DNA from: Theionarchaea archaeon
GTDB lineage: Archaea > Methanobacteriota_B > Thermococci > Methanofastidiosales > SZ-28-30
Length of the DNA: 64,000 nt
Assembly: GCA_018992685.1 (NCBI GenBank)
Contig: JACVGT010000001.1
Span: 100,458-164,457 of the forward strand
Direction of reading: 5' to 3'
The notes beneath the pieces were generated by a model. It made no database searches and was not told the origin of the DNA. It worked only from the letters and a program-made list of their open reading frames with translations. Made by a program: the position numbers and the translations under genes. Below are positions 1 to 64,000 of the stretch, piece by piece; positions within the stretch are counted from its first letter, which is position 1; each line of letters starts with the position of its first letter.

Positions 1-589
1 CCTCCTTTGGTTGGATGTGGGCTCTTCTCGTTATGAGTATTTAAGTCTTTCCATATGAAATTATGGAACACATATATTATAAGTAATAAATTAGCATCTC
101 TTTGTAATATTGATCTCTGATTTTTTTTAATATAGTCAAGCTGATGCCCGAGACAGTCATTGATGGTACGATTCTTTTTTTTGAAGAAAAGGGGCCATTA
201 GTCATGTTCGCACGTGATACGATTGAAAGAGTACTAGGAGATCACAAAGAGAAATTGAGACAGTTCTTGTGTATCGTGGATTCTCCTGCGAATATGAGAT
301 CACTGATGCTATGTAGACCTGATAAATTGGCTTATTCAATTCGGATAACGCCAATTATCCGCACTCAGTTCTTTTCCTTCACATCTGGACCCTTCTCTGG
401 CATCCTGATGGAGTTCCTTCAAATCTGAAACACGGTTTCCCAGTATCACCATCTCAGTTCAACCTAGAAAGCATATTTCTTGAGGCTCCAGATTGAGAAA
501 CGACATCCTGGTATTCTACGGGAAAGTGGTGTGGAGAATGCTATGCCATGCCAGATGCCACGGAAAACTACTTCTCAATCTTTTGTTTC
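1..589. other. Region without a convincing gene
   Basis: No coding sequence here is convincing. A 94-codon open frame at 144-428 has no clear ribosome site and no recognisable domain, and it runs across a 24-bp palindrome at 340-363. The stretch may be decayed sequence. Confidence 0.5.
340..363. repeat. 24-bp palindrome, copy 1 of 3
   Basis: The 10-nt arm TTCGGATAAC is followed by GCCA and then by ATTATCCGCA, so eight of ten arm positions can pair. The same 10-4-10 geometry and core (GGATAA/TTATCC) recur at 55474-55497 and 62877-62900. It is seen directly in sequence; its role (operator, RNA hairpin or remnant of a mobile element) is unknown. Confidence 0.6.
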
Positions 590-1003
590 TCATGCAACTG
601 TGAAGATGAGAACGACATCACCATGAGCATCTGTCAATTCCAATGTAGCACTGACAATGACATATCCTTCTACTGATTCCAAAACTTGCAGAAAGTCAAG
701 TTCCTGTTCCATTACTCCTTCAGGTTCACTACAGTACATTTCAGTGACCCCAACAGGGCCGAATTCGATGTGCCCTTTATTAGCAGTGTATTCCGAAAAA
801 TAGGAATTGCACCCTGCATCTCCTGTAATTCTGCCGTCCTGAAATTGAGCAGTGATTCTGGTGTCCCGCAGAACAGTGACCAGTCCCGTCTCAGTTCTGT
901 AAGAGTCCAAGATCCATATGTTACCTTCCAGGGATATAGGTTTCTGACCGATACATCCTATTGCCAAACCCAGAAAAATAATCACCAATGAGGACTTCTT
1001 CAT
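590..1003 (-). CDS. META-domain lipoprotein (HslJ-like)
   Basis: The 137-aa product starts with a lipoprotein-type signal peptide (MKKSSLVIIFLGLAIGC), so it is probably exported and lipid-anchored at the Cys near residue 17. The rest matches the META/HslJ family: a W-x-L-x-x-Y opening, a G-DAGCN-Y core around residues 60-68, a conserved TEMYC segment near residue 90 and a closing L-L-D strand. META domains occur in stress-related envelope proteins and their biochemical role is unclear. The start is supported by a GAGGTGAT ribosome site just upstream. It appears to be a single-gene unit on the minus strand. Confidence 0.8.
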   Translation of the reverse strand: MKKSSLVIIFLGLAIGCIGQKPISLEGNIWILDSYRTETGLVTVLRDTRITAQFQDGRITGDAGCNSYFSEYTANKGHIEFGPVGVTEMYCSEPEGVMEQELDFLQVLESVEGYVIVSATLELTDAHGDVVLIFTVA

Positions 1004-1273
1004 TATGATATCACCTCAGTATAGTATTCATATCCTTCTTGAAATAACTTTTGGTCCTTTTCAAGAATTCACGGGTTCCCCAGATTACCCATCCTTTTGA
1101 TTTGAGCATCACGATATCGCTGTGGCTGATGCTCTAGACCGGCTACAGGAAACACTTCAGTCAGTGTCCACATCGCAATCATTGAATGACTGTTGAAATG
1201 GATTCAGCAGTATTCATGTTCCAGAAGGAATTCAAAACATATTATTCATAAAAAAGAAAAAAGAAGTTGATAC

Positions 1274-1378
1274 TTACTTCTTTATTGCCAGTTTTGCACC
1301 ACAAACGGAGCATGTTCCCTTTTCTGTAATCGTCGGGGCGTTGTCTAGGGTAGCTCCACAGAGTCCACATTTAGCCAT
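1274..1378 (-). CDS. 34-aa zinc-ribbon protein
   Basis: This short frame encodes 34 residues with two Cys pairs, CGLC near the N-terminus and CSVC 18 residues later, spaced as in a minimal rubredoxin-knuckle zinc ribbon. A ribosome site (AGGTGAT) lies 5 nt before the ATG. An AT-rich TATA-like element lies further upstream. The two CxxC knuckles and the well-placed ribosome site argue for a real gene despite its size. The function is unknown; such mini-ribbons are common in archaea. Confidence 0.65.
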   Translation of the reverse strand: MAKCGLCGATLDNAPTITEKGTCSVCGAKLAIKK

Positions 1379-1749
1379 ACTATCACCTTGAATACATATG
1401 AAAACTCCTTAGATAAATAATTTTCGGTTCAGAATACAAGAAAAGATTCGTGGCTCACAGTTTTCAGAGATCATGTGCTTCCACTCTTCTCAAGATGGTG
1501 CAGATACGGTGCCGTGCAGTAGCGAGTGATCTGGAAATGTTTTTCAGTCCCTAATGGCTTTTTCTCTTGTGGCTCTAAAGAAAGTGTATAGAACCCTGTC
1601 ACGTTTCCAAGTACCAGCAGAGGAGAAAGTCTTAAATAGCAACACGTTTACATAAAGCAACGCTGAGATGACATATGAACTTGTAGAAATATATATGTAG
1701 ATAAGTTGTGCGTTATTGCAGGAAATAGGTTGAAGGAGGAGTGACACGG

Positions 1750-3078
1750 ATGACAGAAATCAATGACTCTTTGCGGAAATTCTGGAAGTTCTGTCAGCAA
1801 AAACGGTTGGATCAGGCTGCAATTAGAGCAATTCCTTACATTGGTCCCTCAATTTGTGATATCGTTTACGGAGGAACTGAAAAAGATCTCAAAAATCTCA
1901 TTGAGGTACTTAATCTGACGATAGAGCAGCAGAATGAAATAATTTCGAAATTAGAATCTGTCATGAAGCCCCCTTTGGAGTGTATTCTTGTGATTGGGAG
2001 TGGGTATGTGGAGTATCTCCTGGAATTACACGGTGATTTCGAGCTTGGACGAAAGCATGTAGTTACCTGTCATGAGTTCATAGGGGGGAGCGGCATCAAC
2101 CATACTCTAAGGCTAATTCATGCTGGATTTCCAGCGCTTCCTATCTTATCGATAGGGAAAGATCAACTAGGACAGAATATAAGAGAAAAGATTTTGATTT
2201 CAGCTAAGAGAGCTGGGATTTCGCAACAGGTCCTTACTTTTATTGATTCTGAAGAGTTTTTTGCAGCTAACATTAGGACTCCGCTTTCAGCCATCGTCGT
2301 GGGAAACGTACGAAAAACCAATTTCTCGTCGCAAATATATGGAAGCACGTATTTTCTCGACCATGTGAGAAGCCGGCTAGAGTATCTTGACGCACAACCG
2401 AATATTGACATTAAAGCTATCATTATAGGCCATATCCATGCTGATAGCCCAGACTTGATCCCCTCGCACATGGGGGAGTGCACGAAACATATCATCGATT
2501 CATTCAGTGGCAAACGTTTTCTGTTTGGCAATTTCGGAGACAGTCAGATCTGTATGGGTGTTGATTTCTGGGAGGAGCACCTGCGTAAACTCAGCGTATT
2601 CCAGCTCAACCTAAACGAAATGAGAAGATTTTTTGGCCCCGATGGTTCGAAGAAGTCCTTGGTTGATATTGTTCACTGGTTCAGAGACAAACGGATTACT
2701 GCTGTCATTACCCTCGATAAGTTTGGTGCTGTTGGTATCCATAAGGACGGCCAGAATCGCGTGATACTGGCGTGGCCTTTTGAACTTGAAGATTATGTTG
2801 ATTCGACGGGAGCAGGAGACGCATTCGGAGCAGGCCTAACTTCAAAACTCTATCAAAAGGGGAATTTCTCGTTTGGGGAGTTCCTCAGTGCAATCGAAGA
2901 GGCAAGAGTCTGGGCAGCCTATGCGTGCACCACTCTGGGTGGGGCGACACTGTGCCCCGATCAACCATCGCTTCGAGAATTCCATCAGCACGTCTTGGTA
3001 CAGCCGCACCCCATAGAAGTTCAACAGATGGAACATGCAGAACGAATCCTGCAGATCCTGGACAAGGCATATCAGTGA
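1750..3078 (+). CDS. PfkB/ribokinase-family sugar kinase
   Basis: The product belongs to the PfkB carbohydrate kinase family, which phosphorylates sugars or nucleosides with ATP. The second PfkB signature, DSTGAGDAFGAG, lies near residues 350-362 and contains the catalytic Asp and anion-hole glycines. A GGSGINHTLRL segment near residue 113 matches the N-terminal glycine-rich substrate region. About 75 N-terminal residues precede the kinase fold and are helical, with no match I recognise. A GTG at 1741 is open but only 1 nt from the GGAGG motif, so the ATG at 1750 (10 nt spacing) is preferred. The substrate cannot be told from sequence. Confidence 0.8.
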   Translation: MTEINDSLRKFWKFCQQKRLDQAAIRAIPYIGPSICDIVYGGTEKDLKNLIEVLNLTIEQQNEIISKLESVMKPPLECILVIGSGYVEYLLELHGDFELGRKHVVTCHEFIGGSGINHTLRLIHAGFPALPILSIGKDQLGQNIREKILISAKRAGISQQVLTFIDSEEFFAANIRTPLSAIVVGNVRKTNFSSQIYGSTYFLDHVRSRLEYLDAQPNIDIKAIIIGHIHADSPDLIPSHMGECTKHIIDSFSGKRFLFGNFGDSQICMGVDFWEEHLRKLSVFQLNLNEMRRFFGPDGSKKSLVDIVHWFRDKRITAVITLDKFGAVGIHKDGQNRVILAWPFELEDYVDSTGAGDAFGAGLTSKLYQKGNFSFGEFLSAIEEARVWAAYACTTLGGATLCPDQPSLREFHQHVLVQPHPIEVQQMEHAERILQILDKAYQ

Positions 3079-3360
3079 TTGTAATTTCTGTTTCTTGATT
3101 CTTCCTTTCTACTGCTCTCATTCTTATGGACATCTCTCTTGCCCAAATGCACCTCGATGGCAGGCACGTCACTGCCCCGTGTCCATCCACTGCACCCATC
3201 CCCTCAGAATGAGTGTCAACCAATCATTTTGATTGGAATGGCTACTGAGCCGGCAATACATTCTCTCAGTGGCAATTTCATGCTAGATCTGGCATAGCGA
3301 TTAAGAGAGAGACGGAAATACTTTTATACTACTTCCGACAATACCCTTCGAGGTTAGAGA
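3079..3360. promoter_or_regulatory. Intergenic region with TATA box for the 59-aa gene
   Basis: No gene is visible here. A TATA-like box (CTTTTATAC, about 3321-3329) lies upstream of the small membrane protein gene that begins at 3361, and a GAGGTT motif precedes that start. Confidence 0.4.
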
Positions 3361-3540
3361 ATGAGGAAACAAATGCTCAGAGAGACACTTATAGCAACGA
3401 TACTCTTCGCCATAGTATTTGCTGCTTTACTGATCTTCGTTGGAATAGAGGGTGTCGAAACTCCAATAGAAAAAGCTGTTGCAGTGATTATTGGCAGTGT
3501 GGTATTTTTCATTGCCTCATATACCTTCAAGAGAAAGTGA
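3361..3540 (+). CDS. 59-aa two-helix membrane protein
   Basis: The frame encodes 59 residues: a short basic N-terminus, a hydrophobic helix (about residues 9-27), a short acidic loop (GIEGVETP), a second hydrophobic helix (about 33-54) and a basic FKRK tail. This is a clear two-pass membrane hairpin. GAGGTT sits just upstream of the ATG, and a TATA-like sequence is about 35 nt upstream. I recognise no family. The regular amphipathic organisation and promoter support a real gene. Confidence 0.6.
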   Translation: MRKQMLRETLIATILFAIVFAALLIFVGIEGVETPIEKAVAVIIGSVVFFIASYTFKRK

Positions 3541-3644
3541 CCTGATAACCATGAACCCTTCCATAACCCCTCTCTGTGATATTATCTGTGCGAAAATCCG
3601 ATTTATCCACCGCCAATCGAACGCCAGGGAGATACAGGCCAAAG

Positions 3645-3654
3645 TATTTAAATA
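3645..3654 (+). promoter_or_regulatory. TATA box of the DUF3795 gene
   Basis: TATTTAAATA is a near-perfect archaeal TATA box. Expected initiation about 25 nt downstream falls near 3675, after the first in-frame ATG (3658). This indicates that translation begins at 3691. Confidence 0.6.
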
Positions 3655-3690
3655 GGGATGAGCCATAAGGCCATAGCAGGTGATGTATAC

Positions 3691-4044
3691 ATGGACAGAA
3701 TCATTGCCTTTTGCGGATTAAAGTGTACAGAATGTCCCGCATTCCTGGCAACCCAGAGAGATGACGATGAAGCTCGAATCAAGGTGGCTGAGACCTGGTC
3801 TTCCATCTATAATTCAGATTTCAAGCCACATGACATTAATTGTGATGGATGTATCTCGAAGAAAGGGCAACTGTTTCGATATTGTACTGTTTGTGAGATA
3901 CGAAAGTGCGGACAGAAAAAGGGAGTAATCAACTGTGGTTACTGTGACGAATATGCGTGTCAGAGACTGCAGGAGTTCTTTTCACAGGCTTCGGAAGCCA
4001 AAAAGAATCTGGAACACATCAGAAAGACACTGTATACTCTGTAG
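3691..4044 (+). CDS. DUF3795 cysteine-rich protein
   Basis: The 117-aa product has the DUF3795 pattern: an opening FCGLKCTECPAF followed by spaced cysteines (CDGC, CTVCEIRKC, CGYCDEYAC), a probable metal-binding fold of unknown role found widely in archaea and anaerobic bacteria. An ATG 11 codons upstream is in frame. However, the promoter position and the AGGTGAT ribosome site immediately before 3691 favour the start given. It is a stand-alone gene. Confidence 0.8.
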   Translation: MDRIIAFCGLKCTECPAFLATQRDDDEARIKVAETWSSIYNSDFKPHDINCDGCISKKGQLFRYCTVCEIRKCGQKKGVINCGYCDEYACQRLQEFFSQASEAKKNLEHIRKTLYTL

Positions 4045-4400
4045 ATCATCCGCTACCTGTGCTGTCCTTCAATGAGTACTGTCTGTGGCAGAGAACTCTC
4101 ACCAATAACCGTTTCAGATGGTTGCATGTGTGGATCAGTTGCAGCCTGGGAGCCTGCCTGACTCTTTCCAGTAGAGATCTTTTTGGTGTATTTCAGGAGA
4201 TGGGACATAGGTTCTCGGTGAATAATTTCACTATAACCGAGAATTTCCCCATTTCATTCCACTGCCTTTCCTTAACCTCGTAAACCTGCATTAAAATCTC
4301 CTTGAGGCTCAACTGATGGCTATCTTTGCAAATAACAAATTTAATTGGAAAAAAGAGTCTTGAGAGTTAATTTTATATAGTCTGCGATATCCCTTACCTG
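4045..4400. promoter_or_regulatory. Intergenic region: hairpin and TATA box
   Basis: No gene is convincing here. An inverted repeat, TTCTCGGT at 4212-4219 with ACCGAGAA at 4236-4243, could form an RNA hairpin after the DUF3795 gene. A TATA box (TTTTATATAG, 4371-4380) lies about 27 nt before the DMT transporter start, implying a leaderless transcript. Confidence 0.45.
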
Positions 4401-5330
4401 ATGATAGAGGAGTCTGTCTACAACGTACTGAATGCGCTGCAAACAGCCACAGTACTCAGTCCTGAACTGAAAGGTGAGCTCCTGGCAATCCTGGCTGCAT
4501 TGTGCTGGGCAGCTGGCGGTTCTATTTACAGGAAGGGTCTGGACACGACAGATCCTTGGTCGGGGAACCTCATGCGTATAACACTGGCTTCGTTGGGATT
4601 CCTGGTTCTCATGGTGACCAAAGGGACACTTATAGAATCCCTTGCGCGTGTCAGTACGTCTCTTGCACTGTGGCTTATTCTCTCTGCATTCATGGCTCTT
4701 GTCCTGGGTGACTATCTTCTTCTCAGATCGCTGAAGGATATCGGAGTGGCTCGTACGATACCAATCAGTTCTACGTATCCCCTTTTTGTGGTGCTGTGGT
4801 CTGTCCTTTTCTACGGGAAGGAAATCAGTTACGTCGTGGTCATTGGGACCGTTTTCATCGTTGCCGCCATCAGGCTCATTTCAGAACCCCAACAGAAGAT
4901 GTCAATAGACGCCTCCCTATACACCAAAGGGGCTGTAATTGCTTTGTCTGCAGCTGTGTGCTGGTCAATCAGCATTGTGATGCTGGATTACCTCACCCAG
5001 TTTCTGCCTTCAGAAGCTGTGGCAGGATTCAGGTTTATTGTGTCTGCAGTCATGCTGTCAGCAATTGTCTCTCGCAGTGGATTTTTCTGGGACAGAAACT
5101 CCTTGATGTGGATTGGTATTGGAGGAGCGCTGGTACTAATTGTAAGCAACTATGCATTTGTGGAGGCTATCAGAATGGCAGGATCGGTAGCTGTAGCCCC
5201 TATCACATCGGTGTATCCTGTGATTTCTGTTTTCGTGGCAGCAATCTTCTTGAGAGAAAAGCTCAGCCTGAAGATTCTGGCAGGAACACTCCTTTCATTT
5301 TCAGGGGTCATACTGGTAATCATGGGCTAG
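4401..5330 (+). CDS. EamA/DMT-family transporter
   Basis: This 309-aa polytopic membrane protein shows the two-fold repeat of the drug/metabolite transporter superfamily, with about ten hydrophobic helices in two EamA halves (roughly residues 25-155 and 175-308). Each half ends with the typical S-YP-helix-EK motif (SSTYPLFVVLWSVLFYGKEI and SVYPVISVFVAAIFLREKL). The family exports or imports small metabolites, and the substrate is not predictable. The start is the only ATG consistent with the TATA box 27 nt upstream. Confidence 0.85.
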   Translation: MIEESVYNVLNALQTATVLSPELKGELLAILAALCWAAGGSIYRKGLDTTDPWSGNLMRITLASLGFLVLMVTKGTLIESLARVSTSLALWLILSAFMALVLGDYLLLRSLKDIGVARTIPISSTYPLFVVLWSVLFYGKEISYVVVIGTVFIVAAIRLISEPQQKMSIDASLYTKGAVIALSAAVCWSISIVMLDYLTQFLPSEAVAGFRFIVSAVMLSAIVSRSGFFWDRNSLMWIGIGGALVLIVSNYAFVEAIRMAGSVAVAPITSVYPVISVFVAAIFLREKLSLKILAGTLLSFSGVILVIMG

Positions 5331-5541
5331 ATGAAGCTCACTAGATATCCAGATTCGGGAGATCAGGCTTTCTGAACGGTTCTTGAACGGAACTTTCTCT
5401 CTGATTATGAATGGAATCAGTAGGATATTTGGTTGGACTGTTGCTCGAGGTCTCCAAGTGAACTCATACGTGTGGCACAGGTCTTCATTTACTGCAACAG
5501 TGACATGTCGTATGCAAAATCCTATAAATTAGGATACCTAT
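5331..5541. promoter_or_regulatory. Promoter region of the STAND/TPR gene
   Basis: A TATA box (CTATAAAT, 5522-5529) lies about 27 nt before ATG codons at 5548 and 5551. The mRNA is therefore probably leaderless or nearly so. No gene is seen in this gap. Confidence 0.5.
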
Positions 5542-8532
5542 ATGTACATGATGAACAAAGAACTTGTTGTCACCAAGCTTCTTACCAACAGGACAACTCT
5601 TGCCATTCTCCTCCTCCTAAAAACCCAGCCCCTCCACTGTCGGAAGATTGCTGCGATCCTCCATAAGAAGGAAGCTGAAATAGCAAGGAGACTTTCTCAA
5701 TTGGAGAGGGTGGGTATTGTCAGGGGGGAATGGGTCTATAAGGACAGGAATATAAAAGTCTATTTCCTGGAAGTAGACACTATAAGCATCCAGATAACTG
5801 CAGAGGGAGTACACATGCAGTATAATCCAGAAAAAAGGGAGAATTTCTATTCCCTAGAGAGTATTTTTCGGTTCGATGTCCCGGAACCCGACTGTTTAAT
5901 AGATAGACGCCAGCAATTAGAAGCACTGGACAGGTTCTCATTTGTTGTTGTAACAGGGATTGCTGGCATAGGGAAAACTACGCTGTCATCCTACTACGCG
6001 CACCTGCTCAAAGAACGGGGAAAAAAGGTTTTCTGGCACAGTTTTTCAGAACTGGATTCAGTACCGTATGTGGTGAAGAAACTGGCCACCTTTCTTGCTT
6101 CTCTGAACCGTCCTGACCTTCTGAATTATTTGAAATCTGATGGTTCTGATATGCGGGTAGTTACCGCTTTTCTCTTGGAAGGAATGGGTGATGGGCAGAC
6201 TGCTTTCTTCTTTGACGACTACCATCTGGTGATGACTGAATCCATGAATGAGTTTTTCAGCTCACTGAAGCTGTGCAAGGGAAAGATATGTGTGATCTCC
6301 CGGTACAGGCCGCCCTTTCTGTCAGTATTTGATGATGTCTCAGAGATACGACTTGGAGAAATGGATGTCATGAGTACCAGGGAGATGCTGGATAGGAAGG
6401 GCTACCACATCCAGGCAGACTCTCTGGAGAGAATATGGAGGAAAATCGGAGGGCATCCCCTTGCAGTAGAGTTATTGTGTCAGGCAGCATCCGGTGAGGA
6501 CCCCGGGCTCGTGACAGAAGAGATTCCCTCCTCGAATGTTGAGACGTACCTGTGGGATGAAATCTACGCCCAGCTACCTCCTGAAGAACAGCAGGTCCTG
6601 ATGATATTGTCCATCTTCATGAACCCTGTGACTGCGGTTGACGTGGAGCCATTGTGTTCTTTTCGGAATGTGAGGACAGTGCTCAGACGCTTGATGAAGA
6701 AAAATCTGGTGAGACGAGTTGACAATAAATACACGCATCATGCTGTCACCAGGTCCTTCTGCCGATCTCTTCTCCATGATGCCAAAAGTCTTCATTGTGA
6801 GGCAGCACATGTATGCCTGCAGCGAGGAACTCCCACCAGCATCATGGAAGCAGTGTACCATCTGGTGGCAGGAGAACGCCATGATGAGGCAGTCCAGGTT
6901 GTCCGTGGCTACAGTGATATGCTCATCAATGAGGGATATGCAGAATCTCTCTTAGGTGTCACAGGAAAATTAGGAGCTGAATACAGACGCCAGCTGAGGG
7001 AAGTGGAAGGAGAGATTCACGTGTTGAGGGGCGAGTATGATGCAGCCATTGCATGCTACACTGATCTTCTCCGTGAATCGCCCCTGGGTCATTCTTCTTT
7101 ATACAGAAACCTGGGGCATGTGTTCGAGAGGAAGAGAGAGTACCAGAAAGCAAGGACTCTCCTTGAGGAAGGACTCGCACATGCAGGGTCAGACCTCCTG
7201 GAACAAGGAAAAACACAAGTTCAGCTCGGTACTGTGCACGCTGCTCTCGGTGAGGTGGGTGAGGCTCTTGCCTGTTGTGAACGCGCAGGAGAATGTTTTA
7301 GAGTTTTGGGATACCAGAAGGGACTTGCTCAGGTATACACAGAAATGGGAAAGATATACCGATTCAATAATACAGAAAAAGCGCTGGAACTACTGTTCTC
7401 CAGTCTGGAGATCAGCCAGAGTATTGGAGATTTTCGGGAAGCAGCTTCTACCTTAAGTACAATTGGCATTGTCCTGTATGAGAGAGGGCAGACGGGTGAA
7501 GCTGTTACCTATTTTGAAAAGAGTCTCGCCATTTCAGAGCAGATAGGAGATATGGTGGGGATTGCCCGGTGCTGCAACAACATTGGTGTAAAATATGGGC
7601 TTGAATGGAACTGGGTCATGGCGATGAAATACTATCTCAGGACGCTGGATATCTGCCAGAAAATCAACGATAAGAAGGGAATTGCATTCTCCTACAGCAA
7701 CCTTGGAAGAGCGTATTCATATCTTGGGGCTCCTGAAAAGGCCATGGACTATTTTTTCGCGGCATTGACACTACGAGAAGAATTATCTGAAAAGGTGGAA
7801 ATGGCCTTTCTCTACTACAACATTGGACTAACCCACGAGGAAATGGGCAATTTTGAACACGCCATGGATTGGTATAAGAAGAGTCTTGCGCTGAGGGAGG
7901 ACGTAACCCATGCTCTGGGAGTTGCTTACAGTTGTGCGAGCATGGGTAAGTTATTGGGCAAGCTGGGTCAGTACGAGGCAGCACTTGAATATCTCAGCAG
8001 GGCTCAGGGGATTCACGAAAAAGAGAAGGGTGCTTGGATGATTGCCTGTACCAAGCTCCAGTCGGCCCAGGTCCATGTGGAAAGCCATCATCCTGAGCTG
8101 GCTCTCGCACTTGTTTCAGAAGGTATTCCCGCCGTTGAAAAAGCAGGAGACAGAGCTCTGCTCATAGAAGCTCACTGTACTGCTGCAGAAGCATGTGTCG
8201 ATATAGGAAGGATTGAAGAGGCCAGACATCATGCAGAGATCGGTCTTGAGGCTGCCACCGCTATCAGGAGTACAAAATATGAGGGGGAAGCTCGAAGAAT
8301 CTTGGGAAAGGTGTTCATAGCAGCAGGAGAGTATGATTGTGCTGAGGAAGAACTGAGATTGAGTATGCGCCTTCTCAAGAAGTGCAAGTACGAACTGGGA
8401 AAGGATCTTCTTCTGTTGGTCAACCTGTGTGAAAAGAGAGAAGCCTCAGAAGAGAAGTGCAGGGCACTCAGAGAGAAAGGGTTGGGCCTGTTGAGGGAGG
8501 CGCAAGGGCACGTCTCTCTGGAAAATGTGTAA
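5542..8532 (+). CDS. STAND NTPase regulator: winged helix + P-loop + TPR repeats
   Basis: The 996-aa product has three parts. Residues about 1-95 resemble a winged-helix DNA-binding domain. Residues about 115-400 form a STAND/NB-ARC-type P-loop NTPase with Walker A GIAGIGKTT (about 138-146) and a Walker B-like AFFFDDYH near 220. Residues about 480-960 are a long run of tetratricopeptide repeats, many with the A-Y-x-G-x-x-A pattern. This is the layout of MalT/AfsR-like signal-sensing regulators, in which the TPR domain senses a ligand or partner and the NTPase acts as a switch. ATG codons at 5542, 5548 and 5551 are alternatives; promoter spacing favours the latter two. The target is unknown. 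Confidence 0.85.
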   Translation: MYMMNKELVVTKLLTNRTTLAILLLLKTQPLHCRKIAAILHKKEAEIARRLSQLERVGIVRGEWVYKDRNIKVYFLEVDTISIQITAEGVHMQYNPEKRENFYSLESIFRFDVPEPDCLIDRRQQLEALDRFSFVVVTGIAGIGKTTLSSYYAHLLKERGKKVFWHSFSELDSVPYVVKKLATFLASLNRPDLLNYLKSDGSDMRVVTAFLLEGMGDGQTAFFFDDYHLVMTESMNEFFSSLKLCKGKICVISRYRPPFLSVFDDVSEIRLGEMDVMSTREMLDRKGYHIQADSLERIWRKIGGHPLAVELLCQAASGEDPGLVTEEIPSSNVETYLWDEIYAQLPPEEQQVLMILSIFMNPVTAVDVEPLCSFRNVRTVLRRLMKKNLVRRVDNKYTHHAVTRSFCRSLLHDAKSLHCEAAHVCLQRGTPTSIMEAVYHLVAGERHDEAVQVVRGYSDMLINEGYAESLLGVTGKLGAEYRRQLREVEGEIHVLRGEYDAAIACYTDLLRESPLGHSSLYRNLGHVFERKREYQKARTLLEEGLAHAGSDLLEQGKTQVQLGTVHAALGEVGEALACCERAGECFRVLGYQKGLAQVYTEMGKIYRFNNTEKALELLFSSLEISQSIGDFREAASTLSTIGIVLYERGQTGEAVTYFEKSLAISEQIGDMVGIARCCNNIGVKYGLEWNWVMAMKYYLRTLDICQKINDKKGIAFSYSNLGRAYSYLGAPEKAMDYFFAALTLREELSEKVEMAFLYYNIGLTHEEMGNFEHAMDWYKKSLALREDVTHALGVAYSCASMGKLLGKLGQYEAALEYLSRAQGIHEKEKGAWMIACTKLQSAQVHVESHHPELALALVSEGIPAVEKAGDRALLIEAHCTAAEACVDIGRIEEARHHAEIGLEAATAIRSTKYEGEARRILGKVFIAAGEYDCAEEELRLSMRLLKKCKYELGKDLLLLVNLCEKREASEEKCRALREKGLGLLREAQGHVSLENV

Positions 8533-8667
8533 TGAGAGCAGGTATTGTTCTTGTCTCATGAAGTATCTTTGGCGACATTTCTGGAGGAAAACCAGTATAA
8601 TTACTTTCTCACGTTTGATTATTCTTCATATACAAACTATTTTCAAATCTGAATCTTTCTGACAAAC

Positions 8668-8675
8668 CTTATAAG
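8668..8675 (+). promoter_or_regulatory. TATA box of the PEP-synthase-like operon
   Basis: CTTATAAG, preceded by an A-rich BRE-like AAAC, is centred about 26 nt before the ATG at 8697. This predicts a leaderless two-gene transcript. Confidence 0.6.
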
Positions 8676-8696
8676 CCTCCTGCCTCAAGAAGGTGC

Positions 8697-11162
8697 ATGA
8701 TCATGGTATCTCTCCAAGAATCTGCCCCAGATATCACTCTGGTGGGAGGAAAAGCATTCAATTTGATGAAATTACAGGATGTTCATGTGCCCAACGGGGT
8801 GTGTCTGACTACAGAAGCGTATGATCTTTACTGCAGGCACAATAACCTTGGTGATCAGTTGAACAGCATAGCGGCCAATGCAGATTACGATAACCCTCCG
8901 CACCTGAAGGAATCAGCACAAAAAATCAGAACGTTGATCATGGAAGGGGATATGCCCGAAGAAATAACAGTCCTTTTGGATACCGTCCCCTACAGGAATC
9001 TGGTGGTACGGTCTTCTGCCACGCTGGAAGATCTCCCTCATGCAAGCTTTGCGGGCCAGCAGGAGACAATTTTTAACCCTCGAACCCTGGAACAGGGAGT
9101 CAAACAGTGCTGGGCTTCTCTGTGGAATGAGCGGGCACTGGTCTACCGACGTTCCCGAGCTGTTGGGGCCTTGCCCAAGATGGCAGTCATTATCCAGGAA
9201 GCAGTACCATGTGATGTCTCAGGGCTAGTATTCACCCGGAATCCTCTCACTTCAGGTGAAGAGATTGTGGTGGAAGCCATACACGGCCTTGGAGAGCCCC
9301 TGGTTGCAGGAGAGATAACACCAGATCGGTACGTTCTAGATAGAACCCTCAAGATTACTTCTCAGGACCTATCTGACCAGAACCACCAGAGCGTTTTGGC
9401 ACCCTCAGGTACTCAGAGTGTCCCCTGTGGGAGCACCCCGTGCCTGGATGATGCTGTACTGAATAGACTCTGCAGGGTCTGTCTTGACATAGAGGCTCAG
9501 TTTGGCGAACCTCAGGATGTGGAATTCGGCATCTACAGTGGTCAGATCCACATCTTTCAGGCACGGCCCATCACGACCCGCAAAGAAGATGTGTGGACGA
9601 GAGGGTACAGCGATGATTACTGGACGGGGGTAACTTCTCCTCTATATTTTTCTTTGTTGGGCGAATTCCTAGACGTCTATGTCAACCAGGAGGGCAATAG
9701 GATCATGGGTTATACTGAGCTGGAAGGTGTCCCTCTCCTCCGATACCACAAGGCACACGCTTATTTCAATACAACAGTCCTGCGTGAAGTGTTCAAATAC
9801 AACCCACAGTGGAGCAGGGTGAAAGAATTGTTGGATTATTTCCCTGAACATGAACGGCAGACCATGAAAGAGCTGCCCTTCAACCTGTGGAAACGGGTTC
9901 TGGCCGAGCTGCGTATTGCCCTTCTGGACTGGGATGGGACCCTTTTCAATACATACAAAAAGTACAACGAATTCTCAGAGAAATACCTCAAGAATCTGAC
10001 TGAATTTGACAGTCTCACCCTTGAGGATTTAACTGATCAGGAGCTCTTGGACCAGTTCTGGCACCTCTACACCCTGTGTCTGAAACACTACCGGCTGGTG
10101 CGATGGGGAATTGCCACCCACAACATGGGCATGAACATGATTCTGAAACGATTCCTCATGTCTTGGTACCGCGGTGATCCTGATCAGACCTACAACATCC
10201 TGGTGTCAGGTCTCCCACATAATAAGGCCACAGAGACCAATATTGCTCTATACGATCTGGTGGAACCCAGAAAAACAGGAAATTTTGATGCAAAACTGCA
10301 GGAATTCCTCCACCAGTATGGACACCGTTCCTATTCCAGGGACATTATCTTTCCCACCTGGCGGGAAAAACCCCAGCTCATTATTGATATCGTGGATTCG
10401 CTGGTAGAGAACGAGAGGGACGTCCAGCAGATCGAAGCCGAAAAGAAGGCCCAGAGAGAAGAACTCACCCAGAACGTCCTGGATGAGATTGAAACCCAGC
10501 AATTTGGTTTGGTTAAGAAGCTCGTGTTCAGGATGATACTGAACTATGCCCAGATATACATCGGGTTCAGAGAGAACCAGAGGTTCTTTCTGGATCATCA
10601 GGATTCCAGGTTCAGAGCTGTGTTTCTGGAAATGGGGAACAGACTGGCCCAGCGAGGTGTGTTGCAGCACAGAGATGATGTGTTCTTCTTGTTCAAAGAG
10701 GAGGTGTTCACAGCGTTGCAGACAGGAGAGGTACCCCTTGATCTCCTGACCAAGAGAAAAGCAGATTTTCACACCTATCAGCACACGCTTCCCCCCAAGT
10801 TTCTCCAGGGCAACCTGGAATTCGATGAGGATATTTCCTATCAGAAAGCCCTCATAGGCGTTGCATCAAGCCCGGGCGTGGTCACAGGCACTGCGAGACT
10901 CATACAGAGCATTGAGGAGCTTCACACCATTGAGAAGGATGAGATTCTGGTGGCAACCTGTACAGACCCTGGGTGGACTCCCATTTTCATCAAGATCAAG
11001 GGATTGGTTACAGAGACGGGAGGAATTCTCTCTCATGGGGCGGTAGTCTCCAGGGAATACGGGATACCTGCAGTAACGGGAGTCAAGAATGCCATGCAGT
11101 ACCTCAGAGACGGTGACATTGTTACCGTGAATGGGAACACAGGAGAAGTGCGGGTGAAATAA
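8697..11162 (+). CDS. PEP-synthase-like phosphotransferase, rifampicin-phosphotransferase layout
   Basis: The 821-aa protein begins with the PPDK/PEP-synthase ATP-grasp domain (VGGKAFNLMKL near residue 15, VVRSSATLED near 101, FTRNPLTSG near 178). It ends with the mobile phosphohistidine domain (TETGGILSHGAVVSREYG, catalytic His about residue 778). The PEP/pyruvate TIM barrel that would follow in true PEP synthase is missing. In its place a 400-residue helical middle domain lies between the ATP and His domains. That order (ATP, substrate, His) is the architecture of rifampicin phosphotransferase, which moves the beta-phosphate of ATP to an antibiotic. The substrate here is unknown. It overlaps nothing and is followed 1 nt later by its partner gene. 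Confidence 0.85.
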   Translation: MIMVSLQESAPDITLVGGKAFNLMKLQDVHVPNGVCLTTEAYDLYCRHNNLGDQLNSIAANADYDNPPHLKESAQKIRTLIMEGDMPEEITVLLDTVPYRNLVVRSSATLEDLPHASFAGQQETIFNPRTLEQGVKQCWASLWNERALVYRRSRAVGALPKMAVIIQEAVPCDVSGLVFTRNPLTSGEEIVVEAIHGLGEPLVAGEITPDRYVLDRTLKITSQDLSDQNHQSVLAPSGTQSVPCGSTPCLDDAVLNRLCRVCLDIEAQFGEPQDVEFGIYSGQIHIFQARPITTRKEDVWTRGYSDDYWTGVTSPLYFSLLGEFLDVYVNQEGNRIMGYTELEGVPLLRYHKAHAYFNTTVLREVFKYNPQWSRVKELLDYFPEHERQTMKELPFNLWKRVLAELRIALLDWDGTLFNTYKKYNEFSEKYLKNLTEFDSLTLEDLTDQELLDQFWHLYTLCLKHYRLVRWGIATHNMGMNMILKRFLMSWYRGDPDQTYNILVSGLPHNKATETNIALYDLVEPRKTGNFDAKLQEFLHQYGHRSYSRDIIFPTWREKPQLIIDIVDSLVENERDVQQIEAEKKAQREELTQNVLDEIETQQFGLVKKLVFRMILNYAQIYIGFRENQRFFLDHQDSRFRAVFLEMGNRLAQRGVLQHRDDVFFLFKEEVFTALQTGEVPLDLLTKRKADFHTYQHTLPPKFLQGNLEFDEDISYQKALIGVASSPGVVTGTARLIQSIEELHTIEKDEILVATCTDPGWTPIFIKIKGLVTETGGILSHGAVVSREYGIPAVTGVKNAMQYLRDGDIVTVNGNTGEVRVK

Positions 11163-11163
11163 C

Positions 11164-12039
11164 ATGGAACATCTGGAGCATCCGCCTGGCCCGGAAAAAG
11201 AATGGAACGAGAGCTACTATTTCAACTTCTATGATCCCAGAACCTGCATCGGTGGGTTCACCCGAATAGGGTTCAAGCCCAACAAGAACGAAGCTGTCGG
11301 ATACCTGTTCCTGTTCTACCAAAATGAGATTCTGAAGGTCGTCCTCCAGGACAAGGTCGAGACCGTCCCTGAGAGAATACAGGTAGGGTCCCTGCAGTTT
11401 GTCCCCGAATGGACTCTTGCATTTTCTGGCAAGATGGCTGGAGGAGAGGCCACTATCAGAAATGTCGATGTACGGCTGAAATACGCTCCCCTGCATACAG
11501 AATTCAGCTACCTTGCGTGCGTCACCTCTCAACAACAGGAAATATGCAAAGTAGTGTGTGCGGATCATTACGAGCAGATGGGGCTGGTGACAGGGCGCAT
11601 AACAGTAGATTCTTGTTCTCAGGATATTAGGGCTCTGGGGGAGAGAGATCATAGTTGGGGGGAACGAGATTGGAATGCCCCTGATCTCTGGATATACGTG
11701 ACTGCACCCTTTGACCCTGAATTCGGGATCAATATCGCCCAGATGCGTATCAATGGAGAAGAAATCAACACAGGGTTTATCATGGAAAACGGAGAGAACT
11801 TTCCTGTTCTGGACGTTAAAGCAGAATGTATCACCCAGGATGGGAGGCAGAAAGAGGTTCTCTACCGCATCAGTGATGTGAGAGGGAGGAGGTTCACACT
11901 GAAGGGGAGGGTGTTGAACACAGTGCAAATTCCCTATAGAGGAAGAGGAGTGTCAGTACTCAATGAGAACTTGACGTCATTCGAGTGCGGGAAAAAGAAG
12001 GGATATGGTATTGCTGAATATCTGGTAAGAATAGAGTAA
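11164..12039 (+). CDS. DUF7064/AttH-like beta-rich protein coupled to the phosphotransferase
   Basis: The ATG follows the stop of the phosphotransferase gene by 1 nt, so the two are almost certainly co-translated. The 291-aa product is beta-rich and has the G-E-R-D-H-S-W-G-x-R-D-W motif near residue 160. I associate this motif with the DUF7064/AttH/CrtC-like lipocalin fold, which in some members modifies or binds hydrophobic isoprenoid-type ligands. No signal peptide or membrane helix is seen. By context it may bind or present the substrate of the upstream enzyme; this is inference. Family membership is from motif memory. Confidence 0.6.
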   Translation: MEHLEHPPGPEKEWNESYYFNFYDPRTCIGGFTRIGFKPNKNEAVGYLFLFYQNEILKVVLQDKVETVPERIQVGSLQFVPEWTLAFSGKMAGGEATIRNVDVRLKYAPLHTEFSYLACVTSQQQEICKVVCADHYEQMGLVTGRITVDSCSQDIRALGERDHSWGERDWNAPDLWIYVTAPFDPEFGINIAQMRINGEEINTGFIMENGENFPVLDVKAECITQDGRQKEVLYRISDVRGRRFTLKGRVLNTVQIPYRGRGVSVLNENLTSFECGKKKGYGIAEYLVRIE

Positions 12040-12343
12040 ATTAAAAATAAAGGGCAGCAGGAGGAGGAAAGGGATATTCTCATTGTTCTTTGAGTGACTC
12101 CACGCATTTCCTGGGATTCTATGGTGTCGTTGCATCAGGATACTCCATATTCTCCCCACATATACCCCGGAAATAAACTACACCAACATGCTTCTCAGGA
12201 GGATTTCCCACCCGTGACCAGCCCCTTTTCTTAAGGCAATCATCGAAACATTTATAAGTATGTAGATATGCTACCTGCATAGCAAGTCTACCTAGTAGAG
12301 GATGGAGGAGAGAACATAGATAACAGGTTGTGAGGTGTACTAG
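12040..12343. promoter_or_regulatory. Intergenic region with TATA box for the epimerase gene
   Basis: TTTATAAGTA at 12251-12260 is a clear TATA box. Transcription should start near 12280, giving a leader of about 60 nt that contains a GAGGTG ribosome site 5 nt before the ATG at 12344. No gene is seen in the gap. Confidence 0.55.
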
Positions 12344-13327
12344 ATGAAGATATTGTTAACTGGTGCCTTTGGCAACGTAGGGAGGAGCACACTCAAAGCA
12401 CTCATAAAGAAAGGATACTTCGTGAGAGTCTTTGATGTTTACACAGACCAGACTACGGTTCGTGCACAGGAATTTGAAGATCATCCCCAGGTGGAGATGT
12501 TCTGGGGAGATCTGTGTGACAAGGAGGACGTTCTTACAGCGCTTGATGAGACTATTGACGTAGTCATTCATGTGGCAGCCATTATTCCACCATTGGCAGA
12601 TAAGAGACCTGAATTTGCCAGAGCCGTGAATGTAGGTGGAACAGCGAATATTCTCGCTGCCATGGAGTCTCTTGACAGGAGCCCGAGGCTGATTTACACA
12701 TCCTCAATTTCTGTCTACGGGGATCGAGTGAAAACCCCTTTCATACAGGTCACTGATCCTGTGGCCCCCAATGATGACGATGAGTACGCACAGACCAAGC
12801 TTGAAGCAGAAAAACGTATTACAGGCTCTGCTGTAGAATGGGCTATCTTTCGGTTGACCTACATTGTTTCTCCAGAAAAGCTGGAAATGGACCCGCTCAT
12901 GTTTCACATGCCTCTCGAAACGTCTATTGAAATATGCCACACAGAGGATGTGGGAGTTGCCCTGGCAAATGCCGTCACATGTGATGAGATCTGGGGAGGC
13001 ATATATCACATTGCAGGGGGAGAGAAATGCAGGACAACATACAAAGAGTACATCCAGACCATGATGGAGATATTCGGGCTGGGAAGCCAGTGCCTGCCTG
13101 AAGAAGCCTTCAGCACGGGGAAATTTCACTGTGGATTCATGGACACGTCAAGGAGTCAAGCCTTACTGAAGTACCAGCACCACACTCTCGAAGATTACTA
13201 CAGGGAAGTGAAGAAAGAAGTTGGACCGAAGAGATGGTTGATGCGTCTCGTCTCATGGGCTGCACGGCTCTACCTCTTGAACAAGTCAGAGTTCTACAGA
13301 AAGAACAGCAGAAAGCCCACGGTGTAG
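12344..13327 (+). CDS. NAD-dependent epimerase/dehydratase (extended SDR)
   Basis: The 327-aa product opens with the Rossmann motif TGAFGNVG (residues 6-13). It continues with the extended-SDR catalytic region: YTSSISVYG near residue 125 and the Y-A-Q-T-K catalytic pair near 150. A VNVGGTANILAAM segment near 88-100 is typical of the family. Such enzymes act on nucleotide sugars, flavonoid-like alcohols or steroids using NAD(P); the substrate is not clear. The C-terminal 40 residues are basic and aromatic. It is monocistronic by spacing. Confidence 0.85.
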   Translation: MKILLTGAFGNVGRSTLKALIKKGYFVRVFDVYTDQTTVRAQEFEDHPQVEMFWGDLCDKEDVLTALDETIDVVIHVAAIIPPLADKRPEFARAVNVGGTANILAAMESLDRSPRLIYTSSISVYGDRVKTPFIQVTDPVAPNDDDEYAQTKLEAEKRITGSAVEWAIFRLTYIVSPEKLEMDPLMFHMPLETSIEICHTEDVGVALANAVTCDEIWGGIYHIAGGEKCRTTYKEYIQTMMEIFGLGSQCLPEEAFSTGKFHCGFMDTSRSQALLKYQHHTLEDYYREVKKEVGPKRWLMRLVSWAARLYLLNKSEFYRKNSRKPTV

Positions 13328-13480
13328 AACCTTCTTCTTTTTCTGTGTTCCCTTTTCGACTATTTGAAGAGAACCACAGAGTTCCATCTGATGTTGTCAC
13401 AGGGGTCAGGGAAATTGTGGGTTTCATTCTCCTGGGCTGTGGTCAGTCCATCTCATGATCCATTGAAGGGTATTGATTCT

Positions 13481-14596
13481 TTATTGTCTCACCTTGAGAG
13501 CCACAGCTGCACCCGCCACTCCAACAATAGCCAGGAACACGAAGGACGCAGAGACTCCACTCTGTTCTGCGACAATCCCCATGATCACAGGACTCGAAGT
13601 GGCCATCAACCCAGCGAGTCCCTGGACCAACCCCAGGGCGGTCCCGTACCATGCCTCAGGCACACCCTCCACAAAAGCAGCAGTTGCAGGAACCCACACT
13701 ACGTAGGCCACGAATCCCAGAGGAATAAGGAATACCCACACAGAATGGAAGACCACGAGGACCAGAACGGAGGCCGCAAGCATTGACACGAAGATTATCT
13801 TTCGTCTGCTGTACCTATCTGTCAGGATTCCTGCCAGAAGTTCTGCAATAACCCCTGTGCCGTAGAAGAGGGTGATTGCACCCGTTACAGATGTAGTAGA
13901 AAACCCTATCTCTTCCAGTTGGATGGGTAGAAATACCACAAATCCCCTGAAGAACATGGCAAAACATCCAAAAAGAATGCACATAAGTATAGATTCTTTC
14001 TGTACGAGTGGGTATTGGCTTCTTCCAACGTGGGAAGAATGTTCTTCTCTCACAAAGAAAAAAAGTGCTGCTGATATGAGCCCTGTCAAAGGCAGGAGGA
14101 GGAGCACCTCATGCCACCCCCACTTACTCAAGATTATCCCTGCACACACGGGGTAGGTGAGTATTCCGATACCTCCACCAACTCCATGGATACCCAGGAT
14201 TTTTCCCCGTATTTTTTCTTTCATAGACTTGACAAGGAGGGCGATTCCACAGGGATGATAGAAGCTCGCTCCAAATCCTGCCAGCAGATTCAGCATGATG
14301 AGGGAGGAATATGATGAGCAGAATGACATTGCAAAAAGACTCACAGACAGGACAGCCAGCCCGAATGATATGAAGGGCCACTTCACTTTAGAAAAATCAG
14401 AAACATATCCTGCAATAATTTGGCCAAATCCAAGGGTCAGTACCATGGAACCTCCAAAGATTCCTATCTGCGTATAGGAGAGATTGAAGTCACGTGCAAT
14501 GAATGGAATAAGCAAGGGCAGCATGAGAATGAGTCCATCGTCCACAAAATGTCCCATGAATGTTGCAGCTACGACTCTTTTCATCGTGGCATCCAT
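13481..14596 (-). CDS. MFS transporter
   Basis: The 371-aa protein has about twelve hydrophobic helices and the MFS layout. It has a GHFVDDGLI first helix, a loop 2-3 motif near residues 60-70 (GYVSDFSKVKW) and a second-half counterpart (GILTDRYSRRKI) near residue 258. The opening resembles fosmidomycin-resistance-type exporters (helix 1 with an H-x-x-x-D motif), but the substrate is unknown. A TATA box (TTTTTATAG on the minus strand, about 14617-14625) is about 27 nt before the start, so the mRNA is probably leaderless with its own promoter. Read-through from the methyltransferase 40 nt upstream is also possible. Confidence 0.85.
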   Translation of the reverse strand: MDATMKRVVAATFMGHFVDDGLILMLPLLIPFIARDFNLSYTQIGIFGGSMVLTLGFGQIIAGYVSDFSKVKWPFISFGLAVLSVSLFAMSFCSSYSSLIMLNLLAGFGASFYHPCGIALLVKSMKEKIRGKILGIHGVGGGIGILTYPVCAGIILSKWGWHEVLLLLPLTGLISAALFFFVREEHSSHVGRSQYPLVQKESILMCILFGCFAMFFRGFVVFLPIQLEEIGFSTTSVTGAITLFYGTGVIAELLAGILTDRYSRRKIIFVSMLAASVLVLVVFHSVWVFLIPLGFVAYVVWVPATAAFVEGVPEAWYGTALGLVQGLAGLMATSSPVIMGIVAEQSGVSASFVFLAIVGVAGAAVALKVRQ

Positions 14597-14636
14597 GCAC
14601 GTACTCTTCTAAGACCTATAAAAATATTGAGGTTTG

Positions 14637-15332
14637 TCAATGGACAGTCCCACGTCTTGTAGCATATACAATGGCTGAAACCTCCCACGGCTGGATTTCT
14701 ACCTGTATCTCAGTGAACCCATGCACCTCCAGAGCACTCTTCATGGTAGTAACCCAGGTGGACTCAACGATTATGTGCTTGAGTTCTCTGCCCATTTCTC
14801 TCCACGACTGAGACATGTGGAGAACTGACCGGAGCAAGACCCAGTAGATATTGTAGGTGAGTCTGTAGAATGCGTTTTCTGGATAGGTGAAATCATGGAA
14901 CACTATGAGCCCCTCTGGATTGAGAATCTTGGAGCAGTTTCTGATTACCACATTCATGTTTATATATTTTGGGAGATAACTCGCAGTTATGAGATCATAT
15001 CGGTTTTCAACAACGTCCTCAGCATTCGCCTGGAAGAATTCGACATTCTTCACAGCACTCTTGATTTTCTTGGCTCTGGCATACAGGAGGTATTCTTCCT
15101 GAAGGTCAATACCAACCACTGCACTCTCAGGGAATCTCTGTGCCAGTGCAAAGGTCAGTATCCCTGTACCGCATGCAAGATCCAATATGGTTTTCGGGGT
15201 GATCTGACTTGATATTTCCAGGATTCTCTTCTTCCAGGAGCTGTCCTGCCCCAGGGTAGCGACCTTCACCATGAGATCGTATGTACTTCCTGTGGTGGCA
15301 AAAATCTGTCTTACGAGGTTGGGCTGGTCCAT
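14637..15332 (-). CDS. SAM-dependent class I methyltransferase
   Basis: This 231-aa class I methyltransferase has motif I ILDLACGTG (about residues 49-57), an acidic loop VVGIDLQEEY for the adenosyl ribose, and a motif III-like EGLIVFHDFTYP near residue 143. It most resembles the UbiE/quinone-methylase-type subgroup. The substrate is unknown. The open frame extends 10 codons upstream, but AAGGAG precedes the ATG at 15332 by about 7 nt, so this start is chosen. The MFS gene follows 40 nt downstream on the same strand; together they could modify and export a small molecule. Confidence 0.8.
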   Translation of the reverse strand: MDQPNLVRQIFATTGSTYDLMVKVATLGQDSSWKKRILEISSQITPKTILDLACGTGILTFALAQRFPESAVVGIDLQEEYLLYARAKKIKSAVKNVEFFQANAEDVVENRYDLITASYLPKYINMNVVIRNCSKILNPEGLIVFHDFTYPENAFYRLTYNIYWVLLRSVLHMSQSWREMGRELKHIIVESTWVTTMKSALEVHGFTEIQVEIQPWEVSAIVYATRRGTVH

Positions 15333-15485
15333 TCGTTTCTCCTTGCCTGCCTTCAGTGGCAAAGCTGAATCTTCTTCTTAGAGGAGACGGCATGTTCCTA
15401 AGAACATGAATTGAGGTACACGTCTTCCACGAGTGGTTTCCGTGGTTTGTGGTTCAGTACCATCCAATGGTTCCTGTAGCCTGAA

Positions 15486-16292
15486 TCATCCAGTTCTGTC
15501 TCCCAGCCACTTCATTGCATAGTCAACTGCCTCTTTCTGGGAGAACAGCCGCGACGCTGCCAGTCCGATATATCCTTTCTTCACGTCACATGCTTTCTCA
15601 AAATCCTCTCCCATGGCTTCGAATTCGTCACTGTTGTAGTCAATATCCTCATAGGCTTTCCATACTCTCTTTCCTTCTTCAAGAACGGGCGCCTCACACA
15701 TGGTCCTCTTTCGCATGTTCAACCGGTATTCTGCCAGATGGAATGAGGTATTCTTTGCGTATGAAACCCCCATCAGGAGAATCCATCCATTGAGTGCGTA
15801 CAGTTTCCCTAATGGTGATTGGACTCCCAGACTGTAGGAGAACCCATGGGTTCCTGTTACCATTCTCTTGTGCCTCCCCCACGCAGCAAAGGACACGGTG
15901 GGATGGTTGCTCCTCAGGACTCCGGGAAACGTTCTGAAGCAATCAACAATTCTGCCCATCTCGCGGGTGGGGGTGTATATTGGATTGAAAGCAGGCATAG
16001 TCTCCTTTATTGTCTTTACCCATTCTTGTGGTACAGGAGGGTTGCTCCAGTTCTCAGGATTCGAGTAATCACCTGAATGGGTGGGCATAACAAGTGTCCC
16101 TTCTTCTGTCAGTGTATCCATGAGTGCCTGAACCACAGCCACCGGACCGCCGCTTACCCACCCGATTCTGTTCAGAGAAGAATGCACCAGGAGGGTCATC
16201 CTTCTGGCAACGCCCAGCCTTCGCAGATCACGTGCCAGGGACTGCTGTGTCTGGGGGAATGGTGTATTTTCTATGAGGGATGCTTCAGGCAT
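15486..16292 (-). CDS. AAC(3)-family acetyltransferase
   Basis: The 268-aa product matches the aminoglycoside N3-acetyltransferase family: VHSSLNRIGWVSGGP near the N-terminus, GTLVMPTHS, TPTREMGRIVDCFR and a GVLRSNHPTVSFAAWG block with conserved Arg/His. The family acetylates amines with acetyl-CoA, including aminoglycosides. Many environmental members have unknown natural substrates, so resistance should not be assumed. The frame stays open 38 codons upstream. A TATA box (GAATATAAG, minus strand 16314-16322) lies about 27 nt before 16292, so the leaderless ATG at 16292 is preferred. Confidence 0.8.
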   Translation of the reverse strand: MPEASLIENTPFPQTQQSLARDLRRLGVARRMTLLVHSSLNRIGWVSGGPVAVVQALMDTLTEEGTLVMPTHSGDYSNPENWSNPPVPQEWVKTIKETMPAFNPIYTPTREMGRIVDCFRTFPGVLRSNHPTVSFAAWGRHKRMVTGTHGFSYSLGVQSPLGKLYALNGWILLMGVSYAKNTSFHLAEYRLNMRKRTMCEAPVLEEGKRVWKAYEDIDYNSDEFEAMGEDFEKACDVKKGYIGLAASRLFSQKEAVDYAMKWLGDRTG

Positions 16293-16313
16293 AGAACCAC
16301 TAGGTCTCGAACA

Positions 16314-16322
16314 CTTATATTC
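16314..16322 (-). promoter_or_regulatory. TATA box of the AAC(3)-like gene
   Basis: GAATATAAG on the minus strand is centred about 27 nt before the ATG at 16292. This sets the start codon and predicts a leaderless mRNA. Confidence 0.55.
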
Positions 16323-16362
16323 TTTTTTTGTGGAAGGGGAGTTTACATGGGGACCGAGAACA

Positions 16363-17592
16363 TCAGAGCGCTGAGTTAAGCCATTTGGGCCCCTTCTTTG
16401 CCTCAATGTGGTGCCCTCCCAGGTATTCCAGAAATCGCTGTAATTCCTTGGTGACAGCGTCCTTAAGCTTGCTGTCAGGGTGGTTAAAGAAATGGAAATT
16501 CCTTATTTCTAATGTCTGTTCCTCTTTTTTGTAGAAAGGATCTATCAGCCCCACATAATCTCCATTATACAGTACGGGCAGGCAGTAGTATCCATATTTC
16601 CTGTCTTTGACCTTCTTGTATACTTCCCAGGAATATTCTGAACCATACACGGCCTGGAATAATGCCCTGTTCCAGGTAAGAGGGTCCAGGGGGGCCAGGA
16701 ATCGGAGACAATCCGAGGACGGTTCGGGGGGATCGTGCCACAGAGTGGAATCCTCTATTGGTGCATAGATCTGACCCTTCCATCCCTCCAAGTGAAGTGA
16801 AAAGAGGACACCCTCCTTCTCCAGGTGCCCGAGGAGCTCTCGAATTTTTGGCGTCTTCCCAATGCTGTACCATTGTTCTGGCGCCCTCAAGGGGGAAACC
16901 AACCGCGATGCCCTTGTGATCATGGTTGCCATCTGATTCATGCATTCTTCATCATCAGGAGGTTCTGCTGTATAGACAGACTGGGGAATCACGTCTTCTG
17001 CCAGAACGTAGTATTTGCGTGAACCCTCCCTGTGGTGAATTGCCACTTTCCCGGAGATCCAGAGCCGTTCCAGCAGGACCCGGGAGAGGGCTGTCTGTCC
17101 CCACCACCTCACTTTTTTCCATCCTTTAATGTCGAGCGAGGTGACGGGGCCATCTTCCAGCATCCTGAGAATGAATGCTGTCTCTCTCTTGTGTTCCTTG
17201 AAGAAGGGAGCATTTCTGTTCTGCATGCGGGTTCTCAACCAGTTGAAGACGGGATATTTTTCCATGGGAAGAATGGAGAGCATTTTGCAGAAGTATTCAA
17301 AGAGGTCCCGCTTCTGGTACAACAGGTGGTGCAGGTGACTCTGCCTGTAGTTTGAAACCCTGCTCTGCACGGTTAGATCTGCATTCCTGCCTGCAACGTC
17401 TATGGGGTCTGACTGAATGCACTGGTGTTTCTTTAAAACTCCCAGCGTCCCGGAGAGACCCTCCTGCAAAGAAGAAAACCCGTGCAGGTGGAATAAGACC
17501 TTTCTGGCATGTGAGGGCGTCACCGTGAGCATGAGAGAATGTGGCATTACCTCTAAAAAAGGTTTGGACTCCTTCCTTCGTGATGAAATCAT
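16363..17592 (-). CDS. YcaQ/AlkX-like winged-helix DNA glycosylase
   Basis: The product (409 aa from this start) matches the HTH_42/YcaQ family. The signature block QSDPIDVAGRNADLTVQSRVSNY carries a Q-x-D motif, the form seen in AlkX-type enzymes, whereas AlkZ/YcaQ has Q-x-Q. It is followed by LLYQKRDLFEYF. Characterised relatives unhook DNA interstrand crosslinks or remove bulky alkylated bases, some protecting antibiotic producers from their own product. The open frame begins 25 codons earlier; the ATG at 17592 or one at 17547 are plausible starts. The AAC(3)-like gene follows 70 nt downstream. Confidence 0.75.
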   Translation of the reverse strand: MISSRRKESKPFLEVMPHSLMLTVTPSHARKVLFHLHGFSSLQEGLSGTLGVLKKHQCIQSDPIDVAGRNADLTVQSRVSNYRQSHLHHLLYQKRDLFEYFCKMLSILPMEKYPVFNWLRTRMQNRNAPFFKEHKRETAFILRMLEDGPVTSLDIKGWKKVRWWGQTALSRVLLERLWISGKVAIHHREGSRKYYVLAEDVIPQSVYTAEPPDDEECMNQMATMITRASRLVSPLRAPEQWYSIGKTPKIRELLGHLEKEGVLFSLHLEGWKGQIYAPIEDSTLWHDPPEPSSDCLRFLAPLDPLTWNRALFQAVYGSEYSWEVYKKVKDRKYGYYCLPVLYNGDYVGLIDPFYKKEEQTLEIRNFHFFNHPDSKLKDAVTKELQRFLEYLGGHHIEAKKGPKWLNSAL

Positions 17593-17849
17593 TGGTCTGA
17601 CCTCCCTTAGAAATATGAACAAAGATAGGTTTGAACAGAGATGACGTTCCTTCGTATACTCCCTCAACAGAAATGTGATTCTTCAGCCTCGAAATCAGAA
17701 AGAAAGCACCGTTAACCCTGGAAATCCAGAAAACAAAAGGACTGAAAAAGGAAAGGTGCTCACCCTGGCCAGTGTCTTTCGTAATTCTGATCTTGTCAGA
17801 TGTGGAGCTCCTCAACAGCAGCACGATGTCAGCCTGTGAAGATGAATAG

Positions 17850-18013
17850 TAACCTTTATAAGCATGGATGCACAGCATTAGCTGCAAAGGACTGTAAACA
17901 AAGGTTCGTACTTCGATCATTCGGATTCCGTAACTTTTCTGTTGTAAGTTTTTTGTAAAGAGTTCAGATACGATCTGGGGATATCTCAGAAACGGTCTGA
18001 GGAGATGATACAC
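17850..18013 (+). promoter_or_regulatory. Promoter and structured 5' leader of cold-shock gene 1
   Basis: A TATA box (CTTTATAA, 17854-17861) predicts initiation near 17884. From 17883 to 17959 the sequence is identical, bar one base, to 20404-20480 upstream of the second cold-shock gene. So the conserved block begins at the predicted +1. Near the start codon, CTCAGA (17985-17990) can pair with TCTGAG (17996-18001), whose 3' arm overlaps the ribosome site GAGGAG (17999-18004). A second small hairpin, CAGAT-ACG-ATCTG, lies just before. The layout suggests a temperature-sensitive RNA leader of about 130 nt. Confidence 0.65.
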
Positions 18014-18205
18014 GTGAAAGGAACAGTACAGTGGTTCAATGCCCGCAAGGGGTATGGATTCATCCAGGATGAAAATGGAAATGACATCTTTGTCCATCAG
18101 AGTGCCGTACCCATGGGCGTCTTCCTCAATGAGGGAGATCAGGTCGAATTCGAACAGGAAGAATCAGACAGAGGACCTCGAGCAGTAAATGTGCGAAAGC
18201 TGTAG
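18014..18205 (+). CDS. Cold-shock domain protein 1 (CspA-like)
   Basis: The 63-aa product is a single cold-shock domain with both RNA-binding motifs: KGYGFIQD (RNP1-like K-G-F/Y-G-F-I) and DIFVHQSA (RNP2-like). CspA-type proteins bind single-stranded RNA and DNA and melt structure at low temperature. An in-frame ATG lies at 18005, but it overlaps the ribosome site. The second copy has GTG at the equivalent place, so GTG at 18014 is chosen. It differs from the paralog at 20512 at a handful of positions. Csp genes are patchy in archaea, which suggests past acquisition. Confidence 0.9.
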   Translation: MKGTVQWFNARKGYGFIQDENGNDIFVHQSAVPMGVFLNEGDQVEFEQEESDRGPRAVNVRKL

Positions 18206-18330
18206 GTTGTTGTTGATTCGTAAAGGCTAGTTTGTTCTTTCTTTTTTTGTTTCTTCAAATCACCTTTCCTTTTTAACCATTTCAATATTCCCAGACATTG
18301 AAGACATGTCCATCCATGAAGGAGAAGGAA

Positions 18331-18510
18331 ATGGTTTTGCACAATTTTTTCTCTCGCAATAAGAAGATGATTGTTGAACTGGTGGCTGTTGTAGTGGTCT
18401 ACGGCGTCATGGTTGTCGTTCTTGTGCGCAGGCGAAAAGAGCCAAAAACCAATCAACCGGGGAAGACGCAGAAAGATGGGATCTTCTCAGATTTATCATT
18501 TCTTTCTTGA
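18331..18510 (+). CDS. Small single-pass membrane protein
   Basis: The 59-aa frame has a hydrophobic helix (about residues 13-32, VELVAVVVVYGVMVVVLV) followed by RRRK and a polar tail. That gives a single-pass topology with a basic stop-transfer. GAAGGAGAAGG precedes this ATG, which is why it is preferred over an upstream ATG at 18298. A TTTTTAA element about 60 nt upstream could be a TATA box. I recognise no family; the call rests on the helix and ribosome site alone. Confidence 0.45.
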   Translation: MVLHNFFSRNKKMIVELVAVVVVYGVMVVVLVRRRKEPKTNQPGKTQKDGIFSDLSFLS

Positions 18511-18617
18511 TTTTTCCCTATCCGGTTTATATGGACTGGAGATTGTATTTTGACGGAGTTCCACCAGTGGAAAAACATCTGTTTGGACGTACCCTTTCTG
18601 GGGAAAGCAGGAGCTTC

Positions 18618-19964
18618 TCAAGGGGGAAGAGAATCAGCAGTTCTTTTCTGCAGTCCCCGCACATACATTCGTGCCCATACAAAGGCAGTCGTTCCTCCCG
18701 TGATATTGCCCGTGACAATCCCCCACCACACACCTGAAAGTCCCATGCCGAGGACCAGGGAGAACGTGAAAGCTAAAGGCGCCACCAAGACAATGGTCCG
18801 AAAGATTGTTACGATTAAGGCACTGGTCCCCCTCCCTGTCCCCTGAAACATGGCAGATGACAGCATGCCCCACGAGACCACAGGATAGTAGAAGCACATG
18901 ATCCTCAGGAACGTTATCAAGTCCTGGGTGATGCGGGCAGCATCTGGAGAAAAGGTGAATAACATGGTAATATACGGGGCCAACCCATAGGTTGCTGCAG
19001 CAACTACCAGCTCAATAACAATCCCGATTTTTACTGCATACAGGTGAGCTGCATCGAGCTTCCCGTAGTCTTTGCTCCCAAAAGCAGCCCCCGTCACTGC
19101 TGTGACAGCAGTAGCAATTCCCATTAATGGGAGTGACGCAAAAGTTGCAACTCTCCACCCCGTGGTAAAGACAGCCACACCGTCTGTGCCCCCTGCCCTT
19201 ACCACAATAACGTTCAAGAACAGCACTGACAAGGACATGGACAACTGGGATACAGCTGAGGGGAGCCCCACTTTGAGAATTTCTGCAATAATCTCTTTCC
19301 TGAATCTAAATCCACGGAGTGACGGAGAAACGAAGGTAATCTTCTTGATGAAGATCCAGGTGAATAGTATCAGGGAGGCAACTGTCAAGGACAGGACAGT
19401 AGCGACAGCAGCCCCTGCAACACCCATTCCTAAGGTGTAGATGAAGATGGGGTCCAGGATGATATTGAGTACTGCGCCACTCATCAGTGCATACATTGAA
19501 CGTGTGGCGTCTCCCTCACCTCTCAAGAGGGCATTGGCGACGTTGGAAAAGAAAATGACCACACTACCTGCTATAATTACCCGACCGTACTGTGTAGCAC
19601 TGTCAGTTATGTCTCCTGCACCCATCGCAGAGAAGATGTCCCTGGCAAAGATGAAAAACGGGATAGCAAAAGCCATGGCTGCCAGCAACATAATGACAAT
19701 GGTATGAGAACCCACAGTATCTGCACCTTTTTTGTCTCTGGCACCTATTCTCCTTGAGATGGCCGATCCCCCTCCAATGCCAATACCTGTGGCCATGGCA
19801 TTCATCATGAAGAAGAAGGGAAAAAAGAACCCCACTGCAGAGAGCGCATCAGCCCCCAGCCCTGAAACCCAGATGGCATCCACGACATTGTAGATTGTCT
19901 GTATTGACATTGCCACCATCATGGGCAGGGAAAGTTTTATGATAGCCTTCTTGGGATCGCCCAT
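18618..19964 (-). CDS. MATE-family efflux transporter
   Basis: The 448-aa protein has about twelve hydrophobic helices in two homologous halves and begins with the GDPKKAIIKLSLPMM motif typical of archaeal MATE exporters. MATE proteins expel cationic drugs and metabolites using H+ or Na+. The frame is open upstream of the ATG back to a stop without another standard start codon. A strong ribosome site (GAGGGTGATCT) lies about 55-65 nt upstream of the annotated ATG, with ATC/ATA codons just after it. A non-canonical start or a small sequence change in the 5' end is therefore possible. It lies between the two cold-shock genes, in opposite orientation. Confidence 0.85.
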   Translation of the reverse strand: MGDPKKAIIKLSLPMMVAMSIQTIYNVVDAIWVSGLGADALSAVGFFFPFFFMMNAMATGIGIGGGSAISRRIGARDKKGADTVGSHTIVIMLLAAMAFAIPFFIFARDIFSAMGAGDITDSATQYGRVIIAGSVVIFFSNVANALLRGEGDATRSMYALMSGAVLNIILDPIFIYTLGMGVAGAAVATVLSLTVASLILFTWIFIKKITFVSPSLRGFRFRKEIIAEILKVGLPSAVSQLSMSLSVLFLNVIVVRAGGTDGVAVFTTGWRVATFASLPLMGIATAVTAVTGAAFGSKDYGKLDAAHLYAVKIGIVIELVVAAATYGLAPYITMLFTFSPDAARITQDLITFLRIMCFYYPVVSWGMLSSAMFQGTGRGTSALIVTIFRTIVLVAPLAFTFSLVLGMGLSGVWWGIVTGNITGGTTAFVWARMYVRGLQKRTADSLPP

Positions 19965-20370
19965 GAGGATTTTGGTACCCTTGGTTTCCTCTGCCGGTTT
20001 TTTCGCTGGTATGATGCTCGTGAGATCACCCTCTGTAGATATTGGTTTGTGTCTCTTCTGGAACTCACCTACAACGTGGGATTGTGAGGTTCTGCCTTGG
20101 ATTAATCGTCATAACGGTGGGGCGTTAATGACTTATAAACCCTTCCTGTTACTGGTTCCGGACTGTGACCTTCCAGCCGTTGCGGCTGTTATGCATGGTT
20201 GATGAACCGGGTGGCACGCAAGAACTTTTTTTTCAACCAGCGAAGCTTTTGTTCAGAGTGAGATAGCACGATGGTTCTGGCGTCCAGGTATTTTCTCTTT
20301 CCCATATGAGACAGGACTCCTTTTGGATCATATTCCGTCTTGTTCTGAAAAAAAAGAGGAAAGCGATGAT

Positions 20371-20511
20371 AACCTTTATAAGCGTGAATGTAGAAGAAGG
20401 ACATGCAAAGGACTGTAAACAAAGGTTCGTACTTCGATCATTCGGATTCCGTAACTTTTCTGTTGTAGGTTTTTTGTAAATAATTCAGATCTAATCTGAG
20501 GAGATGATAAC
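20371..20511 (+). promoter_or_regulatory. Promoter and structured 5' leader of cold-shock gene 2
   Basis: A TATA box (CTTTATAAG, 20374-20382) precedes the block 20404-20480. That block is identical but for one base to the leader of cold-shock gene 1. In this copy TCAGAT (20485-20490), a 3-nt loop and ATCTGA (20494-20499) form a hairpin whose 3' arm overlaps the ribosome site GAGGAG (20498-20503). The leader is about 108 nt and ends at the GTG start. Confidence 0.65.
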
Positions 20512-20703
20512 GTGAAAGGAACAGTACAGTGGTTCAATGCCCGCAAGGGGTATGGGTTTATCCAGGATGAAAATGGAAAGGATTTCTTTGTTCATCAGAG
20601 TGCCGTACCCATGGGCGCCTATCTCAATGAGGGAGATGAAGTTGAATTCGAACAGGAAGAATCAGACAGAGGACCTCGAGCAGTACGTGTACGAAGGACA
20701 TGA
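20512..20703 (+). CDS. Cold-shock domain protein 2 (CspA-like)
   Basis: This is a paralog of the protein at 18014: 63 aa, a single cold-shock domain with KGYGFIQD and DFFVHQSA RNA-binding motifs. It starts with GTG behind GAGGAG. Coding sequences and 5' leaders are both highly similar to copy 1, so the whole promoter-leader-gene unit was duplicated, with the MATE gene now between the copies. Substitutions include N/K, I/F and V/A-type changes in loops. Confidence 0.9.
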   Translation: MKGTVQWFNARKGYGFIQDENGKDFFVHQSAVPMGAYLNEGDEVEFEQEESDRGPRAVRVRRT

Positions 20704-21096
20704 TTCTGGCTTCGATTCATGATTACTAGTCAATCGCCCTTCTTTATTTTTTTTTAGATATTATTCAATTTCTCTCCTTTTTTGATTCTGTCAACCATCA
20801 GACGAAACCGTGGATCCCTTCATGACATGGAGGGAGATGGTACCTCCCATGAAACTGGAAGGATGTTCTTTCTCTCATCTGATAGAACCCTCCCCCGGTG
20901 GTTCTCCTCTTTCAACAGTGTGGAATCAGGGTTCACTGCGGTTCTCTATGGTAGTCTACAGTACTATGGCTCATCACGAACCGCAGGTGAACTGAGGATA
21001 CAGGAGTATGCTAAAGAAGGAGGGGACGCAACTCACTTTGCACACGTTTGGGAAAACAGAAAACGAAAAAAAGGGTGAAAGAAAGAAAAATGGAAA
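20704..21096. other. Gap without a convincing gene
   Basis: A T-rich tract (about 20740-20756) follows cold-shock gene 2 and could act as its terminator. Two overlapping open frames (20782-21078 and 20810-20995) have no recognisable domain and no good ribosome site, so no gene is called. Confidence 0.4.
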
Positions 21097-24000
21097 CTAG
21101 AACTCAAGCATCTCCAGTAGGATTTCTATGAGTTCTCTGTACGCTTTGTTTCTCTGGTAACTCCAGTGAATTGAGGCGATGTAATTTCCCTCGTTGTAGT
21201 ACTGCTCAGAGTTTTCACAGCACTCTGCTACAAGGGGCAGCAGCTCCTGCACCCTCTGCCATTCTTCGGGGTACATCTTGTCCAGTCCCTTTTCCAGCAC
21301 CAGATTCATCAGATGGTTCACCACATCTTCCAGACTCTGGCAACAGGGGGTTCTTTCATTGATTTCGAACGTGGGATCACCGCTCTTGATCCGTTCGATG
21401 AGATCCCTGAACTCTCTGAAGCAATTGTCTTTGAGGTAGCGTGCCAGAGGACGGTAAAGCAGCTTTGGCTGATATGGTGTTTTGAGGGAGGGGACAGGGA
21501 TGCGTGCTGATCCCTCGCCTGACACCGGGGGGAGCCCATGATATTCTCCGGTTACAACGACTCTGTTACGAGCTGTCGGTTCCAGACCATTAAAGATTGC
21601 GGCAAACGTAATGATTCTGACATCTCCTGGCGCTAGGGGACCAATGTTGTTCCAGATGATGGTAGTAGTACCGTCAAGATTGGATACCACTAGGTCTGGG
21701 AGGACACTTGCTGCGTTTGCGTAATCCAGTCCAGGGGAAAGAGTATCCACCACCTGCACTGGGTCCAGGGGAAGCTGTCCCACATTGGTTATGGTGATGG
21801 TAAACGTCAAAACGTCTCCCTCTTGAGCCGTCTTAGGAGAGACCGATTTCACGACACCTATGGCGAGAGTCAATGGTGTCCCTGATACAGTGATTGTTGA
21901 GAAGTCCTGGTCATCTTCCCCAGGAACGTCGTTGCCGGGGGTTGAATCGGGATCGAGACACTCAGAAGTGTGAACCTGAGCGATATTCGTGATTACTCCT
22001 GTTCCAGTGACTTGAGCCGTGATCTGGAGAGTGGCGGAGGCTCCACTCGCAAGGGTAGTGACAGTCCAGATGCCTGAGCCACTGTCATAGGTTCCCTGGC
22101 TCACAACACTTGAGACGTAGCTCAATCCTGTGGGTAGAACATCTTCCACCGTCATGTCGGTGCAAGCGTCTGGTCCATCATTGTAGACGATAATGGTGAA
22201 AGTTATGGTATCTCCCACATTTGGATAGGGATTGCTGACCGTCTTTTCTACCCTTAAGTCAGCCGTGGGTGGTGCAGCTGTCTCTGAATCTTCGTCATCT
22301 TCACTCTGGTCTCCATCATCGTTGTCAGGTGTTGAATCAGGATCAGTGTGGTCTGATGCCGTCACTTGAGCTACATTCGTGTAGGTACCAGGAATCTGTA
22401 CCACCACCTGGAACGTCAAAACCACATTGCTGCCATTTGCCAGGCTGTTGATCGTCCAGGTCAGAATGGGATCGCCTGAATCATCTCTGGAATCTCCACC
22501 TGCTATCGTCCCTGCAGCGTAGACAAATCCACTGGGTATGAAATCCTCCACCGTCACGTTGGTGGCTGTATCAGGTCCATCATTGTAGACCGTGATGGTG
22601 AAGGTTATAGTGTCTCCTGGATCGGGAATAGAGTTGTCAACACTTTTCTTGATCCACAGATCAGCCTGCTGCGGTCGAGCCGTCTCTGAGTCTTCGTCAT
22701 CTTCACTCTGGTCTCCATCATCATTGTCAGGTGTTGAATCTGGATCATACTGGTCAGATGCAGTCACTTGAGCCACATTCTTGTAGGTACCTGTGGCCTG
22801 TACTACCACCTGGAACGTCAGACTCACATTGCTGCCATTTGCCAGGCTGTTGATTGTCCAGGTCAGAATGGGATCGCCTGAATCATCTCTGGAATCTCCA
22901 CCTGCTATCGTCCCTGCAGAGTAGACAAATCCACTGGGGATCACATCTTCTACCGTTACATTGGTAGCTGTATCAGGCCCATCATTGTAGACTGTAATGG
23001 TGAAGGTTATGGTATCCCCCACATCTGGATTGGAATCACTGACTGTCTTCTCAATCCGCAGATCAGCTGTAGGTACTGCTGCTGTCTCTGAATCTTCATC
23101 GTCTTCGCTCTGGTCTCCGTCATCATTATGAGGTGTTGAATCAGGATCATGCTGGTCTGACGCAGTCACTTCAGCTACATTCTTGTAGTCACCTGATGCC
23201 TGTACCACCACCTGGAAGGTGAGACTCACATTGCTACCGTTTGCCAGGCTGTTAATTGTCCATGTCAAGGTAGGAGCACCTGAATCGTCTCTGGAATCTC
23301 CACCTGCTATCGTCCCTGCAGCGTAGACAAATCCACTGGGTATGAAATCCTCCACCGTCACATTGGTGGCTGTATCGGGTCCATCATTGTAGACCGTGAT
23401 GGTGAACGTAATGGTGTCTCCTGGATTGGGTGTGGAATCACTGACTGTCTTATCAATCCTCAGATCTGCTTGCTGGGGTGAGGCTGTATCAAAGTCTTCA
23501 TCATCTTCACTCTGGTCTCCATCATCATTATCGGGTGTTGAATCTGGATCATGCTGGTCTGATGCTGTCACCTGAGCTACATTCTTGTAGGTACCTGAGG
23601 CCTGTACCACCGCCTGGAAGGTCAGACTCACATTACTACCGTTTGCCAGGCTGTTGATCGTCCAGGTCAGAATGGGATCGCCTGAATCATCTCTGGAATC
23701 TCCACCTGCTATCGTCCCTGCAGCGTACGTGTATCCACTGGGGATCACATCTTCCACCGTCACGTTGGTAGCTGTATCAGGCCCATCATTGTAGACCGTA
23801 ATGGTGAAGGTTATGGTATCCCCCACATCTGGATTGGAATCACTGATTGTCTTCTCTATCCTCAGATCTGCTGAAGACGGCACCGTAATCGTTTCATAGT
23901 CTTCATCGTCTTCGCTCTGATCTCCGTCATCATTGTTGGGAGTTGAATCTGGATCAGTCTCAGCACTAGAATACACCTGTGCAACGTTCTTGATTGAGCC

Positions 24001-25098
24001 AGTCATGGTGACTTGCGCTGTAATCTGCAAGGTTGCACTTCCTCCGTTGGCGATGAGACCAACGGTCCAAATGCCAGTTACATTGTTATAGCTGCCCTGG
24101 CTTGGAGAAGCAGAAATGTAACTCAGTCCTGCTGGCAGAATATCTTCTACTGATACCTCAGTAGCATCGTTTGGTCCATCATTGTACACGGTAATGGTGA
24201 AGGTGACATTGTCACCAAGGTTAGGCGTCGAATTGTTAACCGTTTTCTCCAGCCGCAAGTCTGCAATACCTTTTACTACGATGATTGTAATATCTGGATA
24301 GTCTGCGTTATAGTGATAACTGCCCCCACTTTCGTCGGTAATGAAGGAATCAATATTCGTAGTCCCTGGAGACAGTGCTCTGAACGTCCATACTGACGTG
24401 AAATCATCATCCATAGGGAGATCCAGTCGCACGTTGTTCGAGGTCACAGGAGGACTGGGTGGCTCCTGCCAGGTGACCAAAACGCTCACTGGTTCGATAA
24501 TGAGGGGATTATACTTTGAAACAGGCAGGTTAACTATATTGTAATTCTTTGCGCCAGTTGTACTGTGCACAGTCACAGTAAATGTTGAGCCCACCACCGG
24601 AGTTGAGGTGGAAGCCACTATTGACACGACCTCATTTCTGGCCTGAGACCTCAATCGTTCCACACTCAGCGTTCCTGTAATAGTATCCGCTGTTCCTGTG
24701 TCTGTTCCCTGAACTGTAATGGTGTAATTTCTTGTGGTATTATAGGCACCAGAATTCCTGGTTATTTCAATAAGATAGAAAAGATCCACTGTTGCCCCAG
24801 CTGCAATGTCCCCCAGTGACTTGACAGCTGATTCATTCGGTGCCAGGTTAATATACGTATTGACTGATGTCCATGATAACGTTCCAACAACGCTGTGTGC
24901 TGTTGTGCCCGCTGAATTCGTGACATGAATCTGAATGAGATATTGATTTGGCCCATCGTTGACATTGTTATGGTCTAGCCCCATTCTGTCCCACGATCCC
25001 TTGACAAGTTGGAGTGTTCCCGCATTTGCCAAGGGGAGCATCTGAAAGAGCATGATGCCCACTGCTAAAGCCGCCAACGTTACTTTCCTCTTTTTCAT
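21097..25098 (-). CDS. Secreted DUF11-repeat surface protein
   Basis: The 1333-aa product has a signal peptide (about residues 1-26). Next comes a beta-rich N-terminal region of about 255 residues. Six DUF11 (conserved-repeat) domains follow, each opening with ADLRxEKTV and GDTITFTITVYNDGPD. A seventh, divergent DUF11 domain comes next, then a helical C-terminal domain of about 120 residues. Repeat units are about 133 residues. Most are joined by a very acidic linker (DPDSTPDNDDGDQSEDDED) that may bind calcium. DUF11 arrays occur in archaeal cell-surface and S-layer-associated proteins. No C-terminal anchor helix is seen. The middle repeats are close at DNA level, indicating recent expansion. 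Confidence 0.85.
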   Translation of the reverse strand: MKKRKVTLAALAVGIMLFQMLPLANAGTLQLVKGSWDRMGLDHNNVNDGPNQYLIQIHVTNSAGTTAHSVVGTLSWTSVNTYINLAPNESAVKSLGDIAAGATVDLFYLIEITRNSGAYNTTRNYTITVQGTDTGTADTITGTLSVERLRSQARNEVVSIVASTSTPVVGSTFTVTVHSTTGAKNYNIVNLPVSKYNPLIIEPVSVLVTWQEPPSPPVTSNNVRLDLPMDDDFTSVWTFRALSPGTTNIDSFITDESGGSYHYNADYPDITIIVVKGIADLRLEKTVNNSTPNLGDNVTFTITVYNDGPNDATEVSVEDILPAGLSYISASPSQGSYNNVTGIWTVGLIANGGSATLQITAQVTMTGSIKNVAQVYSSAETDPDSTPNNDDGDQSEDDEDYETITVPSSADLRIEKTISDSNPDVGDTITFTITVYNDGPDTATNVTVEDVIPSGYTYAAGTIAGGDSRDDSGDPILTWTINSLANGSNVSLTFQAVVQASGTYKNVAQVTASDQHDPDSTPDNDDGDQSEDDEDFDTASPQQADLRIDKTVSDSTPNPGDTITFTITVYNDGPDTATNVTVEDFIPSGFVYAAGTIAGGDSRDDSGAPTLTWTINSLANGSNVSLTFQVVVQASGDYKNVAEVTASDQHDPDSTPHNDDGDQSEDDEDSETAAVPTADLRIEKTVSDSNPDVGDTITFTITVYNDGPDTATNVTVEDVIPSGFVYSAGTIAGGDSRDDSGDPILTWTINSLANGSNVSLTFQVVVQATGTYKNVAQVTASDQYDPDSTPDNDDGDQSEDDEDSETARPQQADLWIKKSVDNSIPDPGDTITFTITVYNDGPDTATNVTVEDFIPSGFVYAAGTIAGGDSRDDSGDPILTWTINSLANGSNVVLTFQVVVQIPGTYTNVAQVTASDHTDPDSTPDNDDGDQSEDDEDSETAAPPTADLRVEKTVSNPYPNVGDTITFTIIVYNDGPDACTDMTVEDVLPTGLSYVSSVVSQGTYDSGSGIWTVTTLASGASATLQITAQVTGTGVITNIAQVHTSECLDPDSTPGNDVPGEDDQDFSTITVSGTPLTLAIGVVKSVSPKTAQEGDVLTFTITITNVGQLPLDPVQVVDTLSPGLDYANAASVLPDLVVSNLDGTTTIIWNNIGPLAPGDVRIITFAAIFNGLEPTARNRVVVTGEYHGLPPVSGEGSARIPVPSLKTPYQPKLLYRPLARYLKDNCFREFRDLIERIKSGDPTFEINERTPCCQSLEDVVNHLMNLVLEKGLDKMYPEEWQRVQELLPLVAECCENSEQYYNEGNYIASIHWSYQRNKAYRELIEILLEMLEF
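21880..24250 (-). repeat. Tandem DUF11-encoding DNA repeats (about 400 bp each)
   Basis: The acidic-linker codons recur near 22335, 22735, 23130, 23537 and 23945, a period of about 400 bp. The four central units share long identical stretches, including the blocks encoding DGPDTATNVTVED and GGDSRDDSG. This marks recent unequal recombination or gene conversion inside the gene. Confidence 0.75.
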
Positions 25099-25214
25099 TT
25101 GATCACTCCGTTCTTTTTATGCGAGGATAAATAAGTACTTTTCGCTTACAAGATGGAAGTGTAGAGTCTCGATATATCTTTGTCTTTTCTTCCAGTTATC
25201 AGGCTTCATTTCAA

Positions 25215-25574
25215 TCACTCTCCATCCTTTTGCAGAGCAGTCCACAGAGGTATTGCGGGCGGAACCCTATGAAGGAGTTTCTCCTGAGTTACAGATTCGT
25301 AGGGCTTCATATTGCAGAGGAATTGTACATAGACAGAAGCTGTTGCTTCAGATTTTGCTCTTGATAAATTACATCCGAGAGAATTCAGTTTTACGCGGTT
25401 TCCTTCCTTTGATGCGAGTCCCCATATTTCATTTGCATTGATCTTTCGGGGATAGAGGTTCTTCTCTTCAGCGATTGCATGAGTTTCTTCGATTGTCACA
25501 GCCGCAGGATCTGTTCTTAAATGGTCAACTATTGCCTGAACATCTTCCAGATTTGCTAGAATCGGCAAAGACAT
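25215..25574 (-). CDS. Hypothetical protein, possible winged-helix
   Basis: The frame encodes 119 residues, mainly helical, with a KINANEIWGLASKEGNRVKLNSLG stretch that reads like the recognition helix and wing of a winged-helix domain. GGAGGTTAGAGA directly before the ATG is a strong ribosome site. I do not recognise the family. It may be the N-terminal part of a longer protein that has lost its 3' end, because the fold seems to stop abruptly. Confidence 0.5.
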   Translation of the reverse strand: MSLPILANLEDVQAIVDHLRTDPAAVTIEETHAIAEEKNLYPRKINANEIWGLASKEGNRVKLNSLGCNLSRAKSEATASVYVQFLCNMKPYESVTQEKLLHRVPPAIPLWTALQKDGE

Positions 25575-25866
25575 TCTCTAACCTCCACCTATATGCTTGC
25601 ATTGCCTTCTTGATTTTTTTGATTCTCCAGAGCCCCCTGTGAGGAGGAGGCTGGCTTATCTGCTGGCTGAAATGTTGTGGCACGCATTACTGATTTTCAA
25701 TGGAGGAGCGAGGATATTGAGAGCTATAGCATCATGGATTGAGTTTCATCTTTCACCTTCTTATGTGCTCTTCAACCTTAAAGCTCTTTCCACTGCCAGG
25801 AACGCTGCTCTTGGTGAGAAACTCTTGCCAGTAGTTGACATCAGTGATTGTTGCGGGAGGTAGAAC

Positions 25867-26373
25867 ATGGAAGAAAAGCCCTTTGACCCTGTCACAGTGG
25901 ATATTCTGGAGAGGATTGTTGAAAACCGGAAGTGTACGGAAGAAGAGTTGAGGGAGAGCCCAGAAGTGATCAAAGAGAGCCAGAGAATCATAGACGATCT
26001 TGAGAGGAATGGACTCATAGAAATAGTACAGGAGACAGTGAAACTCACAGAGAAAGCCAGGATTCTCCTGAAAACTTTTAATGAACTGGGCAGTATACTG
26101 GAGGAAGGAGGTGTGACCATGGAACATAAAGAGGACGATCAAGAAGGGTATTTCCGTGAAATGTTTAATTTCTGCTGCATTTTAAGAGGAGAAGTAAAGT
26201 ACTTAGAGGAAATCAAAGAGCACATTATTACAGAGTACGTGAGGACAGAGAAAATCAAATTGATCAAGCCAACGTATGATAAAACTGAATTGTACATTCT
26301 GACAGATGCCCAGTGGAAAGAATACCAGACATTGAAGGAAAAGGATCGAAGATTGATTGAATCTTTGGGTTAA
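25867..26373 (+). CDS. Winged-helix-like hypothetical protein
   Basis: The 168-aa product has a helical N-terminal region (about 1-70) that reads as a winged helix: helices ending in RIIDDLERNGLIEIVQETVKLTEKA, which fits a recognition helix plus wing. A charged, helical C-terminal half follows. GGAGGT lies 6 nt before the ATG. It may be a small transcription regulator. It precedes the paralogous helix-turn-helix pair at 26666-28553 and could share a transcript with them, though the gap is about 130 nt. Confidence 0.6.
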   Translation: MEEKPFDPVTVDILERIVENRKCTEEELRESPEVIKESQRIIDDLERNGLIEIVQETVKLTEKARILLKTFNELGSILEEGGVTMEHKEDDQEGYFREMFNFCCILRGEVKYLEEIKEHIITEYVRTEKIKLIKPTYDKTELYILTDAQWKEYQTLKEKDRRLIESLG

Positions 26374-26502
26374 GTACAGAAATCCAGGATTTTTCCAGAT
26401 TTAGTACGGGAGACGGCACATGGGAGATTCAAACCATAGCAAAGGATGTGGACGACAGTCATTGTATCCATGTCCTGTACTGAAACCTAAAGAGGTGAAC
26501 CC

Positions 26503-26673
26503 ATGGAACCAAAAAGTGACTTTGAGGGACACAGTACTGTGCTGTCTCTTAGAAAGAAGTGTGACAAATCTGAAGCGGATCTTCCATTGCAGGAGAGAGA
26601 ACATATAGAATCACAACCTGGATGCCCATGTAGTTACCCAGCATCTGTAACCAGGGGGTGGTTCAATGGATGA
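26503..26673 (+). CDS. 56-aa protein translationally coupled to the next gene
   Basis: A strong ribosome site (AGAGGTGA) lies 5 nt before this ATG. The 56-aa frame is polar and contains CPC near residue 41. Its stop codon overlaps the ATG of the following gene by 8 nt, the usual sign of translational coupling. No family is recognised. A competing frame at 26420-26608 lacks such a ribosome site. Confidence 0.45.
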   Translation: MEPKSDFEGHSTVLSLRKKCDKSEADLPLQEREHIESQPGCPCSYPASVTRGWFNG

Positions 26674-27601
26674 TAGTCTGTACACGTACTACAGAATCTA
26701 TAACCAGTTGTATGAGAACCCCTTTGTGCCTGTGGGGGAGATTGCCTTAAAATTGGAGATGTCTGAAGCTGATGTCAATACGTGTCTGGATGGTATGTAC
26801 CAGTCTTCAATCTTGCTGGGACCTGTTATCTCTGTAAAGCCTGCTTCAACCTATCACGTATACTGCTATTTTTTCAAGGCTAATGACCCGAAAAGCCTGT
26901 TAAGGTCTTTCCAGGAATCAGTTGTCTCCAAGAGTAGAGGATCGGGTGACTGGAATGTCATGGTTATTACTGACCAGGAGATGGAATTTACTGCAGGGAA
27001 AGGAGACTGTATTCATTCCGGGAAAAAGGGAGGAACCTTCATTTCCAAGGTCACCCAATTGGACTGGGATCACTCCTTAAAGGAGATATCTTCCCGGATA
27101 CGTACTCCTGACACCAAGAGTATCTCGTATGAGGAGGCACCACTATTGAATTGGGGTGAGAAGGAATGGATGTTATACCATGCTTTCCAGTTGAATGCGC
27201 GGCAGGACCCAGATCCCGTTCTCAAGAAGTTAGGGATTGACTCTAGAACCTACAGGAACTGGTTATCCACCTTATCCATGGCAGCTCATGTACAACCAGC
27301 CTTTAACTCTCATGGATTTTCTAAGTGTGGGATGTTTGATTTCCTCTTGAAATCAGACTACCAAAACCAGATCATGGACATTCTGGGGTTACTCCCCTGT
27401 TCCTGTGGATTTTTCTCTGCAGGTGACTTTCTGCTGGTAAGGTTCTTCCTCACATGGCCTGGCGAAGCCAAGAAGGTGGACACCATCTTACGGTACCTGG
27501 AGAAGTATGGCTACTGTACCGATTGGTTGAGGTCCTTCATCCTGTCCACCAGTCCTCGTAACTATGATGCTGACGAAGTTGAGACCTCTACAGTGCGGTA
27601 G
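26666..27601 (+). CDS. HTH regulator-like protein, paralog A
   Basis: The 311-aa protein has an N-terminal helix-turn-helix (about residues 8-45; VPVGEIALKLEMSEADVNTCLDGMY) followed by a domain containing GDWNVMVITDQEMEF. It has a second helical region (WGEKEWMLYHAFQLN) that may be another DNA-binding unit, then a further alpha/beta region. The same order of motifs occurs in the adjacent gene, so the two arose by tandem duplication. The architecture resembles Lrp/AsnC-type regulators in having HTH plus sensing domains, but I cannot place the family. A GGGGGTGG ribosome site precedes the start. Confidence 0.65.
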   Translation: MDDSLYTYYRIYNQLYENPFVPVGEIALKLEMSEADVNTCLDGMYQSSILLGPVISVKPASTYHVYCYFFKANDPKSLLRSFQESVVSKSRGSGDWNVMVITDQEMEFTAGKGDCIHSGKKGGTFISKVTQLDWDHSLKEISSRIRTPDTKSISYEEAPLLNWGEKEWMLYHAFQLNARQDPDPVLKKLGIDSRTYRNWLSTLSMAAHVQPAFNSHGFSKCGMFDFLLKSDYQNQIMDILGLLPCSCGFFSAGDFLLVRFFLTWPGEAKKVDTILRYLEKYGYCTDWLRSFILSTSPRNYDADEVETSTVR

Positions 27602-27611
27602 TGGTGATCCA

Positions 27612-28553
27612 ATGACCAGGGTATGGGAGAAAAAACAGAAGAATTTTCACAAGATCTATGAGCAGATTACCCTCTCACCAGGGATACCCATCTATGAGAT
27701 TGCTGAAAAAACGAGGTTATCCCGGAATACAGTCTCCAAGTACCTGGGTGAGATGTACGAAGATATGGTCTTAATTGGTCCCCAGATCAGGATGGTACCC
27801 GCCCCTGATTACAAGGAATACATACATCTCATGAACTTTAAAAATCCCTATTTCGTTTTTCGGAACCTCCAAGGGTTCCCCCACGTTCTCTGGTATGCCG
27901 TAACCTACGGAGACTGGAATTTCATGGTGATAACTGATAGACAGATAGATTTTTCCCACTTACCCGAGTACGAAGAGACCATCTACCAGGGGATACGGTA
28001 TCACTCAGCAACACCCAGAACGGAGTATACCTCATGGGCGAACAGTCTTGAGAAGGCCTTCAACGAGATTAAAACCTTCAATCCCCACAGAGAACAAAAG
28101 AATCGTCAAATAGCACCCCTCCTAGCCTGGGGAGAAGATGAATGGAAGATGTACCATGCCTTCAAGGGCAATACCCGAAAGATTGCAACTACCACCTTAA
28201 AGCAGATCCACGTGCGGTACGAATCCTATGTCGAGTGGATAAAAGACTTAGACACCCACTGTTCTATCCATACAGGGTTCTATCCTGAGGGATATCCAAC
28301 ATACCTCAACTACTGCTTCCTCTTTTCCACCTCTTATGAACAGACGGTAAAGAAGATCTTCTCTTATCTCCCCACCACACCCTTCTTCATGGAGGCTGGC
28401 GATCAGTTCATGGTTTTCACCAGTGTAGCACTATCAGGGATTGTGAGGAAGTTATTCCGTCTCATCTTTGACATGAAAACCCAGGGAATCATAAGAACCT
28501 TCAACTATGCAACCCTTCTCTTTCAGGCTGAAAGCGAGTTATTGCCAGAATGA
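27612..28553 (+). CDS. HTH regulator-like protein, paralog B
   Basis: The 313-aa product is a paralog of the preceding gene. It has an N-terminal helix-turn-helix (IPIYEIAEKTRLSRNTVSKYLGEMY), then GDWNFMVITDRQIDF, then WGEDEWKMYHAFKGN, at matching positions. The open frame begins at 27564, inside the previous gene. The GGTGATCC site before the ATG at 27612 marks the probable start, 11 nt after the upstream stop. The two genes form an operon and may work as a heterodimer; that is inference. Confidence 0.65.
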   Translation: MTRVWEKKQKNFHKIYEQITLSPGIPIYEIAEKTRLSRNTVSKYLGEMYEDMVLIGPQIRMVPAPDYKEYIHLMNFKNPYFVFRNLQGFPHVLWYAVTYGDWNFMVITDRQIDFSHLPEYEETIYQGIRYHSATPRTEYTSWANSLEKAFNEIKTFNPHREQKNRQIAPLLAWGEDEWKMYHAFKGNTRKIATTTLKQIHVRYESYVEWIKDLDTHCSIHTGFYPEGYPTYLNYCFLFSTSYEQTVKKIFSYLPTTPFFMEAGDQFMVFTSVALSGIVRKLFRLIFDMKTQGIIRTFNYATLLFQAESELLPE

Positions 28554-28849
28554 TGGCTGGAAATTGTGATCCGGCAATCCCCTCTTGATGGCTCTGCGGC
28601 ATCCCCAAGGAGAATGTCATTCTGAGTTCTCGACTTCCATTCTCAAACTCCAAGAGTGCATATGCTCTTCAATACTCGATCAGGTCCAAGTTGTCCCGTC
28701 ATATTCCTATATCCGTGCACCATAATATTGCGCGTTCCCACACAAAGTTTCATGTTTGCCAAACGTCTTCTGATAGGTGGTAAAAGCCAAGAGGTCTTCA
28801 AGAACTTCTTTGCCAAATCTTTTAAGGCTCAAAAACACCATCGGTAACT
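28554..28849. promoter_or_regulatory. Intergenic region with TATA box for flavodoxin
   Basis: No gene is convincing here. CTTTTAAGG (28819-28827) is a TATA box centred 27 nt before the flavodoxin ATG at 28850, implying a leaderless transcript. Confidence 0.5.
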
Positions 28850-29404
28850 ATGAAGATTTTAATCGCGTACTATAGTGAAACAGGGAATACCAAGCATGTT
28901 GCTGAAGCAATCTATGAAGAGGCTTCAAAGGAGCATGATGTGGAGTTAGTTGAGCTCCAGGATGGTTCAATTGATGCTCTGAACAATTCTCAATTGGTGT
29001 TTCTGGGTGCCCCCTGTCATGGCGGAGATCTGGCAAAACCATTAAAACAATTCTTGGCTACTCTTCCTGAGAATCCGGATTTCACACTTGCGGGGTTCTT
29101 TACCCATTCAGTCTTTATGCCTGAAGGAACTACACTAAGAAAAGAATTGTATGAGAAATGGGCTGGAAAATGTATTCCTTCCTTTGAACGCGTATGTCAG
29201 AAGAAAAACATTAAGTTTCTTGGATATTTTCATTGCTGTGGCTCTCCTTCGCCTCCCATTGAAGCGTTTATTCGCCAGGCAATTATCCCTTCTGATGAGG
29301 AATGGGAGGAATACCTATCTGAAACCCGGGACCATCCAAGTGCTAAAGATTTAGAGAACGCCAGAGATTTTGCACAGACAATCATCCGAAAATCTACAGC
29401 CTGA
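28850..29404 (+). CDS. Flavodoxin-family protein
   Basis: The 184-aa product opens with the flavodoxin FMN phosphate loop: MKILIAYYSETGNTKHVAEAI (S/T-x-T-G-N-T). A VFLGAPCHGGDLAKPLKQFL block corresponds to the loop that cradles the isoalloxazine ring. It is likely a soluble FMN-binding electron carrier or a flavodoxin-like oxidoreductase. CCG and HCCG cysteines near residue 130 are unusual and could be redox-active. It is monocistronic and leaderless by promoter spacing. Confidence 0.8.
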   Translation: MKILIAYYSETGNTKHVAEAIYEEASKEHDVELVELQDGSIDALNNSQLVFLGAPCHGGDLAKPLKQFLATLPENPDFTLAGFFTHSVFMPEGTTLRKELYEKWAGKCIPSFERVCQKKNIKFLGYFHCCGSPSPPIEAFIRQAIIPSDEEWEEYLSETRDHPSAKDLENARDFAQTIIRKSTA

Positions 29405-29547
29405 AAAAACCAGCATATGAAGAACCTCCTTTTTTTTCAGGAGATGAATGGAATGAATACCAGAATTTGAAATGTTTTTCATGGAAGAAAGTAAGGAAAA
29501 GACTCAAACAGTAATGTTCATACTAAAAAAGTAAGGAGCTGTACCGC

Positions 29548-29779
29548 ATGAAAGGAGAAGCCACCATAACAGAGAAAGGGCAAGTAATAATACCGAAAGC
29601 AATTCGAGATAAATCAGGGCTGAAAAAAGGCAGAAAAGTCTATTTTGAACTTCGAGGTGAGGAAGCTGCCATATTACCAGAAGTTAAAGGCCCTGGAGGA
29701 GCTCAGGCAGTTGAGGAGAGAAATACAGGTTCCGGAAGAGGAAATCCAATCAGCAATTGAAGAGCCTAAGAAAATATGA
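29548..29779 (+). pseudogene. AbrB-family antitoxin-like gene with a frameshift
   Basis: The first 45 codons encode a complete SpoVT/AbrB DNA-binding domain (TEKGQVIIPKAIRDKSGLKKG, then VYFELRGEEAAILPEV). After the codons for LPEV near 29685 the original frame gives a composition-odd tail and stops at 29760. Skipping one base restores a typical AbrB tail (KALEELRQLRREIQVPEEE, then IQSAIEEPKKI) ending at 29779. The natural protein was therefore about 76 aa, and the gene carries a one-base insertion or a sequencing error. AAGGAG precedes the start. No toxin gene is adjacent. Confidence 0.7.
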
Positions 29780-29909
29780 AGCAATCAGTACAGCGTATTC
29801 TATAGTGAACAGAATTTAAGGAGATAAAATACTTAAATCCTCAGGTATACAAGAAAAAACCTTTTTAAAACAGGGAGAAGTGTAGGTTACTAGAAAGGAG
29901 AAAGGTAAC

Positions 29910-30362
29910 ATGGAACCAGAAATTAAAAGCAAGCCAGCATTCACAGTTGTTGGCATAAAGTGTAGAGGAAAGAACGAGAACAATGAAATTCCCCAGTTGT
30001 GGTTTAAATTAGGGCCACGGATGAACGAAATCAAGCATAGAGTAGGTCCAGCTTACGGTGTCATGGACAACTACGATGAAGGGAGTGGCACATTTGATTA
30101 CATTGCGGGGATCGAGGTGGATAGTTCTGCTGACATTCCTGAAGGTATGGTCAGTATCGATGTACCCGAACAGACGTACGCAGTTTTTACGACTACCCTA
30201 CCAACCCTTGTTGAAACGTACCAACGTGTCTGTAAGACCTGGCTGCCCCAATCAGATTACAAGCGAGTTCATGGACCAGAATTCGAGCTGTACGATGCAA
30301 CTTTTAACCCAGCAGATGAAACTTCAGAATTGTATGTCTACATTCCTGTGACGAAGAAATAA
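29910..30362 (+). CDS. GyrI-like / AraC effector-binding-domain protein
   Basis: The 150-aa protein matches the SOUL/GyrI-like small-molecule-binding fold. It has a PAFTVVGIKCRGKN opening strand, a central YGVMDNYDEGSGTFDYIAGIEVD and a closing P-x-x-x-Y-x-V-F-x-x-x-x-x-T-L pattern. Stand-alone members of this family bind hydrophobic or cationic ligands; some hydrolyse or sequester toxins, and others are the sensor part of regulators. There is no DNA-binding domain. AGGAGAAAGG precedes the ATG, and a CTTTTTAAA TATA-like box lies about 50 nt upstream. Confidence 0.75.
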   Translation: MEPEIKSKPAFTVVGIKCRGKNENNEIPQLWFKLGPRMNEIKHRVGPAYGVMDNYDEGSGTFDYIAGIEVDSSADIPEGMVSIDVPEQTYAVFTTTLPTLVETYQRVCKTWLPQSDYKRVHGPEFELYDATFNPADETSELYVYIPVTKK

Positions 30363-30558
30363 TCGTCTGAATCTTGTTATCTTGAGAGTGAGGTGTCCAT
30401 TAAAGACACTTAAGGAAATGATAGGAAAGGAACCAAAGGACATTGGATTTCATTCATGTGGATTACTCTGAAGAATACATTTACATTCTTACAATTTATA
30501 GATTGTACAACGGCATACTACCCAAAAGGCTTTTAAAGTAAAAAGGAAAAGGAAATGT

Positions 30559-31146
30559 ATGACAATGGAACCTGAGTCAGAAAATGGTGAAAAGATCTGG
30601 AAAAAATTCATGAGAAAGCATTGGAAAGCGGTTGGGTCATTTGTCGTAGGAGGTATTCTGGCATTCATATGTGCAATTCTTGTCTATCTATGGTTCGTAG
30701 AAAAAGCTCAAGTAACTGGTCTGGTACCAATGACTCTAGACCTATGGACCATGGGACATCTCGTGACTTTTATATTACATGTGATTTTCTGGGAAGTTCT
30801 CTTCATCGGAGTCCCGCTAGCTTTAGTAGCTGTAGCAGTCTGGGGGTTGTGGTGGAAAAAATTTCCTGATGACGAAAAGGAAGGATACAGACGCGAACAT
30901 CTTTTCTCCGGTACTCGCTCGCGCGGGACAAACGGAGGAGGAGGAATATCGTTTCTGGTCTTTATTGCGTTCATCATCAAGGTTTACCTTGATGGAAACT
31001 GGAATCTCCCTTTTGCAACGTGGACATTTGACTATCTAGTGTATTCTTGTATTAAAGCATTTATCTGGGTTCTAATCATATGCGGAATACCTTTAGCACT
31101 AGGAGGCATCTGGTGGTTACGCCATGAAATGAAAAAGAACCCCTAG
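30559..31146 (+). CDS. Conserved archaeal membrane protein with Gly-rich loop
   Basis: The 195-aa product has a basic N-terminus, about four membrane helices (around residues 25-48, 63-100, 130-145 and 155-185) and a polar loop ending in NGGGGISFLVF. The pairs of aromatic and basic residues (WWKKFPDDEKEGYRREHLF) recall a family of uncharacterised archaeal membrane proteins. TATA spacing (CTTTTAAAG, 30529-30537) fits a leaderless start at 30559; an ATG at 30565 is the alternative. No function is assigned. Confidence 0.65.
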   Translation: MTMEPESENGEKIWKKFMRKHWKAVGSFVVGGILAFICAILVYLWFVEKAQVTGLVPMTLDLWTMGHLVTFILHVIFWEVLFIGVPLALVAVAVWGLWWKKFPDDEKEGYRREHLFSGTRSRGTNGGGGISFLVFIAFIIKVYLDGNWNLPFATWTFDYLVYSCIKAFIWVLIICGIPLALGGIWWLRHEMKKNP

Positions 31147-31415
31147 AATCTTGCGTTTGCTCCTTACCCTTTGCTGAGATTAGGTAGGTCATCAGTGTTG
31201 GCGAGTGGTTAGATAACTGTAAACCAGTGAGTTATTTTACAAAATGTGCAAATTTATCTGACTTTGATGTGTTATTTGAACCACTGGTAGGGGTATCCCT
31301 ATATTAATGCAATTCAAGCCTTATCAAAGAACATTAGTGGCCTTCATGATAGAGATACAGTCAATTCATTGATATGGAATAGCCTCCATTTGTGTACTGG
31401 GCTGTCTGTCTCACC
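31147..31415. other. Intergenic region downstream of cas6
   Basis: I see no coding sequence, RNA gene or array here. The region separates convergent transcripts: the membrane protein gene on the plus strand and the cas operon on the minus strand. Confidence 0.4.
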
Positions 31416-32303
31416 TTATCCTAATTTTTTCAAAAATCCACAACCAAAAGAGGCATCAGGACCACAGCCTACCACAAATCCCAACCCTAGAATCCAGGCT
31501 GCTGCATCATTCATATCTTTGATTTCATACTCCACGATCCCCGTATATGAATGGAAGACCCTCTTATTGCTGCGGCTCGATCTTCTCTCCAATCTATGAT
31601 AGTGTTTCTCGCACCTGAGAATCCTTCCCTTACCCTTTACGTCCGGGACTGTTTCCCCACTCCCGTACTCATTAACGAGCCTGATGACTCTACTCCTAAT
31701 GAGAAAGAGAAGCCGTTCAAAAGAAAGAGGAAACTCATCCCCTGTAAAGGGTGTTTTGAACCCGACTGCAATTCTTTCACCCGTAATCCTTCCTACGTCC
31801 TCGATATCTCTTAATGACAGATTTCTCAAGTAGATTGTCTCTCCGTCGTACACATTCTTATCAGTAAACCCACATTCAATACTCTTAACATAGAACCTAT
31901 TTAGCCCCTCGTACCTCTGGGAGTATAATCCCTTTTTTCCCAAGAGGTTCATGCCCAGTATAACATGGGGCAAATACTTGGCGAAGTCTCCACAAAATAA
32001 GACATCCACTGATAGGGTAGCTTTCTCTTCAATTTCCATAGTTCTCCCAAAGAATGCAGGAATCAAAATGATTGGTTTAATGGGAGGGGCATATCCTCGT
32101 TCTGCTTCAATCTTTACGTATGTGTAAAAGAATAGACAGGTATCTTTCAATTCACAGGAAAGGCAGTCCTTATTATGGTCGGTGCAGATTGCTCTCCTCA
32201 AATTCTGCCCGAACCCTCCTCTGAATGTTGAACCCATCCAGTAGGGAAAGACTGCAGGAGTGGTGAACTCCAGATTCAGAGTCACTTTTGATAGTTGGAG
32301 CAT
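31416..32303 (-). CDS. cas6: Cas6 pre-crRNA endoribonuclease
   Basis: The 295-aa protein has the RAMP-type Cas6 layout. The N-terminal ferredoxin-like fold contains a four-Cys cluster (C-x6-C-x2-C-x5-C, residues about 40-57) seen in the PF10040-type Cas6 group. A C-terminal glycine-rich loop (GLGFVVGCGPDASFGCGF) ends the protein. Cas6 cuts the CRISPR transcript within each repeat, leaving an 8-nt 5' handle; the repeat here ends in ATTGAAAG, matching that handle. It is the last gene of the leftward interference operon, 21 nt after cas3'. Confidence 0.8.
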   Translation of the reverse strand: MLQLSKVTLNLEFTTPAVFPYWMGSTFRGGFGQNLRRAICTDHNKDCLSCELKDTCLFFYTYVKIEAERGYAPPIKPIILIPAFFGRTMEIEEKATLSVDVLFCGDFAKYLPHVILGMNLLGKKGLYSQRYEGLNRFYVKSIECGFTDKNVYDGETIYLRNLSLRDIEDVGRITGERIAVGFKTPFTGDEFPLSFERLLFLIRSRVIRLVNEYGSGETVPDVKGKGRILRCEKHYHRLERRSSRSNKRVFHSYTGIVEYEIKDMNDAAAWILGLGFVVGCGPDASFGCGFLKKLG

Positions 32304-32324
32304 ATGATCCCCAGATAGTCTCTC

Positions 32325-34418
32325 TCAAGATTCAAGGCTCTGCGGAATGAGATACTTTATCCACATCTTTCTGTTTTTGTCTAGTAAAACCTGAGATGGA
32401 GCATTCAGATTTCCTATTACACCTTTTTCTGACTTCTCAAAGATCTTTGGGACACTGATTAGTCCTGCACTCCATGGATTGTGATTAGGAAAGTGATTTC
32501 CGCAATAGAAGACACAGATGTCATCAATATAAGGATTGATTTCTGAATATACTACCCTTCCTACTGAGGAACCTTTTCCACTCTGTGAAAAAGCAACAAC
32601 AAGTACGTCCTTGATCTCGTCTTTATTAATATCACTTGAGGCCATTTGTTCCAGAGATACTGATAGATAATCATACCCATATAGGAGCTTCTTCTCTTTG
32701 AGACTCTCGAATAGATCTTCGTAATCTCCCGCTTCAATAAGCTCTCTTAGGTCATCAATTGTCGATTCTCGTGCCCAGAAGAACCTGGCAGAAGGTACCC
32801 ATGATCTCGTTATGACGAAGCCACTGTTGTGCAATTCTTCTCTGGTTCGGTCAAATTCGTAAATGAATGCTGAAAGATATCCGAATAGTGCATTAGAAAG
32901 TTCATCCTTCACCAATCTTGGCTTCACGACCTCTTCTTGAATTTTTCTGGCAGGAAATGACGTTTGTTGATTTTTTTTCAATATTTCTACATATCTCTCA
33001 TAATCCATATCGGGTACTTTCATGAATTCATCTTTTTGAGTGAAATCAGTTCCTACTACGTATATCTTGCCGCGGGTTCCTTCTTTTCTTCCACACCTTC
33101 CTGCTCTCTGAATCAACTGGTCTGGATTACAGAAATCGGTGATCAGAAGGTCACTATCCAGATCACATCCAACCTCTATGGCATGAGTAGTAATGAGAAT
33201 GTAAGGTTTCCTAGCCTCGTCCAGTGCTTTAACCTGTCTGTATACCCTTCTTCTAGATTCCGAAAACAGTCTTCCGTGGTAAAGGAAAACTGGGATACCA
33301 TTATACATATGCTGCCCATTGGCCTCAGGAGTGGTATTTAACTTACTGTAAGTATCAAAAGCATCACTTACTGTATTCCTGACAATTATTATCCTCTTTT
33401 GTATGTCTGTTTGGGCCAGATTGAGGATCGAATCAGTTCTCTCATCTGATTCTACATAAGCTATCTCGTAATCCTTTTTTCCAGAGTGCTCTTCCCCTCT
33501 GATGAAGATAAAACCTAATTTCTCCTCTAGGAGCGGCACTAAGTCTTGTGGAAGTGTGGCCGACATAACAACGGCTTTGATACCATAAGAAACCAGTGTA
33601 AATACAAGATTGATGAAGTTGGTATACGCAACGCTTTCGTATGAATGAGCTTCATCGAACGCAATCAAAAGATTTTTCCTAGCCATATAACCCCATACCA
33701 ATCTCAAGGGATACAGGAGGTTATGTTTTCCCCCATAACCGAGGAACCTGTACACGAATTCATCAAGTGTAGTCAGAATTACATCTCCTCCGTAGAAGTG
33801 CGATTTTTCTTGGTAGATGGAAAAATTTGATTCAGAAGATTCTCTAATCTCAATTTTGGTATAAGGAGATATTCTGACTTGAATCTCAAACGAATTTACC
33901 TCCTTGATTTTTCCTGCTATGATATCCATAATTCCTTCTACATTTGGATTCTCAATTCTTGTCTTGTTGATCGTAACTTCTCTTAATTGAGAATTGCCTT
34001 CTGAATCTACTTTTTTTGCCCAGAACTGCAATTTCTTCTTTATTAGTCCTAGATCTCTTTCTTGATCGAATTTCCTGATTTGCAGGGCTTCTTTTCTATC
34101 GCCCAAATCAACTATTAAAGTCTTTTCTTCAAACCTTTTACTGATGATTCCGATTTTGATGTAGTCTCCGATCCTGCCAATTTGATCCTCGACAAGACTT
34201 CTGGTGGGATAAACCAATATCAACCTCTTGTTATTGAAGAGAGCTGGAAGAAGAACAGCTTCAGTTTTTCCAGAGCCAGTCCCCGAAAGCAGAGTGATCC
34301 CTGACAATTCAGGATCATCTCTTGCTATGAGTTCCCAGATTTCTTCTTGGTATTTATAGGGGCTGAATTTTCCTTTTTTGAAACTCTCAATTTCCCGGAA
34401 GATCTCATTTGCCTGCAA
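32325..34418 (-). CDS. cas3': Cas3' DEAH helicase without HD domain
   Basis: The 697-aa protein is a superfamily 2 helicase with Walker A SGTGSGKTEA (about residues 45-54), a TRSLVEDQ motif Ia, DEAH near residue 256, SAT (motif III) near 287, and a motif VI region CNPDQLIQRAGRCGRKEG near 445. It unwinds and translocates along the non-target strand in type I interference. The HD nuclease is absent from this polypeptide and is encoded by the overlapping upstream gene, the split arrangement typical of I-A. Its start overlaps that gene by 14 nt. Confidence 0.9.
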   Translation of the reverse strand: MQANEIFREIESFKKGKFSPYKYQEEIWELIARDDPELSGITLLSGTGSGKTEAVLLPALFNNKRLILVYPTRSLVEDQIGRIGDYIKIGIISKRFEEKTLIVDLGDRKEALQIRKFDQERDLGLIKKKLQFWAKKVDSEGNSQLREVTINKTRIENPNVEGIMDIIAGKIKEVNSFEIQVRISPYTKIEIRESSESNFSIYQEKSHFYGGDVILTTLDEFVYRFLGYGGKHNLLYPLRLVWGYMARKNLLIAFDEAHSYESVAYTNFINLVFTLVSYGIKAVVMSATLPQDLVPLLEEKLGFIFIRGEEHSGKKDYEIAYVESDERTDSILNLAQTDIQKRIIIVRNTVSDAFDTYSKLNTTPEANGQHMYNGIPVFLYHGRLFSESRRRVYRQVKALDEARKPYILITTHAIEVGCDLDSDLLITDFCNPDQLIQRAGRCGRKEGTRGKIYVVGTDFTQKDEFMKVPDMDYERYVEILKKNQQTSFPARKIQEEVVKPRLVKDELSNALFGYLSAFIYEFDRTREELHNSGFVITRSWVPSARFFWARESTIDDLRELIEAGDYEDLFESLKEKKLLYGYDYLSVSLEQMASSDINKDEIKDVLVVAFSQSGKGSSVGRVVYSEINPYIDDICVFYCGNHFPNHNPWSAGLISVPKIFEKSEKGVIGNLNAPSQVLLDKNRKMWIKYLIPQSLES

Positions 34419-35154
34419 TGAGATTCACCTCCTTTGGTATATTCTCCTCAATTCGTTGTAGAAAATCTTCCTGCAATTCATATGATCTGAGCTTCCTGAG
34501 ATCATCTTTCTTATAGGGGGCAAATCGATACTCCAATTTCAGAGAATTTGTGATAAATTCCTCAGGAAACACTACAAAAGTATTGTCATCTTCTTGCCCT
34601 AAGCTGACTTCTGAAAGCCTACCCATTTCGAGATCTTTTGCATGGAAAATATTGCTAAGAATGCAGCTGTCTATCCAGTCCGCCATCTTCAGACCATACC
34701 AGTCCTTGATAAAAGACACCATGTTGTTTTGCAGTTCATAGGAGTCTTTCGAGCTCTCAAAGATGAATCCTGTATTCTTGTATAAAACGTTGGTATTGAA
34801 CGGTGAATGATGGAGTCTAATCAGATTGAGAACATAAAAATTCTTGAAGTTCTTGACTCTTTCACCAAGGTCGAATTCCACCTCCCTAAAATTGGGATTC
34901 AAGAGAAAATCGGGAAATTGAGAACCATGTCCAGGGAACAAAAGTCCTTTTCCGGTAATAAGGGCTTGCAGCCGGAATTTTCTCCTCTTATATAAGTCAT
35001 GGATTCCGGCAGCCTCCTCCAGCCAGGATTTGTATCCAAAGAATCGATTGCAGGCAGAACCAACAATCTTTCTCAAGTTCTTATTATGGCTTTCTATGTC
35101 AACGAATATAAATTCGCTTCCCTTCTGGAATGATTTTGCTATACCATTATTCAT
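34405..35154 (-). CDS. cas3'': Cas3''-type HD nuclease
   Basis: The 249-aa product carries an HD motif (AAGIHDLYKRRKF, about residues 45-57) and a downstream LIRLHHSPF, the metal-binding elements expected of a Cas3'' DNA nuclease. It would degrade target DNA together with Cas3'. The open frame extends 19 codons upstream, but GGAGGTCGTTC lies directly before the ATG at 35154. That start overlaps the cas5 stop by 8 nt. Sequence similarity to well-known Cas3'' proteins looks weak, so assignment rests on the HD motif and context. Confidence 0.7.
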   Translation of the reverse strand: MNNGIAKSFQKGSEFIFVDIESHNKNLRKIVGSACNRFFGYKSWLEEAAGIHDLYKRRKFRLQALITGKGLLFPGHGSQFPDFLLNPNFREVEFDLGERVKNFKNFYVLNLIRLHHSPFNTNVLYKNTGFIFESSKDSYELQNNMVSFIKDWYGLKMADWIDSCILSNIFHAKDLEMGRLSEVSLGQEDDNTFVVFPEEFITNSLKLEYRFAPYKKDDLRKLRSYELQEDFLQRIEENIPKEVNLIAGK

Positions 35155-36127
35155 GAACGACCTCCAGTTTCTGTAGGGTAGACAGTGGAATTCTCCATTT
35201 ATTTCCTGCATCCCCGTAATAGGGTCCCGAGGCTAGGGAATCATTGTTTCCGAAGATCCCTCTTTTGAATTTCCCCATTTGTCGACTGTAGTAGTAAACA
35301 CTCTCGGGTTTTCTTGGCTCATATACTTCGGTATGCTCAATATGTGGATCAAGGGGTATGATCACGCTCGATCGAAAAGACCCTTCCTTCTTTTCGAGTG
35401 ACATGACTTCTGATAACCCGGAAATAAATGCAAATCCTTCCTTGCCAATTTTGAATCCATAGTTATGTGTTTTATCAAGAAGGCTCAGCAAAGTTTTCTC
35501 ATGAGAGACAAGAAAGCCAGTGAAATCAGATGCAAGACAGAAATACCAATCCAAGGGCTGTCTGCGGCCCTCCTTCTTGAAAGTGCCGTAAGTTGGAATT
35601 CCTTGGTATCCTTCTCTCACTGATTTGAAAACGGTACGCTTGAAATACTTGCTCTGTCCTGATCTGTCATACTCTCTCTTGAACTTATCTAGATCATCTT
35701 TTTTCAGTTGTCCAACTTGTATTCTTTGCGCAATTAGATTCTTCACTGTTTCATCGCTAGGATCAAAGATATCCAATCCATCTGCTAAGGAATGCCCCTT
35801 TCCCAAATGTTGATATCCCATTCTAAAACTGCAGAAAATACTCGATCCAGAGCTCATAGAGTACGCTCCAAGGCTATTCAATCCTTCCGTATCTTCTTTT
35901 GTTTCTAGGATGTAGTACTCATCGATATCAGGGATTTCCGATCCAAATGCCCTTGGAGTAGGGAGCTCCTCATCATTTGCCAATCTCAATATTCGGTACA
36001 TGAACCCCGAGAATGTAGTAGGGGGTACAAACGAATAACTCGCAATAGTCTTGTACGATACCGGAACTTTTCTCACGGTTAGAGCTGATGTCGGTGTCAC
36101 CCGAATTGTCTTGAGGAATATTGTCAT
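35147..36127 (-). CDS. cas5: Cas5-family Cascade subunit (Csc1-like?)
   Basis: The 326-aa product begins like Cas5 proteins: a first beta strand with LTVRKVPVSYKTIASYSFVPPTTFSGFMYRIL, a pattern in which a polar strand is followed by PP-T-x-x-G. Cas5 caps the 5' handle of the crRNA in Cascade. The length exceeds usual Cas5 (200-260 aa). Subtype cannot be fixed by eye; the gene order large subunit-cas7-cas5 fits any type I system, and a Csc1-like identity is suggested only by the neighbouring zinc-bearing Cas7. Confidence 0.65.
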   Translation of the reverse strand: MTIFLKTIRVTPTSALTVRKVPVSYKTIASYSFVPPTTFSGFMYRILRLANDEELPTPRAFGSEIPDIDEYYILETKEDTEGLNSLGAYSMSSGSSIFCSFRMGYQHLGKGHSLADGLDIFDPSDETVKNLIAQRIQVGQLKKDDLDKFKREYDRSGQSKYFKRTVFKSVREGYQGIPTYGTFKKEGRRQPLDWYFCLASDFTGFLVSHEKTLLSLLDKTHNYGFKIGKEGFAFISGLSEVMSLEKKEGSFRSSVIIPLDPHIEHTEVYEPRKPESVYYYSRQMGKFKRGIFGNNDSLASGPYYGDAGNKWRIPLSTLQKLEVVHE

Positions 36128-36154
36128 ATCGGATCCTGCTGTTTCATTCTACAA

Positions 36155-37102
36155 TCACTTCTGGGAGGTGTCTTGCGACAACATTGAAGACTTGATTTCC
36201 TGGCCACCGGCCAGATTCCTGAGAAGCTCGTGTGCCTCCTCTCCCATGTACCTCTCAAATTTGTTCTGAACGCTAGTAGACTCTTTTGACTTGAATGTGA
36301 ATTCCTCTATTGCCTTCTTAATGTCAGTTATCATTGGACTTATGACGGGACGTTTTCCAAGGGGCTCAGTATATATATCCACTGTAAGGAGAGGTTCAGC
36401 CTTATCTTCTAGCCATTTGTGATGGAATACTTCTGCACCTTTTGGATGGCCAGCCCCAATCCTCTTAAGTGCTTCTAGGAAACTATAGGCCACCATCTGT
36501 GGTTCAGACATCTTCCTTTCGCCTTTTTCTGTATCCAGAAGCAAAGCGTGCCAGTACACTGGAAAAAGGGCACCTGCAACCACGTATTCTTTTTCATATG
36601 GCATGGGTTGAGAAGATCTATCTAAATGCTCCTTAGTAACGCCTCTGGTTTGTAGAAGTTTCTTAATCTCTTTCTTGCTATACTGTCCGATTTGTCCATT
36701 TATGATATAGGAAGGAGAACTGAGCCTTTGCTTGATCTCCGGTGACGCTTCTTGTATCGCTACCCCACCTGCTTGAAAAACTCTGCTTGCTATGGAGCCT
36801 TCTTCTTCTCCAGTTGTAGTCATCAATCCACCAAAGAGTTTGCAGAGATCGCACTTGCCGCATGTAGCTGGAATACCACATGATTTCGCTTGATCATCTC
36901 CTAAGTCATTAAGTTTCCACAATAAGGCCCTTCTGGCTACGCCTCTTACTTTTGTAGGACTCATGTAGAGTTTTTGAAGTTCTCCATCAATACCAGGTAC
37001 AGTGGCCATTTCCAGTCTATTTACATTGAGATCCTTGACATTCCCAAAGTGCAGTTCCTGTGTTGCCTCTATTATTGCATATATATCCATGTTCACTCTC
37101 AT
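36155..37102 (-). CDS. cas7: Cas7-family Cascade backbone with zinc cluster (Csc2-like)
   Basis: The 315-aa protein has an N-terminal RAMP strand (MDIYAIIEATQELHFGNVKDL) and a four-Cys cluster CGIPATCGKCDLCKLFGG near residues 78-95. The cluster is followed by a SIASRVFQAGG segment. The C-x-x-C-x-x-C-x-x-(Y/F)G pattern followed by S-R-V resembles the type I-D backbone protein Csc2. Cas7 polymerises along the crRNA. GGAGGT precedes the start, which lies 3 nt after the large-subunit stop, so the genes are tightly coupled. Confidence 0.7.
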   Translation of the reverse strand: MRVNMDIYAIIEATQELHFGNVKDLNVNRLEMATVPGIDGELQKLYMSPTKVRGVARRALLWKLNDLGDDQAKSCGIPATCGKCDLCKLFGGLMTTTGEEEGSIASRVFQAGGVAIQEASPEIKQRLSSPSYIINGQIGQYSKKEIKKLLQTRGVTKEHLDRSSQPMPYEKEYVVAGALFPVYWHALLLDTEKGERKMSEPQMVAYSFLEALKRIGAGHPKGAEVFHHKWLEDKAEPLLTVDIYTEPLGKRPVISPMITDIKKAIEEFTFKSKESTSVQNKFERYMGEEAHELLRNLAGGQEIKSSMLSQDTSQK

Positions 37103-37105
37103 TTA

Positions 37106-38800
37106 CTACATACCTCCTATTAGTTCTATTCTTTTTGCAATAAGTGCATACTTAACGCGAGTCATAAGATCAGAGAATTTTTTCTTCCTTCTTTTTGGAT
37201 CTGGTTCTTCCGCACTCAAGAGATCTTGAATATACATGTAGACTTTCAATATGTCATCATGGTACAGAAAGAGTCTTTCTCTTTCGTCGTAAGAAAATCC
37301 TCCTGATTCCTCGATCCATTTTTTTCTCTCTTTTTGTTCTTTCTCAAAATCTCCAAGTTTTTCTTCCTGGTGAATTTTGATCAGAAGATCTCTCAACAGC
37401 TTAAACTGCGTTTTGTTGCGAAAACTTTGTTCAATTGTTGTGTAATCTTGGCCTGTGATCTGCATGAGCCTATACAAGGCCTGCTCGGGGTTTTCAAGGT
37501 AGTAGGCTACCTTTCTTACTTCAGTCTTTAGGTCTTCAGTGTCTTTCCAAGTTTTCGGAAGGAATGCATCCAGAAGTAGGGCAGTTCCAAACACGATATC
37601 AGGTCTTTCTTCCATTCCTATCACCTCATTTCGGATTAATTCAAAGATTCCATCTTCCAAGAGAAGCTCTCTTTTTCGTGGAGCCAGATTTCTGGCTAAA
37701 AGACTAACGCTAGGCAAGAGAGAAAAATACTCATCATTTATTATAGCCCAAAGAGCTTTCTTGAACTCTCTTTCTAAAGGATTAATGCCTCGTATTCTTC
37801 TGTTAAATACTTCATATCCTAGGATGGAATCGAAAGCCTTCATTGCCAGAATCTTTTTCTTTTTCAGAGGAGATGCTGTCACTGTATTGACAACATCAAA
37901 ATCAGGATCAATCAGGATATTCAATGGAATTCTTGAAGCTGCAAGATAAGTGAGTGCAGTTTTTCCGTAGCTTGAAACAAGCCTGCTGTGAAAGCTTATA
38001 GTAATGAGATTTCCGATGCTTATGCCAAAAATCCTATTGAAGAGGTGCGAAAGCTCTTCTTTTTCATAATTGGCCTCGAGAGTTATGCAATTGTTGGGAT
38101 TTCTAATAGGGGAAATATAGGAAGCAAATAAACATATTGGGCAAAAAGAGGCATTCTTATTTAGAATCCGGCTTTGAGGTCTTTGAGATGCGAATTCAAC
38201 ATATTCCTTCTTGACTTCGTAAGTTATTGATTCTCTTCCGCAAAACATGCATCCAGCTACAACATCTCCGAAACTCCCTATCTCTTTGGTTACAGGGAGG
38301 GGAATTTTCTCCTGTATTATTATATCCCTTAGTGAAATGGGAGATGGCAGATTGCGATATTGCTGTAATCGGTACACAGATTGAATCAGCGCCCATCTTG
38401 ATTGCAGGTAGAAATCATCATATGTAGATCCCAAGAATTCCCAGAACGATTGATCTAAGTCGATCGGCTCAAATGTTGAAATTTCCAATTCAGATCCCAG
38501 GTTTCTGATCACGGCAAAATAGTTCTTTTCAAGGTAGTGCAAGAAATCTTTCACAAGCAATTCTAAGGCAACATTGAGTATTGGATCCGAAGCTTGTGGT
38601 GGTGAGAGGACGTAATTGAAGAAATCATGTTCAATGATGTTTTCTCCTTGAGGCTGATTGAATAATATCCATCTCAGATACAAAGGTTCATCAAGAGTTT
38701 TCAATAGATTCTTAGCCATTGGAACATCTTCAGGTTTCAAGTTGTTCAGATTCTGGAAATCATTTTTCCATCTCGCATATTGCACAACTTCTTTATAACC
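37106..38800 (-). CDS. Cascade large subunit with CxxC...CxxC (Cas10d/Cas8-like)
   Basis: The 564-aa product is the first gene of the interference operon. It carries two Cys pairs, CMFC and CPIC, about 38 residues apart near residues 200-245, a zinc-finger insertion of the kind seen in Cas10d and Cas8a1/Cst1. No HD motif and no GGDD motif are visible. It is much shorter than usual Cas10d. The frame extends to a TTG at 38848, but GAGGAGATATCA precedes the ATG at 38800, which is preferred. A TATA box (ACTTTATATG, minus strand, about 38880-38888) lies upstream. The exact family is unresolved. Confidence 0.6.
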   Translation of the reverse strand, partial: GYKEVVQYARWKNDFQNLNNLKPEDVPMAKNLLKTLDEPLYLRWILFNQPQGENIIEHDFFNYVLSPPQASDPILNVALELLVKDFLHYLEKNYFAVIRNLGSELEISTFEPIDLDQSFWEFLGSTYDDFYLQSRWALIQSVYRLQQYRNLPSPISLRDIIIQEKIPLPVTKEIGSFGDVVAGCMFCGRESITYEVKKEYVEFASQRPQSRILNKNASFCPICLFASYISPIRNPNNCITLEANYEKEELSHLFNRIFGISIGNLITISFHSRLVSSYGKTALTYLAASRIPLNILIDPDFDVVNTVTASPLKKKKILAMKAFDSILGYEVFNRRIRGINPLEREFKKALWAIINDEYFSLLPSVSLLARNLAPRKRELLLEDGIFELIRNEVIGMEERPDIVFGTALLLDAFLPKTWKDTEDLKTEVRKVAYYLENPEQALYRLMQITGQDYTTIEQSFRNKTQFKLLRDLLIKIHQEEKLGDFEKEQKERKKWIEESGGFSYDERERLFLYHDDILKVYMYIQDLLSAEEPDPKRRKKKFSDLMTRVKYALIAKRIELIGGM

Positions 38801-39053
38801 CATTGATATCTCCTCTAAGCCAAGCAATAAGTGGGGTTTGAAATCCAAGTTATGATCCCTTCTTCTGAGAATTGCCTACATATAAAGTTTTCGATACAGT
38901 GATGAATGACCCAGACAAAGCTAGACAATTCTTCTTATACATTATTATTTGTACCAACAATTCTCTCTCCTGTAGCTAGAAGTGAGGAGAAACACGTTCT
39001 TTCTGAAGCTGATGGAATCAAAAAGTATATTAACATCTTTGAGAAATAGGCAC
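38801..39053. promoter_or_regulatory. Divergent cas promoter region
   Basis: This gap separates leftward interference genes from rightward adaptation genes. A minus-strand TATA box near 38884 serves the large-subunit operon. A plus-strand AAGTATATTAA near 39022-39032 is about 27 nt before the cas2 ATG, implying a leaderless adaptation transcript. No regulator gene (such as csa3) is in the locus. Confidence 0.55.
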
Positions 39054-39335
39054 ATGTTGACTCTGGTGATTTATGATATTTCTGATGACAAGAAACGTAC
39101 TAAACTCGCTAAGAACCTCATACGCTACTCCTTGCAGAGAATTCAGTACTCAGCCTTTAAGGGAGACCTAAATTCCCATGATAGATTTGTTCTGGCCAAG
39201 GAAGTCAAAAAATATCTCAGTTGCGAAACAGACAGCATTTACATAATTCCCTTATGTCAACGGTGCTTTTCCCTCGTGGATATACTCTGTCAATCAGAAA
39301 GGTCCCTTCGAGATGAAGAAATAAAGGTGATATAA
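39054..39335 (+). CDS. cas2: Cas2
   Basis: The 93-aa protein opens with the Cas2 strand LTLVIYDISDD, whose Asp is conserved, and continues with R-x-K-L-A-K-x-L-x-x-x-x-L-Q-R-I-Q-Y-S-A-F, the family core. Cas2 forms the dimer at the centre of the Cas1-Cas2 integrase. The open frame extends to 38982, but this ATG gives the standard N-terminus and matches promoter spacing. It overlaps the next ATG at 39335 by one base. Confidence 0.9.
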   Translation: MLTLVIYDISDDKKRTKLAKNLIRYSLQRIQYSAFKGDLNSHDRFVLAKEVKKYLSCETDSIYIIPLCQRCFSLVDILCQSERSLRDEEIKVI

Positions 39336-40159
39336 TGTATTTCCTTAACGACGTGGAAAAAAAGTACTTACTCAGCCATCTCCACAGAGTGACAAGAAAA
39401 GTTGGAGTTACAGACGAGTTGCGGGGCTGGTCTTGGTTTGAAGAACCTCTCAAGCCGTACTACGACATTACCCTGCCCATGTACATAATCTGTGGCAAAT
39501 ACTGTTCCACATCCAGGGACGTCTACCTCCGCTATGTACAAAAAGAACCTGGTGAGCCATCCCCCAGAATGGTCTTTGGGCAGACCATCCATTCACTGGT
39601 AGCTTCCACATTTAATTCCTTCTTGGATACCACAAATCCTCCTTTAGAATCTGAAGACCCAAGACTGCAGCAAGTATCAGAGTTTGTGGAGGCAGAAGCA
39701 AAGGCTGCCATCCTGAAGCAAAAATCCCAACAACCATATGCCACTGAGAGAGATATCCTCCACACCAGTCTACCATTCCTTGTGGAGCACAGAATATCAG
39801 GCGAGTTACTGGGACTCTCTGGGCTCTTGAGCATAGATGCTTTAGACTATCTTCACGGGATCCTCTTCGATCTAAAAGTAGGGAAGAAAAAGGACTTTTA
39901 CAGGTTATATTGCACAGGATATGCTCTGGTGTTTGAAAGTATTTACGAAGTACCTGTGGATGTTGGATGCACTGTCTATATTGATTTCCGTAATGATCGC
40001 TTATTCATTTCAAAAGACCTGTTCCACATTTCTGATAACCTCCGCAGCTGGTGGGTTGAAGAGCGTGACCATAAGATGGAGCTGGTTTCCACAAGTGAAG
40101 ACCCGGGGAAACCTCGAACGTGTCCTGAATCTTGCAGTTATTATAATACTTGCAGGTGA
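39335..40159 (+). CDS. csa1: Csa1 (Cas4-family protein of I-A systems)
   Basis: The 274-aa product matches Csa1. It has an early LRGWSWFEEPLKPYYD motif, a YCSTSRDVYLRYV block with the first cysteine, an ILFDLKVG nuclease strand with Asp-x-Lys, and a C-terminal CPESCSYYNTC cluster. Csa1 is a Cas4-like Fe-S nuclease that works with Cas1, Cas2 and Cas4 in spacer acquisition in archaeal I-A loci. Its start overlaps the cas2 stop. A second, shorter Cas4 lies further downstream, so the locus carries both. Confidence 0.85.
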   Translation: MYFLNDVEKKYLLSHLHRVTRKVGVTDELRGWSWFEEPLKPYYDITLPMYIICGKYCSTSRDVYLRYVQKEPGEPSPRMVFGQTIHSLVASTFNSFLDTTNPPLESEDPRLQQVSEFVEAEAKAAILKQKSQQPYATERDILHTSLPFLVEHRISGELLGLSGLLSIDALDYLHGILFDLKVGKKKDFYRLYCTGYALVFESIYEVPVDVGCTVYIDFRNDRLFISKDLFHISDNLRSWWVEERDHKMELVSTSEDPGKPRTCPESCSYYNTCR

Positions 40160-40163
40160 TTGT

Positions 40164-41186
40164 ATGGAACGATTGGCTATTGATGGGTACGGGCGCTTCC
40201 TGGGAACTGAGCTCGGACAGATCGTGGTAAAGGAAAAAGGAAAAGTCATTGAACGGAAGAACCCTTTAACCTTGAGGCAAATCGTTTTCTCCGGGAAAGG
40301 TAGTATAAGCTCTGAAGCAGTCAGGCTTCTTGGAGCTCATGGAGTGGAAGTTCTGTTCCTGGATTTTGATGGTAGTGTGGTGGCACGGGTTTCTCCCCCC
40401 ATGTTGAAAACAGTAAGTGTGAGAAAGGAGCAGTACTTTGCCTATCAGGATGAAAGAGGAGTTCTCCTATCCAAAGAGTTTGTCAAGGCAAAAATGAGAA
40501 ACCAGATTGCTCTCCTGGGAGGACTGGCCAAACACAGGAAGGATACCCAGCCGGACATTGCATCTCAGATACAGGACATGAGAACCCATGTTGAAAAGCA
40601 GACCGAAACGCTTGAAAAGATATCAGGTTCATGCATTGACGAGGTAAGAGATGTAATTCAGGGGATAGAAGGGAGTGCATCAAGTCACTACTGGAAGGGG
40701 TTCTCTTTGATAATCCCGGAGGAATTCGCTTTTAGCACACGAAGTGGGAGGTATGCTGCTGATCCCGTGAATAGTATGCTCAACTATGGGTATGGAATAC
40801 TCCAGGGAGAGGTTTTGAGGGCCATTCATTTTACAGGGTTAGACCCTTACGCAGGGTATTTACATGTGGACCGGTCGGGAAGGAGTAGTCTCGTTCTAGA
40901 TTTCATGGAAGAGTTCAGGCAACAGACTATTGATAAGGTGGTAGTCCGGTTAGTTACCCGAGGGCAGGTCAGAGATAAAGATTTTGAGATGAAAGAAGGA
41001 TTGTGCAGAATAAGAAAAGAGGGCCGCAAGCTCTTGTTAAAGGAAATTCTGGAAAGATTTGAGGATTTTGTGAGGATAGAGAACCAGAGAATTGCCTGGT
41101 GCAATGTAATATTAAAGCAGGCTCGGTTGATAACTACGTTTCTGAGAGGCCAGGGAGCGTATACGGGATTTTATCTTCGGTGGTAA
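40164..41186 (+). CDS. cas1: Cas1 integrase
   Basis: The 340-aa protein is Cas1. It has an N-terminal beta domain (LAIDGYGRFLG). The catalytic Glu lies in IEGSASSHYW near residue 163. The C-terminal block NYGYGILQGEVLRAIHFTGLDPYAGYLHVDRSGRSSLVLDFMEEFR supplies the catalytic His and Asp/Glu. With Cas2 it integrates new spacers at the leader end. The frame is open 81 codons upstream, but the ATG at 40164 gives the standard N-terminus, 4 nt after the csa1 stop. Confidence 0.95.
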   Translation: MERLAIDGYGRFLGTELGQIVVKEKGKVIERKNPLTLRQIVFSGKGSISSEAVRLLGAHGVEVLFLDFDGSVVARVSPPMLKTVSVRKEQYFAYQDERGVLLSKEFVKAKMRNQIALLGGLAKHRKDTQPDIASQIQDMRTHVEKQTETLEKISGSCIDEVRDVIQGIEGSASSHYWKGFSLIIPEEFAFSTRSGRYAADPVNSMLNYGYGILQGEVLRAIHFTGLDPYAGYLHVDRSGRSSLVLDFMEEFRQQTIDKVVVRLVTRGQVRDKDFEMKEGLCRIRKEGRKLLLKEILERFEDFVRIENQRIAWCNVILKQARLITTFLRGQGAYTGFYLRW

Positions 41187-41187
41187 G

Positions 41188-41763
41188 ATGGAGGCCGATA
41201 TTGCAGTTTCTGATGTGGTTCAATTCATGTATTGCCCACGGAAGGTGTATTTCTACAAGGTGCTGGGGTTACCCATGGTGGACAGGAAGAAAATGACTTA
41301 CGGGAGGGATGAGCACGAGAGAGAACACCGAAGGGTGAAGGAGAGGAAGCGTATCTATGGGATTGAGAAAGACCAGATCAAGAAAGTTCAGCACGGGGTT
41401 TTCCTTGTTGATGAGGACGTTGGCTTGTATGGACAAATTGATACTGTTGTGGAGCTGCAGGACGGGAGTGTTATCCCTGTGGATGTGAAATACTCTGATT
41501 ATTCGGGTGTGTTCAAGAACTGGAAAAAGCAGCTTTTGGCATATGCTCTACTCCTGGAAAGGAAATCTGGTGTTAAGGTTAGGAAGGGGTTATTGTATTT
41601 CCCAAAACAGAGGAAAAAAGTGTTTGTTGAATTGAGTGCAGAGGATAAGGAGTTTTTTCTGAAGGATATTGAGAGAATTCGTGGAATGATAAAGTCAGGG
41701 AAGATGCCGCGGGGACGAGACCGTTGCGGATATTGTGAGATGAAGAAGTACTGTAAAGAGTAA
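41188..41763 (+). CDS. cas4: Cas4 Fe-S exonuclease
   Basis: The 191-aa protein has the Cas4 layout. One N-terminal Cys lies in MYCPRKVYFYKVLG. The RecB-type catalytic core has Asp in GQIDTVVE and Asp-x-Lys in IPVDVKYSD. Three C-terminal Cys lie in CGYCEMKKYC and complete a 4Fe-4S site. Cas4 trims prespacers and helps choose PAM-adjacent ends. It starts 1 nt after the cas1 stop and ends 152 nt before the first CRISPR repeat. A degraded copy of its 3' half lies at 46660-46833. Confidence 0.9.
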   Translation: MEADIAVSDVVQFMYCPRKVYFYKVLGLPMVDRKKMTYGRDEHEREHRRVKERKRIYGIEKDQIKKVQHGVFLVDEDVGLYGQIDTVVELQDGSVIPVDVKYSDYSGVFKNWKKQLLAYALLLERKSGVKVRKGLLYFPKQRKKVFVELSAEDKEFFLKDIERIRGMIKSGKMPRGRDRCGYCEMKKYCKE

Positions 41764-41915
41764 GGGTTAGTTAGGTAGTGTGGAATTCTGTGAGCTAGAT
41801 GTGCAGCGTGCCCCTCTTTATAAAGGGTGCTCCGACTTTTCGATAGGCACGCGGGGGTGCAAAAAAGGAGGTACCACAAGGCTTTTAAGGGCTGATTGAG
41901 TAGATGAGGGTGGCT
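41764..41915 (+). promoter_or_regulatory. CRISPR leader
   Basis: The leader lies between cas4 and the first repeat. A TATA box (GCTTTTAAGG, 41881-41890) is about 30 nt before the repeats and would start the pre-crRNA near 41912. Upstream are an inverted repeat (GCGTGCC at 41806-41812 with GGCACGC at 41846-41852) and a palindromic CTTTATAAAG at 41816-41825, possible protein sites for integration or transcription control. Bases 41806-41908 recur with three mismatches at 46865-46967. Confidence 0.8.
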
Positions 41916-44900
41916 GTTTCAAAGGTCATACTCAGAAAACGAGGATTGAAAGGTGACCTATCAAACTCAACCCACAATTCCTGTATCTGTTTCAAAGGTC
42001 ATACTCAGAAAACGAGGATTGAAAGACATGGTAGAGAATCTCATTGTAAGTAATGTCTCGGCGTTTCAAAGGTCATACTCAGAAAACGAGGATTGAAAGG
42101 GAGTTGTATTCAACATATACAAGATGGGCGCTTCCAGTTTCAAAGGTCATACTCAGAAAACGAGGATTGAAAGACTACTCCGCTGAATGTATAGTGTTCG
42201 TCTGAGAAATGTTTCAAAGGTCATACTCAGAAAACGAGGATTGAAAGGTCTGGGTCGAAATTTATCCACTCCTGGATGAAAGCGTTTCAAAGGTCATACT
42301 CAGAAAACGAGGATTGAAAGCATAACTCTCTTTTGTGCTCTTGAGCCATTCCTTTGTTTCAAAGGTCATACTCAGAAAACGAGGATTGAAAGTGCTTCAT
42401 GGTCATGGTAAGTCCTACTTCGGTCGTTGTTTCAAAGGTCATACTCAGAAAACGAGGATTGAAAGATTGATTTAACTTTCATTATCGTCAATTTATCACC
42501 ACGTTTCAAAGGTCATACTCAGAAAACGAGGATTGAAAGGAGTAGGACTCGAAAAACGAGGATTGAAATGAAAAGGTTTCAAAGGTCATACTCAGAAAAC
42601 GAGGATTGAAAGCCGTATCACCGGGTCTTTTCCCTCTTCCTGATGGATTGTTTCAAAGGTCATACTCAGAAAACGAGGATTGAAAGACATTTTTATGAAT
42701 TTTTCAAAGACCGGCGTCAATATGTTTCAAAGGTCATACTCAGAAAACGAGGATTGAAAGATGGCAGGAACAGCTTTCAGAATGGCTATAGCACAGTTTC
42801 AAAGGTCATACTCAGAAAACGAGGATTGAAAGGCAGCTCTTCGAGCTTCTTTAACTGGTACAATGCCATGTGTTTCAAAGGTCATACTCAGAAAACGAGG
42901 ATTGAAAGTTATCATGCTATCCCTATGATTCCGTCCTTATAAAGGTTTCAAAGGTCATACTCAGAAAACGAGGATTGAAAGTTTCCAGTACTACTTCTCT
43001 GAGGGTCATTGAGGGATGTTTCAAAGGTCATACTCAGAAAACGAGGATTGAAAGCACCTCTCACTCATAACAGTCCTCGTAGTAATCGCGTTTCAAAGGT
43101 CATACTCAGAAAACGAGGATTGAAAGGAATTATATTTCATTAATACACCTCACTTTTCAATAGTTTCAAAGGTCATACTCAGAAAACGAGGATTGAAAGG
43201 CCTTTTTAAGTTCTTCTTTGTCTTCTGGGAAAACATGTTTCAAAGGTCATACTCAGAAAACGAGGATTGAAAGCTACGTACTGATACGACCTCAAGGGTT
43301 GTATCGAATGTTTCAAAGGTCATACTCAGAAAACGAGGATTGAAAGTCTTCTACGCGAGTATGGATGACGAACTTGGCTGTGTTTCAAAGGTCATACTCA
43401 GAAAACGAGGATTGAAAGCAATGACGAAAGCTCTTACCGGAGAATACGGAGAGTTTCAAAGGTCATACTCAGAAAACGAGGATTGAAAGATTTGTAAGAG
43501 AGATCCAGCCAGTTCCTAATTCTCTGTTTCAAAGGTCATACTCAGAAAACGAGGATTGAAAGAAGTGTGTCCTCACTGGCAATAGTTCTTAGAGCATCGT
43601 TTCAAAGGTCATACTCAGAAAACGAGGATTGAAAGCACGACTACCTGGACGAACAATGACGGTTCCACCAACGTTTCAAAGGTCATACTCAGAAAACGAG
43701 GATTGAAAGACCTTCAGCTGCTCCAGTGATCTCTCCATTTCCTGGGTTTCAAAGGTCATACTCAGAAAACGAGGATTGAAAGATGAAGAGGGTACATATT
43801 ACTGTTATTATTCTGCGTTTCAAAGGTCATACTCAGAAAACGAGGATTGAAAGTAATTATTGGGGCAGTCGCAGCGGTCTATATATTGGTTTCAAAGGTC
43901 ATACTCAGAAAACGAGGATTGAAAGACTTCTGGTAGGAAAGCGATACCGCGTCCTCTTCTTGTTTCAAAGGTCATACTCAGAAAACGAGGATTGAAAGAT
44001 CTATAATTATGAGCAATAAAAATGCGCTAAAGTGGGTTTCAAAGGTCATACTCAGAAAACGAGGATTGAAAGATCTTGTCCGCGTGAACCGTGCGAAGTT
44101 CCTCCGTCGTTTCAAAGGTCATACTCAGAAAACGAGGATTGAAAGACGGTCACAATTACGTTTTCTGCACCAACTGCCTTTGTTTCAAAGGTCATACTCA
44201 GAAAACGAGGATTGAAAGAAATATGCCGTGTATGCACATCCCAACCATTCATGTTTCAAAGGTCATACTCAGAAAACGAGGATTGAAAGTTTCGTAACAA
44301 AGCGAAGCAACGCTATTATCGTCTCGTTTCAAAGGTCATACTCAGAAAACGAGGATTGAAAGAAATTCAAGACGATGCAGAAGCGTACTACATAGAGTGT
44401 TTCAAAGGTCATACTCAGAAAACGAGGATTGAAAGGCCTACTACCACACCTTTCACATACCCATACCCAGAAGTTTCAAAGGTCATACTCAGAAAACGAG
44501 GATTGAAAGGTCATCTCTACGTCAGCAAAAGAACACCCTTTGCATGTTTCAAAGGTCATACTCAGAAAACGAGGATTGAAAGGGACTCGGTGGGGAAGTT
44601 TGACGAGTCCTACGGGAAGGTTTCAAAGGTCATACTCAGAAAACGAGGATTGAAAGTTTATCATCTTCGCTGCACCGTCAAGCCACTCACCGTTTCAAAG
44701 GTCATACTCAGAAAACGAGGATTGAAAGGGACTACATTCACACCTAAAGCTTTTCCTGATCATGTTTCAAAGGTCATACTCAGAAAACGAGGATTGAAAG
44801 GAATCCTCCCAGAACTCTTCAATGCAGGTGACTTCAGTTTCAAAGGTCATACTCAGAAAACGAGGATTGAAAGGATCCATAGCCTCTCAGGATCTGTGCT

Positions 44901-46339
44901 GCCTCTTTGTTTCAAAGGTCATACTCAGAAAACGAGGATTGAAAGTTTATATGCTTCGTCAATCATCTCAATCCTCCTCGTTTCAAAGGTCATACTCAGA
45001 AAACGAGGATTGAAAGTCAGAAAAAATCCCGGAATCGTAGTTATTCTCCAGAGTTTCAAAGGTCATACTCAGAAAACGAGGATTGAAAGCAGTCCTCCCA
45101 CATCTCCGGTACGCGAGGGTCTATCGTTTCAAAGGTCATACTCAGAAAACGAGGATTGAAAGACAGTCTGGAGGAGCTACAAAAAAGCCACTACCAGAGT
45201 TTCAAAGGTCATACTCAGAAAACGAGGATTGAAAGTGTACCATCTTGCACCTATTTCTGTTGCGATCTCGAAGTTTCAAAGGTCATACTCAGAAAACGAG
45301 GATTGAAAGTCTGTTATGCAGTCTAAGAACTCGTTGATGGAACAGTTTCAAAGGTCATACTCAGAAAACGAGGATTGAAAGAAGAATTCCCCTTGCCTCT
45401 CTGGCGGCAATGATGAAGTTTCAAAGGTCATACTCAGAAAACGAGGATTGAAAGTTAAGGCAGTGGAATATATCTATGTGTTTGTGTACGTGTTTCAAAG
45501 GTCATACTCAGAAAACGAGGATTGAAAGATTTTCCTTAATAGGAAATAGATTTTCGAGTAAGATTGTTTCAAAGGTCATACTCAGAAAACGAGGATTGAA
45601 AGATATTGTGGCAGCAGCAATCGATGTGGAGTGAATTAAGTTTCAAAGGTCATACTCAGAAAACGAGGATTGAAAGCCGTCATATAAATCCCTTACCTGA
45701 TCCCACTCCATGTGTGTTTCAAAGGTCATACTCAGAAAACGAGGATTGAAAGCTCCCTGGTTACTATCATGCTTATGTATTCACACATGTTTCAAAGGTC
45801 ATACTCAGAAAACGAGGATTGAAAGTAACTGGAATATGTTCTCTTTCTGGCATGGAATACGGTTTCAAAGGTCATACTCAGAAAACGAGGATTGAAAGTA
45901 AGCTTCGTATTCATAAAAGCAGCAAACAATAGAAGTTTCAAAGGTCATACTCAGAAAACGAGGATTGAAAGTGTTCATTCTGGCTCCCCGGGTAGAAAGA
46001 GAGGAGTGTTTCAAAGGTCATACTCAGAAAACGAGGATTGAAAGAATTCCACTTCATCCAGATGGTCCATCCACCAGGTAGGTTTCAAAGGTCATACTCA
46101 GAAAACGAGGATTGAAAGCAAATGGAAGCACAACTTCGCCAGCATCACAGAATAGTTTCAAAGGTCATACTCAGAAAACGAGGATTGAAAGTTTTGATTT
46201 GACATTTTCACTCACCTTGTGATATTCGGTTTCAAAGGTCATACTCAGAAAACGAGGATTGAAAGACTCACCTGACGACATGAAGGCCTTTGAGAAATGT
46301 GCGTTTCAAAGGTCATACTCAGAAAACGAGGATTGAAAG
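41916..46339 (+). CRISPR. CRISPR array, 61 repeats of 37 bp
   Basis: I count 61 copies of a 37-bp repeat that begins GTTTCAAAGGTCATACTC and ends GAGGATTGAAAG, separated by 60 spacers of about 33-40 nt (mean period 73 nt). Every repeat I read is identical, including the last, so the distal end shows no decay. The ATTGAAAG end is the usual 5' handle of type I crRNAs and puts the crRNA on the plus strand, in line with the leader. One spacer (42540-42575) itself contains a repeat-like sequence. The count was made by eye and may be off by one. Confidence 0.97.
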
Positions 46340-46468
46340 CTTGGTGTAGGTTCTATCAATTCAAGGTCTCCGTGATGTGGCCACTGCTTATTTTTGTCCA
46401 ATGCCAGTTTGCCAATATCATGTAGCATTGACGCTACTAAACCGTCAGTTGCTTCAGTGCCCAATTGA
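46340..46468 (-). pseudogene. Truncated HD-domain phosphohydrolase fragment
   Basis: On the minus strand the bases next to the last repeat encode an HD-domain core: LVASMLHDIGKLALDKNKQ followed by WPHH and further residues. The frame has a stop just upstream, and downstream it runs directly into the last CRISPR repeat, where it ends. It is a fragment of an HD hydrolase (HDIG/HDOD-like, or possibly a cas HD gene) cut off by the array or by a deletion. There is no start codon or ribosome site. Confidence 0.6.
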
Positions 46469-46659
46469 TTCACATCCTTAGTCGATCATGATATTGATTT
46501 CTTAAATATGTTTCGGTTTGTATGACTGAAAATTGGAGAGATCTCTTTCTAGCAGGGTTTGTGTCAGTGGGGTGTTTGCTATTATTTGATGGTTAGAGAC
46601 GTGATTAAAATACTCATGAATCAGGTCGCTAATGGCGTGGTCTTTTCAATTGAAGAGTG

Positions 46660-46833
46660 GAATGGGGTTGTCTGGACAAGTTGACACTGCATCGACTCCA
46701 CATTATGAGAATATTGTTCCCGTCAATGTGAAATACTCTAATTATTCCAGCGTGTTCAAGATCTGGAACAAGATCACTGCGAATATTGTGAGACGAAGGA
46801 GTATTGTAAAGAAGTTGGGGTTGGTCGGGCTAG
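46660..46833 (+). pseudogene. cas4 remnant with internal deletion
   Basis: The translation reads GMGLSGQVDTASTPHYENI, then VPVNVKYSNYSSVFKIWNK, clearly related to the GLYGQIDTVVE and IPVDVKYSDYSGVFKNWKK region of the intact cas4. It then jumps to a sequence matching the last 11 codons of cas4 (CGYCEMKKYCKE at DNA level). About 50 codons between these are missing. The catalytic Asp-x-Lys has become Asn-x-Lys. It lies just before the orphan leader, in the same order as cas4 and leader at the array. Confidence 0.75.
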
Positions 46834-46864
46834 TGTGGAATTTCCTTGACCTTCAACTCGAAAG

Positions 46865-46967
46865 CGTGCCCCTCTTTATAAAGGGTGCTCCGACTTTTCG
46901 ATAGGCACGCGGGGATGCAAAAAAGGAGGTACCACAAGGCTTTTAAGGCATGATTGAGTAGATGAGT
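46865..46967 (+). repeat. Orphan copy of the CRISPR leader
   Basis: These 103 bases match 41806-41908 at 100 positions, including the inverted repeat, the CTTTATAAAG palindrome, the AAAAAAGGAGGTACC segment and the TATA box. No CRISPR repeat follows. About 9 nt downstream, CACCTTTGAAAT resembles the reverse complement of a repeat start, but this is weak. Confidence 0.85.
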
Positions 46968-47636
46968 ATCATCTCATCACCTTTGAAATGGAATTCCAGT
47001 TCTTACCTGTAATATCTTGTAGTTAAGTGTTTATAAGGTTTTCGATTTCAGATTTTAAATTGTGGATGGATTGATTGCATGAATTGCCCTCATGTTCCCG
47101 TTAATTATCTAGAGTAGCGACTTCAGCAGGAAAAAGTACTATTTGTTGAGAATGGTGTCTTCTGTAGTATTTTCCTCAATGAGAACACATATTCTTTCAG
47201 TCCGATCTCCATACAAAAGGTGAAACCTGTTAGTGCTCTGGATTTCGAATGCGCAAATTGCTCTCTAATTATAAATTGTATATGAAAAGGTTTAGAACAG
47301 TGCAATTCTTTACTTTGAATAAGAAATCGAAAGAAATGCAGGTAGCAGGTGAGAAGTATGAAGTTGGGACTTCAGAAGTTTTCATATAGATTCGCTGAGC
47401 AGGTACTAAACAGCAGACCACGTTCTTATGTATTTTTCTCAAGGCACCCACGACATGTATAACTTCGCCTGAATGACTCGCTTGATTACTTCTTATGTGG
47501 TTCTTCACCTCGGCATTTCTATCCCCCAGAGTCTGAAAAAGTATGGCTCTCTCTATCAGAATTGATACGCACCATTAATATTGGCAGAAGGGTAGCCATC
47601 ATGGGAGGTTCATACAGATCACTGATTATGCGCTTG
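46968..47636. other. Region without a convincing gene
   Basis: Short open frames here lack ribosome sites and recognisable domains. A TATA-like TTTATAAGG near 47030 is present without a clear downstream gene. The stretch may be remnant sequence. Confidence 0.4.
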
Positions 47637-47870
47637 TCAAATCTCTGGGATGGATGTCATTCTCTTTTCACTTTCTTTTTTCGCTTTGTGGACGATTTCT
47701 TCAAAGGTTTTTCCTTCTAGACATTCGGCAAATTCTTCAGTATCCATGAGTTCACTACAATGTTCTATAGAGCGAAGTCTTATATAATCTGCCCATCTGC
47801 TGTTCTGCCAGCAATTCATCAAACAAGGATTCTGCATAGATAGCTTTTTATGTTTCTTTACACTACGCAT
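47637..47870 (-). CDS. Possible small hypothetical protein
   Basis: The frame gives a charged, helical protein of about 77 residues (ending EEIVHKAKKESEKRMTSIPEI), divergent from the RHH antitoxin. The region after residue 20 has a protein-like composition, but there is no clear ribosome site and no family match. It may be an antisense shadow of the antitoxin promoter region. Confidence 0.25.
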   Translation of the reverse strand: MRSVKKHKKLSMQNPCLMNCWQNSRWADYIRLRSIEHCSELMDTEEFAECLEGKTFEEIVHKAKKESEKRMTSIPEI

Positions 47871-47874
47871 CATC

Positions 47875-48117
47875 ATGGAAACTGTTGAACTCAACTTGAC
47901 AGAAGAAGAGTCTAGGCAAATCGATGCTTATGTTAAGCGAGCTGGTTATTCCTCCCGGTCTGAATTCATGAGGGAATTCCTACTCCATGTAACAGAACCC
48001 GAACTCTCTGAAAAGGTCTTAAAAGAAATTGCCGTTGCCCGGAACCAGAAGCAAAGAGGAGAAGTTTTCTCCCTCGAAAGAAATCAAGAAGCAGTTGGGG
48101 CTTTGAATGAGTTATGA
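47875..48117 (+). CDS. Ribbon-helix-helix antitoxin
   Basis: The 80-aa protein has an N-terminal ribbon-helix-helix DNA-binding domain (METVELNLTEEESRQIDAYVKRAGYSSRSEFMREFL) and a charged C-terminal tail that in such antitoxins wraps the toxin. It would bind its own promoter as a dimer and neutralise the RelE-type toxin encoded 11 nt upstream of its stop. A TATA box (CTTTTTATG, about 47840) precedes it, so the transcript is probably near-leaderless. Confidence 0.8.
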   Translation: METVELNLTEEESRQIDAYVKRAGYSSRSEFMREFLLHVTEPELSEKVLKEIAVARNQKQRGEVFSLERNQEAVGALNEL

Positions 48118-48283
48118 TCTCACTTTTTCAGCATTAGCTTCAAAGAAACTCAGAAAATTGGATAAGAAAAAGGCTTTGCTCATTATCAAAAAACTGGAGG
48201 AAACAGCCAGTTCTCCAGCTCGTTATTTGGAACCGTTGCGTAGAATTGACGCATACAGGGTGAGGGCAGGGGAGCCAGGATAA
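48107..48283 (+). pseudogene. Truncated RelE/ParE-type toxin
   Basis: The frame overlaps the antitoxin by 11 nt, as in intact modules. It encodes the RelE/ParE N-terminal two thirds: YDLTFSALASKKLRKLDKK, then a second helix and LEPLRRIDAYRVRAGE. It then stops at residue 58, whereas complete toxins continue with the D-Y-R-I-x-Y strand and catalytic C-terminus to about 85-90 aa. GAGCCAGGATAATGA at 48272-48286 is repeated at 48291-48305, marking the site of the disruption. The toxin should be inactive. Confidence 0.7.
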
Positions 48284-48348
48284 TGAAGCATGAGCCAGGA
48301 TAATGAGGGGCTCCATCAGATCAAGACGTGATTGGAGAACGTGATACC

Positions 48349-49257
48349 ATGAGAACAAAGAAGACCCTGCTGGTTGTGTGGGTTACCCTCTTTCTATGCG
48401 GATTCGTCTTAATTTCCTATCTGAGACAAGAGCAATTTGAAGAACACCTGGAGAATGAAATAATTGATATACAAGAAGAAATGGAAACTGTCTCATCTGA
48501 GCTTCAGGACGAATGTGAAACTCTTGACAGGAGTAGCCCTGAAGATGTTCTGCTTTATCTTGGACTGACGACTTATCCCTATTCTGGCGATTATTTCCTT
48601 GATTTCAGCGAATATATGAAGAAAAAACCGAGAGGTAATCTCTTCTTGGGCACCTTCCTCACACAGGCAGATGAAGGTGCTTTCCTAGAGGGTTGTTTCA
48701 CACTTCGTGTATCGTATTTTAATGTACGTGACTACTGGTATAGTGAGACTGAACCAGGCAAGATATTTCTGGATTCCTGCCAGCAATATGAGAAAAAGAA
48801 CCAGGGCTTTTCCTGGGAAGAATTCAGGAACTCAGATGATTTTGGACAATTTCTCAATGAACTCTGCAATTTCATAGAAGACAAAGAGGATATCAGCCTC
48901 CAAGAGACATATCAGCAGATTGAGGATTTGGGAAAGATAAAGACGGGAAATATATATCGAAAGGCTTTACTACAGTCTTATATCTACCTGGCAGAGACCA
49001 GCTACAGTAAGTACCAGGAACACAAACAAGACGACTTTATGAAGGCACTCGTTGACGCCGAAGTGGTCTATACGGTCTATGATTTCTCTCAGAACTGGGA
49101 TACTAAGCAAATAGCTTTCACAACTCTAGAACCATTTCAAAGAGACACTTTTTTTATGCATAGTAGTGTTCTCGATATCGGATTTGCCTTTATAGTTTCA
49201 ACTTTGATTGTGATTGCAATCTGGATCGTTTTCAGTGAATTGAAAAAGGGAGAGTGA
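48349..49257 (+). CDS. Membrane-anchored hypothetical protein
   Basis: The 302-aa protein has an N-terminal membrane helix (about residues 7-24), a predicted coiled coil rich in Glu (about 30-60), a large acidic helical extracellular or lumenal domain with scattered cysteines, and a C-terminal membrane helix (about 275-297) before a short KKGE tail. No family is recognised. The open frame starts at 48328; the ATG at 48349 gives the natural signal-anchor and is preferred. Confidence 0.6.
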   Translation: MRTKKTLLVVWVTLFLCGFVLISYLRQEQFEEHLENEIIDIQEEMETVSSELQDECETLDRSSPEDVLLYLGLTTYPYSGDYFLDFSEYMKKKPRGNLFLGTFLTQADEGAFLEGCFTLRVSYFNVRDYWYSETEPGKIFLDSCQQYEKKNQGFSWEEFRNSDDFGQFLNELCNFIEDKEDISLQETYQQIEDLGKIKTGNIYRKALLQSYIYLAETSYSKYQEHKQDDFMKALVDAEVVYTVYDFSQNWDTKQIAFTTLEPFQRDTFFMHSSVLDIGFAFIVSTLIVIAIWIVFSELKKGE

Positions 49258-49318
49258 AGTTCAGAGAATGATCTCTATGGTACTAGTTTCTCTGTACTTG
49301 TTTGACCTCTTTCACTGA

Positions 49319-49610
49319 TCAACCACACTCAGACAGTGTATTATAGACTGTCCACATTAAGAAGCATATAATGTAGAACATGAAAAAATAGTACATAAGT
49401 TTTCTGTACTTTTCTGCGGATCGTCTTTCATATCTGAAGAAGAAATGAGCAAATAGCAACCAAGCGGCATTGAAAATCACGAAAAATAATATTCCCTGGC
49501 AGCTCAGGAAGAAATTATAGAAGAAGATACCGCCCAGAAACGTAGATCGCAGCCAAAAGCAGAACTTTCAGGGTGGATTTCATCATGTTTCTTGCATTTT
49601 CTTGCTTCAC
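49319..49610 (-). pseudogene. Small membrane protein gene with a frameshift
   Basis: On the minus strand GGAGGTGA precedes a GTG at 49610. The frame reads a basic N-terminus and a first hydrophobic segment (MMKSTLKVLLLAAIYV) and then hits a stop. Shifting frame near 49540 opens a second stretch: FLGGIFFYNFFLSCQGILFF, two further hydrophobic helices with FRYERRSAEKYRK between them, then a stop at 49319. The parts fit one membrane protein of about 95 aa broken by a one-base change. A sequencing error is possible. Confidence 0.55.
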
Positions 49611-49649
49611 TTTTTCACCTCCTTTATGTTCTTAGTTCTCGGGACAGGA

Positions 49650-49673
49650 GGTATCATCCCACAGGATGATACC
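49650..49673. terminator. Strong hairpin upstream of the frameshifted gene
   Basis: GGTATCATCC, loop CACA and GGATGATACC form a perfect 10-bp stem. Flanking CTCGG and CCGAG could extend it. It lies between the TolB-like gene (3' end at 49738) and the frameshifted membrane gene, both on the minus strand, so it could end the upstream transcript or act as an operator. Confidence 0.5.
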
Positions 49674-49737
49674 CCGAGCTCTCCCAGTTTCAATCGATCA
49701 GGGGTAGAGGACAGAACTCAAACCGTTCAGTGATAAC

Positions 49738-51297
49738 CTATTCTCCGGGAGTGTTGGCGAACGGAAAGAATGTTGGCAAGATACGGAGGAGAGCGTCTTT
49801 TCCTGCTTTGTCCAGAAAAGACAACTCAATCCGGACTATTCCATCATCTGAGATCTGAAGATCAACTCTTTTCTTCTGTATATTCACACGTGTGTTTTGA
49901 ATGGTATCCCACGGAATCACCCGGGGTTTCTTCAGGATAGTATTAAATAACGTTATGGAATTGCGCGTTATCAGAAAATAAGGTGTTTTGGCGAACCAGA
50001 ACCCTACGAGAAGATTCAAAAAAGGGAAGATGAGATACAAGAACCCAGCTGAATGATTCCTGCCGTATACCTCAAGAAACCCACAAAACATGAAAAGGGC
50101 TCCAGATACAAACCATATGGTGAAAATAGTAGAAGATCTCCTGAATTCGTGTATTTCCAGACCTTTATCTGCCGTATTCTCTATGTACCTTTGCAGGGGA
50201 TGGATTCCTGTTAGGAAAAATGCTCCCAGCACAGATAGCACAGCTAGTATCCCATAGTAGTATTCAAGTGGAGGGCGGGGGGAAAGTGTCCGAAAAGGGA
50301 TCCCCTCAAGGCTACAGCAAAATATGTCGCAATTGCCGTTTCTACAGCACTGCCACACCACTGTATCACCATAAACTGCAGGGTGCAATATGGTCTCCCT
50401 GCTTGAAGAAATGTAGAGCAGTCTGTTTGTGGCAAGATCATACCCAAAGAGGTCGCTCCTAGGGCGAGAGTCCGAATCAAAATCCGTTTCAGCCCATACG
50501 ATAGTATTCCCTTCAAAATCTATTTCCATACACTTATACACAATCTCAATCTCAATCTCACTACCCGTGGAGACAGTGTATACACCCACAAGCCTATCAC
50601 CGTGAGCTCGTCCCAGAAAGACAACCCTATCACCACTGGGCACGATTTGGTCGAAACGTGGGTCTTCACAGACACGAAACTCCCGGTTGTCGGAAAGATC
50701 ACATCCATAGCCAACATCCTTGCCATTTCTTTCGTCTATCCATACCACAACGTCCCCGGAAACTCGAGGCCACCTTTGATTATATTTGTTCTTGGTTATA
50801 CGAATCTCCTCATTACGAGAAAGATCATATCCATAGATTTCCCAGTTTGTATAGTGCCGGTCGTCCTGCCAGACCACCAAGGTTCCCGAAATATCGGGAT
50901 GGTTCTGATTTGATGAGTCCCAGGTGATACGGAATTCTTCCCCAGTTTCAAGGTTGAACCCATAAATATCATCATTGCCATTCCTGGTGTCTACCCAGAC
51001 GACGTACGACCCAGAGATTTCAGGGTTAGTCTGATCATTCGGATCATCTGTAATCTGAACCTCCTCTCCAGTCTCAAGGTTGAACCCATAGATGTCCCTG
51101 TTGCCATTTCTGGTGTCTACCCAGACGACGTATGACCCAAAAATTCGAGGAGCGTATTGATCATTCTCATCGTGGGTAATCTGAACCTCAGAAGAGCTCT
51201 CCAGAAAGCCACACATGACAGAATTCAAGAGCAGAAGGACCACAACGGAGACGAGCCCAACCCGTATGATTTTGACAGCCGTGCTTGCCTCACTCAT
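49738..51297 (-). CDS. TolB-like beta-propeller membrane protein
   Basis: The 519-aa product has a signal-anchor helix (about residues 8-27). It continues with six or more TolB-type repeats, many reading VVWVDTRNGNxDIYGFNLETGEE followed by ITDDPNDQ; the first two are almost identical. After these come about four membrane helices (around 330-435) and a C-terminal PH-like domain (ITRNSITLFNTILKKPRVIPWDTI). The propeller is probably outside the cell and binds protein or polymer. A start 14 codons upstream is open but overlaps the truncated PHP gene. Confidence 0.75.
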   Translation of the reverse strand: MSEASTAVKIIRVGLVSVVVLLLLNSVMCGFLESSSEVQITHDENDQYAPRIFGSYVVWVDTRNGNRDIYGFNLETGEEVQITDDPNDQTNPEISGSYVVWVDTRNGNDDIYGFNLETGEEFRITWDSSNQNHPDISGTLVVWQDDRHYTNWEIYGYDLSRNEEIRITKNKYNQRWPRVSGDVVVWIDERNGKDVGYGCDLSDNREFRVCEDPRFDQIVPSGDRVVFLGRAHGDRLVGVYTVSTGSEIEIEIVYKCMEIDFEGNTIVWAETDFDSDSRPRSDLFGYDLATNRLLYISSSRETILHPAVYGDTVVWQCCRNGNCDIFCCSLEGIPFRTLSPRPPLEYYYGILAVLSVLGAFFLTGIHPLQRYIENTADKGLEIHEFRRSSTIFTIWFVSGALFMFCGFLEVYGRNHSAGFLYLIFPFLNLLVGFWFAKTPYFLITRNSITLFNTILKKPRVIPWDTIQNTRVNIQKKRVDLQISDDGIVRIELSFLDKAGKDALLRILPTFFPFANTPGE

Positions 51298-51335
51298 ATT
51301 CAAGAAAAAGAACCATACGTATTTAAAGATACCTA

Positions 51336-52244
51336 TCAAAGATGGAAAGCAGGGCCTCCACTACCAGAAAATAGTTTAGAAAGTACGATAGCTGGCGTGA
51401 CAGATTTCTGCAGAGAAGGAAAGCATTCATTCGTTGACAGATCGATGCAGTAACTGTGATCAGTTATAGTCATCCAGTCTCTTCCATATGACCATGCGTT
51501 GTCTCGAAACTGTGCTATGGTGTACCCACTGGGATTTTCGGCTTCACTTGTACAATTATCACATTGGTATGGGACTTCAGAAATGCCATCATAACCTGCC
51601 CGACTGCTGTAGCCTGTATGCACATGCAGGTCTCCAAAATGCCAGTATGAGTCGATGAATGGAGGGTATTCAGGATTAGGTATGGTAGGATAGGGTTGGA
51701 GAACTTGAATGGAGTGCACTTTTTCCACAGTGTGGGTTTCACCCTGGTACTCATACTCTAGGAGGATGTACATCGTTTCTGCGGTACCCACCATCGGACT
51801 ATCTCCAAATAGCTGACTGGAATCAATGGTGACTGTTTGAATATCCGTTCCTTGTAGAATTATCCCCATTAGGCTCACTAATCTTTCATGCGTTAGATAG
51901 ATATCTTCTTTTTCTCCTCTTGAACTCAAGAGAGTCTCGTATTCATCCAACGTCTTTTGGTACTCCTCCCATTCGTTTCCTACTCCTACCAGTTTTCTGG
52001 AAATACCCTTCTCGTGTAAAACTGCATTTTGGCAAGAGATCTTGAGTGAAGTGAGAATAAGCTCTTCACTGGAATCACCTTTAAAAGTGAATTGCACTTT
52101 CCCATGGAAAACTCCCTGTCGAATGAGGTATCCCGGCATTTCTATTCCGACCTCGACGAGCTGATCCTGACTAAGAAGTACTTCTGCTTGTAAGAACATG
52201 ATGAGAGCTGATGCCAGCGCAAGTTCAATGTGGACTGCTTTCAT
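51336..52244 (-). pseudogene. Truncated PHP-domain secreted protein (module copy A)
   Basis: The 302-aa frame has a signal peptide, a beta-rich N-terminal domain of about 180 residues and then the beginning of a PHP phosphoesterase domain: GDLHVHTGYSSRAGYDG near residue 203 and DWMTITDHSYC near 260. A PHP domain needs further His/Asp metal ligands over about 150 more residues, but the frame ends soon after and runs into the promoter region of the next gene. The enzyme is therefore incomplete. Its start overlaps the upstream membrane gene by 20 nt. Confidence 0.65.
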
Positions 52245-52644
52245 GCTCTCCCTCTTTTTTCTCTCGTTTCCACAAGCGCAAAGTTACTGCTATTGTGGAC
52301 AGTAGTAGGACAGGGTATTCTATCCAGATAATTGGATCAGTGTGTTCAAATTCTCCAAGGACCATGGCAGAATAATATCCAAAAGGTAGTAGCCAGATAA
52401 TCGTGCCTATTCTACCCAGGTAAAGGAAAAACCTATGGCGGAAGAGCCAGACACCAATGATAATCAGAATCAATGGAACGTCAACAATAAGACTTGTTAC
52501 AATGGTTTGTTTCGATGGAGTAAAACCACTGAGAACATACCCAACAAACCCACCCCCCAATTCCCAGTACACTATAGTTGCAATCAAAGGAATGGTAGCT
52601 ACTCTCGCTGCAACGGTAATCCCCACTTTATTGCCAGTTTTCAA
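52225..52644 (-). CDS. Four-helix membrane protein (module copy A)
   Basis: The 139-aa membrane protein has about four hydrophobic helices and a conserved FFLYLGRIGTIIWLLPFGYYSAMVLGE segment. A TTG start at 52644, 8 nt after GGAGGTAA, is chosen because the paralog at 53304-53723 has TTG at the same place and the same length, 139 aa. The frame is open further upstream. It overlaps the upstream small gene and the downstream truncated PHP gene, so the three form one coupled unit. The function is unknown. Confidence 0.6.
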   Translation of the reverse strand: MKTGNKVGITVAARVATIPLIATIVYWELGGGFVGYVLSGFTPSKQTIVTSLIVDVPLILIIIGVWLFRHRFFLYLGRIGTIIWLLPFGYYSAMVLGEFEHTDPIIWIEYPVLLLSTIAVTLRLWKREKKEGEHESSPH

Positions 52645-52807
52645 TTGAGTTACCTCCCAGTCTATCTCTTGTTGGAAATTCCAGACCAATTATCCTTGAG
52701 AATCTGATCTTAAATCGCTTCCTAAGAAGAGACATTTTAAGATCATTAGAAAAGAATGTGCCATAACTCAATTTTCTGACTTTTCCGTACTCAAGTCTGA
52801 ACTTCAT
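52628..52807 (-). CDS. Small basic protein (module copy A)
   Basis: The frame encodes about 59 residues opening MKFRLEYGKVRKLSYGTFFS. An ATATATA promoter element (52846-52855, minus strand) and AGGAGG, about 10 nt before this ATG, support expression. A paralog with the same opening (MKSRLEYGKAGKLSDGTFFS) lies at 53713-53886. The leader could also be read as CMKSTGGCGSM in frame, but the ribosome site favours the start given. No family is recognised. Confidence 0.5.
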   Translation of the reverse strand: MKFRLEYGKVRKLSYGTFFSNDLKMSLLRKRFKIRFSRIIGLEFPTRDRLGGNSIENWQ

Positions 52808-52906
52808 CGAGCCACAACCTCCTGTACTTTTCATACAAGAGCACTGGTATATATAGCTTTGCACGAGTGGCATGAGTGATTTGGCAATTAGTACACTGAA
52901 GTATAT

Positions 52907-53320
52907 TCATATATCAACAAGACTCTTAGTCTCTCTAGGCTGATTGAAACAGGACATATCTAGAGGAAATCTTCCTGGCATCTGAACTACGGAGAATCCT
53001 TGTAGGACCTTTTCTACTGAAATCGCCAATTTTGCCTCGGCACCGTGGATGTTTTCCTCTCCAGCTTGTGAATTCAGAAGAGTGTTGTATTTGCTCAGTG
53101 GATTTTGGCATTCTTCCGCCTCCTTTCCTATTCTTCCGAGTTTTCTGAAAATGTCATTCTCAAATGGCATTCCATTCTGCCCATGGATTCTAAGTGAAAT
53201 GAGGCCGAGTTCTTCATTGGGATTCCTTTTGAAGACGAGTTGATCTCGACCAAGAAATACTTCTACTTGCAACAAGATGAGTAGTAATGTCTGCGCTAAC
53301 TGATTATAGGTTGTTTTCAT
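52907..53320 (-). pseudogene. N-terminal-only paralog of the PHP protein (module copy B)
   Basis: The 137-aa frame is related to the first 150 residues of the protein at 51336-52244 (shared LLQVEVFLGRDQLV and EEL-L-SLRI-QN-, EE-Q--L--Y-TLL-S). It has no PHP domain at all and ends with an unrelated tail (VEKVLQGFSVVQM). It occupies the same place in the duplicated unit as copy A, overlapping the membrane gene by 17 nt. It is most likely a decaying copy. Confidence 0.55.
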
Positions 53321-53723
53321 GTTCCTTCTCCTTCTTACTCAGATTCCACAAGAACCAGATTACTGATACAGTCGATAAGAATAGTACCAAAAAGATAATG
53401 AAGACTATTGGCTCAGCATGTTCAGGTTCTCCCAGAACCATGAAAGAGAAAAATCCAAAAGGGAATAGCCAGACAGCGGTACCTATCCTCCCCAGGTAGA
53501 GGAATAATTTACGATGAGGAAGCCAGACTCCAATTGCAATTGCAATTATTGGAACGCCGACAATGAGATTCGATCCAAGGGTTTCTTTTGAAAGGGCAAA
53601 ATCCCTGTACACAATGTCTCCGATGAATCCAGTTGCCGATGCCCAAAGCAGTGGAACTATAATCAGAGGAACGGTAGCTACTCTCGCAAGGTTAGCAGCG
53701 TTTACTATACTGTCAGTTTTCAA
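53304..53723 (-). CDS. Four-helix membrane protein (module copy B)
   Basis: This is the paralog of 52225-52644: 139 aa, the same TTG start behind GGAGGT, and the conserved segment FLYLGRIGTAVWLFPFGFFSFMVLGE. Helices are at about residues 12-32, 45-63, 75-95 and 108-130. The frame is intact, so this copy may still be functional. Confidence 0.6.
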   Translation of the reverse strand: MKTDSIVNAANLARVATVPLIIVPLLWASATGFIGDIVYRDFALSKETLGSNLIVGVPIIAIAIGVWLPHRKLFLYLGRIGTAVWLFPFGFFSFMVLGEPEHAEPIVFIIFLVLFLSTVSVIWFLWNLSKKEKEHENNL

Positions 53724-53886
53724 TGGAACTACCTCCGAATTTGCTTCTTGTCAGAAATTCCAAACCACCTATCATGAGAAGTGCTACTTCAAATTCCTTC
53801 CCAAAAAGTAACATTTTAAGATCATTAGAAAAGAATGTACCATCACTCAATTTTCCGGCTTTTCCGTACTCAAGTCTGGACTTCAT
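53713..53886 (-). CDS. Small protein (module copy B)
   Basis: A paralog of 52628-52807, 57 residues, with the same opening, promoter and AGGAGG ribosome site. It overlaps the start of the copy B membrane gene by 11 nt. The C-terminal half is more hydrophobic (VALLMIGGLEFL) than in copy A. Confidence 0.5.
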   Translation of the reverse strand: MKSRLEYGKAGKLSDGTFFSNDLKMLLFGKEFEVALLMIGGLEFLTRSKFGGSSIEN

Positions 53887-53984
53887 CGAGCCACAACCTC
53901 CTGTACTTTTCATACAAGAGCACTGGTATATATAGCTCTGCACGAGTGGCATGAGTGATTTAGCAATTAGTACCTGAGGTGTAT

Positions 53985-54101
53985 TCATAGATCAACAAAA
54001 CTCCTAGTCTCTGCAAGCTGATTGAAACAGGATATATCTAAAGGAGACCCTCCTGACATCTGAACTACGGAGAATCCTTGTAGGACCTTTTCTACTCCAA
54101 T
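53985..54101 (-). pseudogene. Third, residual copy of the module tail
   Basis: The translation (VEKVLQGFSVVQMSGG, then DISCFNQLAETRSFVDL) closely matches the tail of copy B at 52907-53010. DNA identity continues across the promoter region of copy B. Everything upstream of 54101 is unrelated, so this is the surviving edge of a third unit. Confidence 0.6.
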
Positions 54102-54284
54102 GAAGGAGTTTCTGAGATTCAGCTGTCTGTGCTGGCTCGATAGAAATAGAGAAGTATTAATATTTATAGACACTCCACCTGTGAGAAGATTCATTTCTGC
54201 AGGGAGACTCTTTTTCACAGGAAGGCTTTTTAAAGTCCGTGTCATAAGATTTCTAAAGATTTCTCAGCAGAAAAAGGTGATAAA

Positions 54285-55268
54285 ATGAAATACAGGAATC
54301 TAGGCCGTCACGGATTGAAAATCTCAGAAATCTCCGTTGGAACTATGTTCCATGGTTCCTATATTCCCCGAGAGGACTCAACAAAAGTGCTGGCAGAAGC
54401 ACTCAACCAGGGTATCAATTTCATAGATTGTGCAGATCGGTACGGGATTTTTGACTCAGAATTAGACTCTGACAAACGCCTGCGAGCAGAAATTATACTA
54501 GGAGAATTCTTGAAGGATTATGACAGAGAAGATTTAGTTATCAGCAGCAAAGTCTTTTACAAGATGCGCGAATCCCCGAATTCTGGCGGGCTGAGCCGTA
54601 AACACATCCGAGAAGAGATCAATCATTCCCTGGAGTATTTGCAGACCGACTACCTGGACATGTATTTCTGCCACAGACCTGACAGAGATACGCCGCTAGA
54701 AGAAACCATTGCTGTCATGAGCAGACTGGTGGATGAAGGGCTAATCCACTACTGGGGCACAAGCTGGTGGCCTCCTGTCATGGTAGAAAGAACGATTGCT
54801 CTGGCAAAAGAAATGGGACACCATCCTCCAGCAGTTGAACAGCCGCCCTACCACTTTAATGCCCGCTTCATTGAGACCGATCTCTTTGATGTCGCGAACT
54901 ATCATGGGTTGGGTATCACCGCTTTTGAGGCACTATCTGGCGGCTTTTACACAGGAAAGTACATCAATGGAGTCCCTGAGGGAAGTAGAGGATCGAAGAC
55001 CCATTTTGTAACACAGGAAAGACTTGAGGCCAGGAGAGAGCAATTACAGAAGTTGATTGAGATTGCCAGCTCTCTGGACATACCCTTGTGTCAGCTGGCA
55101 CTAGCATGGGTACTGAGGAGGCCGGAAATCTCTTCCACCATCATGGGTGCCTCACGGCCTGAGCAGGTTGTGGTCAATGCAGGAGCATCTGATGTGATGC
55201 TGGATCACGACATTCTTGACCAGATCGAGGAAGTCCTGGGAAACAAGCCTGTGTCACAATTCAGGTAG
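54285..55268 (+). CDS. Aldo/keto reductase
   Basis: The 327-aa protein is an NADP(H)-dependent aldo/keto reductase. The catalytic tetrad is visible as Asp and Tyr in FIDCADRYG (about residues 47-55), Lys in VISSKVF (about 87) and His in MYFCHRPD (about 127). The C-terminal part has the nicotinamide-binding TIGASRPEQ-like segment (IMGASRPEQV). It resembles the Kv-beta/YghZ subgroup. AAGGTGATAAA precedes the ATG, and a CTTTTTAAAG TATA box lies near 54225. The substrate is unknown. Confidence 0.85.
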   Translation: MKYRNLGRHGLKISEISVGTMFHGSYIPREDSTKVLAEALNQGINFIDCADRYGIFDSELDSDKRLRAEIILGEFLKDYDREDLVISSKVFYKMRESPNSGGLSRKHIREEINHSLEYLQTDYLDMYFCHRPDRDTPLEETIAVMSRLVDEGLIHYWGTSWWPPVMVERTIALAKEMGHHPPAVEQPPYHFNARFIETDLFDVANYHGLGITAFEALSGGFYTGKYINGVPEGSRGSKTHFVTQERLEARREQLQKLIEIASSLDIPLCQLALAWVLRRPEISSTIMGASRPEQVVVNAGASDVMLDHDILDQIEEVLGNKPVSQFR

Positions 55269-55641
55269 GATAATCAACTCTCGGGATTCCACGCCGGAGA
55301 GAAAATGCCTTCCCTGGCCGGTGATATACAAGGTGAGCAATCACGGTTTCAGGAGACTGCTCGTTCTCTCTGGTACAGGGGAGGCACGAACACTCCCCTG
55401 AAGCATGTTGTATCCACCTTCTGTGGGGTAACAGACGCTCCCATAACAGCGAAAGATAGGGTTTCCCGGGAAATTCAGATAATCCACATTATCCGAAGTG
55501 ATTGGGGGCTCAGAGGCTCCCTTTTTGACTGAATCTGACCTTAGATTACCGCAGGAGATGTCATCTTTAGAGAATCAGGACAATGGACAAGCAAAAAGCA
55601 TTATTTTACCAGGTTACTGGCCTAGCGTTACGTTTGAGATC
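55269..55641. other. Intergenic region with palindrome
   Basis: No gene is convincing between the reductase and the convergent DUF2779 gene. The region contains the second copy of the 24-bp palindrome (55474-55497). Confidence 0.45.
55474..55497. repeat. 24-bp palindrome, copy 2 of 3
   Basis: TTCAGATAAT, spacer CCAC, ATTATCCGAA: nine of ten arm positions pair. The geometry and core match the copies at 340-363 and 62877-62900. Confidence 0.65.
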
Positions 55642-57093
55642 TTAATTCTTTACAAGGTTGAGGAGCTCCTTGTGTACAGCGACCATTGCCAGTGTATCTT
55701 GCTTACAGTACTCCAGGAGGTTCTGTCTTTTCTCTTTCATTTCGTGAGGGGAATATGTGCCCAGGATCATGTAGACATAAGTCACCATTGCTGTGTCGCC
55801 TTCTTTGATTTGCAAGTGGTTATAGGACATTCCAGGAACCAAGACAGGAAGTACAGCTTTGATTGAAAACCCTCCATGAAACCCTGGATAATATACACAG
55901 GATTCAATAATCTTCTTCAGATCAACTATCCGATCTAACAGAGAATCTAATTTCTCTTTGAGATCAGGGAACATCTCAGCCAGCCCCTTGATAATTCCTT
56001 TCTCGTACGATGTATAGACAAGTATGCTCCCCTCTCCCTTCAGGTCTTCTACCAATCTCTCAGCAAGTTCTCTCCTGCAGTCCCTGGTGGGGTCAGCCAG
56101 ATATTCACAGTGTATCACACAGCCAAACTCCTTTGAACAGACGTGGATCGAATACTGAAACGGGATCCTTGCGTAGGGTGCTGCGTCCTGAAAGAGTGGA
56201 ATTGCAGTCGTAAGCACCTCAAAATCCAGGTAAAAGGCAGGCCACTGAATGCGCTCCAATTCCTTTTTGAGGCCTTTCTTGTCGATAAACGTGCACCTTC
56301 CCTGCACACACGTCTTCACTCTTTCCTGAGGCGGGGTAAGAGATACCCCTGATGGAATACCCTCGATGCAGGTGATACCGCTGGTCAACAATCCTCCGAA
56401 TTTCGACTCGGAAAGTCGTGGGAGATCAAAAATGTGATTATCGACTCCTTTGCCAACACAATCTCTGAACAGATCACATCCCCTGCATTCATATCGAAGA
56501 GAAGGCTCCGGCATAGAAGGTCCCCGTGTACTTTCCTCAAGAGATTGCCAGCAAGACTCGAATTCCTTCACCTTTTCCAGAACATCCATCGTGTGGTCAA
56601 TCTCCACAAAGAGGGAATCATCAGGCATACCTAATCGAAAATTCCTGTCTAGCAACATGAGTGAGACCCTCGAGATCTTACATCCACACAGACTCATAAC
56701 CAGATATGTGTATGCCATGCCGTCTATGAATTCTTTCTTATCATTGACACCTGATTTCACTTCAATGAGATGCCAGCCTTCCTCCTCTGGTTCCAACATG
56801 TCTGCTCGGGCCGTGAGTCCCCCTGAGGAAAAGGTACCTTCGAAGATTACAGGTGGACCTGGACTAGTCATGACATGAGCTGTCTTTTCTGCTGCCGAGA
56901 CCGTTTTCCCAACGTGAAGAAGTAATCCTGCTGGATACAGGCAGCGTGCTCTCTTATGGATTTCAACCCCCTGGTTCATCCGGAATTTCTGACCTACAGT
57001 CGGTGTAATTATGACCTTTCCTGATCTCATCATCCATCCCAGAGACTGACACTCACGTGCTTTCAGAAAAATTCCTTTTGTCATGGTTCCCAT
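55642..57093 (-). CDS. DUF2779 protein with RecB-like nuclease half
   Basis: The 483-aa protein has two parts. Residues about 30-225 look like a Cas4/RecB-type PD-(D/E)xK nuclease with GTFSSGGLTARADMLEPE, an E-V-K motif (LIEVKSGVNDK, near 115) and a Cys cluster CRGCDLFRDC. Residues about 285-483 match DUF2779, with WPAFYLDFEVLTTAIPLFQ near 288 and CKQDTLAMVAVH near the end, a DnaQ-like exonuclease pattern (D-x-E ... D). It is probably a DNA-processing nuclease of unknown pathway. GGGAGG precedes the ATG by 7 nt. It is not in the CRISPR locus. Confidence 0.75.
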   Translation of the reverse strand: MGTMTKGIFLKARECQSLGWMMRSGKVIITPTVGQKFRMNQGVEIHKRARCLYPAGLLLHVGKTVSAAEKTAHVMTSPGPPVIFEGTFSSGGLTARADMLEPEEEGWHLIEVKSGVNDKKEFIDGMAYTYLVMSLCGCKISRVSLMLLDRNFRLGMPDDSLFVEIDHTMDVLEKVKEFESCWQSLEESTRGPSMPEPSLRYECRGCDLFRDCVGKGVDNHIFDLPRLSESKFGGLLTSGITCIEGIPSGVSLTPPQERVKTCVQGRCTFIDKKGLKKELERIQWPAFYLDFEVLTTAIPLFQDAAPYARIPFQYSIHVCSKEFGCVIHCEYLADPTRDCRRELAERLVEDLKGEGSILVYTSYEKGIIKGLAEMFPDLKEKLDSLLDRIVDLKKIIESCVYYPGFHGGFSIKAVLPVLVPGMSYNHLQIKEGDTAMVTYVYMILGTYSPHEMKEKRQNLLEYCKQDTLAMVAVHKELLNLVKN

Positions 57094-57301
57094 GGTTCTT
57101 CCTCCCTATCTCTTCCTGGATTTTGTGCACCAGTGTACAGTGGCTTACAGACTGGGTTATTAACTCTTGGGTTTGTTCTCTTTCGTGCAGAGAGGCAGGA
57201 GGTGATGAAAAGAGAAAAGCAATGAAAAAGAGTCGAGCTCACATTTTTTCGGAAAGAAGAAAGGAAAAAAAATGAAAGAAAGATTTCATTTCTTGTATCA
57301 A

Positions 57302-60300
57302 CTATGGCGTGCTCAGTAGAACGGTGATCTCATCAACATCCTGAATCTTGCCACACCAGTAGACGTCTGCGCGAATCGTGTACCAGATCCCTGTTGAGTA
57401 CCCGGTGGGGTCCCAGATGCACTGGTAGGGCCTAAGAGGATCTTCACAGAGGAGCACTCCTGTTACGTTGCCTCCGGCATCAATCCAGATCAGGTAGAAC
57501 TTTACTGAAGAGACATACCCTGCAGTTGTTGTGGTGATGGTGATTGGTGCAGTGTTCAATACGGTGCTCCCATCGAGCGGGCTGGTAATAACAATACTGG
57601 TGCGGGGTCTCTGGGTGAGACAGGGGGACTCAGGGTCTCCTATGAGGTTTCTCTCGTAGAAGCAGTACCGGTACGTGGAATTGGTCTGGGCTGATGAAAC
57701 AAGGTAGCTTCGTGCTTGATTCAGTATGTCACCCAATTTCTGATTTCCGTCAGTGAAGCAGGCCTTGAATTCCATTTCACAGAACTCACCGGAATACATG
57801 CAGGCATCACTGTAGGAATACCAGCCATAGGAGTAGTTCATGTAGGTAGCTATGGCCCCGTTATCAGGATCTTTGACGTATTCTTCAGCCAGACAGTCAT
57901 TCACAGTGAAATCTCCTGTCATACAAGCCACAGTCGTATGCCAGGGCCAGAAGGTGTTGGTCAGTGTTGAAATGTCTGCATTGTACCATGTGACATTACC
58001 GCCGTTGTTGTAGTTGAGGTAGTAGGACGTTGAAGAACCATGGCCAATATGAGCGACAGCCACGGGATTATATCCCCAGTACTGTATCCATAATGGCTTG
58101 GTGACTGTTCCATCCTCCTCAAAGAGGTAGTCCACCGTATAGTCCCAGGGTACCCAATCATCGCAATTGTAAGCCAGGCACCTGGTATCAGGATCGTTAC
58201 TGGAATTGGCTCTGGACTGGTGGAGTAAGACTCGCTTTGGTTTTTCAGCCCGTTCATAGGCTATAACCTTGTTGACGAAATCCCTGGCCTCTGCCACAGT
58301 TTCCACTGGTGCCCTTCCTACAGCAACCTCAGCATACCAGTCGACTTCACCCGGTTCTGCATATATGCCGTCACTATCATTGTCAAAGGTACCGTCCAGG
58401 TGGGCATAGTACATGTCAGCAGCTATGTAGGTGCCACTCACGTAGAACCATCTGAAGGGGACAACTGAAACATCTCCGCCAAGCAGGACGTATTCAGTGC
58501 CATGGTTGGTGTACATGTCAATGATGAAGTTCCTGATTTTATCCTGATTATCCACTCCAGGGTAGGTCGCATAGATATAGGCCAACGTGTAGACACCAGT
58601 TCCACTCACGTAACATGATTTGTGGTCTGCCAGTGTGTTGAATGTGGGTAGCATGTCATCGTTGGTGATGATGATATATTCTTCAGTTGTCAGAGGTATC
58701 GGGGCATCATAGGTCCCGACCATTTCTGGATTATCAACAAGTGATGCGACATCTTCCTTGTCTTTCTGCAGTCCTCTGTACAATGGACTTTTCTCACCAC
58801 TTTCCAGGTTCACTTCGACAGTCAGTGTGGAATAGAAGTGCACAGTCTGAGACTTGGGCTGATACTGTACAGGGTACAGGTTGATGTTGAGAATGGTGAA
58901 CCCTTTGAACGACTCAGTGCCTGTAACCTCGAACAGCGTGCCAGGATATGGACTGTCTGAGCTGTAGATTTCCTCATTCCTGTCGACTCTTTCCGGGGCA
59001 GGTCCGCTGAACGTGCAGGGTGGCTGGCCCCACGGAATGTCAATTCCTTTCTGGATAAGAGGTGTCCCGTGGTGGACCCGGACATCTTGTGCATCTGTAT
59101 TCTGGGGTAACAGGATTCGAGCAGTTCTGTATGGGATCAACGGTTCACCAGGTACTTCTTGGACGAATGTGTCTTCTACCATCCAGGATCCACACTCATC
59201 CTGTGGGGCAGGATTGAAGTGGTATTCCACAGTAATCGTGTCTGAAGACCAGATTGCTGCAGGAAAACTCAGAGCAAGTACTGCTAAAAGAATGAATGTC
59301 ATGGCCTTCTTCCGTCCTGAGCGTCTAATCCAGTTCTCAGTTCGTATTCCAGTGAATCCAAATAACAGCAGAGGCATCAGCAGCAGGGCCCACAAGTTCT
59401 TCTTGAAATTGCTGGAAGCGATATGATGCAGTTCTGTGGTCAGAGAAGGACGCAATTCTACCGTGATCTCGTCAATATCTTGGAGCATACCATAGTAGTA
59501 TCCTTCTGCACGAATGGTGTACCAGCCTGGTGAGTAGCCAGTCGTTTCCCAAATGCAGTCGAAGGGCAAACATGTGTCATTGCACTTCAATTCTCCCCTG
59601 ACTTCATCACCTTCCTCGATCCAGATCAGATAGAACTTTACCGTATCAACGGATGTTGCATCTGCTGCAATGTTGACTTTTTCACCTGTGTAGATACCAG
59701 TCCCATCAAGAGGACTCTTGATGGTGACATTGATATGAGGTGGCGTACACGAAAAGATGTCCTGGGCATCAGGTGGTGGGGAGACATTGGGGTTACATAT
59801 GATCTGGTTCACTGCAGCAAAGGCGTCCACTCGGCCCCAGCCCCACAGGACATTCTTGCCCTCGCACTTGACGACAGCAGTTGCACCGATACAGTTCTTA
59901 ATCTGGTAGGGCATTGCTGTACCATTGGCATTCAGCATGAGGGCAGCAACACCAGCGACGTGAGGGGCAGCCATCGATGTGCCAGACATTGCGACATCAC
60001 TGCATAACGTCCCTGCACGAGCAGCGTATATAGAAACCCCTGGAGCAATGACATCTGGCTTTGTCCTGCCATCAGTAGTGGGTCCTCTGGAAGAGAAACT
60101 GGCCAGAGCATCAGATTTGTCTGAAGCACCCACTGTAATAACATGGGTGGCATCCCCTGGAGTACCTACGGTGTAAAAGCTAGGACCACCATTGCCTGCT
60201 GCACATACCACAACGACACCCTGATCAACAGCCCAATTGCACTCTTGAGCGACGGCACTGGTTCCGTCGCCAGGAGGACCAGTCAAGGATATATTCTCGA

Positions 60301-61228
60301 CATCTGCACCTTGTGTAACACCGAAGTCAATCCCCATGATGATAGCAGAAGTAGGACAGGACCCTGCAGAACTACACACCTTGGCGCCCATTAAAGAAGC
60401 TCCCGGGGCAACACCGTATGGCGAATAGGAACCTGCAGCAATGGAGGAGACATGCGTCCCGTGCCCATGATCGTCATAGGGTTGAGGCAGACTGTTAATG
60501 TAGTCAGCCCAGGCCACGATCTTGCCGAGAGGGAAGTCACAATGGCCGGGGTCGATCCCCGTGTCAATAATGCATATGCTGATCCCCGTACCATCATATC
60601 CCATGTTCCACACGTCATCTGCATTGATGAGCGGTACACTCTGATACAAGACCGTGTAGCTCATTTCATCCGCTTCCACAAACTCAACAGCACCCTCTTC
60701 AGAGAGCGCTTTGATCCTGGAAACGCGAATATCCACGACAGCTCCCATGCCGCTTGCGAACCGATAGGAGATTTGGCCGAATCGCTCCAAAGCGCCAAAT
60801 GAATCTGGCTCTTTGAACCATGTCAGGATCCTGACAATGTCCCCACTGTTCATTCCAGAGATTTTATCCTTGATGGACCATTTCATTTTTGTCACATTGT
60901 TGGGAACGACCATAACATACTCGTCAGCACCAACTGCAGTCAAGTCTTCTCTTAGGATTTCAACGGTGGATTCATTGATCTGTGTCATGGGAAGCTTTTC
61001 CATGTTGATTTCCCTAGCAACCACGGTCAATGCATCTGGATCAAGAGCGAGATACAGGTAATCAGAATCCTCGCCAGTAATCGTGGCGGTGAAGATCGCT
61101 GCGTCTCTTCCTTCATAGCCGTACGTCTGGATATGGATGACTACTTTGTTTGTTACAGCACTAGTAGTTACGAGAGAGAACATGAGCATTCCGACTACAA
61201 CTACGAATACCTTTCGATCTATTTTCAT
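57302..61228 (-). CDS. Fused S8 subtilisin and C25 gingipain-type protease
   Basis: The 1308-aa protein has a signal peptide and an S8 protease with Asp (IDTGID, about 222), His (DDHGHGTHV, about 256) and Ser (SGTSMAAPHVAG, about 415). An Ig-like domain (about 495-590) and a membrane helix (about 610-630) follow. Next comes a second signal-peptide-like helix (FILLAVLALSFPAA, about 645). A C25 propeptide-like region precedes a C25 cysteine protease with His in AHIGHGSS (about 1060) and Cys in VACMTGDF (about 1101). A second copy of the Ig-like domain (SPLDGSTVL...) ends the protein. An in-frame TTG lies 3 codons upstream; the ATG at 61228 has better spacing to GGAGG. It is an exported, possibly membrane-held, double protease. 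Confidence 0.85.
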   Translation of the reverse strand: MKIDRKVFVVVVGMLMFSLVTTSAVTNKVVIHIQTYGYEGRDAAIFTATITGEDSDYLYLALDPDALTVVAREINMEKLPMTQINESTVEILREDLTAVGADEYVMVVPNNVTKMKWSIKDKISGMNSGDIVRILTWFKEPDSFGALERFGQISYRFASGMGAVVDIRVSRIKALSEEGAVEFVEADEMSYTVLYQSVPLINADDVWNMGYDGTGISICIIDTGIDPGHCDFPLGKIVAWADYINSLPQPYDDHGHGTHVSSIAAGSYSPYGVAPGASLMGAKVCSSAGSCPTSAIIMGIDFGVTQGADVENISLTGPPGDGTSAVAQECNWAVDQGVVVVCAAGNGGPSFYTVGTPGDATHVITVGASDKSDALASFSSRGPTTDGRTKPDVIAPGVSIYAARAGTLCSDVAMSGTSMAAPHVAGVAALMLNANGTAMPYQIKNCIGATAVVKCEGKNVLWGWGRVDAFAAVNQIICNPNVSPPPDAQDIFSCTPPHINVTIKSPLDGTGIYTGEKVNIAADATSVDTVKFYLIWIEEGDEVRGELKCNDTCLPFDCIWETTGYSPGWYTIRAEGYYYGMLQDIDEITVELRPSLTTELHHIASSNFKKNLWALLLMPLLLFGFTGIRTENWIRRSGRKKAMTFILLAVLALSFPAAIWSSDTITVEYHFNPAPQDECGSWMVEDTFVQEVPGEPLIPYRTARILLPQNTDAQDVRVHHGTPLIQKGIDIPWGQPPCTFSGPAPERVDRNEEIYSSDSPYPGTLFEVTGTESFKGFTILNINLYPVQYQPKSQTVHFYSTLTVEVNLESGEKSPLYRGLQKDKEDVASLVDNPEMVGTYDAPIPLTTEEYIIITNDDMLPTFNTLADHKSCYVSGTGVYTLAYIYATYPGVDNQDKIRNFIIDMYTNHGTEYVLLGGDVSVVPFRWFYVSGTYIAADMYYAHLDGTFDNDSDGIYAEPGEVDWYAEVAVGRAPVETVAEARDFVNKVIAYERAEKPKRVLLHQSRANSSNDPDTRCLAYNCDDWVPWDYTVDYLFEEDGTVTKPLWIQYWGYNPVAVAHIGHGSSTSYYLNYNNGGNVTWYNADISTLTNTFWPWHTTVACMTGDFTVNDCLAEEYVKDPDNGAIATYMNYSYGWYSYSDACMYSGEFCEMEFKACFTDGNQKLGDILNQARSYLVSSAQTNSTYRYCFYERNLIGDPESPCLTQRPRTSIVITSPLDGSTVLNTAPITITTTTAGYVSSVKFYLIWIDAGGNVTGVLLCEDPLRPYQCIWDPTGYSTGIWYTIRADVYWCGKIQDVDEITVLLSTP

Positions 61229-61484
61229 TGTTTTCAACCTCCTTAAAGTTTATATACTGAGAATTGTTTTACAGTTTATAATCCTTTTGAACGCAAATAA
61301 TTATAGATATGGAATTGGAAGAAAGAAACTTAATAAATCGAAATTAAATAGAATTAACTGAACCCATTATCGGAAGATTAGTCTTTCGTCGGAGCATCAT
61401 AGAAAAAGAGGGGCTAGCACTCACCTAGTCACAACCTAACCCATCGGGAAAACCTTTTTATTTTTCGCCATTCATTGTGAGTCC
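61229..61484. promoter_or_regulatory. Divergent promoter region
   Basis: For the protease gene a minus-strand ATTATAAAC near 61273-61281 is the likely TATA box, with GGAGG close to the start. For the DUF362 gene CTTTTTATTT (61454-61463) is centred 27 nt before the ATG at 61485, implying a leaderless mRNA. The rest is AT-rich. Confidence 0.5.
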
Positions 61485-62687
61485 ATGACAACACAACAAT
61501 CAAAGGTTTTTTTTGGGTCTACCCAGGTAGGGAAAATGCATCAATCCTGTTGTCTTGCGACAAAAGTTGACACGATTATCAAGGCTCTGGACTTTTCTAC
61601 GATTGCTAAAAACGACAAAGTTGCCATCAAAATGCATCTGGGGTTCAAGGATGGCTACCAGACTATCCCAGTTTTCTTCGTACGAAGGATTGTGGATGCA
61701 GTGAAGCAGGCGGGAGGGTGGCCTTTCATCACTGACAATCCTACTGCAGTATACAATGCGTATTACCGAGGGTACACACAGGAAACATGTGGATGCCCCC
61801 TGATTCCTGCGGCAGGTGTCAAGGATGGATATGTGTACGAAACCAAGGTAGGCTATGGAAATGTAGAGACTCTCGACATGGGAGGTGTTCTGCACGACGC
61901 TGACGTGTTGATAGACCTCAGCCACGCAAAAGGACACAATTCTTGCGGCTACGGAGGAGCCTTCAAGAACCTTGCGTTGGGTGGATATTCTGCTCCCTCA
62001 CGGTGGAACAAAATCCACGGCATTGAAGAAACATTCCCCTACTGGGATCCTGACAAGTGTACTCCTGATCACGCACGAGAACTTGTTTCCTCATGTCCAT
62101 ATGGCTCCATCAAATATGATGAAAAAACTCACAAGCTTACTGTGGGATTCAGTGATTGCTATCAGTGTATGGAGTGTATTGAAGCTGATAAGAGTGTGGG
62201 CTGCCTGAGAATCAGTCAGGAGAACTTTTCTGCCTTCCAGTCATTGCTGGCACACGGAGCCAAGAAGGTCCTGGAGACCTTTGATGATACCAAGAAATTC
62301 TTCCTGACGTTCTTGATTGAAATAACACCCTTTTGTGATTGCTGGGGATTGGCCCAGCCCTGTGTGGTGAATGACATTGGAGTCTTGGGGAGCAGAAATA
62401 TCGTGGCAATAGAAACTGCAACTCTCGACCTCATCAAGAACGAAGGCATCATCGAGAAGAATATTCCCCTTCTTTTCAAGCATGCAAACCTTGATCCAGG
62501 TATAGACCTTCATCCTTTCCAGCGTCTCTTTGGTCCCATGAAAAACCCATATCTTGTCACGCAATTCGCTGAGAAACTCGGTATGGGTTCCCGGTCCTAT
62601 GAACTTGTGGAGGTCTTGCCTGCGTGCGAAACTGTGAAGATGGAGATACCTGAAGAACAGTTTGAGCGTCAGCCGTCTTTCTATTGA
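61485..62687 (+). CDS. DUF362 ferredoxin-like iron-sulfur protein
   Basis: The 400-aa product matches DUF362: VAIKMHLGFKDGYQTIPVFFVRRIVDAVK near residue 46, DADVLIDLSHAKGHNSCGYGGAFKNLALG near 145, and cysteines resembling a ferredoxin insert (DKCTPDHARELVSSCPYG and CYQCMECIEADKSVGC, about 190-245). These could hold one or two 4Fe-4S clusters, though the usual C-x2-C-x2-C-x3-C motif is altered. The family's role is unknown but linked to anaerobic redox metabolism. It is monocistronic. Confidence 0.85.
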   Translation: MTTQQSKVFFGSTQVGKMHQSCCLATKVDTIIKALDFSTIAKNDKVAIKMHLGFKDGYQTIPVFFVRRIVDAVKQAGGWPFITDNPTAVYNAYYRGYTQETCGCPLIPAAGVKDGYVYETKVGYGNVETLDMGGVLHDADVLIDLSHAKGHNSCGYGGAFKNLALGGYSAPSRWNKIHGIEETFPYWDPDKCTPDHARELVSSCPYGSIKYDEKTHKLTVGFSDCYQCMECIEADKSVGCLRISQENFSAFQSLLAHGAKKVLETFDDTKKFFLTFLIEITPFCDCWGLAQPCVVNDIGVLGSRNIVAIETATLDLIKNEGIIEKNIPLLFKHANLDPGIDLHPFQRLFGPMKNPYLVTQFAEKLGMGSRSYELVEVLPACETVKMEIPEEQFERQPSFY

Positions 62688-62739
62688 TCAAGAGGTCTAT
62701 GGAACTGCCTGTCACTAGAAGACGCTGACTCGAACCTCA

Positions 62740-62757
62740 GGGCGACGAGAGTCGTCC
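62740..62757 (+). terminator. GNRA-type hairpin after the DUF362 gene
   Basis: GGGCGAC, tetraloop GAGA and GTCGTCC form a 7-bp stem with one G-U pair, 53 nt after the stop codon. The GNRA-type loop is typical of stable RNA hairpins. It could end or stabilise the transcript; no U tract follows. Confidence 0.4.
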
Positions 62758-62876
62758 CCGATACTGAGTAGGTGAGGAGTGGACACTGTCTTAATACATC
62801 AGGATTGGAGGGATTCTAGAGAAAATTCATGGCATACGCAGACTCATCTTATCCTTTGGATAAAAGAAGAGGTCAT

Positions 62877-62900
62877 TTCGGATAACTGATGTTATCCGAA
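62877..62900. repeat. 24-bp palindrome, copy 3 of 3 (perfect)
   Basis: TTCGGATAAC, spacer TGAT, GTTATCCGAA: all ten arm positions pair. This is the cleanest of the three copies in the window. Confidence 0.75.
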
Positions 62901-63849
62901 GCAATGAGGTATCATTATTAGCTTATCCAACTCGGTTGAATGGGACAGATTTCCTGGTTAAAGCGCCAGAAAAGCTGCTCTTCAGCCTTTCGTAACGGAT
63001 CTTCGTTCTGGAGGGGAATCCAATTACATTCGCTAATGAATATGATCGATGTTACAAACTGTCTTGTTCTCAGTCTTCTTGTGGTTCAATTCTCATGGTG
63101 TGAGTATCCGCATAGACACTGGTTCTTGTCTACTCACACGATTTAGAGAGGAGCATGACGTCTTAACGGAAGATTCATCTAGGCCTCGAGTAGTGCTGGT
63201 TACAAGAAGCTTTTTTTCATCAAAGAACCTGATCTATTAGAACCACATTTCCATTCTTGACATGAAGGTTTTACAACAACAGACATTGTATTCATATTAT
63301 ATCTTATCTAAAATATTTTCTTAAAAATATAACAAAAAGGATTTTGTAAAAAAAGTTTGTTTATTACAACATATTTAATAGAGTTTTATTAATAAAATTC
63401 TTAAGATTAAAGTAATTTAATAACATATAATAAGAAAAATTTAATACAACAAGTATTATATAGTAAGTTTTTTTTTATTTATATGATATAAAATGTATTA
63501 TATTATTTAATGAGTTTTAGACGATCAAAGATATTTGAAATAATATGTATAATACATATAATACTTTGTCGTAGAATTCTTTCGCGAATCATAGAGATTA
63601 CATAAAATTTCTGCACATCTACACATTGGGATCATCACGCCAGTTACAGAAATCACTTTTCAGTCTCGGAAGCTGGGTTATTCAATAAAAAAATCCATTC
63701 TCGATTACATAGGGGAAGGTGTACCAAGAGATTATGAATTCTGAGATGTCATAAATTTTCTACACAGCATTGCGACACGAGCCCCATCTCGAGTGGATGT
63801 TATGAAGAAGAGGAAAAAGGACTCATTTGGAAAGTCTTCATTCCGAAGT

Positions 63850-63988
63850 CGCACCCGTTGAGTACGTATCCTTCGATTCCGGGTTTTCTACGAAGGAGAA
63901 CTACAGAATCTTCAAGCTCTCAGAAAAGAGGGAAAAGGTTATGAGTGAGTATGCCTACCTTGGAACAGACGTCACGAGTGAGTGGTGA
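63850..63988 (+). pseudogene. Possible transposase-like fragment
   Basis: One frame reads VEYVSFDSGFSTKENYRIFK, then LSEKREKVMSEYAYLGTDV and a stop. The S-F-D-S-G-F-S-x-x-E-N-Y pattern recalls a transposase or nuclease strand, but there is no start codon, no inverted repeats and no upstream domain. It may be a remnant, and the assignment is weak. Confidence 0.2.
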
Positions 63989-64000
63989 TTGTACATGGAT

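Follow-up and report, generated by a model that had tools for sequence, protein, structure and literature searches.

The window, meaning the whole 64,000-nucleotide stretch of DNA analyzed here, holds a complete and probably working DNA-targeting class 1 type I CRISPR-Cas locus from an uncultivated archaeon (Table 1). The phylum of this organism includes genomes resembling Thermococci; the organism itself falls in a different order of that class and may be a Theionarchaea-like archaeon. The interference genes are arranged on the minus strand in the order large subunit–cas7–cas5–HD–cas3'–cas6, and cas2–csa1–cas1–cas4 lie on the opposite strand together with the repeats. All of the features listed in an initial annotation of this DNA are present, namely separate HD and helicase genes, csa1 and cas4 with cas1 and cas2, a Cas7 with a four-cysteine cluster, and a large subunit with a CxxC...CxxC motif. 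The range given there ended at cas4, and the array that follows is also part of the locus. Its repeats, each 37 nt long, are identical throughout (61 of 61) and enclose 60 spacers of 34 to 39 nt. From the leader, 104 nt are found again at 46863–46966 with 97% identity. The HD nuclease probably starts at an internal ATG near 35154, and the real start of cas2 is probably likewise an internal ATG, at about 39054. An Rfam scan and a tRNA scan of the window were both empty. No spacer match was obtained when the whole array was searched against phages, and searches of viral contigs with the starts of six leader-proximal spacers, with the repeat, and with the large subunit also found nothing.

Table 1. 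Features of the CRISPR-Cas locus, with positions counted from the first letter of the window
Feature	Position	Strand	Basis
Large subunit	37106..38848	-	Zinc-knuckle CxxC...CxxC; PADLOC Cas8b PDLC01527 2.1e-7
Cas11, predicted small subunit, 169 aa	37106..37615	-	Internal ATG and Shine-Dalgarno
Cas7 backbone subunit, Csc2-like, 315 aa	36155..37102	-	PADLOC PDLC01388 'Cas7b' 1.4e-101
Cas5, 326 aa	35147..36127	-	PADLOC PDLC01389 'Cas5b' 3.6e-26
Stand-alone HD nuclease Cas3'', 268 aa	34405..35211	-	Aligned with HD parts of relatives
Cas3' helicase, 697 aa	32325..34418	-	PADLOC Cas3d 7.1e-65; TIGR01587 6.2e-40
Cas6 crRNA-processing endoribonuclease, 295 aa	31416..32303	-	PADLOC Cas6 9.9e-55
Cas2	38982..39335	+	TIGR01573 3.8e-19; domain from residue 25, about 39054
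Csa1, Cas4-like nuclease	39335..40159	+	PF06023 9.5e-73; TIGR01896 8.2e-55
Cas1 integrase	~40167..41186	+	PF01867 2.9e-80; tree
Cas4	41188..41763	+	TIGR00372 1.4e-36
Leader, cas4 to first repeat	41764..41915	+	Position; 104 nt recur elsewhere
CRISPR array, 61 repeats, 60 spacers	41916..46339	+	37-nt repeat GTTTCAAAGGTCATACTCAGAAAACGAGGATTGAAAG

The Cas7 backbone protein of this lineage is nearest to Csc2 of type I-D, as the initial annotation had suspected, and this is supported by profile, HMM, fold, and common zinc cysteines. In hhalign comparisons Cas7 matches Csc2 at 97.6% with E 4.7e-12, in an alignment of 178 columns that brings the cysteines of the two together, whereas the match to the Cas7 of I-A and I-B reaches 14.8%; the comparison with Csm3 was made with a 21-sequence alignment. 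A Csc2 HMM built in this analysis matches all 34 of 34 relatives, the best at 3.9e-7, and the NCBIfam Csc2 model does not match the window Cas7. The best solved folds are those of I-D, with 7sba_A at Z 16.3. The cysteines are C75, C81, C84, and C87, and the large subunit carries a second set, C200xxC203 and C236xxC239. Neither set varies across the family alignments, so chance does not account for them. The neighboring Cas5 matches the Cas5 of I-A and I-B at 89.6% and Csc1, the Cas5 of type I-D, at just 1.2% by hhalign.

The HD nuclease retains the H, HD..K, GH, HH, and D residues in an alignment with the HD parts of its relatives. It matches the HD of I-B Cas3 at 96.5% (8.8e-10), while the match to the HD of Cas10d is 1.2%. 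Judged by these profiles, the gene encodes the HD portion of a normal Cas3 as a protein of its own and is not a fragment of Cas10d. The same domain is fused to the helicase in Thermus and in most cyanobacterial relatives, and split forms recur in bacteria, which argues that it did not detach from Cas10d. The initial annotation had proposed either an I-D variant whose HD domain has separated from Cas10d or a branch between I-A and I-D. Its first alternative is rejected on the HD profiles, and its reading of Csa1 as an I-A trait also fails (below), while the Csc2-like Cas7 and a distinct helicase branch stand. In the helicase tree the proteins of this lineage form one clade (100/99) apart from those of I-A, I-B, and I-D. 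A split with 90/85 support in an unrooted tree places this clade on the same side as I-D, away from I-A and I-B, and the best PADLOC profile for the window helicase is Cas3d. A variant of I-D could account for the Cas7 and for this side of the tree, but the helicase lies outside the I-D clade itself, the relatives bear their HD on the helicase, and the Cas5 is not of the Csc1 type.

The large subunit is equivocal. It is 580 aa long from a TTG start, or 565 aa from the first ATG, and, as had been noted, it has neither an HD domain nor GGDD; the N-terminal HD of the Cas10d type expected in I-D is absent. In profile comparison the zinc region alone matches, at 34 to 38% to one group of Thermococcales Cas8 proteins and at just 11 to 12% to Cas10d. 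The predicted structure has a pLDDT of 72 with a poorly modelled N-terminal half. Cas10d ranks first among the solved folds for the large-subunit model (VIA), with modest Z scores of 6.9 over 95 residues (6thh_C) and 6.5 over 285 residues at an rmsd of 7.6 (6yes_B), both for this pLDDT 72 model. A Foldseek search with the model found nothing, and searching the solved structures by sequence with the family profiles gave no useful match. The Cas10d folds could be taken to favor an I-D variant, but given the profile values for the HD, Cas5, and the large subunit itself, that explanation is improbable. The Cas8b profile PDLC01527 matches the window protein weakly (28 bits) and mainly in its C-terminal part, whereas it matches the Thermus and cyanobacterial relatives at 1023 to 1142 bits. 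Identity to these bacterial counterparts is 16 to 22%. The window protein is distant from the bacterial ones, and two segments of their middle part, about 89 and 112 columns of the alignment, are missing from it; it may therefore make different contacts.

The locus shows no gene for a separate small subunit, and the results support the initial suggestion that this subunit is translated within the large-subunit gene. An internal ATG at residue 412, 169 codons before the end of the gene, follows a Shine-Dalgarno sequence (GAGGTG) 6 nt upstream, and both are found at the same place in 28 of 36 relatives. Across 300 synonymous shuffles the mean was 17.6 +/- 2.5 and the maximum was 24. The gene is therefore predicted to encode an internal Cas11.

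The same interference gene order is found in 36 genome contigs and on Thermus and Picosynechococcus plasmids. PADLOC labels this lineage I-B, and its Thermus members score 464 to 1023 bits against all three PADLOC I-B subunit profiles. The 'I-B' systems of the HB27 and HB8 megaplasmid pTT27 (PDLC01527, PDLC01388, PDLC01389) are arranged as large subunit-cas7-cas5-cas3-cas6. They have in common with the window a full-length Cas7 homologue with the same cysteines (38% identity in HB8), the Cas5, the internal Shine-Dalgarno and ATG, and a repeat ending in GAGGATTGAAA(C/G). They differ in the fused HD and helicase, a 766-aa large subunit, a WYL regulator, and a cas4-cas1-cas2 module without csa1, where the window has the split genes, the 580-aa protein, and csa1. 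The cyanobacterial I-B1 systems (e.g., Microcystis, PMC11855584) and those on Picosynechococcus plasmids likewise have the operon order and Cas7 family of the window, but carry an HD-helicase fusion of about 900 aa, a large subunit of about 820 to 910 aa, and a WYL regulator. Two genomes of the Bathyarchaeota group (L007/L048 and L047) have the same operon order, a split HD and helicase, short large subunits (571 and 592 aa), and a Csa1-Cas1-Cas2-Cas4 module. The Cas7 of L007 is 56 to 64% identical to that of the window, and its large subunit 39 to 40%. These loci differ in the arrangement of their cas genes, in their repeat, in having cas6 on the other strand, and in a ribbon-helix-helix/PIN-like pair between cas2 and cas4.

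Csa1, Cas1, Cas4, and Cas2 match their own families far above the cut-offs. The initial annotation had read csa1 as a signature of I-A, and this does not hold. A near-identical adaptation module serves the I-D operon of a Bathyarchaeota-group genome (L114), where Csa1-Cas1-Cas2-Cas4 occur together and the Cas1 hardly differs from the L007 protein, so Csa1 is no I-A marker here; the Cas1 tree also led to its rejection as a subtype marker. A type I-A system with separate Cas3' and Cas3'' would explain the split genes and the csa1, yet this reading is exceedingly unlikely. Neither a Csa5 gene nor Cas8a is found at the locus by gene content or profile match, Cas7 and the HD protein match their I-A counterparts at 0.2% and 2.2% (the latter against Cas3''), and the helicase falls outside the I-A clade. 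Membership in I-A was rejected on the comparisons of these last three proteins.

It is very probable, as far as sequence comparison can tell, that the locus is complete and active and that its interference operon is an archaeal variant of the Thermus and cyanobacterial 'I-B' lineage. Profile matches of Cas7 and Cas5, the operon order, the helicase clade, and the internal Cas11 start at a common place all agree with this membership. An already defined subtype is matched in part, as Cas7 and Cas5 match the PADLOC I-B profiles suited to this lineage and the genes follow the same order, but the large subunit matches its profile weakly. With its slimmed large subunit, separate nuclease gene, and I-D-like backbone protein, the locus sits awkwardly between the named subtypes, and the lineage as a whole is a mosaic of a Csc2-like Cas7, a Cas5 nearest to I-A and I-B, an HD nearest to I-B, and a helicase with a clade of its own. 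Type I-D has a similar Cas7 fold, profile, and zinc cysteines, a separate helicase, and an internal Cas11, but differs in its HD-bearing large subunit, its Csc1, and the kind of HD. The findings also do not fit I-B as one clade that includes the Thermococcales type, given the separate helicase clade, the low Cas7 match, and the separately encoded HD.

A bolder and only tentative proposal is that the lineage is no natural part of I-B but a subtype of its own near the root of I-D, apart from I-A and I-B, which would unite a backbone derived from Csc2 with an HD and a Cas5 of the kind that accompanies Cas3. The archaeal split of HD and helicase would then keep the arrangement from before or during their joining, and so an intermediate between ancestors resembling I-D and the type I systems that have a Cas3. 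The mosaic with its helicase clade between I-D and I-A/I-B agrees with this, as do a published scenario in which the HD moves between Cas10d and the helicase (PMC10212523) and the finding that the Cas8b proteins do not form a single clade (PMC13199841). However, the mosaic may reflect shuffling of modules rather than descent, 90/85 in unrooted trees is not decisive, the large subunit matches Cas8 and Cas10d in its zinc region alone, and the bacterial members are already placed within I-B in current classifications (PMC11855584, PMC10989782).

The system would be expected to work as follows. Cas6 would cleave the repeat transcript, and several copies of the Csc2-like Cas7 would bind the crRNA together with Cas5, the large subunit, and the internally translated Cas11. 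This complex would open target DNA beside a PAM and recruit the Cas3' helicase and the separate nuclease Cas3'', which are predicted to act in trans to degrade the target. New spacers may be trimmed and inserted at the leader by Cas1-Cas2 with Cas4 and Csa1. Within the lineage, PAM-dependent DNA destruction has been shown only for the T. thermophilus HB27 relative, whose 'type I-B' system blocks plasmids in vivo, reduces transformation by over 99.5%, and is active with a TTC PAM (PMC10989782). The HB27 'I-B' repeat of that study flanks the HB27 operon in 13+7 copies.

No type I subtype is more abundant or less coherent than I-B, whose Cas8b proteins belong to more than one clade (PMC13199841). 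The presence of an I-D-type backbone protein in one 'I-B' lineage, with the HD and helicase both split and fused, offers a testable case for the origin of type I systems from I-D-like ancestors. It is also a warning that loci should not be typed by csa1 or by the position of the HD. T. thermophilus HB27 is a thermophilic and editable relative, in which the structure and the Cas11 prediction would be easy to test.

The CRISPR-Cas locus of the window is an archaeal version of a lineage that is known, functional and poorly characterised and is filed as I-B. The initial annotation is confirmed in its description of the parts: HD protein and helicase are encoded by separate genes, four cysteines are clustered in Cas7, the large subunit contains CxxC...CxxC but lacks HD and GGDD, and no small-subunit gene is visible at the locus. 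NCBIfam and Pfam contain no models matching the large subunit, Cas7, Cas5 or HD protein, which is why the locus seems to resist classification by eye.

Genes and array of the window locus, in window coordinates
Feature	Position	Strand	Transcription order
Large subunit	38848-37106	minus	first
Cas7	37102-36155	minus	second
Cas5	36127-35147	minus	third
HD protein	35211-34405	minus	fourth
Cas3' helicase	34418-32325	minus	fifth
Cas6	32303-31416	minus	last
Cas2, Csa1, Cas1, Cas4, leader, CRISPR array		plus	

Membership in the lineage is seen with PADLOC profiles, which identify Cas7 as Cas7b (1.4e-101), Cas5 as Cas5b (3.6e-26) and, weakly and in its C-terminal part, the large subunit as Cas8b (2.1e-7). 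With the same three profiles the Thermus thermophilus pTT27 operon scores 464-1023 bits, and a cyanobacterial large subunit scores 1142 bits with the Cas8b profile. Operons ordered large subunit-cas7-cas5-[HD-]cas3'-cas6 turned up, in a translated search and a single genome scan, in Thermus, Meiothermus, Calidithermus, many cyanobacteria, Poribacteria, Chloroflexi, Binatia, Tectomicrobia, one deltaproteobacterium and one Bathyarchaeota genome. Searching 398 genomes of the latter's phylum added one locus, L047, and the lineage is therefore rare in sampled archaea and common in bacteria. The "I-B" repeat printed for T. thermophilus HB27 (PMC10989782) flanks the HB27 operon of the lineage, so this operon is the system tested there; with an artificial array it reduced transformation by >99.5%, and a TTC PAM was functional (PMC10989782). 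In the HB27 record (L006, 9603-12052), cas3 is spread over two overlapping frames; HB8 encodes it as a single 818-aa gene, and the two-frame form is a frameshift or sequencing error. The Microcystis I-B1 system, which includes a WYL protein (PMC11855584), appears from its gene list to be of the same lineage.

The kinship of Cas7 with I-D Csc2 proposed at first reading is borne out. Pairwise, the window Cas7 also weakly matches an I-B Cas7 (6e-4), and the case for Csc2 thus rests on profiles. In profile-profile comparison the lineage Cas7 is nearest to Csc2 (97.6%, E 4.7e-12, 178 columns, cysteines aligned), against 14.8% for 16 I-A/I-B Cas7 proteins and 47%, over 15 columns only, for 21 Csm3 proteins. 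A Csc2 HMM built here matches 34/34 relatives, at best with 3.9e-7, and in the opposite direction Csc2 of two loci is recovered, L115 (1.4e-6) and L114 (6.5e-6); no relative matched an I-A/I-B Cas7 HMM below 0.3. The AlphaFold2 model of Cas7 (pLDDT 80.6) has I-D Cas7 as its top Foldseek matches (1.5e-8 and 2.7e-8, the next 1.1e-6) and aligns to I-D Cas7 with Z 16.3 in VIA-align, where one I-E Cas7 ties within one unit.

In an unrooted helicase tree of 52 rows, the lineage forms one clade (100/99) apart from I-D (97/88), I-A (100/100) and I-B rows, and a branch uniting it with I-D against I-A/I-B (90/85) is suggestive, not decisive, of a helicase on the I-D side of that split. Large-subunit profiles match in the zinc region only, at 34-38% to one Thermococcales Cas8 group and 11-12% to Cas10d. 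By fold, from a model with a poor N-terminal half, Cas10d ranks highest, with Z 6.9 across 95 residues and 6.5 across 285 (rmsd 7.6), and an I-B transposon Cas8 reaches Z 4.5. Published work divides Cas8b proteins into Cas8b1-15 and states that they do not form a single clade (PMC13199841), so the name "I-B" serves here as a label and does not prove descent.

The idea that the HD domain had detached from Cas10d does not hold. A profile that combines the window HD protein with the HD portions of relatives with fused genes finds its match in I-B Cas3 HD (96.5%, 8.8e-10), with 1.2% for Cas10d HD and 2.2% for I-A Cas3''; the motif residues H, HD..K, GH, HH and D are kept. HD is fused to the helicase in Thermus and most cyanobacteria and split from it in Poribacteria, Chloroflexi, Binatia, one deltaproteobacterium and all three archaea, a distribution requiring three changes on the helicase tree. 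Cas5 likewise has its match in I-A/I-B Cas5 (89.6% over 44 columns), with 1.2% for Csc1. Nor is Csa1 a sign of I-A here, since in L114 (5393-14843), from a Bathyarchaeota-group genome, an I-D operon (Cas10d with HD, Csc2) adjoins a Csa1-Cas1-Cas2-Cas4 module. Its Cas1 is almost identical to that of the Bathyarchaeota-group relative L007 (branches 0.057 and 0.036), and therefore I-D and lineage effectors were exchanged, recently, on one adaptation module; this module and Cas6 are nearly the same at both loci.

An origin of the small subunit inside the large-subunit gene is supported. In the window, GAGGTG is followed after 6 nt by an ATG at codon 412, 169 codons before the end; shuffles reached equal strength in 159/2000 cases, which is not decisive, and the argument therefore rests on conservation. 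A Shine-Dalgarno-like site and start lie in the same aligned stretch in 28/36 relatives, compared with 17.6 +/- 2.5 (maximum 24) in 300 synonymous-codon shuffles. In three I-D loci (L109, L108 and L113), a shortened Cas10d (614-622 aa) is followed at its end by a 143-160-aa gene that may be a separately encoded Cas11d.

Archaeal members have a large subunit of 571-592 aa, compared with 737-912 aa elsewhere in the lineage, and in both the window and L007 the same two stretches in its middle, of about 89 and 112 columns, are missing. They combine separate HD and helicase with a Csa1-Cas1-Cas2-Cas4 module. In both Bathyarchaeota-group loci a toxin-antitoxin-like pair, ribbon-helix-helix-like and PIN-like, lies between cas2 and cas4 (L047 4063-4964; L048 13187-14070).

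The window array has 61 perfectly identical 37-nt repeats and 60 spacers. Part of the repeat sequence, AAACGAGGATTGAAA, occurs within spacer 9 (42540-42575), as if taken from CRISPR DNA. Past the array, at 46632-46966, lie a decayed cas4 3' part (~80% identical) and, after it, a 104-nt leader copy, 97% identical to the working leader and followed by no repeats. Contig C22 of genome G000 (L163, 3161-3343) carries a further mini-array of the window repeat, with two perfect copies, one mismatched copy and two spacers; it has no recognisable leader and looks like an off-target spacer insertion. On contig C26 of the same genome (L116, 4925-11477) there is another type I locus, which resembles Thermococcales I-B in composition, with Cas6, a 511-aa large subunit, Cas7, Cas5, an 857-aa Cas3, Cas4 and Cas1. 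Long tandem repeats in the window (402 bp x 4.5 copies, 22139-23956; 126 bp x 2 copies, 50942-51189) are probably repeats inside large surface-type proteins.

All type I parts are present with intact motifs, as is a leader, and the repeats of the array show no decay. Cas6 would process crRNA, on which Cas7, Cas5, large subunit and Cas11 would assemble; an R-loop would form adjacent to a PAM, helicase and HD nuclease would be recruited in trans, and Cas4/Csa1 would assist spacer capture. No target was found for the window spacers with the whole array against phages or six leader-proximal spacer starts against viral contigs; interference in vivo has been shown experimentally for the HB27 relative only (PMC10989782). 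The interest of the system lies in its I-D-type backbone protein and in HD and helicase having split repeatedly.
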